32,656 bases of DNA from a virus (IMGVR_UViG_3300030107_006671:1-32656); one strand, 5' to 3'; shown: positions 1 to 32,656, numbered from the stretch's first letter. Notes: generated by a model from the letters alone, not told the origin. Program-made: numbers and translations.

Positions 1-299
1 GTGTTTGGTCCCGTGTTGTATACCAAAGCCCCTCTTGCCGTTATGGTAGAAGAAGTCCATGTTTCATCCGCAAAATCCACCAAAGCGGTAGTGCCCGAAG
101 TTGTAGGATCTACCGGATTTAAAGCTTGCCCTCCTGCCGTGTACCCAGTGCCCGTAACTTCATTGCTAGTGGTGTACGCTGTCGTAGCCGCAGTAAAACT
201 AGCACTGTTAGTATACAACGCCATTTTAAAAGTATCCCCCGTAGAGGAATCAAAATCGTGTGCTCCAAATAAAATCTCTTTTTTAAAAGAGGTACACAT
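1..299 (-). CDS. Phage structural-type protein, partial, possible 5' frameshift
   Basis: The open frame starts at ATG 299 (MCTSFKKEILFGAHDF...) and runs off the left edge at 99 codons. It is rich in Thr, Ser, Ala and Gly (ALYTNSASFTAATTAYTTSNEVTG), like virion surface or tail-associated proteins that I know as conserved hypotheticals in marine phages. The start is odd. A much better start, AAGGAG followed 8 nt later by ATG at 321, opens a frame MAFTGNF that stops after 12 codons. Removing one T from the five-T run (plus strand A300-A304) would join it into MAFTGNFMCTSFKKE. The real gene therefore probably begins at 321, with a one-base indel that is either real or a homopolymer error. It follows the 322..618 gene directly. 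No specific function is assigned. Confidence 0.75.
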   Translation of the reverse strand, partial: MCTSFKKEILFGAHDFDSSTGDTFKMALYTNSASFTAATTAYTTSNEVTGTGYTAGGQALNPVDPTTSGTTALVDFADETWTSSTITARGALVYNTGPN

Positions 300-321
300 A
301 AAATTACCGGTAAAAGCCATA

Positions 322-618
322 CTATAGTCTCCTTATTAATTCAGCTAACTGAGGTTGCCCTGCATTTTTTAACTCATTATAAACCGTTGTGCGGTCACTT
401 TTAATAGCTTCTCGCATATAGTGCGCCACCAGTTTAACAACCTGTTCTTTAAAAGCTCGTGCTTGGTCTCGTATTAGCGGGTGTGTTTTATCGCCAATGG
501 CAATAATTCTGTCCACACAACGCTGTGCAACCTCTTCAGGGGTATGCCCCCTGTTATGTGTTGTTTGTACTCCTACTACGTAATCTTTTGGCACCTCTAA
601 GGTAGCGTGATCGTCCAT
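322..618 (-). CDS. Conserved marine-phage hypothetical protein, 98 aa
   Basis: This 98-residue protein is mostly helical and charged, with the segment TTHNRGHTPEEVAQRCVDRII near residues 19-39 and RDQARAFKEQVVKLVAHYMREAI near 50-72. I recognise the RGxTPEExAxRxVDxII pattern from small proteins beside the head-tail genes of marine phages, but no function is known to me. Its ATG overlaps the stop of the adaptor gene (TAATG at 616-620), so translation is probably coupled. Its place between the adaptor and the next structural gene suggests a virion or assembly role, which is inference only. There are no membrane segments or cysteine clusters. Confidence 0.8.
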   Translation of the reverse strand: MDDHATLEVPKDYVVGVQTTHNRGHTPEEVAQRCVDRIIAIGDKTHPLIRDQARAFKEQVVKLVAHYMREAIKSDRTTVYNELKNAGQPQLAELIRRL

Positions 619-1268
619 TATTGTTTAGGTCGTATGACCATTCCTGTTCTAAATTCATCGGTTGGTTCTTTAGCTTCTCCCAGTTGTTTGGCTTCTACCA
701 ACGCCTGTGTAAAGCGTTTTTCGTAAAGCGCAACCATGTCTGCTTCGCCTTTCATGTAAACATACGCTTCGATTAAACTACCGTACAATAAAGCGTAGGG
801 GGTGTTTTCGCTCAACCATGTTGTGCCCGAATCAGCCCCTGCGGTAAGGCTTGTTGGGCGATAATAATAGTGCAACTCTACCGCATAACCGCTGTTTGGG
901 GTGGGGGCGAGTATAAAATTATCCACATCAAAAACAGCGTAGTATTTAGGTAACCCTGTAGTGGCAGGGTTAGGATTATACGTTTGTACAAAATCAGTGT
1001 CTTTTAGTTCTAAAAACACTTTTTCACTGCTAGAATTTGTATAGGATAAAGAAAAAGAAGACAAATAATCGGTAGGAGCCGCTAAATATTGATTTGTGCT
1101 AGTCATAGACCCTGAGGCGTTTTTTCTAAAAACACTCAACTGCACCGTTTTTAAAAGCCGTTCTTCGGCACCCTTTATAAAATCGGGTAAGTGGGTAACA
1201 AAAGTTGTTTCCGTATTTTCGGTGTAATCCTGTATAGCGGTTTTTAATGTAGCGTATGTAAAACTCAT
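618..1268 (-). CDS. Head-tail adaptor protein (SU10/phiEco32-type adaptor-like)
   Basis: This 216-residue protein begins MSFTYATLKTAIQDYTENTE, followed by FIKGAEERLLKTVQL. That N-terminal pattern (LKTAIQDYxENxET...FxxxAExRL) is the one I associate with the adaptor family of podoviruses such as SU10, which sits under the portal and joins head to tail. The middle is beta-rich with aromatic residues (YLSSFSLSYTNSSSEKVFLELKD, YYAVFDVDNFILAPTP, AVELHYYYRPTSLT). The C-terminal half is helical (YALLYGSLIEAYVYMKGEADMVALYEKRFTQAL). Its position among connector-type genes fits. It overlaps the upstream gene by 4 bp (ATGA). The family call is from memory, so the exact family name is moderately certain. 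Confidence 0.8.
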   Translation of the reverse strand: MSFTYATLKTAIQDYTENTETTFVTHLPDFIKGAEERLLKTVQLSVFRKNASGSMTSTNQYLAAPTDYLSSFSLSYTNSSSEKVFLELKDTDFVQTYNPNPATTGLPKYYAVFDVDNFILAPTPNSGYAVELHYYYRPTSLTAGADSGTTWLSENTPYALLYGSLIEAYVYMKGEADMVALYEKRFTQALVEAKQLGEAKEPTDEFRTGMVIRPKQ

Positions 1269-1567
1269 GATATGGTTACCGTAACCGTTCCTACCTCTGC
1301 AACACCAACGGTTAATTTATTTTTAAGTAAGGGGAACACCTCGCCACCTACGGGCACGGTTAAAGGTTCTTTTCTGTCGGGTCTAGCGTCGTATAATGCC
1401 TGTGGTTCGCGGGGAGGTTTCTTAGGTTCTAACTGTGGGTGCTTGCGTTCAAATTCGCTAATATGCACCACCGACCCATTCCACTCTACCCTTCTTTCGG
1501 TGTAGGGGAACTGCATACCGCTACGGTCGGAAATAAATTGGGCGTGTTTTCCAGTAGAAAATTTCAT
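1265..1567 (-). CDS. Small hypothetical protein in connector operon, 100 aa
   Basis: This protein of 100 residues is joined to both neighbours by 4-bp ATGA overlaps, which indicates tight translational coupling between the 302-aa connector-type protein and the adaptor. It starts MKFSTGKHAQFISDRSGMQFPYTERRVEWNGSVVH, a basic aromatic stretch. A Pro/Lys/Arg-rich linker follows (HPQLEPKKPPREPQALYDARPDRKEP), and the hydrophobic tail KLTVGVAEVGTVTVTIS may be beta-stranded. The order 'short basic protein between two connector subunits' is common in marine phages of this type. I know no function, but a virion or assembly role is likely from its place. Confidence 0.75.
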   Translation of the reverse strand: MKFSTGKHAQFISDRSGMQFPYTERRVEWNGSVVHISEFERKHPQLEPKKPPREPQALYDARPDRKEPLTVPVGGEVFPLLKNKLTVGVAEVGTVTVTIS

Positions 1568-2472
1568 GATATAAACGTATAGTAATCTCTGCTTGGGGTT
1601 AAACTCAGGCTAGACCGGTCGCGGTCTTCAGCCGCCGCACGTTCAAACTCTTCTTCGTACACCGCCTTTAAAATCTGCATACGTTGAGGAGCTCTTTTTA
1701 ACGACAAGTAATAAGCCAACCCTGCCGTAAGACAAGGGTAAAACCTAAACGGCACATCGGGGGTGTTAGTGGCGGCATCGGCATCGTCAATGCGGGTAAG
1801 CCGGTCATACACCAAAATGTAGCTAGTGCTAGAATCAGGGGTAGCCCACAACCGTACCCGAGGCGTAATTTGCCTGTCTACGTAATACTGTGTTGGTCGG
1901 GCTTGGGTGCGTTTACTGGGTATGTTTAAAAAATCGTCCCTACTAACACGGCTAATACTAGTGTCGGTTTGAGTAGACGTACCACTGTTTTGCCTTACTG
2001 CGGCAGACAGTATGTCGATACTGGCTTGGGTATCCTCAAAACTTACGGCACTACTTAACGTAGTGGTCGCCCCACTGGTGCCACCGGTAAGGGTTTCGCT
2101 GGCGGTAAAAGTGCCACTGGGCACCGTAATAGCAAGCGACGTGCTGGACGGGGCACTGGTTATAGACGCCGTTGCCCCACTGGTGCCGCCGGTAATGGTT
2201 TCGCCCACGGTAAAAGAACCCGAGCCACCAACCGTCATGGTTAAATCGCCCAAGGGGTACACAGACACCCCCTGAGCTAGACTCAAGGTTTTTTGCTCAA
2301 TAGTCCAACGGTTTAATCCACGGTTAGCCCAATCGGCGAACAACAGATTTAACGACCGCCTTGCCGACCGCAAGTCGTACCCCGTGCGTACTTCTAAGCC
2401 ACAACGCTCGAAAGCCTCTTCGACGTATTCGGCAATGTCGGGGGAAAAGTCTTTAGAGTCCGAGGTAGCCAT
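1564..2472 (-). CDS. Tail accessory/connector-type structural protein with inserted Gly-Thr repeat
   Basis: The 302-residue protein opens with DFSPDIAEYVEEAFERCGLEVRTGYDLRSARRSLNLLFADWANRGLNRWTIEQ. I recognise this pattern from conserved virion proteins of marine podoviruses, probably a P22 gp4-like tail accessory or connector subunit. The C-terminal part (VPFRFYPCLTAGLAYYLSLKRAP...VYEEEFERAAAEDRDRSSLSLTPS) fits the same family. Residues of about 80-145 look inserted: two copies of a segment around FTVGETITGGTSGATA and FTASETLTGGTSGATT, which may form a small beta domain exposed on the virion. It overlaps the next gene by 4 bp (ATGA). The structural role is fairly sure; the exact connector position is inference. 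Confidence 0.8.
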   Translation of the reverse strand: MATSDSKDFSPDIAEYVEEAFERCGLEVRTGYDLRSARRSLNLLFADWANRGLNRWTIEQKTLSLAQGVSVYPLGDLTMTVGGSGSFTVGETITGGTSGATASITSAPSSTSLAITVPSGTFTASETLTGGTSGATTTLSSAVSFEDTQASIDILSAAVRQNSGTSTQTDTSISRVSRDDFLNIPSKRTQARPTQYYVDRQITPRVRLWATPDSSTSYILVYDRLTRIDDADAATNTPDVPFRFYPCLTAGLAYYLSLKRAPQRMQILKAVYEEEFERAAAEDRDRSSLSLTPSRDYYTFIS

Positions 2473-2474
2473 CT

Positions 2475-2855
2475 TTAACTATATGGTCCTTTAACCATTT
2501 TACCGCCATTAGCCATCTTAGTTCTGGCTGGTCCACCCTTGGCGTAATTTTTCTTTTTCATCATGGCACCACCGCCCATTGCTTTTTTTCTTTTTTCCAT
2601 AGCCTTGTCGACTTTGTTCTTCTTCCGAGTTGCTGGAGTTGCTGGAGTTGCTGGAGTTGGTCGAGGTGATCCCTCTGGCTTCATTGGTTGTTCGGCGTCT
2701 CGAAAACGCTCTTGAAGCGTTGGGTTTTTTTGTTGAGGTTTCGAACCTTCGGATAATTTTGCCCTACCGCCTTTGGCATAGTTTTTCTTTTTCATCATTG
2801 CGCCGCCACCCATTGCCTTCATGCGGGTGCCGTTTTTACTTCTTTTTCCTGCCAT
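2475..2855 (-). CDS. Lysine/glycine-rich low-complexity protein with an 18-residue repeat
   Basis: I start this at MAGKRSKNG (ATG 2855) because AGAGGA lies 8 nt upstream; the in-frame extension to 2927 lies inside the neighbouring gene and has no ribosome site of its own. The protein has 126 residues and is very basic. An identical 18-residue repeat beginning KAMGGGAMMKKKNYAKGG occurs at residues 13-30 and 91-108. The copies differ at DNA level only by synonymous changes. Between them is a Pro-Ala-Thr run (PATPATPAT), coded by a 9-bp tandem repeat near 2630-2660. It also carries the motif GGRAKLSEG, which recurs in the 11207..11749 protein. Function is unknown; binding to DNA or to an acidic virion surface is plausible. 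Confidence 0.75.
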   Translation of the reverse strand: MAGKRSKNGTRMKAMGGGAMMKKKNYAKGGRAKLSEGSKPQQKNPTLQERFRDAEQPMKPEGSPRPTPATPATPATRKKNKVDKAMEKRKKAMGGGAMMKKKNYAKGGPARTKMANGGKMVKGPYS

Positions 2856-3534
2856 TTGATTTTTCCTCTGCATATAAGTTATTAAAAGTAACCGAAGGAT
2901 CCATATAACTGTCATCACTTTCGGCATTCATTAACCACTGGCTAGGCTTAAAATCAGGAGGTCCTTCGCCAGTTTCCCACATTGCAGGGGAGGTCGCCCT
3001 TACCCTGTTGTTTGGCAACGCTACAATGTTGCCTGTCCACTCTTCAGCGTCGGTTAGCTGTAGAACATGACTTTGTTTATGCTGAGCGGGGTCATCCGAT
3101 ATTTGCGACTCCGTGTAATCCACCGTAAACATGTATCGACCAGTATAAAACTCTCCATCGATTTTGCAAATCCACGGGCTTGAGCTCACTCTATCAAATT
3201 TTACAATAGAATGGTAGTGCGAACTGCAATCCCACGGCTGAACAAGGTGCGTAACCATACGGTCGGGCATCTGTTCTAGGGGGGTATCGGCTACTAATGC
3301 GGTTATGGGCAGTCTTGCCCACATTGCCCCGCCATGTACGTTTTCTAAGCTATCGTCTAAATCTGTTTCACACCCCGTAAACACTACCTGAAAACTTAAG
3401 CACCGGTCGGGTATGGTGTTTACGGCAAACGCTATAGCGTGTAAAAACTCCCCGTGATACTGCTCGTGGTTATGTGTAAATTCTTTGCGTACCCAACAGT
3501 TAAAATGGGGTATGTTACTCGTTAAGTACGGCAT
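2836..3534 (-). CDS. Conserved marine-phage hypothetical protein, 232 aa
   Basis: This 232-residue protein has no membrane segment and no motif I can tie to an enzyme. It is rich in aromatic residues and His (FTHNHEQYHGEFLHAIAF, WDCSSHYHSIVKFDRV). It contains the stretch SQISDDPAQHKQSHVLQLTDAEEWTGNIVALPNNRVRATSPAMW, which I recall from marine phage hypotheticals near the capsid genes. The C-terminus (FNNLYAEEKSNGRKKK) is polar and overlaps the start of the next gene by 20 bp. Its ATG overlaps the stop of the 3534..3809 gene. A virion or assembly role is inferred from position alone. Confidence 0.8.
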   Translation of the reverse strand: MPYLTSNIPHFNCWVRKEFTHNHEQYHGEFLHAIAFAVNTIPDRCLSFQVVFTGCETDLDDSLENVHGGAMWARLPITALVADTPLEQMPDRMVTHLVQPWDCSSHYHSIVKFDRVSSSPWICKIDGEFYTGRYMFTVDYTESQISDDPAQHKQSHVLQLTDAEEWTGNIVALPNNRVRATSPAMWETGEGPPDFKPSQWLMNAESDDSYMDPSVTFNNLYAEEKSNGRKKK

Positions 3535-3809
3535 TAAGCTGTGTCCTTTTTCTTTTTAGTGGCTGGTTTTTTACCTTTTCCAAAAATATGTGCATCTACT
3601 TTGGCGGCTTTACCACCGGTTAATACACTGTTTACTCTTGCCATAGCCCATTGGTTAGGGGTGGTTCCAGGACGGTGCCCCGTGCGGTACGCCGCAAGTC
3701 CTTTTTTATAAACTCGCTTAAGTTGACCCGTAGTTACCTTTTTACCTTTTTTACGAGCCGCCTCAGCTTTTTTTGCAAGGGCTTTTGTTACTTTTTCGCT
3801 TAACGCCAT
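3534..3809 (-). CDS. Small basic protein with RPGTTPNQWAMARVNS motif
   Basis: I place the start at ATG 3809 because AAGGAG lies 7 nt upstream (a TTG three bases further is less likely), giving 91 residues. The N-terminal half is a lysine/alanine-rich helix (KVTKALAKKAEAARKKGKKVTTGQLKRVYKKGLAAY). The core TGHRPGTTPNQWAMARVNSVLTGGKAAKVDAHIF matches a short basic domain I remember from marine phages and large DNA viruses (a DUF58xx family, exact number not certain). The tail is KKPATKKKKD. This is the first of three consecutive very basic small genes between capsid and connector genes. Nucleic-acid packaging or virion interior contact is a reasonable guess, not shown. Confidence 0.8.
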   Translation of the reverse strand: MALSEKVTKALAKKAEAARKKGKKVTTGQLKRVYKKGLAAYRTGHRPGTTPNQWAMARVNSVLTGGKAAKVDAHIFGKGKKPATKKKKDTA

Positions 3810-3824
3810 CAAGTGCTCCTTGTT

Positions 3825-4112
3825 TTAGCCATACATTTTTCGGTAGGCTTTGGTGTGTTTAGATGTTTTGGTTTTTCTAAGTTTACCCGAAGGGGTACGA
3901 TCCGTAGCAAAAGCATACGCAGAAGGATCTTTGGGAGATTTTTTTGCGTTCTTTAAAATTTCCTTTTTTCTTTTAGCTTTTTCTGCGGCAGATAATCCAG
4001 CTAAATACTTTTCAGGGATTTTTTTGGTTTTCTTGGTTTTCTTGGTTTTCTTACGTTTTTTAGACGGGGCTTTTTCAATGAGTGTTTTTATCGACCCGCG
4101 GTTCATAGCCAT
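3825..4112 (-). CDS. Small lysine-rich protein (DUF-type virion-associated?)
   Basis: The 95-residue product has a poly-basic start (EKAPSKKRKKTKKTKKTKK). The KKT steps are coded by a 9-bp tandem repeat (plus strand tggttttct units near 4021-4056). The core IPEKYLAGLSAAEKAKRKKEILKNAKKSPKDPSAY and the end TSKHTKAYRKMYG resemble a family of short basic phage proteins (xVPxxYxxGLSxxxKxKxxKxIxxxxK...SxHTxxYxKMYG) that I know in marine myo- and podoviruses. An internal ATG at 4106 is an alternative start. No enzyme motif is visible. It is probably translated together with the flanking basic proteins. Confidence 0.75.
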   Translation of the reverse strand: MAMNRGSIKTLIEKAPSKKRKKTKKTKKTKKIPEKYLAGLSAAEKAKRKKEILKNAKKSPKDPSAYAFATDRTPSGKLRKTKTSKHTKAYRKMYG

Positions 4113-4116
4113 TACA

Positions 4117-4401
4117 TCACCATGCCTTACAAGACCAATAACGAGCAGAAAACTTATCTTTAGCAGTATCGCAACTGTGTCGTGCTCTAAAACTTTTTCT
4201 ACGTCCCGGTTGGTCTTTTTTAATAGTCATATTAGGATCGCCAAACCGCACCAGTTTTACCTGAGTACCTTTTTTAGCCAACACTGCTGATTTTTTCTTA
4301 GCATTAGGAGTGCGTTTAGGCTTGTTGTAACCACTAAAAGTTTCCCCTCGGTAGGTTAACCTTCCCGAGGGGGTTCTTTTTACATCTTTTGTACTAGCCA
4401 T
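4117..4401 (-). CDS. DUF6321-like basic conserved phage protein
   Basis: This 94-residue basic protein has the sequence GYNKPKRTPNAKKKSAVLAKKGTQVKLVRFGDPNMTIKKDQPGRRKSFRARHSCDTAKDKFSARYWSCKAW. I recognise the pattern VKLVRFGDxxM...RRKSFxARHxCDxAKDKxxARYWSCKxW as a conserved small protein of marine phages (DUF6321 by memory). Two Cys (SCDT, WSCKAW) and one His may bind a metal, but a full zinc site is not evident. It sits 4 bp after the 4405..4809 gene and lacks a clear ribosome site of its own, which suggests translational coupling. Function is unknown. Confidence 0.82.
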   Translation of the reverse strand: MASTKDVKRTPSGRLTYRGETFSGYNKPKRTPNAKKKSAVLAKKGTQVKLVRFGDPNMTIKKDQPGRRKSFRARHSCDTAKDKFSARYWSCKAW

Positions 4402-4404
4402 GTA

Positions 4405-4809
4405 TTAAGTAAAGCTCTTATTTAGCTGTAAAACTATGCTGTAGCTATCGCCGCTAGTGTGTCCTACCGTGGTAAACAAAAGATCACCTGTTTTACCGCT
4501 TCCCGAGTTATTTGTTAAACCACCAAAAGTAGAAAAATCACTGTCTCCACTTTGGTTTTCTCCTAACTCTAGGCAAATAACATTGGAAGTAGCATCCCAC
4601 AGCATTTGCACTCGCATACCTATGCACTGCCACCAGATACGCTCAATGGCTACGCCCGTACATGTTTGGTTATACGAGCTAGTTTGTAAAGCACTTACGT
4701 CTACTTTAGCTACTGCACTTTCTCCAGAACCGTCAGAAACATTTGTAAACTTCATTACTGCTGTTCTGTCGCCATCCTGAATAGTTTGACTTGTAACGGC
4801 ATCAGCCAT
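4405..4809 (-). CDS. Conserved virion-type protein, 134 aa
   Basis: The 134-residue protein begins MADAVTSQTIQDGDRTAVMKFTNVSDGSGESAVAKVDVSAL and continues with beta-rich sequence (CTGVAIERIWWQCIGMRVQMLWDATSNVICLELGENQSGD, DLLFTTVGHTSGDSYSIVLQLNKSF). I know this pattern as a conserved hypothetical found close to the major capsid gene in marine phages. Its size, Ser/Thr/Gly content and lack of charged helices fit a decoration or outer virion protein, which is inference. AGGGGG lies 5-6 nt before ATG 4809. It lies just after the 182-aa surface-type gene. Confidence 0.78.
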   Translation of the reverse strand: MADAVTSQTIQDGDRTAVMKFTNVSDGSGESAVAKVDVSALQTSSYNQTCTGVAIERIWWQCIGMRVQMLWDATSNVICLELGENQSGDSDFSTFGGLTNNSGSGKTGDLLFTTVGHTSGDSYSIVLQLNKSFT

Positions 4810-4819
4810 ATTGACCCCC

Positions 4820-5368
4820 TTACGCTACTTGTACGTATTCGATTACAAAAGTAAACGATCCGGCGGTAGTAGCATCTACAGTATTAGTAATGTTGCAATA
4901 AATAGTTCTTTCTGCACTGGTGTACTGTACAGAGGCTGGAGCGGTAGTAGCACTTTGAGTTTGAGTTACTAAGGTAGTGGTAGTTACATTGCCAACTACA
5001 ACCGTGGTGCCACCGTCTAAAATTTCATCGGTAATTGCGGCAACAATCTGTGCTCCAGAGCTACTTGTTCCTACTTCGTAACCAATGTCGCCGGTACCAA
5101 TAACAGGTGCGGTTACGCAAAATATTTTTATGTCGGTAATAACGGTGTTTGCTGGTTGCGTAAACTCACCAATAGCTGGACTATCGCCCGCTGTGGTGTT
5201 CACGGTTACGCCTGTAGCAAAACCCACGTGTTTAACGTACTTGTTGGTAACAATACCCGTAGAGGCAATAGAAGCCACATCGGTGATAGCCCCAGTAGAG
5301 GCGTTTTTTGATATTACTTTGAATCCATTTTCGGACCGGACTGGTCCACTGAATGTTGAATTAGCCAT
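4820..5368 (-). CDS. Probable capsid decoration / virion surface protein, 182 aa
   Basis: The 182-residue product begins MANSTFSGPVRSENGFKVISKNASTGAITD, an N-terminal signature I associate with small virion proteins next to the capsid gene in marine phages. The rest is Thr/Val/Ala-rich and likely all beta (YVKHVGFATGVTVNTTAGDSPAIGEFTQPANTVITDIKIFCVTAPVIGTGDIGYEVG). It has few charges and no membrane segment. AGGAG lies 8 nt before ATG 5368. It is separated from the capsid gene by two hairpins (5395-5413 and 5440-5467), so its expression may be set apart from that of the capsid protein. Decoration is inference from position and composition. Confidence 0.78.
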   Translation of the reverse strand: MANSTFSGPVRSENGFKVISKNASTGAITDVASIASTGIVTNKYVKHVGFATGVTVNTTAGDSPAIGEFTQPANTVITDIKIFCVTAPVIGTGDIGYEVGTSSSGAQIVAAITDEILDGGTTVVVGNVTTTTLVTQTQSATTAPASVQYTSAERTIYCNITNTVDATTAGSFTFVIEYVQVA

Positions 5369-5394
5369 TTATTTTCTCCTGTCTTGGCAAGTGT

Positions 5395-5413
5395 CAACCA
5401 CACAGTGTGGTTG
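5395..5413. repeat. Short inverted repeat in leader of 4820..5368
   Basis: Perfect 8-bp arms CAACCACA / TGTGGTTG with a 3-base spacer lie between the capsid terminator-like hairpin and the ribosome site of the downstream gene. On the transcript this could form a small hairpin that trims or protects the 5' end of the downstream message. Confidence 0.5.
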
Positions 5414-5435
5414 TCAGGGAGTTAACACTTTACCC

Positions 5436-5467
5436 AAAAATAAAGGGAGACACAAGCCTCCCTTTAT
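5436..5467 (-). terminator. Intrinsic terminator after the major capsid gene
   Basis: A perfect 10-bp stem ATAAAGGGAG/CTCCCTTTAT with an 8-nt loop is followed on the minus strand by TTTTT. It begins 20 bp after the capsid stop codon. Because more late genes follow in the same direction, it probably acts as a partial terminator or a 3' stabiliser that raises capsid message over downstream messages. Confidence 0.7.
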
Positions 5468-5486
5468 CGCGTTTTTAAAAAACGGG

Positions 5487-6395
5487 TTATGCCCCTGGAG
5501 ATCCAAACACACAACGTGGGTCTGAAACACCAAAGCTGTATCGCTCGCGAGCTTTATAACGAACGTTTCCAGTGTCAAAATCGCCTTCCATAGAAGTCTT
5601 AATAGCGGCACGTTCAAAATGTTTAAAGCCGTTTGGAGCGTCTGTTTTAATGAAAAAAGCATCGGTATCCGTTAGGAAGTGGTTAACCACATACCCATCG
5701 GGCAACATACCCATGTTTCGCACAGCATTGATATCGTTATCCGATGTTCCTGTTCTTAGGGTTGAAGCCATCAATCTTTCAGCCACAAACTGTAGAGCAG
5801 AAGGGATAATGAGTTTCCTGCCTTGCAAAGCAATTTTCAATCCACGCTCGTCGATAAATGCGGCAATATCTATAAGAGATTGCTCCAAGGAAGTTTCATT
5901 CAAATCAGCTGATACAGTCAGCTCATTTTTGAAATTTCCCCCGCCCACTGTTGGGTGGTCAGTAGCACAAAGCTCTTTTCCATCACCAAAAGTGAAGCCA
6001 CTATCAAAAGCGTTGTTCAAAACAGCCGCCGCTTTCACCTGTTTGGTGTTAGCCATTGAGCGAGCTAACGCACGAGTATAACGACTAGAAAGACGGTCGT
6101 AAAGGTTATCCTCCACGGCTTCTTCGGTAATCGCAAAAGCTAGTGCAATAGTCTCGTGTGTGTAACGAGCGGTGTAGGCTTCGTTAGCTGTGTCGTAACT
6201 AACAGCTGATCCCTCACCCTTTACAGGTGCTTGACCAAAGCCCGATAACATAACTTCCTCTTCAAACGCACGGTCTGAAGCCTCAGTTTCATAAATTTCG
6301 GCATGCTCATTGTCATACCTGTCGTACTCCATTCCGAACAGAGCGTTAAGTCCCGGCTCAAGTTCTTTGAGGAGTTGACCACGTGATATAGCCAT
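5487..6395 (-). CDS. Major capsid protein (Mu F-like HK97-fold family)
   Basis: This is a 302-residue protein of normal length for the family. It begins MAISRGQLLKELEPGLNALFGMEYDRYDNEHAEIYETEASDRAFEEEVMLSGFG. The middle carries TARYTHETIALAFAITEEAVEDNLYDRLSSRYTRALARSMANTKQVKAAAVLNNAF and GKELCATDHPTVGGGNFKNEL. The C-terminal part is IKTSMEGDFDTGNVRYKARERYSFGVSDPR. This layout is that of the Mu gpF-like major head subunits of marine phages. AAGGAG lies 8-9 nt before the ATG, a strong ribosome site that fits high expression. It follows the scaffold and a decoration-type gene, as in other phages, and is followed at once by a strong hairpin. No protease is encoded nearby. Confidence 0.92.
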   Translation of the reverse strand: MAISRGQLLKELEPGLNALFGMEYDRYDNEHAEIYETEASDRAFEEEVMLSGFGQAPVKGEGSAVSYDTANEAYTARYTHETIALAFAITEEAVEDNLYDRLSSRYTRALARSMANTKQVKAAAVLNNAFDSGFTFGDGKELCATDHPTVGGGNFKNELTVSADLNETSLEQSLIDIAAFIDERGLKIALQGRKLIIPSALQFVAERLMASTLRTGTSDNDINAVRNMGMLPDGYVVNHFLTDTDAFFIKTDAPNGFKHFERAAIKTSMEGDFDTGNVRYKARERYSFGVSDPRCVFGSPGA

Positions 6396-6413
6396 AATCT
6401 ATTCTCCTTAAGT

Positions 6414-7028
6414 TTATAAGCCAGTAGTAGCTAGGTGGAAAGAAAGGTTCAACTTAACCAATGCTACAACTCCAGCACTTGCGTAATCAATTCCAGGGAC
6501 GTCTTTAAATCCAACAATCCTAAAATTATCTGTTGCAGTGGTAGCTCCAGCAGTGGAAACAGCAAGTTCACCGGCTGAAATACCAGTTGATCCAACTTGA
6601 GAGCCAAAAGTAGCACCCTCGGCGTTACTATGAATCAACGCTGTAGCTGTGGCTAGGTTAGTGAGTGACGCATCGCAGTTTATTTCAAAAACTGCAAATG
6701 GGTCGTCGTATACAAAAACAGTTGCTTCTGTACCCGACTTTAACGAGGCTGTTCCGGGATAATTATTCGCGAAAACAACTTCACCGTTAAGGTTGGTATA
6801 TTGGCAACCATTCATAACACCCAAGATCGCAACACTTCCTCCGTCTGCCGCACTTACGTCTACAAGACCATTTGTTAGCGGTATTACCATATCTCCCTGA
6901 TAAATTGCACTGGAAGAACCAGCAACACCAGCTATTTGAACCTTGTAGGCAGTAGTGCCTGACGAGTTTGCATTGGAACCTAGTCTGTTATGTGGGCGTA
7001 GCCCAAAAGCGGCATCAGTATTTGCCAT
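6414..7028 (-). CDS. Head decoration/stabilising protein candidate, 204 aa
   Basis: The 204-residue protein starts MANTDAAFGLRPHNRLGSNANSSGTTAYKVQIAG, a signature I recall from virion proteins encoded next to the capsid gene in marine phages. It is Gly/Ala/Ser/Thr-rich with likely beta structure (IYQGDMVIPLTNGLVDVSAADGGSVAILGVMNGCQYTNLNGEVVFANNYPG; ATVFVYDDPFAVFEINCD). There are no helices long enough for a scaffold and no membrane segment. It lies between the 156-aa gene and the capsid gene in transcription order, consistent with a decoration or capsid-associated role. The function is inference. Confidence 0.8.
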   Translation of the reverse strand: MANTDAAFGLRPHNRLGSNANSSGTTAYKVQIAGVAGSSSAIYQGDMVIPLTNGLVDVSAADGGSVAILGVMNGCQYTNLNGEVVFANNYPGTASLKSGTEATVFVYDDPFAVFEINCDASLTNLATATALIHSNAEGATFGSQVGSTGISAGELAVSTAGATTATDNFRIVGFKDVPGIDYASAGVVALVKLNLSFHLATTGL

Positions 7029-7046
7029 AACTCAGTTCCTTATAAA

Positions 7047-7517
7047 TTATTCAGAGGTTGACCCATCGGGGCGTTTACCTCCAAAAGTTACACGAGATTG
7101 CCTATCAGGTTTACTAATAGGCATAGACGGATGTTGTTCCCTCATTAAATCATTGTCAACGGCGTCCATTTGATCTTGTGTCTTTTGACGATAGTAAAGA
7201 TCGCGCTCGTCTTTTGATTCAATAGGAAATCTAGCGAGTACTAACCCACCCACCCCTATTACTCCAGCATGTTTACCATCCTGAATAGTGGGGGCTTCAA
7301 AGTTTGGGTATTCCTCAGCACGAACTAATTCAAAGCCTTCGCGTAGCCTAGCAGAAAGATTTTTCTTGTCATCGAAGCCCATAACGGATTCTCTAATCCA
7401 GCGATGAGTAAAACCTTCCGGTGGAGGAGGTGCGTCCAAAGAGGACGGGGGTTGCCACGGTTTGCGGCGATCTTGTTTTGCTCTTGTTTGAGTGGTGCGT
7501 GGGTTGCGATCAGTCAT
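7047..7517 (-). CDS. Conserved capsid-region protein, 156 aa
   Basis: The 156-residue product starts with a basic, proline-rich arm (MTDRNPRTTQTRAKQDRRKPWQPPSSLDAPPPPEGFTHRWIRE). It continues with the well conserved SVMGFDDKKNLSARLREGFELVRAEEYPNFEAPTIQDGKHAGVIGVGGLVLARFPIE and ends DLMREQHPSMPISKPDRQSRVTFGGKRPD. I recognise this as a common gene between scaffold and decoration genes of marine phages, always annotated hypothetical as far as I know. GGAAGA lies 7 nt before the ATG. Its constant place suggests a part in head assembly. Confidence 0.82.
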   Translation of the reverse strand: MTDRNPRTTQTRAKQDRRKPWQPPSSLDAPPPPEGFTHRWIRESVMGFDDKKNLSARLREGFELVRAEEYPNFEAPTIQDGKHAGVIGVGGLVLARFPIESKDERDLYYRQKTQDQMDAVDNDLMREQHPSMPISKPDRQSRVTFGGKRPDGSTSE

Positions 7518-7530
7518 TTTGGATCTTCCT

Positions 7531-8469
7531 TCACGAGTTTAGGCGAGCAACTTGCTTCGCGTAGTCTTCTAACGATACACCAAGTTTCTTGGCTATGGCA
7601 ACTTGAGAAGCCGATAATTTTACCGATTTCTTCCCTTTTGTTGTTGTTCTTGTAGCCGAAGCTACTGCGGGGGTGTTTCTAGCACTCGAGTTTTCTTGGT
7701 TAAACTTGTGCGGAAACTCCCTTCGTATTCTTTTATCTAGTTCGGTATAGTACTCATCGGTTGCGCCATCCCACCCTTCTTCTTCAATCATTTTTTTGTG
7801 TATGCTAAAAGCGGTGAGAGTCATGGGCTCGTCTTGACCAAACCATTCGTTTTGCTCTGCCCAATTTTTAGCTTTAGGGTCGGGGCTACGTTGCGGTACT
7901 TGTTGCGGTTGTTGCGGTTGTTGAGCAACAGCCTCTGCTTGTTTTTGTTGTTCCTCTCTTTGTTGCTTAACGTATTTTAATCTTTCATTTTCATGCGCTA
8001 CGGTGGCTAATTGTTTTTGCACCTCAACTTGTTTATCTACATCGCCACGGTCTATAGCCTCTTTTAACTGGGTTTGTAACATTTCGTTTTGTAAAGTAAC
8101 TCTGTTTTCAAACTCATTTACAAAAGAACTATCTAAAGAAGTGGTTTTTTGTTTGCTTTCATCAAGTTGTTTCTGCACAGATTGTGCGTACTCAATAGCG
8201 GCTTTTTCACGCCTTTCGGCTTCCCGCATCCTACCTGTTAGTTTTGCTATCCTTTTCTGGACTTTCTCGCTGTGGTTTTCAAGTTCCTCATCCCCCGCTT
8301 GCGTGGCACTCGTGGTGCTTTTTTCGGCTCCGGAGGTGCTGTCTCCTGCATCGGGCTGTGTTTCAGTTTGCTTAGAAGATTGTTCCACAGTTTTGTCAGC
8401 GGATTGTTCGAGATCAACTTCAACAGTTTGGTTTTCATTTTCAGTGTCCTGTGTTGTGGGTTCTTGCAT
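7531..8469 (-). CDS. Head scaffolding protein candidate
   Basis: I start this at MQEPTTQDTENENQ (ATG 8469) because GGAG lies 6 nt upstream; an ATG at 8481 has no ribosome site. The 312-residue protein has an acidic, Gln/Glu/Ser/Thr-rich N-terminus (about 1-85). A long coiled coil follows (HSEKVQKRIAKLTGRMREAERREKAAIEYAQSVQKQLDES to about residue 170), then a Gln/Pro stretch and a compact C-terminal part (AEQNEWFGQDEPMTLTAFSIHKKMIEEEGWDGATDEYYTELDKRIRREFPHKF; KLSASQVAIAKKLGVSLEDYAKQVARL). An acidic coiled-coil protein just upstream of the capsid gene is the usual form of a scaffold. The basic C-terminal helix could contact the capsid protein. Confidence 0.82.
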   Translation of the reverse strand: MQEPTTQDTENENQTVEVDLEQSADKTVEQSSKQTETQPDAGDSTSGAEKSTTSATQAGDEELENHSEKVQKRIAKLTGRMREAERREKAAIEYAQSVQKQLDESKQKTTSLDSSFVNEFENRVTLQNEMLQTQLKEAIDRGDVDKQVEVQKQLATVAHENERLKYVKQQREEQQKQAEAVAQQPQQPQQVPQRSPDPKAKNWAEQNEWFGQDEPMTLTAFSIHKKMIEEEGWDGATDEYYTELDKRIRREFPHKFNQENSSARNTPAVASATRTTTKGKKSVKLSASQVAIAKKLGVSLEDYAKQVARLNS

Positions 8470-8484
8470 GGTTAGCTCCATGGG

Positions 8485-8943
8485 TTAAATGTGTAAAATA
8501 TCCTCAGGCGAAGAAATGGTTGCCAGTATTTCATCATCATTTAGCAACCGTACCTCACCACCTTCGATTTTAAACCGACTACCGGCATACCGACCAAAAA
8601 TCACCCAGTCGCCTTCTTTACACCACGGTTTCCAATCAAATTTATTGCCGTCTTTATAAGCAAGCGACCCTACCCGTAAAACATAACCACATACGGTGGC
8701 TATAGATTCACGTTCGCGGGCTTGGTCTGGCATTAAAATCCCACCGTCACTCATTTTTCTGCCCTGATAAGGCAAAATTAGTATTCTCCATCCAGTGGGT
8801 TGCGGCATACGATCTATTGTAGAGGCAGGAAGTTTACTTGGGTCTAAGTAAAGATCCTCTTTTTTTACATAGGCTTTGTCTAATGTTTCTTGTTTCTGTT
8901 GCTCTTCCTCTGCTACATGTTCGGGTACTAAAATTTTATTCAT
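8485..8943 (-). CDS. GroES-like co-chaperonin (Cpn10 fold, T4 gp31-like role)
   Basis: The 152-residue product has a phage-specific N-terminal helix-rich part (residues 1-48) and then a Cpn10 fold: PTGWRILILPYQGRKMSDGGILMPDQARERESIATVCGYVLRVGSLAYKD, WCKEGDWVIFGRYAGSRFKIEGGEVRLLNDDEILATI. The 'GWRILIxPY...GGIxxPD...A.VxxVG' and 'GDWVIFGRYAGxRFKI...RLLNDDEIxA' blocks are those of GroES, and the mobile loop would be near KMSDGGILMPD. Phage versions cap host GroEL so that the capsid protein can fold. Its location one gene before the scaffold and a few before the capsid supports that role. It overlaps the 63-aa gene by 8 bp. Confidence 0.87.
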   Translation of the reverse strand: MNKILVPEHVAEEEQQKQETLDKAYVKKEDLYLDPSKLPASTIDRMPQPTGWRILILPYQGRKMSDGGILMPDQARERESIATVCGYVLRVGSLAYKDGNKFDWKPWCKEGDWVIFGRYAGSRFKIEGGEVRLLNDDEILATISSPEDILHI

Positions 8944-9127
8944 CTGATACCTTTTTCAGCAGGTCTTTTAAAACCTGTTCAGTTATAGCAAGTTCTGCGA
9001 GTCTACCTCGCAACTCCTTGAAGGCGGTAAAATCGGGAACAGAGCCAAAACACAAACTTTCTTCCAATGATTTTTGCCGTTCGCGTATATTCTTAATCAA
9101 ATTGTTGTAAAAGTAAAGATCATCCAT
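8936..9127 (-). CDS. Small helical conserved phage protein, 63 aa
   Basis: The 63-residue protein (MDDLYFYNNLIKNIRERQKSLEESLCFGSVPDFTAFKELRGRLAELAITEQVLKDLLKKVSDE) is predicted from sequence to be two helices with a hinge near GSVPDF. I know similar small proteins in the same place in marine phages; no function is known to me. There is no clear ribosome site. It starts 6 bp after the endolysin stop and ends inside the GroES-like gene, so it is probably translated by coupling. Confidence 0.75.
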   Translation of the reverse strand: MDDLYFYNNLIKNIRERQKSLEESLCFGSVPDFTAFKELRGRLAELAITEQVLKDLLKKVSDE

Positions 9128-9133
9128 GGTTTT

Positions 9134-9604
9134 TTATGTCAATTCAAAGTGTGGTCCGTCTAAAAATGGGCGTTTACCAGATATCCGTTTGAAGTCAATG
9201 TAGGCATTCATAGCGGCTTCCATTGTACTGTCCCAATCACAAATGTTGTTTATATGCCAAGCACACCCCCACCGAACACTAACCTCGGCTTCTTGTGCGG
9301 CTTCTTTCATAGCATCCGCAATATCATCGTATACAGTTAGTTCCCAACAACCACGTCCGTTAACGTAAGCCATTAGGTCTACCGCGTTGCCATAACCATC
9401 TTCATCAGCAAGGTGTTTGCTTTTCATTGTTTGGCTGGCTTTGCTATCAAATAACTCCTGTTGTCTTTCAAGGGTTCTTACGCCTTCTATTACCCCAAAG
9501 TCTATCTTAGTTATAGTGATTGCTCGCCTAACCACCGCTTGCAACCTAGGATTAACTCCTCGCAAGCGGTCTAAACTTCTTGCACTAAGACTAAATTCTG
9601 CCAT
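9134..9604 (-). CDS. Endolysin, M15-family (VanY/CwlK-type) peptidase
   Basis: The 156-residue enzyme has the M15 zinc peptidase layout. It begins SLDRLRGVNPRLQAVVRRAITITKIDFGVIEGVRTLERQQELF. The first metal site is SKHLADEDGYGNAVDLM (H64, D76). The end is DGPHFELT, with H152 as third ligand and E154 nearby. This family cuts peptide stems of peptidoglycan (L-Ala-D-Glu or D-Ala-D-Ala type bonds). There is no signal peptide, so a holin or similar is needed for release. It is one of two cell wall hydrolases in the window; the other is the SleB-type protein at 24480..24869. A membrane protein (9845..10231) two genes upstream is a holin candidate. Confidence 0.9.
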   Translation of the reverse strand: MAEFSLSARSLDRLRGVNPRLQAVVRRAITITKIDFGVIEGVRTLERQQELFDSKASQTMKSKHLADEDGYGNAVDLMAYVNGRGCWELTVYDDIADAMKEAAQEAEVSVRWGCAWHINNICDWDSTMEAAMNAYIDFKRISGKRPFLDGPHFELT

Positions 9605-9629
9605 TATTTTCTCCCAAATATTTGTCCAC

Positions 9630-9848
9630 TCATAATGCTATAACTTCTGCATCAGTTTCTATCCATACTTTAGCCCCACACGGCAAGGGTTTATCGGGGC
9701 TGTATATAACTTTAGATGCCCCTTTAATTTCTACTGTATTTGCGTAGGTGTTGTTTTTATATGTCTTAACTGTAAGACAAGGGTTTCTTTCGCCTGTTTT
9801 GTGGTTTTTACGAATAACGTGCTGATTTACGTGTATTTTCTTTTTCAT
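9630..9848 (-). CDS. Small basic conserved phage protein (IHVNQHVI)
   Basis: The 72-residue protein (MKKKIHVNQHVIRKNHKTGERNPCLTVKTYKNNTYANTVEIKGASKVIYSPDKPLPCGAKVWIETDAEVIAL) matches a small family I recall from marine phages with the pattern KIHVNQHxI...P.xTxKTYKxNxYxxxVEIxGxSxVxYSPDKPLxCGAxVWIET. It is likely all beta. Two Cys are conserved in memory but there is no zinc site pattern. No function is known to me. Its ATG overlaps the stop of the membrane protein gene by 4 bp, so the two are coupled in the lysis region. Confidence 0.78.
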   Translation of the reverse strand: MKKKIHVNQHVIRKNHKTGERNPCLTVKTYKNNTYANTVEIKGASKVIYSPDKPLPCGAKVWIETDAEVIAL

Positions 9849-10231
9849 CGTTTTCCAAAAAACTTTGTTGCACTCCGCACTCCAAAACTAGCGGCTACAA
9901 TAACTCCCAAACTATACTGATACCACTGGGGCATTGCCTCCAATTGTTCAAACCCACGAGCCACTACGCCCTCGGCTCCGGGGATAAAAGCAAGTATAAG
10001 CGGAATGCTAAACAGTATGGTAAGCCACTCGTCTTTTAAACTTTGCTGGCTACCCTGCGCCATAATCTTTTCCCAATTACCCTCTTGTAAACTGGTTTGT
10101 TTATAAACCTCGGCTTCGGCTTCGGCTTTAGCAACAGCCACTCTGGTTTTGCCACGTTGTTTTTCTACCTTTGACTCAATAAAGCCACCAATCAATTTGG
10201 TTGCTGGTCCAAGTAAGCTAGTCCACGCCAT
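9845..10231 (-). CDS. Membrane protein, holin candidate
   Basis: The 128-residue protein has an N-terminal amphipathic part (MAWTSLLGPATKLIGGFIESKVEKQRGK), a charged coiled segment (TRVAVAKAEAEAEVYKQTSLQEGNWEKIMAQ) and two probable membrane helices: WLTILFSIPLILAFIPGA (about 69-86) and YQYSLGVIVAASFGVRSA (about 104-121), ending TKFFGKR. I recall the block SLKDEWLTILFSIPLxxAFIPG from membrane proteins beside endolysin genes in marine phages. AAGGAG lies 6 nt before the ATG. Position near the M15 endolysin supports a holin role, but a virion-injected membrane protein is also possible. Confidence 0.72.
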   Translation of the reverse strand: MAWTSLLGPATKLIGGFIESKVEKQRGKTRVAVAKAEAEAEVYKQTSLQEGNWEKIMAQGSQQSLKDEWLTILFSIPLILAFIPGAEGVVARGFEQLEAMPQWYQYSLGVIVAASFGVRSATKFFGKR

Positions 10232-10394
10232 GTACTTCTCCTTGTCGGTTGTTTATGTATTGTTCTGCTTGCTGTTTAGTAGCAAACTCTCTAACAATAA
10301 CATTGTTTGGAATAACCCAGTTATTTTTTAAGTCTACAATTCTCCACGTATTGGACTTATTGTCTATATAGGCTAACCAAGGGTTACTGCTCAA
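10218..10394 (-). CDS. Small protein with TTG start, 58 aa
   Basis: This gene has no ATG. A TTG at 10394, two codons after the in-frame TAA at 10398-10400 that also ends the proline-rich gene, opens 58 codons (start SSNPWLAYIDNKSNTWRIVD, then LKNNWVIPNNVIVREFATKQQAEQYINNRQ) and ends TAG at 10218. It overlaps the next gene by 14 bp and carries that gene's AAGGAG site. The order of hydrophobic and charged residues (two beta strands, then the helix TKQQAEQYINNR) looks like a genuine small alpha/beta protein. No ribosome site is visible, so re-initiation from the upstream stop is the likely way of starting. Confidence 0.7.
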   Translation of the reverse strand: MSSNPWLAYIDNKSNTWRIVDLKNNWVIPNNVIVREFATKQQAEQYINNRQGEVHGVD

Positions 10395-10397
10395 TTG

Positions 10398-10853
10398 TTA
10401 AAAAAATGGGAAATATTGTCCAATTCCACCGTATAAAGGCGAAGAAAAAGGGCTAGAAAACCCACCACCCATACCCGCGTAAGGATTAAACCCATACGGC
10501 GAGCCAAAACCACCGTAACCACCAATGCCCATTTGTAACTGAGGGGAACCAAATTGGCTGTCTAGTGTGGTGCCTAGTCTTTCTAGTCTATTTTCAATAT
10601 TATCAACGCGACCGCCAAGTTGAGCAAAGTTTTCTGGGTTAAGGGTAAACTGGTTTTGCTCCCCCATTTGAGTTGGATACCCAATAACAGGTTGTGGCGG
10701 CGGTGGCGGTTGAAGTGGACTAGGCACGGGGTCAACATTTGGTGGGGGTGGCGGTTGAGCAGGACTTGATATAGGGGCGACGTAAGTTTCTCCTGGATCT
10801 TTTATTACTGGACCCGGAGGGGGAGGGGTAAGTGGGTACTCAATCGGCGACAT
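10398..10853 (-). CDS. Proline-rich / glycine-rich low-complexity protein
   Basis: The 151-residue protein has three parts. A proline-rich arm (1-65) has repeated PPPPP runs (PLTPPPPGPVIKDP, PAQPPPPPNVDPVPSPLQPPPPPQPVIGYP). A short helix (about 75-100; NFAQLGGRVDNIENRLERLGTTLD) could form a coiled coil. The tail (105-151) is Gly/Tyr/Phe/Pro-rich (GIGGYGGFGSPYGFNPYAGMGGGFSSPF) and ends YFPFF. There are no Cys and no membrane segment. Such disordered proteins in the late operon may be virion-internal or tether proteins. I do not recognise a family. It is followed at once by the TTG-start gene. Confidence 0.75.
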   Translation of the reverse strand: MSPIEYPLTPPPPGPVIKDPGETYVAPISSPAQPPPPPNVDPVPSPLQPPPPPQPVIGYPTQMGEQNQFTLNPENFAQLGGRVDNIENRLERLGTTLDSQFGSPQLQMGIGGYGGFGSPYGFNPYAGMGGGFSSPFSSPLYGGIGQYFPFF

Positions 10854-10856
10854 AAT

Positions 10857-11210
10857 TTATTTCCTACTCATCCAAGCTGATACTCCCATATATGCCCCTA
10901 CGATACCGGCTTGGGCGATATAAAACAACCCCAGTAAGTCAGCCAAAGCACTTACACGGTTTTCGGTTACTAGGGGGGTGAACAACACAGCAGAAAAAAC
11001 AATCATACTGCCCATAGCCACCCACGCCATGCGTTTTTGAGCGTGGCTTTTTTCTTCACGCAGTTCGATTTCGATCATTTCCTGCGACTGTGATAATTCC
11101 TTATCGGTAACCACGCCGTCGTGGTCTAAGTCAAACTCGGCGTGTTTACTTTCAGGCTCAAACTTTTTCTGTGCCAACTTTTCAATTCCTATAACAAAAG
11201 GGCTACTCAA
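10857..11210 (-). CDS. EF-hand membrane protein, two transmembrane helices
   Basis: The 117-residue protein carries one canonical EF-hand calcium loop, DLDHDGVVTDKE at residues 27-38 (D27, D29, D31, G32, V34, E38). A charged helix (SQSQEMIEIELREEKSHAQKR) and two probable membrane helices follow: MAWVAMGSMIVFSAVLFTPL (61-80) and ALADLLGLFYIAQAGIVGAYMGV (89-111). The loop would face one side of the membrane with both termini. A two-helix membrane protein close to the endolysin could be a holin or antiholin, and calcium binding would give it a trigger, but that is inference. Its start overlaps the stop of the next EF-hand gene by 4 bp. Confidence 0.82.
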   Translation of the reverse strand: MSSPFVIGIEKLAQKKFEPESKHAEFDLDHDGVVTDKELSQSQEMIEIELREEKSHAQKRMAWVAMGSMIVFSAVLFTPLVTENRVSALADLLGLFYIAQAGIVGAYMGVSAWMSRK

Positions 11211-11749
11211 AAAACGCCTTTAAACTTAACCCCTCTAACGGCGGCTCCACCACCACGGCTTATTTTTGCATTGGTAGCTCGGTTACTGGTGGCGTCCATC
11301 AAAGCGGGGTTTGGGGTGCCTTTGGATAATTTTACTCTACCACCAGCAGATTTTTTATCTCTAAGCATTTTAAAATCTTGTCCTGTAATTTTACCATCTT
11401 TGTTTTTGTCTAGTTTTTTCTGGTTTCCTGTTAATCCACCAGCAGATTTTTTAGTTCTATCACTTTGTTCTAAAATAGTTCTTGATAGGTTTTTTACAAA
11501 CTTTTCTGGGTTAAGGTCTAACATATCTGATCCTGAAAAACGTATGACCCCTTGTATTTTCTTTTTCTTGTCCTTTTCCTTTTTAGTGCCTTCAGCCATT
11601 TTTTCTCTTCCTCCGGTAGATTTTTTATCCGCGTCAACTAGGTCTGGTCTGCCTTGATTTATCAAATACTGATGAAAACTTTGATAGTCAGAAGCTGGTC
11701 CCTCGTAAAACTTTTCTCTTGCATTCTGCAAGTCTTTATTCTTTGACAT
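11207..11749 (-). CDS. EF-hand protein with KKSxGG repeats
   Basis: The 180-residue soluble basic protein has an EF-hand loop DKNKDGKITGQD at residues 114-125 (D114, N116, D118, G119, I121, D125). It also has three copies of a short motif: KKSTGGREKMAEG (42-54), KKSAGGLTG (100-108) and KKSAGGRVKLSKG (132-144). The form GGRxKLSxG is shared with the 2475..2855 protein. The N-terminus (NAREKFYEGPASDYQSFHQYLINQGRPDLVDADKK) is helical. It lies directly after the portal gene and is coupled by ATGA to the other EF-hand protein. The neighbourhood suggests a virion-internal or assembly role. I do not know a family for it. Confidence 0.78.
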   Translation of the reverse strand: MSKNKDLQNAREKFYEGPASDYQSFHQYLINQGRPDLVDADKKSTGGREKMAEGTKKEKDKKKKIQGVIRFSGSDMLDLNPEKFVKNLSRTILEQSDRTKKSAGGLTGNQKKLDKNKDGKITGQDFKMLRDKKSAGGRVKLSKGTPNPALMDATSNRATNAKISRGGGAAVRGVKFKGVF

Positions 11750-11753
11750 TGGT

Positions 11754-14138
11754 TTATCCTTTATTTTGTTGGCGTTGTAGGGCTATTTGGGCTCGCATTT
11801 TAGCTATGTCCTCGGTGCTTTGTATACGCTGTTGTTGTACGCCGTAATTTTGCTGTTGTTTTTGGGCGTCCATTTGCAACTTCTGCTGACTCAACTGCTG
11901 GTCGGCGGCTTGGTCTTGTTGTTTTAGGGCGAGCTCTTGTTGTTTAATCTGCACCAGTGGGTCACTAGGCGGGGCAGGAGGTTGTTGCTGTTGGTACTCC
12001 TGTATTAGCTGTGCCTGTAACCTAGCAAGCACCATCTGTTGTTCTTCGGGGGCGAGCTGTTGCATGGCAGGGTCTTGTTGCATAAGGTTCGCCGCTTTAA
12101 GACCCAAGTGCTCGTAAATGTGCTTTTCCAAAGTCATAAGCACGGCGGGTTGCATTTGGGCTACTCGGCTTTGCATGTATGCGGTATGCACGGCAATGTG
12201 GGCATCGTGGTCCTGCTCGGGAAACGCCTGTAGTTTACCCTGTCCGGCGGCGGCACTACTAGCCATTTGGTTTTCGGTGGCGGGGTCCATTGGTGCCACG
12301 GGTGCGGGGGCTTTTAGCACTTGGTCAATGTTGGTTACGCCCAAAGCCTCGTACATACGCCTAAACGACTCGTACAGGTTATGCAACTCGGGTGCGGCTT
12401 GTGCCAACTTTAGTTGTTCTTGTGCCAAAACTACCCTTTGCGACATACTGAAAATATTAGGGTCGCTTACGGGTAGTATGTCCACCCGTTGGTCAAAATC
12501 TTGCGCTTTAATTTGTACATCGCCCTCTACTTGGTACGGGTAGGGGGTAGGGTCTTCGGCAAAAAGGTCGCTTAGTAACTTTAACTCCAGTTTCATACTG
12601 GCGTGTAGGCGTTTATGCACCGCACTTACTATACGGGAGCCCCGTTCCAGTAAAGCTATGGTGGTGCCAACGGGCATTTCTTGTCTACCGTCGCCAACAC
12701 CCATATCGGTGGTGCCTATAAACCGTTGCGCCGACTGCACCACAAATCCCATCAACTGGTACAGCGTACCGCTAGGCTCTTTGTAGGGTAAAGGCATCAA
12801 ACTGCTACGTAAATCGTTTCCGGGAACGTCCACATCCCTAAATTCTCCAGGTTGTACGGGGTTTTCGTCATCGGCGATGCGTAAACCTCGCGCTTTAAAT
12901 CCTGCGGGCATGTTAGCTAGGGTTCCGCTGTCGATTAACTGACGTAAATTGGCTGTGGCTGTGCGGCTCAGGTTGCCAAGCAAGTGTATGAGCCCAAAAC
13001 CGTAAAATCCCAACCCAGGAGTAAATTTATACTGCACAAAGTGGGGTATTTTGTTTTTCAAAGGGTCGTCGGGGCGGTAATTACGCCGTATGCTGAGTAT
13101 GTCCTGTGTGTCTACGCAAATGGTTACTATGTAGGGTAGCTTTATGCCGGTTTCTTCGCCATTAGCGTCGGTGTCGGGGTACTCGGGCAAGTCCAAATAG
13201 CAGTGGCACTCGTAAAGGGTGTAGGGGTGGTCGGTGTTGGACGGTTGTCTGCCCTCTAATTTATCGTATTCTTCCTCAATTTGGTCTGCCCCCTCGGTTG
13301 TAGAGTCCGTTAGCTCTATGTCGAGGTAAAAACCGCTTACTTGTAGTTTGCGGAGTTCGTTTTTATTCATTCGTATTACGTGGGTTACCCGTTCGGCGGT
13401 GTTAAGGTCGGTTGCAGAGTACGGCACCAGCACATCTTCGGCGGGTACAAACTTGCTAACAGGGCGGGCGAGCATGTCGTCGCGGTAAATTTTCTTAAAA
13501 GCACTACCGGCAAGTCCCAAAAAGTACAACATCTGGTCAAACTCGGGTTCGTACTCATCCATGTTGTACATAATTTGGTAGTTTAGGTAATTTTGCACTC
13601 GTTGGGCTTGTTTTTCAAGCTCAACATTGGTACTGCCTATAATTTGGGCTCGCACGGGTCCGGCACTAGGTAACATTTCCTTATACGCCTGAGCCTGAAA
13701 CTGCGTTACCGCCTCGTTTAGCACGGGGTGTATAACGCCGGTGGCTCCGTTAAAGGGTTCGGTGCGGGGCTCGTACTTCAAGCCTAGTAGTTCTAAGCCT
13801 TTGGTGTAGGTGTCTTCCCATTCGTCGCGGCTGTGCTTGTCTTCGGTTACGTAGTCCAGTAAATCTTTGGCAACAACGCCTAAAGTTACAGGGTCTACGG
13901 CGGTGGCAAGGTTGTCGAAAAAGTTAGCCGGTTCTTCGCCCAGTATGCTTTCTGGGTCGGGGGGTCCAAAGGTAACTTCAGCTCCACCGGCAAGGTCGGG
14001 GTCGAGGTCTATGTTTACATCTTGGGCTAAAAACTCTTGTTCTTGGTTTAGTAACTCCTCTTCGGCGGGAGCCATTATGTCCAACGGGGCTTGTAGTAAG
14101 CTACGGTCTACGTTACTGGGGCGGGGGTCTTGTGCCAT
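11754..14138 (-). CDS. Portal protein
   Basis: The 794-residue protein fits the large portal family of podovirus-like marine phages. After an acidic arm it has the helical wing entry ATAVDPVTLGVVAKDLLDYVTEDKHSRDEWEDTYTKGLELLG and EPFNGATGVIHPVLNEAVTQFQAQAYKEMLPSAGPVRAQIIG. Next come DEYEPEFDQMLYFLGLAGSAFKKIYRD and VPAEDVLVPYSATDLNTAERVTHVIRM. The core includes KIPHFVQYKFTPGLGFYGFGLIHLLGNLSRTATANLRQLIDSGTLANMPAGFK and QRFIGTTDMGVGDGRQEMPVGTTIALLERGSRIVSAVHKRLH, typical of the family. The last 100 residues are a Gln-rich coiled coil, as in barrel-bearing portals. It sits right after terL, 2 bp apart, the usual order. Confidence 0.92.
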   Translation of the reverse strand: MAQDPRPSNVDRSLLQAPLDIMAPAEEELLNQEQEFLAQDVNIDLDPDLAGGAEVTFGPPDPESILGEEPANFFDNLATAVDPVTLGVVAKDLLDYVTEDKHSRDEWEDTYTKGLELLGLKYEPRTEPFNGATGVIHPVLNEAVTQFQAQAYKEMLPSAGPVRAQIIGSTNVELEKQAQRVQNYLNYQIMYNMDEYEPEFDQMLYFLGLAGSAFKKIYRDDMLARPVSKFVPAEDVLVPYSATDLNTAERVTHVIRMNKNELRKLQVSGFYLDIELTDSTTEGADQIEEEYDKLEGRQPSNTDHPYTLYECHCYLDLPEYPDTDANGEETGIKLPYIVTICVDTQDILSIRRNYRPDDPLKNKIPHFVQYKFTPGLGFYGFGLIHLLGNLSRTATANLRQLIDSGTLANMPAGFKARGLRIADDENPVQPGEFRDVDVPGNDLRSSLMPLPYKEPSGTLYQLMGFVVQSAQRFIGTTDMGVGDGRQEMPVGTTIALLERGSRIVSAVHKRLHASMKLELKLLSDLFAEDPTPYPYQVEGDVQIKAQDFDQRVDILPVSDPNIFSMSQRVVLAQEQLKLAQAAPELHNLYESFRRMYEALGVTNIDQVLKAPAPVAPMDPATENQMASSAAAGQGKLQAFPEQDHDAHIAVHTAYMQSRVAQMQPAVLMTLEKHIYEHLGLKAANLMQQDPAMQQLAPEEQQMVLARLQAQLIQEYQQQQPPAPPSDPLVQIKQQELALKQQDQAADQQLSQQKLQMDAQKQQQNYGVQQQRIQSTEDIAKMRAQIALQRQQNKG

Positions 14139-14140
14139 AA

Positions 14141-15604
14141 TTAGTAATAAATCCTTTGCTGTGGTGGTGTGTCCTCGGGTTCATAATCCTCGGGGTGCGT
14201 AATTAAACCGCCCTCTCTAAATCGGCGCAAGGCTTGAGTTACGGTGTCCACAAAGTCGTCATGTTCGCCAGCGGGAAACGCCGCACACTCCTCAACCACT
14301 TCCTCAGCCCAACGTGTATCTGGTGCCCATACTAACTCACTTTCAAACAAAGGGGCAATACTATTTACGCGGGTGTATTTGTCGTTACCACGGCTAGGGC
14401 TGTAGTTGGTTACGGGTATACCCATGTTGCGTAACTCTTGGGTAAGGGGCATGCCACTGGCTTTGGCTTCGATTAGCACCGCCTCGGGGTCCCAATACTT
14501 AAACTCCTCAAGGGCTATGCGTCTTAGCTCGGGAAAGTCCCATCGTCCCCGTTTAGCGTCGCACAGAATAATGTTGGGCGGTCCACCCTCGGTGGGTCTA
14601 AACACGCCCCAAGTAGTGATGGCACTGTAGTCGGCGGTGGACTGTTTACTAAATGCGGTGTCGTAACTTTGCATAACGTAGTCCAAGGGGGGTAACTCTT
14701 CGGGTTTCCACACTTGCCACCACTCGCGTTTTAAAATAGCACTTTGCTCGCTTGTGGGGTTTTGTTGCCACTGGGCTTCCCACTTGCCTACGGACAAACT
14801 ACCCTTTACGGCAAGTAGGTCGTCCTTTTTCCAAAACTCACCCCACAGGGGTTCGTTGCTTTCGGGCATCAGGGCGGGAAACTCCACCACCTCCCATTTG
14901 TCGGCTAAAATGTCGCGCCCTTGTTGGCGTATCAACTTGCCGGTAAGGTCGTTTTCTGCCCAACGGGTCATAATAATTACAATACTGCCTCCGGGTTGTA
15001 AACGCTGGCGGGGTCCACTGGTGTACCACTCGTAGGCGTTTTCCATAGCACTGGGGCTCAGGGCATCTTGTTCGCTGTGGGGGTCGTCAATAATTAGTAA
15101 ATCGGCACCCCTACCGGTAACGGCACCACCTACGCCAGCGGCAAAGTATTCGCCCCCTGCGTTGGTTTCCCACCTACCGGCGGCTTGGCTGTCGGCACGT
15201 AAACCCACATTGTTAAAAATTTGCATATACTCGGGGCTCAGCATCAGGTTACGCACTTTGCGTCCAAATCTAAAAGCAAGCTCGGCGGTGTGGGTGGTTT
15301 GCATAATCTTTAACTTGGGGTTACGTCCCATTAACCATGCGGGTAAAAGGTAACTGCCAAATTCGCTTTTAGTGTGGCGGGGCGGCATGTTTACAATCAG
15401 GCGTTTTAAATCGCCACGGGCTAGGCGGTTAAACTTTTCAGCCATAATTTTGTGGTGCCTACCGTTAATAAAATCCTCCCAAATAGTGGTCACGAACAAC
15501 ATAAAATCGTCACGGCACTTTTGGGCTTCCTCCAAGTTTTGGGCTCGGCTCAGCAAAGTTGCGTAATGGCGTAAGCGGTCCTCGGGAATTACGGATATGT
15601 CCAT
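14141..15604 (-). CDS. terL: Terminase large subunit
   Basis: I start at MDISVIPEDR (ATG 15604), which gives 487 residues, typical for the family; the longer frame to 15745 crosses a non-coding hairpin region. The ATPase part has the Walker A-like PPRHTKS (74-80), Walker B LLIIDDPH (169-176) and coupling motif TRW (213-215). The nuclease part has D315 (SYDTAFSK), E379 (AVLIEAKASG) and D449/D453 (EHDDFVDTVTQALRRF). It packages DNA through the portal, encoded next. No good ribosome site precedes the ATG (the upstream sequence is AT-rich), so this start is the best but not certain choice. Its small-subunit partner is at 17396..17941, separated by a nuclease gene, a repeat region and an unrelated gene. 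Confidence 0.93.
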   Translation of the reverse strand: MDISVIPEDRLRHYATLLSRAQNLEEAQKCRDDFMLFVTTIWEDFINGRHHKIMAEKFNRLARGDLKRLIVNMPPRHTKSEFGSYLLPAWLMGRNPKLKIMQTTHTAELAFRFGRKVRNLMLSPEYMQIFNNVGLRADSQAAGRWETNAGGEYFAAGVGGAVTGRGADLLIIDDPHSEQDALSPSAMENAYEWYTSGPRQRLQPGGSIVIIMTRWAENDLTGKLIRQQGRDILADKWEVVEFPALMPESNEPLWGEFWKKDDLLAVKGSLSVGKWEAQWQQNPTSEQSAILKREWWQVWKPEELPPLDYVMQSYDTAFSKQSTADYSAITTWGVFRPTEGGPPNIILCDAKRGRWDFPELRRIALEEFKYWDPEAVLIEAKASGMPLTQELRNMGIPVTNYSPSRGNDKYTRVNSIAPLFESELVWAPDTRWAEEVVEECAAFPAGEHDDFVDTVTQALRRFREGGLITHPEDYEPEDTPPQQRIYY

Positions 15605-15636
15605 AATTAAAATATATATCGAAAAATTTACACGGG

Positions 15637-15664
15637 CAATGAACCTACGCTCATTGTACGGTTT
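15637..15664 (-). promoter_or_regulatory. Candidate promoter -10 overlapped by an inverted repeat, upstream of terL
   Basis: On the minus strand a -10-like TACAAT lies at 15658-15653, with a weak -35-like TTTACC about 18 bp further upstream. The inverted repeat CAATGA-(8 nt)-TCATTG covers 15637-15656 and overlaps the -10. A repressor or activator bound there would control the late operon starting at terL. The promoter match is modest; the inverted repeat is exact. Confidence 0.4.
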
Positions 15665-15724
15665 TAGGGGGGTGGGGGTAAAGCACCGATGATAATTATT
15701 TGGTGCTCGAAGATTTGTGCAAAA

Positions 15725-15750
15725 CTTGCATACACTGACGTGCATGCAAG
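15725..15750. repeat. 26-nt near-perfect inverted repeat upstream of terL
   Basis: Two 11-bp arms, CTTGCATACAC and GTGCATGCAAG, match at 10 of 11 pairs and are separated by TGAC. There is no T-run after it on either strand, so it is not a simple terminator. A dimeric protein operator, a packaging signal or an RNA element in the terL leader are all open. It lies about 120 bp before the terL start. Confidence 0.65.
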
Positions 15751-15849
15751 CCTACTCGCCTCACGGGGGGTGCCCCGTCTTGGTGCATGGCACAGTTTTG
15801 GTGCGGCGGCGGGGGTACCCTACGGGGGTATGGTATACCTAACACAGGC

Positions 15850-15882
15850 AAAAAAAAGCGGCGGCTATACTAGCCCGCCGCC
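15850..15882 (-). terminator. Terminator after the 15899..16492 gene (hairpin family GC subtype)
   Basis: On the minus strand a stem GCGGCGG-(G bulge)-CTA / TAGCCGCCGC with loop GTA is followed by eight T. It starts 16 bp after the stop codon. The hairpin differs by a single base from the one at 20435-20459, so it belongs to the repeated hairpin set of the 18-23 kb gene array. Confidence 0.85.
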
Positions 15883-15898
15883 AAAGGGTATTACTTGC

Positions 15899-16492
15899 TT
15901 ACTGGGTTGCTGGTGTGCCCACTGTAATTGTTACTAGTGGGGTAGCTACGCCTTTACTTTTATAGCTACTTTTACCAGCTAGTGCCATAGCTAGCACGCC
16001 GTTGTACTTTTGCTGTACGCCGTACCGTTTAACAAATGCCAGTATATTACCGTAGGCGCGGCTAACTGTTTTATAGCACAAGTTGCCATTAGCCAATGTG
16101 GTTGGTACGCCGTGTATTATTGCGCTAAGTATAGCTTGGCGTTGCCCCATTTGTACGGTTTTACCGTGTAGGGTTGCGTGTACCGTATTACTATGTGGGT
16201 ACGTAACGCTGTAGGTTTTTTGCCCTGCTGTTACCTTGTTAGCCCCAAAGCTACCTAATACCGTACCGGCATTAGTAATTTGCAAGTTGCCTACTATTGG
16301 GTTAACCGTTACATGGTTACCGTTGTTGGCACCGTTATTGGTAAATGTGGCGTGCATTGCTACAGCGTTAGCTGTTGCCCATGCCCAACCGTTAGCTGGG
16401 TTACTACCAGTAACCCAGTTATGCCCGTAGGCTACCGGCGGTGTTGCCTTGCCGGTTTTTACTGCTGGTGCTGCTTTTTTAGGTTTTAACAT
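15899..16492 (-). CDS. Unrecognised protein, distant paralog of 22452..22922
   Basis: The 197-residue protein has a basic, Ala/Pro-rich start (MLKPKKAAPAVKTGKATPPVAYGHNW) and an unusual middle, very rich in Asn, Ala, Thr and Gly (NAVAMHATFTNNGANNGNHVTVNPIVGNLQITNAGTVLG). The C-terminal third (118-191) resembles the C-terminal part of the 22452..22922 product: GQRQAILSAIIHGV against GVRDTLQNWILNGV, and GKSSYKSKGVATPLVTITV against GGYSRSSKYWLTPYVKLVV. It stands alone between the repeat locus and terL, with its own candidate promoter and terminator, as a cargo gene would. The leader TTATAAAGGGTAACAAA resembles the TTATAGGGGCAACAAA leader of the array. Function is unknown. Confidence 0.75.
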   Translation of the reverse strand: MLKPKKAAPAVKTGKATPPVAYGHNWVTGSNPANGWAWATANAVAMHATFTNNGANNGNHVTVNPIVGNLQITNAGTVLGSFGANKVTAGQKTYSVTYPHSNTVHATLHGKTVQMGQRQAILSAIIHGVPTTLANGNLCYKTVSRAYGNILAFVKRYGVQQKYNGVLAMALAGKSSYKSKGVATPLVTITVGTPATQ

Positions 16493-16545
16493 TTTGTTAC
16501 CCTTTATAATGTTAGTGGCGGCGTTATTGCCTAACCACAGCTACT

Positions 16546-16573
16546 AGTATACACACATAAAAACATAAAGCAA
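16546..16573 (-). promoter_or_regulatory. Candidate promoter of 15899..16492
   Basis: On the minus strand TTGCTT (16573-16568), a 16-bp spacer and TATACT (16551-16546) form a sigma70-like promoter about 55 bp before the start codon. Hexamer matches are three or four of six for -35 and five of six for -10. The position upstream of a gene with its own terminator supports it. Confidence 0.45.
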
Positions 16574-16605
16574 GTACTTTTTAATACTTTTTTAAAAATA
16601 AATGT

Positions 16606-16622
16606 TGCCTATTTTTTAGGCA
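16606..16622. terminator. Small hairpin, possible terminator of the VRR-NUC transcript
   Basis: TGCCTA / TAGGCA with a 5-base loop is followed on the minus strand by ACATTTATTTTTAAAAAAG. The stem is short (6 bp) and the T-run begins a few bases late, so termination would be weak. Confidence 0.4.
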
Positions 16623-16702
16623 GTGCCAAGAATTGTGAACCTTACCCACCACCATATAACCACTATAAAACAAGAGTTTATAAAGAGCCAGTGCTAAATG
16701 TT

Positions 16703-16742
16703 CATGGGGACATGGGGACATGGGGACATGGGGACATGGGGA
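16703..16742. repeat. Five tandem copies of the 8-bp unit CATGGGGA
   Basis: The exact 8-bp unit CATGGGGA is repeated five times without gaps. The same CATGGGGA recurs singly in the 22-bp repeat (16889-16942). Because 8 is not a multiple of three, open frames across it are chance repeats of a 24-bp period and are not genes. It is the first of three direct repeat families in this non-coding locus. Confidence 0.9.
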
Positions 16743-16746
16743 CTGT

Positions 16747-16817
16747 GAATCCTCATGAATCTTCACGAATCTTTGTGAATCTGCACGAGTGCGAATCCTC
16801 ACGAATCCTTACGAATC
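16747..16817. repeat. Phased 10-bp GAATC repeats (GANTC cluster)
   Basis: GAATC starts at 16747, 16757, 16767, 16777, 16793, 16803 and 16813, with a decayed copy (GAGTG) at 16787. The unit is about GAATCYTCAY and its 10-bp period places each site on one face of the helix. After the decayed copy the phase shifts by 6 bp. GAATC is a GANTC site, the target of CcrM-type adenine methylases of Alphaproteobacteria. Seven sites in 71 bp is far above chance (about one per 256 bp). Confidence 0.9.
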
Positions 16818-16888
16818 ATCATCTTTCATTATCCATAGTCCGCTCACAAGGAGTCATGGGTCATGGTCATGGGTTCACTCTTCTTGAC

Positions 16889-16942
16889 TCATGGGGAGTC
16901 CTTCTCATTATCATGGGGAGTCCTTCTCATTATCATGGGGAC
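16889..16942. repeat. 22-bp direct repeat, about 2.4 copies
   Basis: The unit starting TCATGGGGAGTCCTTCTCAT has a 22-bp period with starts at 16889, 16911 and 16933 (last copy partial). Its core shares CATGGGGA with the 8-bp array. The last copy overlaps the 3' end of the VRR-NUC gene, so that gene's final codons are repeat-derived. Confidence 0.85.
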
Positions 16943-17352
16943 GAAGAAAGAAGATGACTGACGAGCCCCTCCCAGTCGTACGGAGCCGACGTACTCCAGT
17001 CAGGGGTCAGGGGGTCATCTTTCGTCCTCTTTCGTACGAGGTCCATGGCTCTTTTCCCATCAAATATGTTTAGAGTGGAAGAAGAAGGATGAGCAACCAA
17101 GTTCCAAACAATTCCTTTTTGATTAGCGTACTGGGTCTGCCACGCTACTTGGTGCGGACTTAAGTTTATGGACCTTAATGACTTTAGCCTGTGTACCTTT
17201 AACTCTAGCCAAAAACAACAACCATTCTTTATGCCGTGCAAGTCAGGTATTCCAGGTGTAGCCCAAGACTCTAGTCTTGTCCACAGTATTCCCATGTGTT
17301 TGGTGTTGTCGCGTAGCTGTTGCCAGAGTTTGCTTTCAGGTTTAGTTGCCAT
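16933..17352 (-). CDS. VRR-NUC domain nuclease
   Basis: The 139-residue protein has the VRR-NUC (PD-(D/E)xK) motifs: ESKLWQQLRDN near the N-terminus (E6), TPGIPDLHGIKNGCCFWLELKV (D37, E50, K52) and SPHQVAWQ (Q68). Stand-alone VRR-NUC proteins are structure-specific endonucleases, of Holliday junction or flap type, in phages and their hosts. It follows terS directly and precedes the repeat locus, so it may resolve branched DNA before packaging. The last residues (LVSHLLSSSP) run into the 22-bp repeat. The C-terminal region (about 95-130; RAMDLVRKRTKDDPLTPDWS) is not part of the core fold. Confidence 0.85.
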   Translation of the reverse strand: MATKPESKLWQQLRDNTKHMGILWTRLESWATPGIPDLHGIKNGCCFWLELKVHRLKSLRSINLSPHQVAWQTQYANQKGIVWNLVAHPSSSTLNIFDGKRAMDLVRKRTKDDPLTPDWSTSAPYDWEGLVSHLLSSSP

Positions 17353-17395
17353 GAAAACAACCTACAACAAAGTTAATTCTGTGGCAAGTGTTTGT

Positions 17396-17941
17396 TTATC
17401 TTACTTTTTCAGGCTCAACCATTTCAGCATCAACAACATTGCCATTCGCTACAAGGGCTAGGGCAGGGTATTCCTCCTGAAGTTTTTTAATTTCACGCAT
17501 AACTTCGTCACGGTTCATCTGGTCTATTTTGCCGTGCAGTATTTCCTTACGGTCTATGTAAAGCCCTGCGGCTTGCCCTCGTGATTTTTCGGCGGCAACG
17601 GCGGCGGCGTAGTTTCCGTTTTGCATAGCCCCGTCACGTATTTCAGCCAGCTTTTTCACATGCCCCTCAAAAGTTACCTCGTACTTGTGGGCTAACTCCA
17701 TGCGTAGCTCCCTAACCCTACTCACAACGTGGGGGTAGTTTTTCCCATTTAACAGTTGGGACGCCATAGCATGTGCCGACTTTTTAGAATAACCCGCCCG
17801 CACAGCCGCCTCGGTTTGGCTTATGTCCTCGCAGACATATAACCGTGCAAATTGCTCTTGCATCGGGGTTATGTTTTTTTCAGTACGTGGGTTTGCTACT
17901 ACGTCAAGTGTGGGTTTGTGTGTCGCTTTTGCTAATGGCAT
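17396..17941 (-). CDS. terS: Terminase small subunit
   Basis: I choose MPLAKATHK (ATG 17941) with TAGGAG 5 nt upstream, giving 181 residues. The N-terminal DNA-binding part is TPMQEQFARLYVCEDISQTEAAVRAGYSKKSAHAMASQLLNGKNYPHVVSRVRELR, the usual terminase small subunit (terminase_2) helix-turn-helix with AGYSxxSAxxxxxxLL. It is followed by helical oligomerisation sequence (EVTFEGHVKKLAEIRDGAMQNGNYAAAVAAEKSRGQAAGLYIDRKE). It recognises the packaging site and loads terL. Separation from terL by 1.8 kb with a repeat-rich region between is unusual. Confidence 0.88.
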   Translation of the reverse strand: MPLAKATHKPTLDVVANPRTEKNITPMQEQFARLYVCEDISQTEAAVRAGYSKKSAHAMASQLLNGKNYPHVVSRVRELRMELAHKYEVTFEGHVKKLAEIRDGAMQNGNYAAAVAAEKSRGQAAGLYIDRKEILHGKIDQMNRDEVMREIKKLQEEYPALALVANGNVVDAEMVEPEKVR

Positions 17942-18183
17942 AGTTACTCCTATGGTTTTACTAACGACTAGTTTACTAAGTAGTACCAAATTCAAAAAGA
18001 AATTTTTTTATTTTTTTCCAAAAAAGTTGCATGGATCCTCAGATCTAACTGATCAGATATTGAACATGAACACTGAATATTATACCTAACTCCTTGGTTA
18101 TAGGGGTATAGCAAGATAACGTATATTATAGAATGTTAAAAAACAAATTTACACTATTTCGCATTTACCCCTATTATAGAAAA
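17942..18183 (-). promoter_or_regulatory. AT-rich gap before terS with three TATAAT boxes
   Basis: No convincing gene lies in these 242 bp. On the minus strand perfect TATAAT hexamers end at 18079, 18125 and 18173, spaced 46 and 48 bp. None has a clean -35 at 17 bp. Three GATC palindromes (GGATCC, AGATCT, TGATCA) lie within 18033-18055, and A/T runs follow (17993-18025). A frame of 18 codons at 18032 is too short to call. The region is the likely start of a terS/VRR-NUC transcript. Confidence 0.4.
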
Positions 18184-18537
18184 CTAGCTATTTATGGCTC
18201 CTATTTGGTAACGCCTAGGGTATGCTTCCCTTTCTCTGCAATCGTCATAATACCCTTCATAACCAGTTGGCTGGTTCCATGGATTTTTATACGCCAGTTC
18301 GCGTTTTATTGCTGTTTTCCACTGTCGGGTGCTGTAACCTTTCAGCTTATAAAAATGCCGCAATTCATTTACCACGTCTTTAATAGCCCGCCGCACCTTT
18401 CTGCCGTCGGCATAAAATTCGTTAGTTGTTAGTGACCAGCGAAGTATTTGGTTTTCTAAACATGTTGCAACCAGTTGTTCTAGCTTGTTGCCTCGTTGCC
18501 TCTTAAATGTGTTAAAGTCATAAGCTTGGTATTTCAT
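18184..18537 (-). CDS. Unrecognised array gene, 117 aa
   Basis: The 117-residue protein is basic and aromatic, with helical content (NTFKRQRGNKLEQLVATCLENQILRWSLTT; RKVRRAIKDVVNELRHFYKLKGYSTRQWKTAIKRELAYK) and a Tyr/Arg-rich end (GYEGYYDDCREREAYPRRY). I do not recognise a family. It is the last gene of the array in transcription order. Its leader AATCTTATAGGGGGCAACA overlaps the stop codon of the preceding gene, so this junction keeps the leader but lacks the hairpin found at others. An early host-takeover or anti-defence function is possible from context only. Confidence 0.72.
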   Translation of the reverse strand: MKYQAYDFNTFKRQRGNKLEQLVATCLENQILRWSLTTNEFYADGRKVRRAIKDVVNELRHFYKLKGYSTRQWKTAIKRELAYKNPWNQPTGYEGYYDDCREREAYPRRYQIGAINS

Positions 18538-18541
18538 AATT

Positions 18542-18560
18542 TGTTGCCCCCTATAAGATT
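18542..18560 (-). promoter_or_regulatory. Array leader copy 1 (AATCTTATAGGGGGCAACA)
   Basis: This is the repeated leader found before five array genes. AGGGGG serves as ribosome site and the AATCTTAT part lies upstream of what translation alone needs. Here it overlaps the TAA of the preceding gene. Confidence 0.7.
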
Positions 18561-18999
18561 AAACCAGTGCCGACACTGGTTGTTGTGAAAAGTACGTTGC
18601 CGAGTAAAACCCTTCGCCTGGATACCACTGCACTTTGTAGATTGCCCCTAGCGTGTTGTAGGGGTAGGACTTACCCCTAAACCGCAACAGTTTTTCCGGT
18701 ATGCGCCCCGACCACTTAATTACGTTGGAGTTGCCCCGTATTTTTTCCATTGTTGTGTCCCACTGCAACCATGCTATGTCGGCTAGGTGTTTTTCGGTGG
18801 TGGCACATTGGTCGGCTACCACGTTGCCGCTTTCGTATGTGTATACTTTCCCTAATAAGCCCGTCCTGTTAAAGCTATCGGTTGCTAAATCGTTATACCA
18901 GCCTTTTATGAGCTTTAGTTGGTTGGGTTCTAAACTGGCAAAGTTACTGTTTTGTAAGAGTTGCTTTGCGCTGTTGTGTTCTTGCCAAACTGTTTCCAT
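18559..18999 (-). CDS. Unrecognised array gene, 146 aa, TYF tail
   Basis: The 146-residue protein has helical N-terminal sequence (QEHNSAKQLLQNSNFASLEPNQLKLIKGWYNDLATD), then VYTYESGNVVADQCATTEKHLADIAWLQWDTTMEKIRGNSNVIKW. It ends with KSYPYNTLGAIYKVQWYPGEGFYSATYFSQQPVSALV. The last part resembles the C-termini of 19087..19614, 20017..20415, 20474..20872 and 20982..21473 (aromatic strand, then TYF near the end). YESGNVV also occurs in the 23900..24382 protein. No known domain. A leader precedes it and a terminator hairpin (19033-19057) lies upstream. Confidence 0.75.
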   Translation of the reverse strand: METVWQEHNSAKQLLQNSNFASLEPNQLKLIKGWYNDLATDSFNRTGLLGKVYTYESGNVVADQCATTEKHLADIAWLQWDTTMEKIRGNSNVIKWSGRIPEKLLRFRGKSYPYNTLGAIYKVQWYPGEGFYSATYFSQQPVSALV

Positions 19000-19003
19000 A
19001 ATG

Positions 19004-19021
19004 TGTTGCCCCTATAAGATT
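19004..19021 (-). promoter_or_regulatory. Array leader copy 2
   Basis: An exact AATCTTATAGGGGCAACA lies 5 nt before the start of 18559..18999 and follows a 25-nt hairpin and a T-rich stretch. Confidence 0.7.
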
Positions 19022-19032
19022 TAAAATAAGTA

Positions 19033-19057
19033 CCCTACCCATATAGTATAGGTAGGG
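19033..19057 (-). terminator. 25-nt array hairpin, downstream of 19087..19614
   Basis: An 11-bp stem starting CCCTACC-T-ATA with loop CTA, one T-G pair, is followed by TACTTATTTT on the minus strand. Compared with the copy at 22408-22432, inner pair C-G has become T-A with pairing kept. A TTAAGT box stands immediately before the stem. Confidence 0.8.
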
Positions 19058-19086
19058 ACTTAACAAAGAACCACAACTAATTGTTC

Positions 19087-19614
19087 TTATTGAGCCTTTA
19101 CAAAGTACGTGCCCAGTGCCGACATTAGTGGCTCGTTTACGTATTGTGCAAAGCCGTGAATTTGCACCCCCTTGTAGTTCCGCACTGCAATGCGGTGTGT
19201 GCCTTCGGTATACTCGTGGGGGTTGCCATCCCAGTCGGTTGAGCCTTTTGCCCATATGGTGGCAAGGGTCTGTTCGGTAACGGTAACCCACCCGTCCTTG
19301 CCGGTAAGCATGGCGGTGTGGTGTTCCTGCACGGCGGGGGGTGGTTCGCCACCGGTTAGCATGTACTCTTGGTCGTGTACTAGCCACTTTTGTGTATCAA
19401 GGTCGGTGCAGTGTTTAGCTAGGTAATCGCTAAAAAACGGCACCATTTCTAAATTAAGTTGGTGGTTGTCGGTAATGGTGTTAAGCACCTCTTGTAAGGT
19501 GGTTTCTTGCCAAGCAGGGTTGTTAAATTCTGCTAGTGTTGGTTCAGTAGCCACTACGCCGTTTCCAGTGTAAATGCCTGTTTTCCAAGGCGGTGGTATT
19601 TGCGGTGTTTTCAT
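19087..19614 (-). CDS. Unrecognised array gene, 175 aa, TYFV tail
   Basis: I use ATG 19614 (MKTPQIPPPWKTG), which follows the standard leader; an upstream ATG at 19659 lies before the leader. The 175 residues are acidic and include the helical PAWQETTLQEVLNTITDNHQLNLEMVPFFSDYLAKH and a beta-rich C-terminal half (MLTGKDGWVTVTEQTLATIWAKGSTDW). The end, HRIAVRNYKGVQIHGFAQYVNEPLMSALGTYFVKAQ, matches 20982..21473 (HRI-GYKG...TYFVEA). I know no family. It has its own leader and is followed by a hairpin terminator. Confidence 0.75.
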   Translation of the reverse strand: MKTPQIPPPWKTGIYTGNGVVATEPTLAEFNNPAWQETTLQEVLNTITDNHQLNLEMVPFFSDYLAKHCTDLDTQKWLVHDQEYMLTGGEPPPAVQEHHTAMLTGKDGWVTVTEQTLATIWAKGSTDWDGNPHEYTEGTHRIAVRNYKGVQIHGFAQYVNEPLMSALGTYFVKAQ

Positions 19615-19618
19615 AGTT

Positions 19619-19637
19619 TGTTGCCCCCTATAAGATT
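19619..19637 (-). promoter_or_regulatory. Array leader copy 3
   Basis: AATCTTATAGGGGGCAACA lies 4 nt before ATG 19614, and decides that start over the ATG at 19659. Confidence 0.7.
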
Positions 19638-19645
19638 TTAGTTTG

Positions 19646-19682
19646 AAAAAACCCCCCACCCACTTTTGCGCGAGCGGGGGTT
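19646..19682 (-). terminator. Terminator after 19690..19923
   Basis: On the minus strand AACCCCC and GGGGGTT pair over a loop of about 20 bases that includes GCGCAAAAG, followed by TTTT. It starts a few bases after the stop codon at 19690. It is not of the 25-nt family, although it occupies the same place in the unit. Confidence 0.65.
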
Positions 19683-19689
19683 AGAGCCC

Positions 19690-19923
19690 TTACCCCCTTG
19701 GGCAGTCTGCCGTGCTAATGGTGTCCATGCCGGCGTCGTAGGCTTTGTAGTAAAGGTTTTCCGGTGTTAACTCCCCGTTAGCCACCTGTACCAGTAACTC
19801 TGTTGCATATTCAAGTTGCGCGGCGGGACTTAGCCAGTAACCCTGTAGCAACTCGGTTATGTGCCCCGTGGTTATACCGATACTGCCTGAAACTTTTGCT
19901 GAACTTTGTGTATTTTTAGCCAT
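19690..19923 (-). CDS. Unrecognised array gene, 77 aa
   Basis: The 77-residue acidic protein (MAKNTQSSAKVSGSIGITTGHITELLQGYWLSPAAQLEYATELLVQVANGELTPENLYYKAYDAGMDTISTADCPRG) looks helical in its middle and C-terminal parts. There are no motifs I know. Its leader (AATATAAGGGCTAAAAATC before the ATG) is a diverged relative of the array leader. It is bounded by a terminator downstream and by a 25-nt hairpin upstream (19972-19996), so it forms a separate unit. Confidence 0.7.
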   Translation of the reverse strand: MAKNTQSSAKVSGSIGITTGHITELLQGYWLSPAAQLEYATELLVQVANGELTPENLYYKAYDAGMDTISTADCPRG

Positions 19924-19971
19924 GATTTTTAGCCCTTATATTGAGTTTATAAAATTGAAGCAGGGTTTTTG

Positions 19972-19996
19972 CCCCACCTATAAAGTATAGGCGGGG
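19972..19996 (-). repeat. 25-nt array hairpin, downstream of 20017..20415
   Basis: An 11-bp stem CCCCGCCTATA / TATAGGTGGGG with loop CTT. Compared with the CCCTACC form it has changes on both arms (T-A to C-G, A-T to G-T) that keep pairing. No T-run follows (CAAAAACCC), so it is not a typical terminator, yet length and position are kept. Confidence 0.7.
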
Positions 19997-20016
19997 ACTT
20001 ACCCGTGAGCCACTGT

Positions 20017-20415
20017 TTATTGCTCTACGTACTCTTTGGCAACAAAGTACGTGGCATTGGTTTCGCCGTCCCCCTGCCTGTTCGTGTGCCACAGTGCAAG
20101 ATACGTTTGCCCGTCGCTAACCCATGTTTGCACCACGTCGTAACCACTGCCGTCGGGGTAGGGCTTGGTTTTCTGGGTGGTAGGTTTGGGTAGTTGCTCG
20201 GTAAACTGCCAAAACTCGTCGGGAACATCCCCGTTGGGGTATCTTGCGGCATGTTCGTAACAGTAAAACTCACGGTTACCCATGGCTCTTTGCAAAAGTT
20301 TTTTAGGACACAAAGCCCCATACTCCGTGTAATAGGCTACCCAGTCGTTGCCTGTTTTTAAACCGTTGCTTTCAGCAAAATACTTTTTGACGCTATTGTT
20401 AAGATTTTTTTGCAT
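20017..20415 (-). CDS. Array gene, tandem paralog A (132 aa)
   Basis: The 132-residue protein is a clear tandem paralog of 20474..20872. Shared blocks are GALCPKKLL, MGNREFYCYE, FWQFTEQLPKPTT, VVQTW and the identical end TYFVAKEYVEQ. It is mixed alpha/beta, with Cys in LCPKK and YCYE. The N-terminal 25 residues differ from the paralog. AAGGAAATTAATT precedes the ATG, shared with the paralog but unlike the AATCTTATAGGGG leader. I know no family. Early expression and interaction with a host factor are guesses from context. Confidence 0.78.
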   Translation of the reverse strand: MQKNLNNSVKKYFAESNGLKTGNDWVAYYTEYGALCPKKLLQRAMGNREFYCYEHAARYPNGDVPDEFWQFTEQLPKPTTQKTKPYPDGSGYDVVQTWVSDGQTYLALWHTNRQGDGETNATYFVAKEYVEQ

Positions 20416-20434
20416 AATTAATTTCCTTGTTAAA

Positions 20435-20459
20435 GCGGCGGCTGTACTAGCCCGCCGCC
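20435..20459 (-). repeat. 25-nt array hairpin, GC subtype, downstream of 20474..20872
   Basis: GCGGCGG-G-CTA / CAGCCGCCGC with loop GTA differs from the 15858-15882 hairpin by one base, which breaks the innermost pair. The T-run is short (TTTAAC), so termination would be weaker here. Confidence 0.75.
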
Positions 20460-20473
20460 AAATGAGCCACTGT

Positions 20474-20872
20474 TTATTGTTCTACGTACTCTTTGGCAAC
20501 AAAGTACGTTGGGGCAGGACCACCCCACTGCCCGTTCGTGTACCACACTACAAGGTGCGGTTGCTCGGTGTTGCCCCATGTTTGTACCACCTCGTAACTG
20601 CCGTCACCGTAGGGCTTGGCTTGTTGCTCGGTGGTGGGCTTTGGCAGTTGCTCGGTAAACTCCCAAAACCCGTCAGGAGCTTCACCCGTGCTACCCTCAA
20701 AACAGTAAAACTCGCGGTTGCCCATGGTTTCGTGTAAAAGTGCTTTAGGACACAGCGCACCGTGTTCACTAAAATATTTTACCCATTCGCCGCCGGTGTT
20801 TAAACCGGTGCTGTCCGTACCGTTTTTGATTTGTTGCTTAAGGCTGTCACTAAGCCAGTAAGTTTCTTGCAT
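20474..20872 (-). CDS. Array gene, tandem paralog B (132 aa)
   Basis: The 132-residue protein is the partner of 20017..20415, with the same length and the blocks GALCPKALL, MGNREFYCFE, FWEFTEQLPKPTT, VVQTW and TYFVAKEYVEQ. The N-terminus (MQETYWLSDSLKQQIKNGTDS) differs. The conserved NREFYC and FTEQLPKP blocks with variable loops suggest a common fold that has diverged on its surface, as in proteins that bind changing host targets. DNA identity extends past the stop into CAATAAACAGTGGCTC. No known family. Confidence 0.78.
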   Translation of the reverse strand: MQETYWLSDSLKQQIKNGTDSTGLNTGGEWVKYFSEHGALCPKALLHETMGNREFYCFEGSTGEAPDGFWEFTEQLPKPTTEQQAKPYGDGSYEVVQTWGNTEQPHLVVWYTNGQWGGPAPTYFVAKEYVEQ

Positions 20873-20909
20873 AATTAATTTCCTTTTAAAAAGTGATTTA
20901 TAAAAAATA

Positions 20910-20934
20910 CCCTACCCACACACTGTAGGTAGGG
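20910..20934 (-). terminator. 25-nt array hairpin, downstream of 20982..21473
   Basis: An 11-bp stem starting CCCTACCTACA with loop GTG, identical in sequence to the copy at 22408-22432, is followed by TATTTTTTATAAATC. AAGTAAGT stands just before the stem. Confidence 0.8.
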
Positions 20935-20981
20935 ACTTACTTAGGAACCAGCCCTGTTTACTCTTTGTGCTCGGTGGCGAT

Positions 20982-21473
20982 TTAGTGCTTTGCCTCCACA
21001 AAATAGGTTTCAGCCATTGTGCAACCCCAAATTTCGTAAGCACTTTTGAACATAAGCACCCGTCTACCCTTGTAGCCAATGCGATGCTCGGAAACACTAA
21101 ACCTTGCCCCCTTGGGAAATTTATAGCCGTCTACCCACGTGTTTATTAGTTTAAACTTATCGGGGTCTAATAAAGCGGGTTGGTAGTCGTTACTAGGCAT
21201 GGGGTGTAGTAACTCCGTTAAGTAGTGAAAATGGGCTGTGTTTTGGTCGGTTACCCCAACGCCAAACTCGGGGTCAAGTACATGCCACCCATTGTTATTG
21301 TTGTCATAAGCGTACCGCATCAAGTATGTGGCGTAAGCAAGGTCACAGGCACCATGGTGTGGGTCTTCTTTTTCCATTTCTTTGGCTGAGTTTAGCCAAT
21401 ATTTTATGTGCTCGTTGCTAGGTTGCAATCTGGTAAAACAGTAGTCAATGTATTGCTGTTTGTGTGCGTTCAT
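20982..21473 (-). CDS. Unrecognised array gene, 163 aa, TYFV tail
   Basis: The 163-residue protein has a helical N-terminal half (HKQQYIDYCFTRLQPSNEHIKYWLNSAKEMEKEDPHHGACDLAYATYLMRYAYDNNNN). The C-terminal part is FSVSEHRIGYKGRRVLMFKSAYEIWGCTMAETYFVEAKH, which resembles the end of 19087..19614 (HRI, YKG, TYFV). Several His and Cys are scattered, without a clear metal site. The standard leader lies before the ATG. No family recognised. Confidence 0.75.
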   Translation of the reverse strand: MNAHKQQYIDYCFTRLQPSNEHIKYWLNSAKEMEKEDPHHGACDLAYATYLMRYAYDNNNNGWHVLDPEFGVGVTDQNTAHFHYLTELLHPMPSNDYQPALLDPDKFKLINTWVDGYKFPKGARFSVSEHRIGYKGRRVLMFKSAYEIWGCTMAETYFVEAKH

Positions 21474-21477
21474 AGTT

Positions 21478-21495
21478 TGTTGCCCCTATAAGATT
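21478..21495 (-). promoter_or_regulatory. Array leader copy 4
   Basis: An exact AATCTTATAGGGGCAACA lies 4 nt before ATG 21473, preceded by a T-run and a 25-nt hairpin. Confidence 0.7.
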
Positions 21496-21504
21496 TAAAA
21501 AATG

Positions 21505-21529
21505 CCCTACCCACCTATTGTAGGTAGGG
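21505..21529 (-). terminator. 25-nt array hairpin, downstream of 21559..21732
   Basis: A stem starting CCCTACCTAC with a 5-base loop (the innermost pair is lost) is followed by CATTTTTTAAATC on the minus strand. Confidence 0.78.
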
Positions 21530-21558
21530 ACTTGTAAAAGAGCCATAACTAATTGTTC

Positions 21559-21732
21559 TTATTGACTATGTTTGTTACCCCTTAGTTTTTCTAGCTCTCT
21601 AGCGGATTGCCCTCTGCGGCTTACCGCTTTGGCAATCTTTTGCTCGTTGGTTAGCAAATTGTGGGCAGTCTGCCTAGCTGTAGCCTGTTCCCGTTTTAAC
21701 TCACGGTATGCTGTTATTTTCATATGTTTCAT
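21559..21732 (-). CDS. Small basic helical protein, 57 aa
   Basis: A 57-codon frame starts at ATG 21732 with an excellent ribosome site (AAGGAGG, 5 nt spacing). It begins MKHMKITAYRELKREQATAR and continues as a charged helix (QTAHNLLTNEQKIAKAVSRR, then GQSARELEKLRGNKHSQ). It is rich in Arg, Lys and Gln and may bind nucleic acid or fold as a coiled coil. Its 3' end (CAATAAGAACAATTAGTT) is almost identical to that of 19087..19614 and is followed by an array hairpin, which supports it as a true member of the array. Confidence 0.75.
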   Translation of the reverse strand: MKHMKITAYRELKREQATARQTAHNLLTNEQKIAKAVSRRGQSARELEKLRGNKHSQ

Positions 21733-21759
21733 TTGCACCTCCTTTTTGTTGTGTGGTTT

Positions 21760-21948
21760 TTACTTTTCTTGTAAGTAATGCTTTAACAAGTGACCAAGCA
21801 GTTGGGGTCTTGTTACTTTCATGCCTAACTCTTGGCTTACTAAGTCTTGTGTTTCTAAAAAGTCTTGTATTAGTATTGGGTCTTTAGTAATAAACCCGAC
21901 TGTTGTTGGTTGTTTCGGTCGTTTTGGTCGTTTGTTTGTTTTAGTCAT
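21760..21948 (-). CDS. Small basic protein, possible ribbon-helix-helix-like
   Basis: I choose MTKTNKRPK (ATG 21948) because AAGGAG lies 9 nt upstream, giving 62 residues. The basic arm KTNKRPKRPKQPTT leads to VGFITKDPILIQDFLETQDLVSQELGMKVTRPQLLGHLLKHYLQEK. One strand and two helices with xVTRPQLLGHLLKHYL at the end recall small DNA-binding RHH proteins, but the match is weak. It sits 27 bp before the 57-aa gene and probably shares its transcript, so the pair may be a small regulatory unit. Confidence 0.68.
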   Translation of the reverse strand: MTKTNKRPKRPKQPTTVGFITKDPILIQDFLETQDLVSQELGMKVTRPQLLGHLLKHYLQEK

Positions 21949-21980
21949 AATTTGCATCTCCTTTGTAAGCGTGGTGCTTG

Positions 21981-22373
21981 TCATGGGTTGTATGCCCATT
22001 CGTTGGCTTTTGCCAGTGTGCCCTCAAACAGTAGTTTACAGGGGTATTTTTCGCCATCGCTTTTGCCAAAAATCAACACGCAAAAATGGGGGGTAATCAC
22101 GTAGTGGTACTCGGTATCGGCGTGGTCCGTGTACGATGGGGTAATTTCCATAAACCCGTGTTTTTTGTTGGCTCGCATAAAAGCATGGGCTAGTGTTTTG
22201 GGATGGATGGAGTACCGTAAGTTATTGCTAACTATTTCGCCGTGGCAAACCAAATCCACTGCGGTGTTGGTTAGCCATCTTACCGCCCCCTCGGGGTAGC
22301 CGTCGTGGTGTTTGTACACCGTAGCCGAAGGGTCTCCGTTTCTAGTAAATTGGTACGTTGCTCGTGTTGCCAT
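21981..22373 (-). CDS. Conserved 'MATRATYQF' hypothetical protein, 130 aa
   Basis: The 130-residue protein starts MATRATYQFTRNGDPSATVYKHHDGYPEGAVRWL. I recall this pattern (MATRxxYxF...TVYxHxDGYPEGA) from conserved proteins of unknown function in bacteria and phages. The rest includes HPKTLAHAFMRANKKHGFMEITPSYTDHADTEYHYVITPHFCVLIFGKSDGEKYPCKLLFEGTLAKANEW. Function is unknown. It has a variant of the array leader (TTATAGGGAGACACC) and is the only array member here with a wide family that I know. Confidence 0.78.
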   Translation of the reverse strand: MATRATYQFTRNGDPSATVYKHHDGYPEGAVRWLTNTAVDLVCHGEIVSNNLRYSIHPKTLAHAFMRANKKHGFMEITPSYTDHADTEYHYVITPHFCVLIFGKSDGEKYPCKLLFEGTLAKANEWAYNP

Positions 22374-22376
22374 AAT

Positions 22377-22395
22377 GGTGTCTCCCTATAAGATT
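22377..22395 (-). promoter_or_regulatory. Array leader copy 5, variant AATCTTATAGGGAGACACC
   Basis: This copy reads TTATAGGGAGA, which resembles the start of single-subunit phage RNA polymerase promoters of the T7 type (CTATAGGGAGA). Only the downstream half is similar. It lies 3 nt before ATG 22373. Confidence 0.6.
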
Positions 22396-22407
22396 TATAA
22401 AAAAATG

Positions 22408-22432
22408 CCCTACCCACACACTGTAGGTAGGG
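22408..22432 (-). terminator. 25-nt array hairpin, downstream of 22452..22922
   Basis: An 11-bp stem starting CCCTACCTACA with loop GTG and one T-G pair is followed by CATTTTTTTATAAATC. The box CACTGGCTCTTTGTTAAGT runs from the stop codon to the stem. Confidence 0.85.
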
Positions 22433-22451
22433 ACTTAACAAAGAGCCAGTG

Positions 22452-22922
22452 TTATTTGCTCTGTGGTTTCACAACCAGTTTTACGTAGGGCGTCAACCAA
22501 TACTTGCTAGACCGGCTGTACCCGCCGTGCATAAGAGCCCAAAGGCATACCGGCTTGCGTCGGCTTAACCCAAGGGTGCGACACTTGGTAAGTATGGTTT
22601 TTAAAGTGCGGTCGCCGTCTACGCCATTAAGTATCCAGTTTTGTAGGGTATCGCGCACACCACCACTTTTCCCGCCGTAACCAAAGGGCACGGGCTTGTC
22701 GCTTTTAAAGTCCACGTTTGGCAGGGGCTCTACAAGTATGTTAGCTTCGTTACCTCCAGCGTTTGCTTTTACAAAAGCATCTATCTGGTCGTAGGTAATT
22801 TCCTTGCCGTTTACAATTAATTCCTTGGCAGTGGTTTTCGTGCCGGTTACCACTGGTGCTGGAACCCTGACCTTAGTGGTGCTAACCACTTTAGCCGATG
22901 GTGCTTTAACAGATTTAACCAT
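22452..22922 (-). CDS. Unrecognised array gene, distant paralog of 15899..16492
   Basis: The 156-residue protein starts with a Lys/Val/Pro/Thr-rich arm (about 1-35; KAPSAKVVSTTKVRVPAPVVTGTK). Then come AKELIVNGKEITYDQIDAFVKAN and a compact C-terminal domain (80-156): FGYGGKSGGVRDTLQNWILNGVDGDRTLKTILTKCRTLGLSRRKPVCLWALMHGGYSRSSKYWLTPYVKLVV. The last domain resembles that of 15899..16492, and both have a basic N-terminal arm. The compact domain with GxSRRK and SRSSK could bind nucleic acid. AAAGGATC precedes the ATG, part of the other leader type (ATAGAAAGGA). Function is unknown. Confidence 0.75.
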   Translation of the reverse strand: MVKSVKAPSAKVVSTTKVRVPAPVVTGTKTTAKELIVNGKEITYDQIDAFVKANAGGNEANILVEPLPNVDFKSDKPVPFGYGGKSGGVRDTLQNWILNGVDGDRTLKTILTKCRTLGLSRRKPVCLWALMHGGYSRSSKYWLTPYVKLVVKPQSK

Positions 22923-23165
22923 TTGCAGATCCTTTCTATGATCTATGGGTTTTGTCAGGCAGTATTACCCAACAACCCCAGTGTACCACGGTAAAAAGTC
23001 CTGTGTAATTGTTTTTTATCATCTTGGGGGTTATTTAGTCGTGGCTATTTAACAAATCAAATTTTTAAGCCTACCTTACCCCTTACCCCACCCCGTTTGA
23101 GCCCTTAAAACGCCGCATATAAAGCTCTTTTTTGCGGTTTGAGGCTAAAAAGCCCCACATGGGGG
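22923..23165 (-). promoter_or_regulatory. Gap upstream of the array with candidate promoter
   Basis: On the minus strand TTGATT (23060-23055), 17 bp and TAAATA (23037-23032) make a weak sigma70-like promoter for 22452..22922. A 28-codon frame (MIKNNYTGLFTVVHWGCW..., 22936-23022) has no ribosome site and I do not call it. G-rich stretches (GGGGTGGGGTAAGGGG on the minus strand, near 23080-23095) and the terminator hairpin of the preceding gene fill the rest. Confidence 0.35.
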
Positions 23166-23168
23166 CTA
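23147..23168 (-). terminator. Terminator overlapping the stop of 23166..23408
   Basis: The stem AGCCCC / GGGGCT (loop CATGT or similar) is followed on the minus strand by TTTTTAG. It starts inside the TAG stop codon, so almost no untranslated 3' end is left. Confidence 0.8.
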
Positions 23169-23408
23169 TTTTAACTCTTTGTGTACGGAGTACAGTTCGG
23201 AAAACCGTAGGGCAACGCCGTCACATTTTACGGTTTCTGGTTGGCTTGCGGTCTTACGTTCAAACTCTTCTATTCTTTCAGTAACCATTTCTCCCTCGCC
23301 AGCTTGCACGGCATTTAAGGCTTCGGCAAGGGTATCGTGTTCTACGGTGTGGGTTTGTATTTCATGGGTAGTAACTATGTCGCGGTAAATAAATTCGTAC
23401 TTTGGCAT
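23166..23408 (-). CDS. Small acidic hypothetical protein, 80 aa
   Basis: I start at MPKYEFIYRDIVTTHE (ATG 23408) with AAAGGAAA upstream; the longer frame to 23558 would run through a terminator. The 80 residues comprise a beta-strand start (KYEFIYRDIVTTHEIQTHTVEHDTLAEALNAVQAGEGEMVTERIEEFERK) and an end PETVKCDGVALRFSELYSVHKELK. No family recognised. It lies between two terminators, so it is a single-gene transcript unit like the array members. Confidence 0.72.
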   Translation of the reverse strand: MPKYEFIYRDIVTTHEIQTHTVEHDTLAEALNAVQAGEGEMVTERIEEFERKTASQPETVKCDGVALRFSELYSVHKELK

Positions 23409-23441
23409 GGTGTTTCCTTTTAGTGGGTTTGTGGATAGGGT

Positions 23442-23493
23442 AAAAAAACCTTTCGCCCGTATACGATAGGAGGTTGTAAATACAGGCGAAAGG
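23442..23493 (-). terminator. Terminator after 23528..23710
   Basis: A perfect 9-bp stem CCTTTCGCC / GGCGAAAGG with a loop of 27 bases (containing its own ACCTCC) is followed by seven T on the minus strand. It lies 35 bp after the stop codon. The loop sequence CAACCTCCTATCG is complementary to a ribosome site and may have a second use. Confidence 0.75.
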
Positions 23494-23527
23494 CAAAACA
23501 CTCCTAGGGGAGGAGATAAACACAATG

Positions 23528-23710
23528 TTATGTTGCGGAGTTTAACACAACGTCGCACTTTTGCAAAAAATAATCTTTCTTAAAACGTGCGTTACTGTTG
23601 TTTTCCACAATAAAACGTGCTAAGTCTTGGCGGTGCTTTTCTGGCGACCGCCCCTTTTGCCTACGAATATGCTTGGCAAAAGCGTCTAAGTTAGCTTTAG
23701 TCATTATCAT
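23528..23710 (-). CDS. Small basic protein after RHH gene, 60 aa
   Basis: I start at ATG 23710 (MIMTKANLDAFAKHIRRQKG) because AAGGAG lies 7 nt upstream. The 60 residues continue RSPEKHRQDLARFIVENNSNARFKKDYFLQKCDVVLNSAT. The middle looks helical and the C-terminal FKKDYFLQKC is basic. It overlaps the RHH gene by 14 bp, so the two are made together. A small partner after a DNA-binding antitoxin-like protein suggests a toxin-antitoxin layout, but no toxin fold is visible. Function is unknown. Confidence 0.68.
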   Translation of the reverse strand: MIMTKANLDAFAKHIRRQKGRSPEKHRQDLARFIVENNSNARFKKDYFLQKCDVVLNSAT

Positions 23711-23894
23711 AGCTTGCTCCTTCCTCGGTGGGTTGTCGGGTGGTGGCGTACTGTTCGTAAAAATTAGCCATCCAACGTATTTGTCCAGCCACGCCACGGC
23801 ACTCTGCCGTGGCTTGTTTTCTTAAAAGAGCGTAGGTTTTTAGGTCTACGCTCACGCTTTTTTTATCCTGTATTATGGGTTTGTGCTTTTTCAT
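23697..23894 (-). CDS. Ribbon-helix-helix DNA-binding protein candidate
   Basis: I start at MKKHKPIIQDKK (ATG 23894; AAAGGT about 7 nt upstream), giving 65 residues. The core KKSVSVDLKTYALLRKQATAECRGVAGQIRWMANFYEQ has the form of an Arc/CopG ribbon-helix-helix: strand SVSVDLK, helix TYALLRKQATAE, turn RG, helix VAGQIRWMANFYEQ. The tail (ATTRQPTEEGASYDND) is acidic and disordered. It could repress this part of the genome. It is the clearest candidate transcription factor in the window. Confidence 0.72.
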   Translation of the reverse strand: MKKHKPIIQDKKSVSVDLKTYALLRKQATAECRGVAGQIRWMANFYEQYATTRQPTEEGASYDND

Positions 23895-23899
23895 ACGGG

Positions 23900-24382
23900 T
23901 TACCTTTCGCAATTTATATATAACCGCTTGACGTGTTGCCTAAACAGCTCGCCAAAGCGGTCTTCCATTGCCTCGCCAACAATGTCGTCAAAGTTGTGGT
24001 TATCAATTACCTCGCTAACAATGCTGTCAAAATCGTAATTATCCAAGGCACTGGTAACCCAATCACCAAAGTCGTAGCTGTCCAAAGCGTCCTGTACGGT
24101 TTGCTGTACTACGTCCTGCAGGGTTTCCTGTATTATGTCATCCAGAGCAACCTGTAATCGCTTATGTGCGTTTACCACGTTGCCACTTTCGTAAGTTGAC
24201 GGCAAAGCCCTTGCCGAGCCGCCGGTGTAAACGCTTGGCGTCTTTTTTTGTTGCTTGCTCCAATTAGGGTTGTATTCGTCGCGGGCACTAATGTCGGCGG
24301 CTACCCCTTCATCTCCCACCACAGTATCAGCACTGCCATTAGCACTACTACTAGGTACAGCATTGTTTTGTTCCTTTTCCAT
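23900..24382 (-). CDS. Acidic protein with tandem DFD repeats
   Basis: The 160-residue acidic protein has a disordered N-terminal 75 residues (NNAVPSSSANGSADTVV; YNPNWSKQQKKTPSVYTGGSARALPSTYESGNVV). Next is a helix with Gln (LQVALDDIIQETLQDVVQQTVQDAL), then repeats of 13-14 residues at about 109-150: SYDFGDWVTSALDN, YDFDSIVSEVIDN, HNFDDIVGEAMED, RFGELF. I recall similar DxYDFxxxVxxxLDN repeat proteins in marine phages. The repeats form a regular amphipathic pattern and may assemble or bind a partner. Leader GTTATAGAAAGGACGG precedes the ATG. Confidence 0.78.
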   Translation of the reverse strand: MEKEQNNAVPSSSANGSADTVVGDEGVAADISARDEYNPNWSKQQKKTPSVYTGGSARALPSTYESGNVVNAHKRLQVALDDIIQETLQDVVQQTVQDALDSYDFGDWVTSALDNYDFDSIVSEVIDNHNFDDIVGEAMEDRFGELFRQHVKRLYINCER

Positions 24383-24479
24383 GTTACCGTCCTTTCTATA
24401 ACGGGTTGTTGAAAACTACTTTTAAATACTACACAGCTACTTTGCCACATACAAATGTCATTGTACAACACATTTTAGT

Positions 24480-24869
24480 CTATTCCCAGCGGTAAAATAT
24501 GTGGTTATCAATTTGCACAACTCTTGTTAGTTCTGTTGCCCACGCGGGTAGTATGTCCACGTGGTGGTAGTGCGTTGCTCCCTGTGTCATGTCCAGCTCG
24601 GGGAAAGTGTAGAACATTTGCCGTGCGGTAAATTCCATTTCTTTCCACAACACTTTGTTTTTGGGAGTGTCGGAGTGCCCGTCGCACCAAAAAGAGAAAT
24701 GGCAAACCCCGTCGTGCTCCTGCTCCATGACCTCACAAACCGTGTTGGGATACCGCCCGTCAATCACTCGGTTTAGCACTACTTCGGCTACGGCAAGTTG
24801 CCCAACACGAGGCTCCCCCCTAGCCTCGTGGTATAAAATTAAAGATAAGCATAAAAGTTCAAGCCCCAT
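24480..24869 (-). CDS. SleB-family cell wall hydrolase
   Basis: The 129-residue protein carries the SleB (hydrolase_2) pattern: LILYHEARGEPRVGQLAVAEVVLNRVIDGRYPNTVCEVMEQEHDGVCHFSFWCDG, with E15 in YHEARGEP as likely catalytic glutamate, then GATHYHHVDILPAWATELTRVVQIDNHIFYRW. SleB enzymes are lytic transglycosylases. The start MGLELLCLSLILYHEAR has a short hydrophobic stretch that may place it near the membrane but is part of the fold. It is the second peptidoglycan enzyme, far from the M15 endolysin and in the early-side block. It overlaps 24859..25182 by 11 bp. Confidence 0.88.
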   Translation of the reverse strand: MGLELLCLSLILYHEARGEPRVGQLAVAEVVLNRVIDGRYPNTVCEVMEQEHDGVCHFSFWCDGHSDTPKNKVLWKEMEFTARQMFYTFPELDMTQGATHYHHVDILPAWATELTRVVQIDNHIFYRWE

Positions 24870-25182
24870 TTGGTTTGTCCCCCGTTACCTTGGTGAACCC
24901 AATTTGAGCCACTTGCCACTTTTCACCGTCAAGCACCAACTCGTCACCTACACTGGTGCTTCGTAACTTGGGGTCGCCTACCACGGTTACCCCTTTATTC
25001 TGTACCCAAGGGTGGTCTATAGTATTGGTAAGTTCCCATGCTTTTTCCAGCATAAGTTCGGTGGCTTCGTAACCGCCCAGTTCACCTATTTCTGCAAGTT
25101 TGTGTTCCTTAGTTACGTCCACATAAGCTACTAGGCGTGGCGTGTTTTCAAAGGCTTTGTGTATCACGGCTACTTGTTTCAT
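24859..25182 (-). CDS. Conserved-type hypothetical protein, 107 aa (RSTSVGD motif)
   Basis: The 107-residue protein has MKQVAVIHKAFENTPRLVAYVDVTKEHKLAEIGELGGYEATELMLEKAWELTNTIDHPWVQNKGVTVVGDPKLRSTSVGDELVLDGEKWQVAQIGFTKV. The pattern 'AxELTNxIDxxW...RSTSVGDxxxxDGxxxxVAxxGFxxV' resembles short proteins of unknown role in phages and plasmids (YodL-like by memory, weak). AAGGAGG precedes the ATG. It is joined to the 28-aa membrane peptide gene by a 4-bp overlap and to the SleB gene by an 11-bp overlap, so the three may form one lysis-side unit. Confidence 0.75.
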   Translation of the reverse strand: MKQVAVIHKAFENTPRLVAYVDVTKEHKLAEIGELGGYEATELMLEKAWELTNTIDHPWVQNKGVTVVGDPKLRSTSVGDELVLDGEKWQVAQIGFTKVTGDKPNGA

Positions 25183-25265
25183 AGCAACACCTCCTTACCC
25201 AACCACAGTATTGAAACAGCTAGTGGACTGCAAGCCCAACTCCAAAATAAAATATGTTTTTTCAT
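25179..25265 (-). CDS. 28-residue membrane peptide
   Basis: A 28-codon frame at ATG 25265 begins MKKHILFWSWACSPLAVSIL and continues WLGKEVLL. AAAGGAAC lies 7 nt upstream, and its TGA overlaps the ATG of the next gene (ATGA). It has a basic start and one hydrophobic span (about residues 5-23), as in tiny membrane proteins of phages. The coupling and the ribosome site make it more than chance. It lies two genes before SleB, so a lysis helper is possible. Confidence 0.65.
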   Translation of the reverse strand: MKKHILFWSWACSPLAVSILWLGKEVLL

Positions 25266-25341
25266 AACTTTTGTTCCTTTCTATGAACAGTTATTAACGA
25301 TATATATTTACCCCTACTGCAACTAAACTATAACAAAAGAT

Positions 25342-25722
25342 TTACCCCTGTGGGGTTCTTTTTGCTCCCCACGCTGTTTCTAAAAGAGTAAAGTTATACC
25401 GACCACCCTCCCTTTTTGCTTTTGAACCAATTGGTTTTCTGCCACGGATTAGGGTTTTCTTACTCAAGGGCGTTTTATCCCCTTGGGAGTATTCTTGTTC
25501 TTGTTGGCTTACGGCAAGAGTGCCGTTTTGGTTCCAACAAAGGGTGTCTATGTCTTCCAGGGTGGTGGCTAAACCGTGTGTCTGTGTGTCGGGTAAATTG
25601 GTTGAAAAATCATACGATTGTTGCAACCAGTTACCATGCCAGTCAGGTGTGTCTTTCAGGGGGTGTTTGTAGGGTCGTAAGTAAATAGCTTTCCAAGGGT
25701 GAGTTTTCTTTTGCTTAACCAT
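25342..25722 (-). CDS. Unrecognised protein, 126 aa
   Basis: I prefer MVKQKKTHPWKAIY (ATG 25722, GGTGGTGA upstream, 7 bp after the stop of 25730..26113) over ATG 25752 inside the previous gene. The 126 residues begin with aromatic, basic sequence (KKTHPWKAIYLRPYKHPLKDTPDWHGNWLQQSYDF), then polar NTLEDIDT-like and Gln-rich sequence. The end is basic (KTPLSKKTLIRGRKPIGSKAKREGGRYNFTLLETAWGAKRTPQG). GRKPIGSKAKREGG resembles AT-hook-like arms of DNA-binding proteins. No family is known to me. Confidence 0.7.
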   Translation of the reverse strand: MVKQKKTHPWKAIYLRPYKHPLKDTPDWHGNWLQQSYDFSTNLPDTQTHGLATTLEDIDTLCWNQNGTLAVSQQEQEYSQGDKTPLSKKTLIRGRKPIGSKAKREGGRYNFTLLETAWGAKRTPQG

Positions 25723-25729
25723 GGCACGG

Positions 25730-26113
25730 TCACCACCAACAACTGTAGACAACCGTGTTGCCTTTTTCTACGGCTTGCAGGGCGTCGGCAACAAACTTTC
25801 TATCTTGCTCAAGGTACTGCAATGCGCTTTCTTCCTGGAACTGGTGCCCCCAGAACAAACCGCCCGTGCTAAAGTGGTCGTAGTAATTGTTTTCTATTTG
25901 TTTTTGTAGCTTTTCAAGGTCGTGTTTGGTAAGCTCTAGGTCAACGCAGTTAAACTCTTTTTCATTGCCCTTTTCGTGCCAAAGCTTTTCCATAAACTCT
26001 TGCAACCTAGCGTGTTTACGCCAAGTAATTTCCTGCTCACCTTTTAAGTAGGTGTTTCCATTTTTGTCTTCTACCGTTTTAGCATTAACGTATGCGTATT
26101 GATCTAAACCCAT
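25730..26113 (-). CDS. Conserved 'MGLDQYAY' phage protein
   Basis: The 127-residue protein belongs to a small phage family I recognise by MGLDxYAY...ITWRKHxRLQxxMExLWxEKG...FNCxxLELTxxDLExL...GxFxxxxxxxxxSxxxxxxxDxxFxxxAxxxxxxGxxVxYSxWW. The visible blocks are MGLDQYAYVNAK, EITWRKHARLQEFMEKLWHEKGNEKEFNCVDLELTKHDLEKLQ and DRKFVADALQAVEKGNTVVYSCWW. Relatives are sometimes labelled phosphoglycerate kinase, which the sequence does not support. Function is unknown. AAAGGAAC lies before the ATG in an ATAGAAAG-type leader. Confidence 0.82.
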   Translation of the reverse strand: MGLDQYAYVNAKTVEDKNGNTYLKGEQEITWRKHARLQEFMEKLWHEKGNEKEFNCVDLELTKHDLEKLQKQIENNYYDHFSTGGLFWGHQFQEESALQYLEQDRKFVADALQAVEKGNTVVYSCWW

Positions 26114-26146
26114 AACTGTTCCTTTCTTTCTATAAAGGTTGGTCTT

Positions 26147-26200
26147 AAAAAACTAAAGGGGTGGAAAACTACTTATAGGGCTATAAAAGAAAACCACCCC
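26147..26200 (-). terminator. Two-tier hairpin after 26311..26532
   Basis: On the minus strand GGGGTGG / CCACCCC (26194-26200, 26158-26164) encloses a second perfect hairpin TTATAG-CC-CTATAA (26173-26186) and is followed by TTTAGTTTTTTAA. It probably ends the transcript of the zinc-ribbon gene, which stops 110 bp earlier. The inner TTATAG echoes the leader motif of the array. Confidence 0.6.
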
Positions 26201-26310
26201 CCCAGCTCACGTAGGTAACAAAATGAGCAATAAGCGAACAAACTAACTTACTGCATTTACAATACTAAATGGGCACAAAACATCATGCAAGTGTTATTTA
26301 ATCGTAAACG

Positions 26311-26532
26311 TCAGGGAGTTGTCCAGTAAAGGTCCATTACGTTGCCGCAAGCATTACAACAGATGCCGTTAGTTTCGCTCAATAGGAAAAAACTTTGCGA
26401 ATTGCAAACCGAGCATAGCACCACGTCGATTTCCACCTCTACCGAGGTTGTTGCCTTTTGTTTTTTCAACTGGGTTGGGAAAGCAATGACATTGTTTTTA
26501 GCATGAACTTGGGGGTTTTTCTGTTTTTCCAT
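26311..26532 (-). CDS. Small zinc-ribbon protein
   Basis: From ATG 26532 (MEKQKNPQVHAKNN; a TTG two codons earlier is possible) the 73-residue protein has a basic arm. A C4 zinc ribbon follows: CSVCNSQSFFLLSETNGICCNACGNVMDLYW, with Cys pairs CxxC and CNxCG. Such small ribbons bind nucleic acid or act as adaptors. It overlaps the DenV-like gene by 67 bp in another frame, so its N-terminal arm is coded within that gene. GAG at about 10 nt upstream is a weak ribosome site. Confidence 0.72.
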   Translation of the reverse strand: MEKQKNPQVHAKNNVIAFPTQLKKQKATTSVEVEIDVVLCSVCNSQSFFLLSETNGICCNACGNVMDLYWTTP

Positions 26533-26972
26533 TTGCAAAATCTCGCTTTTTCTGCTTTGTAGTAGGTTCGGTACGCTTGTATGGGGTTTTTACGTTTGTA
26601 CTGGACGGGCATGGCTTGGGCGGGAGCGGTGGGTTGTTGTCGCTCCTCCATAACCTGTAGGTTACAAGGGGCTTCTGCCAGTGGGTGTTCAAGTAAAAGC
26701 TCGCACTTGTGTACTTTTTCATACCGGTAAGTGTACTCCCTGCAAAGGGCAACACCAAGTTTCAATAGCCATTTGTAATTAGCCACCGACTCCCCTGCCC
26801 ATAAGGTGCAGGGGTGTTTCTGGTGTACGGGTAGGTAAGGACCACGGTTGTCCCAACGCCAATGCACCGTGCTGAGCATTTGGGTGGTTTCCAAAACCAT
26901 TTTTACTACGTGCTTGTCGCAGTGGTATTGGGCACAGGTAGTGTGGTCGGGGTGTAGCATAAATATATTCAT
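26466..26972 (-). CDS. Pyrimidine dimer DNA glycosylase-like protein (T4 DenV family)
   Basis: The 168-residue protein begins MNIFMLHPDHTTCAQYHCDKHVVKMVLETTQMLSTVHWRWD. It continues HPCTLWAGESVANYKWLLKLGVALCREYTYRYEKVHKCELLLEHP. I recognise the pattern (xxxCAxxHCDKHVVKMxLExxQMLSTxxH...HPCxxWxxxSxxNYxWLxxLxxALxxEYTYRYxKxHK) from the pyrimidine dimer glycosylase / endonuclease V family of phages, which cuts at UV lesions. T4 DenV itself uses an N-terminal Thr; relatives of this longer type are not tested as far as I know. The C-terminal part (QYKRKNPIQAYRTYYKAEKARFCKWKNRKTP) is basic and fits DNA binding. Confidence 0.8.
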   Translation of the reverse strand: MNIFMLHPDHTTCAQYHCDKHVVKMVLETTQMLSTVHWRWDNRGPYLPVHQKHPCTLWAGESVANYKWLLKLGVALCREYTYRYEKVHKCELLLEHPLAEAPCNLQVMEERQQPTAPAQAMPVQYKRKNPIQAYRTYYKAEKARFCKWKNRKTPKFMLKTMSLLSQPS

Positions 26973-27151
26973 TGTTTTTTAAACTTTTCTTGTTGCATCC
27001 AAGCACTTACAATTTTACGGGCTTGGCGTTTGTTTTCAACAAAATCATTTTCAACCAACCACATGGGCGCGGCAAGCATATTTATTTCTCCTGTTTCTTG
27101 CACTGCATCTAAAATATCAAAATATTCTTCTGGTTTTGCAACTTGTTCCAT
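26969..27151 (-). CDS. Small conserved phage protein, 60 aa
   Basis: The 60-residue protein (MEQVAKPEEYFDILDAVQETGEINMLAAPMWLVENDFVENKRQARKIVSAWMQQEKFKKQ) matches a small family I recall from phages (YxxxLxxLxxTGxxNMxxAxxxLVxxFxxxxxxARxIVxxWM). It is helical and probably forms a three-helix bundle. AAGGAG lies 6 nt before the ATG. It overlaps the DenV-like gene by 4 bp, so the two are translated together. Function is unknown. Confidence 0.78.
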   Translation of the reverse strand: MEQVAKPEEYFDILDAVQETGEINMLAAPMWLVENDFVENKRQARKIVSAWMQQEKFKKQ

Positions 27152-27220
27152 AATAGTCTCCTTGGTTATATTAGTAACCTTTATATATTACGGCTACGCT
27201 TTACCGAAGACCCTTTATTT

Positions 27221-27859
27221 TTAATCTGTTTTATCTACCTTGGTTAGAGTTAAGTTAGCCGAAAAGCTACGCCGTTCCCCCTCGCCGTAAAAGGGATAAG
27301 CGCAGTGGCTCAAGTAAGACGGGAATACGTAAAAGTCGCCCACTTCGGGCTGAACTCTAAACGAACCCACACTACACAGTTGTGTAGCACCAAACAAAAA
27401 GTCTGTCCACCCTTCGCTGGCGTATTTTTCTTTGGTAAATTTCCAGTTTTTTGCACCAATGCTTTCGGGTAGTTTTAGGTACAGAATACAACTAAACTGC
27501 CCACTGGTATGAATATGCACGGGGTTGTAGTCGGTGGCAAAGCTTCGCACAAACCATGCGTTATGCACCTGTATCTGGTTAGGCGGTTCGTGAATGGCAT
27601 TTGTCTGTGCCATAAACTGAGTGTACAACCCATTGGTGGCTTGAAACAACACTTCGCCAAACTGGGGAATCTTACCCACTTCGCACTTTACCTCTTGTTC
27701 GACATGCCCCACCAGTTGATCCGAAACGTCGTGCTTGGGGTTGCTTAACATATCGTCACAATGGGCGTTTAGGCGTTCAATAAGTTCTTGCGGGAATTTA
27801 GTTTTCAACATGCGTGGTCCAAAAGGACTTAGTATTTGGGCGGTAACTTCTTCGCTCAT
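27221..27859 (-). CDS. 2OG-Fe(II) oxygenase
   Basis: From ATG 27859 (MSEEVTAQIL, GGGAG upstream; TGA of the HD gene overlaps) the 212-residue protein has the phage 2OG-Fe(II) oxygenase pattern of the TIGR02466 kind: QVHNAWFVRSFATDYNPVHIHTSGQFSCILYLKLP (H115, H117), a middle insertion with KNWKFTKEKYASEGW, then PEVGDFYVFPSYLSHCAYPFYGEGERRSFSANLTL (H185, R196/R197). Iron would be held by H115 or H117 and H185, with Arg holding 2-oxoglutarate. Substrates of these phage enzymes are mostly unknown. A role in nucleotide or protein hydroxylation is open. The neighbourhood (TS-family, HD, glycosyltransferase) suggests nucleic acid. Confidence 0.83.
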   Translation of the reverse strand: MSEEVTAQILSPFGPRMLKTKFPQELIERLNAHCDDMLSNPKHDVSDQLVGHVEQEVKCEVGKIPQFGEVLFQATNGLYTQFMAQTNAIHEPPNQIQVHNAWFVRSFATDYNPVHIHTSGQFSCILYLKLPESIGAKNWKFTKEKYASEGWTDFLFGATQLCSVGSFRVQPEVGDFYVFPSYLSHCAYPFYGEGERRSFSANLTLTKVDKTD

Positions 27860-28386
27860 AGTGTGTTCTCCCACAGTTGTAGTTCGTTTAGTATTTCTTG
27901 CACGGGTTTAAAATCTTTTTTGTGCCCATAACGGTCTTGCAAAAACTGCTTACCCCGTTGATAAATGGGTGTGGCTAACGTGTTGCCCGTACTCATTTGT
28001 CGTTTACAGTGTAAAACCAACTCTAACATGTCTGCCATTTTTACCCTGTGTTGGTCTTGCTCGGTAAGTCTAGCTTTTGTCATGGGTAGCTCGAGTTCTT
28101 CTTCTTGTTGTGCTTCGGCTTCACTGTAGGCTTTGTCTAGGTTTTTGTAGTTCCATTTAGTGGGGGCGGGTAAGTCGCCCAGTTCGGACTCCACAACATC
28201 GTGGTACAGTAAATACAGCATGGCTTCGCGGCTTACGTCTTCCCAAAGGGTGGTAAGTATAGCCAACGCTCCCCAAGTGTGCGCCGCCACGTTCTGCCCA
28301 TCGGCTACTTCGGGGCGGGTGTGGTATCGGCTTACGTAACCGCCTAACAACCGTTTGTTGAGTTTACTCAACATCTTTACTTCCAT
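27856..28386 (-). CDS. HD-domain phosphohydrolase (YfbR-like 5'-nucleotidase)
   Basis: The 176-residue protein has the HD-domain metal motifs: H36 (NVAAHTWGALAIL), H62-D63 (YLLYHDVVESELGDLP) and D119 (VKMADMLELVLHC). The pattern HDxxExxLGDLPxPTK is that of YfbR-like deoxynucleoside 5'-monophosphatases. It would act on dNMPs, for example to remove a normal nucleotide when a modified one is used, or in salvage from host DNA. An ATG at 28374 (MLSKLNKR, GGAAG upstream) is an alternative start. It overlaps both neighbours. Confidence 0.85.
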   Translation of the reverse strand: MEVKMLSKLNKRLLGGYVSRYHTRPEVADGQNVAAHTWGALAILTTLWEDVSREAMLYLLYHDVVESELGDLPAPTKWNYKNLDKAYSEAEAQQEEELELPMTKARLTEQDQHRVKMADMLELVLHCKRQMSTGNTLATPIYQRGKQFLQDRYGHKKDFKPVQEILNELQLWENTL

Positions 28387-28540
28387 GGTATACCTCTACG
28401 TACGCATGACAGTTTGGGCAAGATAAATTAGTAACTATAGAATAGTTATAATCGCTTTCGCCCTGTTCTAGTTTGTAGGGGTACTCATAGTCGTGGTCGC
28501 CACCCCAAGTAAGTTCTGTATTACAAGACCAACAATTCAT
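28364..28540 (-). CDS. Tiny zinc-ribbon protein, 58 aa
   Basis: A 58-codon frame starts at ATG 28540, sharing a base with the stop codon of polA (TAATG). It begins MNCWSCNTELTWGGDHDYEY and has a second Cys pair near LSCPNCHAYVEVYHG. CxxC at residues 3-6 and 41-44 make a four-Cys zinc ribbon. I recall a marine phage family with MNCWxCxTELxWGGDHD...VTNLSCPxCxAxVEV, so this is a real gene. It overlaps the HD gene by 23 bp. Function is unknown. Confidence 0.82.
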   Translation of the reverse strand: MNCWSCNTELTWGGDHDYEYPYKLEQGESDYNYSIVTNLSCPNCHAYVEVYHGSKDVE

Positions 28541-30456
28541 TACGTTAACATCTCCGAGTGATTATGTTTTAACCCCCTTGTCCACGGTTTGTCGGAAAGG
28601 GTCTGCTTTGCCTCACCCCAGTTTGGTCCAAGTTCGGCATCCACCACACTGGGCACTTCTAACTTTACGCAATCCTGCATAATTTCTACAATCTTTTTAC
28701 ACTGTGCTTCGTTTTCTACCGAAATGTCAAGCTCATCATGCACTTGTATCATGGGTAGTATGCCCTCTTCGGCAAGGGTGGCAAGAGCGGCTTTAGTTTG
28801 GTCGGCGGCACTGCCCTGTATTAACTTGTTTAGAGCTTTGTAGGTAAAGGCTCGTTTAATGGCGGCTCCGTGTTCGGCATAGGCATCCTTATAAGACAAC
28901 GGTTTCCATACCCCGTACTTACTAGGCTCCCATTTGTCAAACCTACACCTTCTGCCTAACACCGTGCGGATAACCCCCTTTTGGCTCGCCCTGTTAACGC
29001 TGTAGTCGCTTAGTTCACGCACAAAGGGTACTTTTTCATGGTAGGTGGCAAATAGGTCTTGGGCTTCTTCGTATTCAAGCCCCAAACTGGCGGCTAGTTT
29101 CTTACTGCCCATGCCGTAGAACAACCCGAGGTTAATGTCCTTTGCCTGTTTACGAGGCACCCCCACAATGTCTGCCGCCATTTGGTGAAAGTCCGTGCGG
29201 GGGTCTTGGTTGTATTGTTGTGCAAAGTCAACCGCTCCTTTAAAACCCATCAACTTAGCGTAATGCACCACTATACGGGGCTCTTGGCTACTGTAGTCAA
29301 ACGCACCCCACAAACAATCTTTTTCGGGTAGAAACAAACTACGTATCATGGGACCAATTTCCCCGTGCCGTGCTGGAATTTGCTGTAGGTTTGGATTACT
29401 GTAACTAAACCGACCCGTTACCGTGCCCCCGTTGTCGCTACGCAGGGGGTGTAGCTCGGCGTGTATGCGTCCGTTGTTTTGGTGCTTGAGTATAGTGTCT
29501 ACAAACGTGGTGCGAGCTTTATTAAACTCGCGGGCTTGCACTATCATTTGTGGCATGGGGTGGGGGTGATGGGCTAAAAACCCCTTGGTAAACGACGGGG
29601 CTTGGGTTTTTTCGGTTTTACTGTAGGGTATGCTTAGTGCATCAAAGGCTTTAGCTACGCTTTCTGCCGCCCATATTTCAACCGCCACGCCGGTGTCTTT
29701 GGTTACTTGGTCAAGTAGTGCTTTTTCTTTTTGCTCAAGTTCTGTTTTTATACGCTCGGCTTTTTGTAGGTCTACCCTTACGCCCTGTTGCCGCATGGGG
29801 ATAATAGCATTAAGCACCCGTAACTCGAGTTCAAAAATATCCTTTATTTCTTCCTTAACAACAAGAGCTTTAAAATGTTCCCATAATCTAAGGGTAAGGT
29901 GGGCATCTTGTTCGGCGTACTGCCCCACGTGCTGTGCAGGGAGTTTATACATTTCGCTTTTAGCGTCAACACCAAAGGTTGCGGCGGCTTCGCGTAAGCC
30001 CTGCTCCGACTTACGGTCTTGCAAGTAGTCTCTGCCTAGGGCATTTAGCGAATACGAAAAGCGGTTCTCGTCCAACAGGGGAGCCACCACCATGGTGTCT
30101 ATAATTTTGCCTTTTATTTGTACGCCTTCGGTTAGTAGCCACCCTACGTCGTACGGGGCATTATGAAACACATAATTCCGCTGTGGGGTAACCACCTCCT
30201 GTAACCACTGTAAGGTTTTTTTAGGGTCAAAGTTTGGTCCTAACTCGTGCCGTATAGGGAAGTACCAACTACGCTCCTTTACGGCTACGGCTATGCCTAT
30301 AATGTGCCCATCTTTGCGAGCCCACCCCGAACCCATTGTGGTGAGGTTAGGGTCTTTGGTTTCTAGGTCTATAGCTATTTCTTGTGCCGTGCTGAGGTCG
30401 GGGTAGTGGTCGGGCATTACCCATTCGGTGGGGGGGCTAAATAGTGGAATTTGCAT
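28540..30456 (-). CDS. polA: DNA polymerase family A with 3'-5' exonuclease, Leu in motif B
   Basis: The 638-residue protein has an exonuclease domain with D30 and E32 (AIDLETKD), N99/D103 (FHNAPYDVGWL) and Y180/D184 (QYAEQDAHLT). The polymerase domain has motif A D387 (AFDYSSQEPR), motif B K439 to Y447 (KQAKDINLGLFYG) and motif C H573-D574-E575 (QVHDELD). There is no 5'-3' exonuclease domain, as usual in T7-like phages. Residue L443 aligns with E. coli Phe762; Leu there is found in many marine phage polymerases and is linked in the literature to slower or temperate-like replication. No thioredoxin-binding loop is evident. It should be the replicative enzyme. Confidence 0.95.
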   Translation of the reverse strand: MQIPLFSPPTEWVMPDHYPDLSTAQEIAIDLETKDPNLTTMGSGWARKDGHIIGIAVAVKERSWYFPIRHELGPNFDPKKTLQWLQEVVTPQRNYVFHNAPYDVGWLLTEGVQIKGKIIDTMVVAPLLDENRFSYSLNALGRDYLQDRKSEQGLREAAATFGVDAKSEMYKLPAQHVGQYAEQDAHLTLRLWEHFKALVVKEEIKDIFELELRVLNAIIPMRQQGVRVDLQKAERIKTELEQKEKALLDQVTKDTGVAVEIWAAESVAKAFDALSIPYSKTEKTQAPSFTKGFLAHHPHPMPQMIVQAREFNKARTTFVDTILKHQNNGRIHAELHPLRSDNGGTVTGRFSYSNPNLQQIPARHGEIGPMIRSLFLPEKDCLWGAFDYSSQEPRIVVHYAKLMGFKGAVDFAQQYNQDPRTDFHQMAADIVGVPRKQAKDINLGLFYGMGSKKLAASLGLEYEEAQDLFATYHEKVPFVRELSDYSVNRASQKGVIRTVLGRRCRFDKWEPSKYGVWKPLSYKDAYAEHGAAIKRAFTYKALNKLIQGSAADQTKAALATLAEEGILPMIQVHDELDISVENEAQCKKIVEIMQDCVKLEVPSVVDAELGPNWGEAKQTLSDKPWTRGLKHNHSEMLT

Positions 30457-30616
30457 CGCTAATTACTTTCATTGGTTTTCCACACTTACACTGCGGAAAT
30501 TTGTTTTTTATGTTTCGCCACGTTACAGACTTTATTTGTTTTTCACATTTACACACGGCAGTTACAGCTTTTTCATCAGGGTTTTTGTTTTTCAATGGGT
30601 TTGGTGGTTCTTGCAT
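30437..30616 (-). CDS. Tiny CxC zinc-binding type protein, 59 aa
   Basis: A 59-codon frame from ATG 30616 (AAAGGA about 10 nt upstream) begins MQEPPNPLKNKNPDEKAVTA, carries CKC, a basic segment (KQIKSVTWRNIKNKFPQ), CKCG, then KPMKVISDANSTI, and stops at 30437. Two CxC pairs at residues 22-24 and 43-45 could bind one zinc. It overlaps polA by 20 bp and the 30576..30932 gene by 41 bp, each in a different frame. Coding character is good, but the overlaps lower my confidence. Confidence 0.65.
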   Translation of the reverse strand: MQEPPNPLKNKNPDEKAVTAVCKCEKQIKSVTWRNIKNKFPQCKCGKPMKVISDANSTI

Positions 30617-30932
30617 AGCGGGGCGTTCCTTTTAACTCGGCTTCTACTAAGAATAAATACCTACGTAAGTCTTGTATGTCGTCTAATATACCCTCTGGTC
30701 TTTTATCCTGTTCAGCGGCTTTAAAAACATCAAAGTTTTTGGCACTTACTTGTGTTTCTAACCTATCCCATTTGCGGGCAAGCATCATAAAAGCACCCAC
30801 GCCGCCGCGTTTTTTCCAACTATCGCCGTAACTTTCTTCGGCTTTTGCTAACGCTCGTATGTCTTCGGTAGCTATTTCTTTTGCCGTTTTTAGTATGGGC
30901 GATAAGTGTTGCTCACCAGCATTAATTTCCAT
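30576..30932 (-). CDS. Conserved phage helical protein, weak MazG/Nmad-like similarity
   Basis: The 118-residue protein has LSPILKTAKEIATEDIRALAKAEESYGDSWKKRGGVGAFMMLARKWDRLETQVSAKNFDVFKAAEQDKRPEGILDDIQDLRRYLFLVEAEL. I know it as a conserved marine phage protein. The pattern 'YGDSW...G...ML.RKWDRLE...GI.DDI.DLRRYL.L.E' has the spacing of all-alpha MazG/DUF1599 (Nmad1) type proteins linked to nucleotide modification, but the usual ExxE motif is not clear (E96 and others are possible). It overlaps thymidylate synthase by 11 bp. The call is tentative; a role in nucleotide metabolism is likely from position. Confidence 0.75.
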   Translation of the reverse strand: MEINAGEQHLSPILKTAKEIATEDIRALAKAEESYGDSWKKRGGVGAFMMLARKWDRLETQVSAKNFDVFKAAEQDKRPEGILDDIQDLRRYLFLVEAELKGTPRYARTTKPIEKQKP

Positions 30933-31947
30933 AGTTTTTTGCTCTCCTTTGTAACCACTCTAAACAAGCCTTACGCCATGCTCGGTCTTCTATGCTTTCG
31001 GCGTATAGGTAAGCTTTTTCAAAATCACGCAACTTCCAGTGCCGCCAACTCAACCGCATGGGCGTTGCCGTATTGCCAAGATACGTGTTGTCGTAACCGG
31101 TACGCTGTTCGTCTTCAAACCACGCCAACAGTTCTTCATCAAAGCTGGTGTGCGAATCCACCAACGGTGGCGGTGTGTACTGCAACCCGTTATCAGCTAG
31201 TGTTAGGTACGGCTCGTAATCTGCGGGCATGTCGCTAAGTTTATTTAATACATCCTTGTAGGCATGAAGGTTATTACTAAACTGATAATACAGCCCCACG
31301 CCTAGTTCTAGTCTTGCCGCCATGTACTCCAACAAAACCGACATATGCACGGCGTTGGCTCCGTAGGCTCCCCAAATTAAATCATTACTGCGGTTTACCA
31401 CCGTCATGTTAAGGTTACCGTTACGCTCGCTAAAAAATATCTGTGTGTTGCAGGGGTAGTCTTTACCCGTGTTATCCGCAACTAAGTCGTGGTTGGCATC
31501 CCACATACTAACCACGGTGCGGCGGTCGTTTGGGTACTTTTGTAATCGTAGTAGGGCGGCTTCCAATTGGTCTTTTCCAAACCAGTTTCGCCACCGGTAA
31601 CCATACGCCCCATGAAAAGTTGTGCCATCGTCGCTGTAAGTATTCATACGCCCGTTGAACTGGCTAATCCACTGTACGTCGTTTCTACCGGCTAACATCC
31701 AAAGGGCTTCCATTAAGTGAAAATAAGGGTTAGCGTCGCGTTGGGGGTAAAACAGCACCCGTTCGCGGCTATGGGTGTAAGTAGTAGCCACTGGGGACGT
31801 AAACTCCAATGCCTTACCGTTACGTGTTTCTATTTCTCTACCTTCTTGTTCCAAGGCGTTTTTAGCCAAAAACAGGGCTTCGCTTACATTACGGACAGTA
31901 AAAGACTGCACACCAAACGCTTCAGACGCTTTAAAACCGTACAGCAT
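30922..31947 (-). CDS. Thymidylate synthase / dCMP hydroxymethylase family enzyme
   Basis: The 341-residue protein has the ThyA fold motifs: catalytic C166 in KDYPCNTQIFF, phosphate-binding R186-S187 (NRSNDLIWGAYGANAVHMS) and the C-terminal QFSNNLHAY (folate and nucleotide pocket). In standard ThyA the RSxD block is followed by GLPFNIA with an Asn that reads uracil. Here it is GAYGANAVHMS with a one-residue shift, so dUMP or dCMP preference cannot be read by eye. Such variants are common in phages. It could make dTMP or a hydroxymethyl nucleotide. A GT-B glycosyltransferase-like gene lies just upstream, which would fit glycosylated hydroxymethyl bases. Confidence 0.88.
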   Translation of the reverse strand: MLYGFKASEAFGVQSFTVRNVSEALFLAKNALEQEGREIETRNGKALEFTSPVATTYTHSRERVLFYPQRDANPYFHLMEALWMLAGRNDVQWISQFNGRMNTYSDDGTTFHGAYGYRWRNWFGKDQLEAALLRLQKYPNDRRTVVSMWDANHDLVADNTGKDYPCNTQIFFSERNGNLNMTVVNRSNDLIWGAYGANAVHMSVLLEYMAARLELGVGLYYQFSNNLHAYKDVLNKLSDMPADYEPYLTLADNGLQYTPPPLVDSHTSFDEELLAWFEDEQRTGYDNTYLGNTATPMRLSWRHWKLRDFEKAYLYAESIEDRAWRKACLEWLQRRAKNYGN

Positions 31948-31998
31948 GGGGTAACCTACCTTGTAAAATTTGAGCCCTTGTACGGGCTTTATAGTTAA

Positions 31999-32656
31999 TC
32001 AATACCATGTAATGAGCTTATGGTTACGGGCGTTAATACCAAAAAACTGTAAACTGTTTTCTGCTTTGTATTTTATTTCTTCATTAACTTCGCCGGTCTC
32101 TGTTTCGGCTTGGTTGTCTTCTATTAGGTCAAGGTATTCGCCCGCTACCTCCTCACAACTAAACTGGCTTAACAACGGCTCGTTGTTTTTTCTAATTTTT
32201 AGCCACTGGTTTTTATCTACAAGGGCGTGGTCGATAATATTTGCAAACTGTGTGGGAGTTGCACTGTGGGGTATTTCTATGTAGTTTTCACGGGGTTTAA
32301 AATAAGCACTGTTTTTCATACCTAAGTCGGTAGCCACGGGCACTGCTCCACACATTATTGCCTCTACGGTGGTGCGGTTAAAATGTGCTCCTTGCTGTGC
32401 ATACTTTTTAGACCAACTGGGGTCAATGTGTAGCTTTGCATCCATTAGGCACTCAAGCACGGCTTCGTTTTTCTTTACTCCTACGTAGTTCATACCGGCA
32501 ACTAAAGCGTTGTCCCAAATACGGGTGCCGTCTAGTTCAAAATACTTAGGCTTACATTTTTCCTTACTGGTCATGTAGCGGTATTCTATACCAGCACCGC
32601 CCACTATTTTGTTTTCGGTGTTTTGCATACGGGGTATGGCTCGTATAAGGCTGTCT
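31999..32656 (-). CDS. Glycosyltransferase (GT-B, GT4-like), C-terminal part, truncated at window edge
   Basis: The frame is open from 31999 to the right edge: the codons before the internal ATG 32628 read DSLIRAIPR, so the true start lies outside. The visible 219 residues include IVGGAGIEYRYMTSKEKCKPKYFELDG, then AVLECLMDAKLHIDPSWSKKYAQQGAHFNRTTVEAIMCGAVPVATDLGMKNSAYF and NYIEIPHSATPTQFANIIDHAL. The HFNRTTVEAIMCGAVPVATD block is the sugar-nucleotide EAxxxGxPVxAT motif of GT-B enzymes. Targets of phage enzymes of this kind include modified DNA bases and surface sugars. Next to a TS/hydroxymethylase-family gene the DNA base is the more attractive idea. Confidence 0.8.
   Translation of the reverse strand, partial: DSLIRAIPRMQNTENKIVGGAGIEYRYMTSKEKCKPKYFELDGTRIWDNALVAGMNYVGVKKNEAVLECLMDAKLHIDPSWSKKYAQQGAHFNRTTVEAIMCGAVPVATDLGMKNSAYFKPRENYIEIPHSATPTQFANIIDHALVDKNQWLKIRKNNEPLLSQFSCEEVAGEYLDLIEDNQAETETGEVNEEIKYKAENSLQFFGINARNHKLITWY

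Follow-up and report, generated by a model that had tools for sequence, protein, structure and literature searches.

Why does nearly the same hairpin stand behind one short gene after another in a phage genome, and does such an element serve the transcript, the exchange of the genes, or both? The question is raised by a 32.7-kb virus record from IMG/VR (32,656 nucleotides, the whole of which is called the window here), a fragment of a marine phage genome with nearly all of its genes coded on the minus strand, in which an array of 11 short genes is preceded by the DNA polymerase and thymidylate synthase genes and followed by those for the small terminase (directly adjoining the array), the large terminase (terL) and the portal (Table 1). 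When terminase DNA is compared, the closest named phages, with ~63–65% identity, are Pelagibacter phages HTVC027P and HTVC023P, phage DSL-LC04 and 023Pt_psg01. A preliminary description of this locus had reported seven near-identical hairpins behind short orphan genes and read the whole as a set of interchangeable one-gene cassettes, reminiscent of integron attC palindromes.

All seven positions do hold a hairpin, and the hairpins are real and far above the chance expectation, yet they belong to two families rather than one: five copies (A, B, C, E and G) of one sequence, and a separate GCGGCGG pair (15858 and 20435), whose members are alike except for one base and found no match in 100 shuffles. 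Nor is the form uniform, as the supposed ~11-bp stem with a 3-base loop gives way to 10 bp and a 5-nt loop in copy B, and to 7 bp, a bulged G and 2–3 further bp in the GCGGCGG pair. What the five copies have in common is a block of ~70 nt, repeated within 3.5 kb, and a covariance model built from them (R1) returned exactly those five as full-copy matches in the window (E 1e-14 to 5e-18), which upholds the earlier view that the whole intergenic block is repeated. All five hairpins fall inside gaps, although these account for 14% of the array region, and nearly every gap holds a hairpin of some kind, albeit not throughout the array: the gaps after g21981 and after g21760 are bare, the stretch 21505–22408 comprising three genes, and one gap carries an unrelated terminator (19653).

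Table 1. Positions of the repeated block, of its variants and of the neighboring genes and elements in the window.
Feature	Position	Strand	Evidence and remarks
Thymidylate synthase gene	30922-31947		Upstream of array
DNA polymerase gene	28540-30456		Upstream of array
Array, 11 short genes, g22452 to g18184	18184..22922	(-)	ORFs
Copy A: 5' mini-stem, hairpin 22408-22432, U-run; g22452/g21981 gap	22391..22462	(-)	R1 89.6 bits; dG -17.0; 6 U in next 8 nt
Copy B: hairpin 21505-21529 (10 bp, 5-nt loop), U-run; g21559/g20982 gap	21491..21559	(-)	R1 82.7 bits
Start-associated box TAAATCTTATAGGGGCAACAAACT, includes ribosome site; variants before g21981, g19087, g18559, g18184	21474..21497	(-)	24-nt comparison
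Copy C: hairpin 20910-20934, 25-mer identical to that of copy A, U-run; g20982/g20474 gap	20894..20964	(-)	R1 85.7 bits
g20474 and g20017, tandem paralogs, 61% identity	20017..20872	(-)	Common start box, differing 3' hairpins
Copy D: array 5' box joined to GCGGCGG hairpin (20435-20459), 3 U; g20474/g20017 gap	20435..20483	(-)	5' box remnant by R1
Copy E: CCCCGCC hairpin 19972-19996, no U-run; g20017/g19690 gap	19956..20026	(-)	R1 76.5 bits; compensatory pair 4; 0 U in next 8 nt
Unrelated terminator-like hairpin CCCCCGC...GGGGG and TTTTTT; g19690/g19087 gap	19653..19680	(-)	dG -21.5, 6 U
Copy G: hairpin 19033-19057, imperfect U-run; g19087/g18559 gap	19017..19087	(-)	R1 91.7 bits; compensatory pair 10
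8-bp hairpin encoding last residues of g18559, no U-run	18562..18581	(-)	Function doubtful
5' box remnant without hairpin; between g16933 and g15899	16629..16704	(-)	R1 18.2 bits, E 0.04; repeat family D4
GCGGCGG terminator-like hairpin, 8 U; between g15899 and terL, outside array	15858..15882	(-)	

Read along the transcribed strand, the block consists of a mini-stem, AAGT, a hairpin with arms of 10–11 bp and a loop of 3–5 nt, one unpaired base, and ATTT leading into a U-run. The mini-stem (4–5 bp; GAGC or GAAC, an 11-nt loop, then GCTC or GTTC) overlaps the stop codon or comes right behind it. Both stems are predicted by RNAalifold, which furthermore pairs AAGT with ATTT, lengthening the base of the hairpin, and the upstream GGCTC with the GAGC/GAAC at or shortly past the stop codon, so that the GGCTC...TTAAGT box noticed earlier is real and its “TTAAGT” part is explained by the pairing of AAGT with the ATTT of the tail. 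The stem reads CCCTACC...GGTAGGG in four copies and CCCCGCC...GGTGGGG in one, and it carries double compensatory changes (U-A to C-G at pair 4, C-G to U-A at pair 10), which supports the view of the preliminary description that the element is kept for its structure. The mini-stem, with one compensatory change, is less sure than the hairpin, since in copies B and D it contains an A-C mismatch. As minus-strand RNA the stems reach −15 to −17 kcal/mol versus −11 to −13.5 for the plus strand, the minus strand folding better in every copy because a G-U pair turns into A-C on the other one.

The tails are less uniform than the stems. Within the 8 nt past the stem there are 5–7 U in A, B, C, F and G, three in D and none in E; the run is strong in A, B, C and F, imperfect in G, and weak or absent in D and E. 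The features of an intrinsic terminator (a G+C-rich hairpin with an immediate U-run on the coding strand) are thereby found together in A, B, C, F and 15858, moderately in G, and not in D or E; the few or absent U in these last two are counted against the explanation preferred below. A T-tailed hairpin of a different sequence also stands just upstream of terL, in roughly the place of 15858, in 6 of 10 terL relatives.

A second repeated element, the start box AATCTTATAGGGGCAACA, has the ribosome site within it; close variants precede five genes, and an 18-mer of it occurs exactly twice versus the 0.02 occurrences expected. When the segments of the copies are compared separately, their kinship proves mosaic: the hairpin segments of A and C are 97% identical, although B stands between them, while the nearest pairs are B/G (83%) and D/E (84%) for the 5' boxes, and C/D, B/G and F/H for the start boxes. 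Since the nearest partner varies by segment, copy D is a hybrid, the box at 16629 lacks a hairpin, and the hairpins of two paralogous genes differ, the best account of this pattern, judging by the sequences, is that copies have undergone exchange or conversion with one another.

The genes themselves are only partly the unrelated orphans that they were first taken for. Apart from g22452 and g21981, they lack both confident PHROGs or Pfam matches and confident relatives; g20982, g20474/g20017 and g18184 have zero relatives in IMG/VR, and neither the array DNA nor g22452 finds a match among annotated phages. For g21981 there are 56 relatives (30–61% identity, part of them short), but their loci are all devoid of repeated hairpins. 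The adjacent g20474 and g20017, however, are clear paralogs, sharing the start box and the 3' end of the gene while their hairpins are unlike. Moreover, five array proteins carry TYF 7–12 residues from the C-terminus, a motif otherwise absent from all 9,753 residues that were examined, and over most of its length g19087 can be aligned, if weakly, with g20474, scoring above all 200 of 200 shuffles; as profile comparisons among the array proteins gave no significant match, remote paralogy among them is likely, yet short of proof. The AlphaFold model of g20474 (mean pLDDT of 52) was left unused.

Beyond the window, the array is hard to follow. Across 12 terL-relative records the array genes are absent, except for a displaced g22452 (in terL relatives placed between g16933 and terL) and a weak, partial g21760 match in one, and the block element is absent from the terL relatives as well. 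The covariance search thus had the outcome that the preliminary description had named beforehand as speaking against it, with no repeated element outside the window genome among the sequences searched, although the collections may leave out near-identical genomes. The exact stem pattern, tried across all of IMG/VR, met eight records, which all belong to the same unrelated family of loci and show a single terminator, and the block pattern had one match, by chance, in an unrelated sequence; the stem with its AAGT flank occurs in none of 84,980 bacterial and archaeal genomes. In a survey of 176 loci (2 Mb) for at least three hairpins of the same sequence, such repetition was confined to the window, the L061/L063 group and L029.

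It is the L061 clade that shows what can happen at such hairpins. These phages, with terL ~63% identical, have a hairpin of their own, GGGCCCGCTTCGGCGGGCCC, which separates short genes immediately upstream of terL and lies on the strand opposite to it, the orientation of their array relative to terL being the reverse of that in the window. A 79-aa gene lies between two hairpins in L061 and L180 and is missing from L063 and its kin and from L064, while in L179 and L183 it is present and the next gene is missing. The two hairpins of L061 sit in a 29-nt perfect direct repeat flanking the extra gene, and L061 minus one 295-nt unit aligns without gaps with L064 over 258 bases: L061/L180 and L064 differ by an indel of one gene whose breakpoints coincide exactly with the hairpin, and L064 is a precise empty site. 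On this genome comparison, the idea of single-gene cassettes can be said to hold in this distant clade, which uses another hairpin, and the array of the window has presumably changed by the same route. Likewise counted against the preferred explanation is the source of this cassette evidence: phages only ~63% identical in terL, with a different hairpin sequence and with the array turned the other way relative to terL. In the clade, 21 of 30 hairpin copies lack the U-run, so that termination is not the sole role; among the copies examined in detail, those with a U-run close a run of genes.

Taken together, we consider it rather probable that the block is a copied, intrinsic-terminator-like RNA element that ends the genes of a hypervariable accessory array and doubles as short homology through which genes are duplicated, gained and lost. 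The strong RNA hairpin, mostly with its U-run, would probably act as an intrinsic terminator with partial read-through or as a 3'-end stabilizer, so that each gene is expressed separately from its neighbors, and at several genes the start box might let translation be reinitiated on the next one. No sigma-70 promoter was found in the window gaps (the best matches, 7–8 of 12, being no better than those in shuffles), and full termination at every hairpin would therefore silence the genes behind it; the copies with a U-run would accordingly be expected to terminate or attenuate while the polymerase partly reads through. Being nearly identical where the genes themselves differ, the copies may offer short homology at which genes with their ends duplicate, swap, appear or vanish.

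How much of this is needed depends on what the rivals leave unexplained. The hairpins might be a mere by-product, a gene having been duplicated together with its own terminator and the genes having diverged fast, with selection and gene conversion keeping the hairpins alike and no role in exchange at all; the tandem paralogs, the shared C-terminal TYF and the weak g19087/g20474 alignment all suit this, but the nearest copies are non-adjacent (A with C, B with G) and change by segment, the paralogs are the very genes whose hairpins differ, and hairpin-bounded indels of genes are seen in the L061 clade, which leaves this account on the unlikely side. We would give about the same standing to the proposal that the hairpins, in the manner of REP elements, protect or define 3' ends after the cleavage of a long transcript, with no termination involved. 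Copies D and E, the many clade copies without a U-run and the promoterless gaps speak for it, whereas the full U-runs at A, B, C, F and 15858, with AAGT held in register to pair with the first U, speak against it.

Read-through could also be arranged by antitermination of the nut/boxA kind, with TGGCTCTTT before the hairpin binding Nus factors or a phage protein, and would indeed be required if a single promoter served the array; GGCTCTTT, found in copies A and B and in the 16629 remnant, is in its favor, as it resembles the boxA core. Copies C, D and E keep only GYTC, however, GCTCTTT, which 3 of 7 boxes contain, is no rarer on the opposite strand, and the GYTC is partly accounted for by its pairing with GARC, all of which makes this improbable. 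Site-specific recombination in the manner of integron attC sites, the analogy drawn at the outset, is more improbable still: palindromes are repeated between single genes, but the G-U pairs and U-runs indicate RNA, the elements are short, no recombinase (tyrosine type included) was found among the genes scanned in this partial genome, and the L061-clade indel fits ordinary homologous exchange in the 29-nt repeat, the stem-loop cassettes of T4-type phages discussed below being the nearer parallel. Least credible of all, to the point of being practically dismissible, are N4-type hairpin promoters for a virion RNA polymerase, despite the stem with its 3-nt loop upstream of genes. The stems of N4 promoters are much shorter than those of the window, and T-runs and placement after stop codons suit terminators; near relatives have no stop-free stretch longer than 1,110 codons and hence no giant virion polymerase, and a search of the relatives for PF00940 (single-subunit RNA polymerase), run without a positive control, gave no match.

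Should the reading as a terminator-like element doubling as homology be extended to other phages, a more general proposal can be put forward, albeit tentatively and with less than even confidence: that lineages of this phage group each evolve a short hairpin of their own, which spreads into the gaps of the accessory array as a promoterless joint for the homologous gain, loss and duplication of single genes, the gene cassettes being held together by terminator-like RNA ends, with neither recombinase nor promoter cassette, and the architecture persisting as hairpin sequences turn over from lineage to lineage. This bears on how small accessory genes can be exchanged between phages with operons left intact: if true, a hairpin that both ends the transcript and marks the point of exchange would allow a gene to be transferred singly and still have a functional 3' end. 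The L061/L064 indel is unusually clean, which makes the idea testable in natural populations as well as in the laboratory.

Among known systems, the closest kinds would seem to be the PeSL cassettes of T4-type phages and the SAS/ESAS of mycobacteriophages. PeSL (promoter early stem-loop) cassettes (Arbiol 2010, Comeau 2014), as far as the cited accounts describe them, are linked to modular gene shuffling and, like the window elements, are repeated intergenic stem-loops with terminator features between small, fast-changing genes (PMC4503421, PMC3950731). In a PeSL, though, the stem-loop is followed by a TTGACA...TATAAT early promoter, as is plainly visible in RB49 (analyzed as a control), where clear TTGACA and TATAAT boxes come before the next gene; the window gaps have none, leave only 19–48 nt between the end of the hairpin and the start codon, and hold stems nearly identical in sequence between copies. 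The window elements work like PeSLs in part, yet are not members, since the early promoter is missing. In cluster K mycobacteriophages, the short start-associated sequence (SAS; 13-bp GGGATAGGAGCCC near the start codon) (PMC3203893) precedes a subset of non-structural genes, and about half of the SAS have the ESAS inverted repeat upstream (17-bp imperfect arms, 4–13 bp spacer), its consensus varying by phage subcluster (PMC3203893, PMC12699233). The layout of an inverted repeat plus a start box in non-structural genes is the same, whereas the sequences are unrelated, and the window elements have shorter arms than ESAS and a 3-nt loop, as well as a U-run and the mini-stem at the stop codon. In the haloarchaeal virus HGTV-1, too, an inverted repeat recurs close to many small genes, but there it belongs to a gene-start motif with a TATA-like box and is upstream and promoter-linked, in an archaeal virus (PMC3950731). 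Finally, ordinary intrinsic terminators share the G+C-rich hairpin and the U-run past the stop codon, but here one sequence has been copied five times together with its flanks, and some of the copies have lost the U-run.

Five of the proteins encoded by the array of short genes upstream of the small terminase share a C-terminal TYF(V) motif (see the table), and the genes of four of them also have the DNA sequence ACGTACTTT in common. The 12-mer TGTCGGCACTGG is found at the 3' ends of both g18559 and g19087, lying, in the former, inside a perfect 8-bp hairpin that encodes the C-terminus. Another array gene, g21981, belongs to a widespread family of small phage proteins with the N-terminus MATRATY, members of which were found at 56 loci (30-61% identity, some of the matches being short).

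Seven relatives encode a counterpart of g22452 (58-68% identity, 29% in one) in the slot between g16933 and the large terminase gene, a slot that in the window is occupied by the orphan g15899, with g22452 being found at the head of the array instead. The 440-nt gap between g16933 and g15899 holds tandem repeats, and this repeat-bearing gap is possibly an origin or a packaging signal.

Coordinates of the features in the window and copy numbers of the tandem repeats
Feature	Position	Copies
TYF(V) gene	18559-18999	
TYF(V) gene	19087-19614	
TYF(V) gene	20017-20415	
TYF(V) gene	20474-20872	
TYF(V) gene	20982-21473	
Hairpin in g18559	18562-18581	
g21981	21981-22373 (-)	
g22452	22452-22922	
g15899	15899-16492	
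Gap entry	16703-16941	
Gap repeat CATGGGGA		5.1
Gap repeat GAATCTTCAC		4.2
Gap repeat CGAATCCTCA		3
Gap repeat, 22-mer		2.4
Mu-gpT-DE RNA match	5366-5419 (-)	
Gene downstream of match	4820-5368	
302-aa gene	5487-6395	

The Rfam Mu-gpT-DE RNA (RF03012) was matched (61.9 bits, E 3e-12) directly upstream of one gene; on the upstream side of the match lies a conserved gene of 302 aa (76-92% identity among relatives). As for hairpins in other viruses, the relative L029 carries, at 4565-5640, several terminators of a single GGGCGGCC stem type with T-runs, which possibly constitute a third hairpin family. Unrelated viruses (loci L081-L088) have one intergenic hairpin with a T-rich tail, the 11-bp stem of which is identical to that of the window, G-U pair included, and this identity may reflect either shared origin or convergence.
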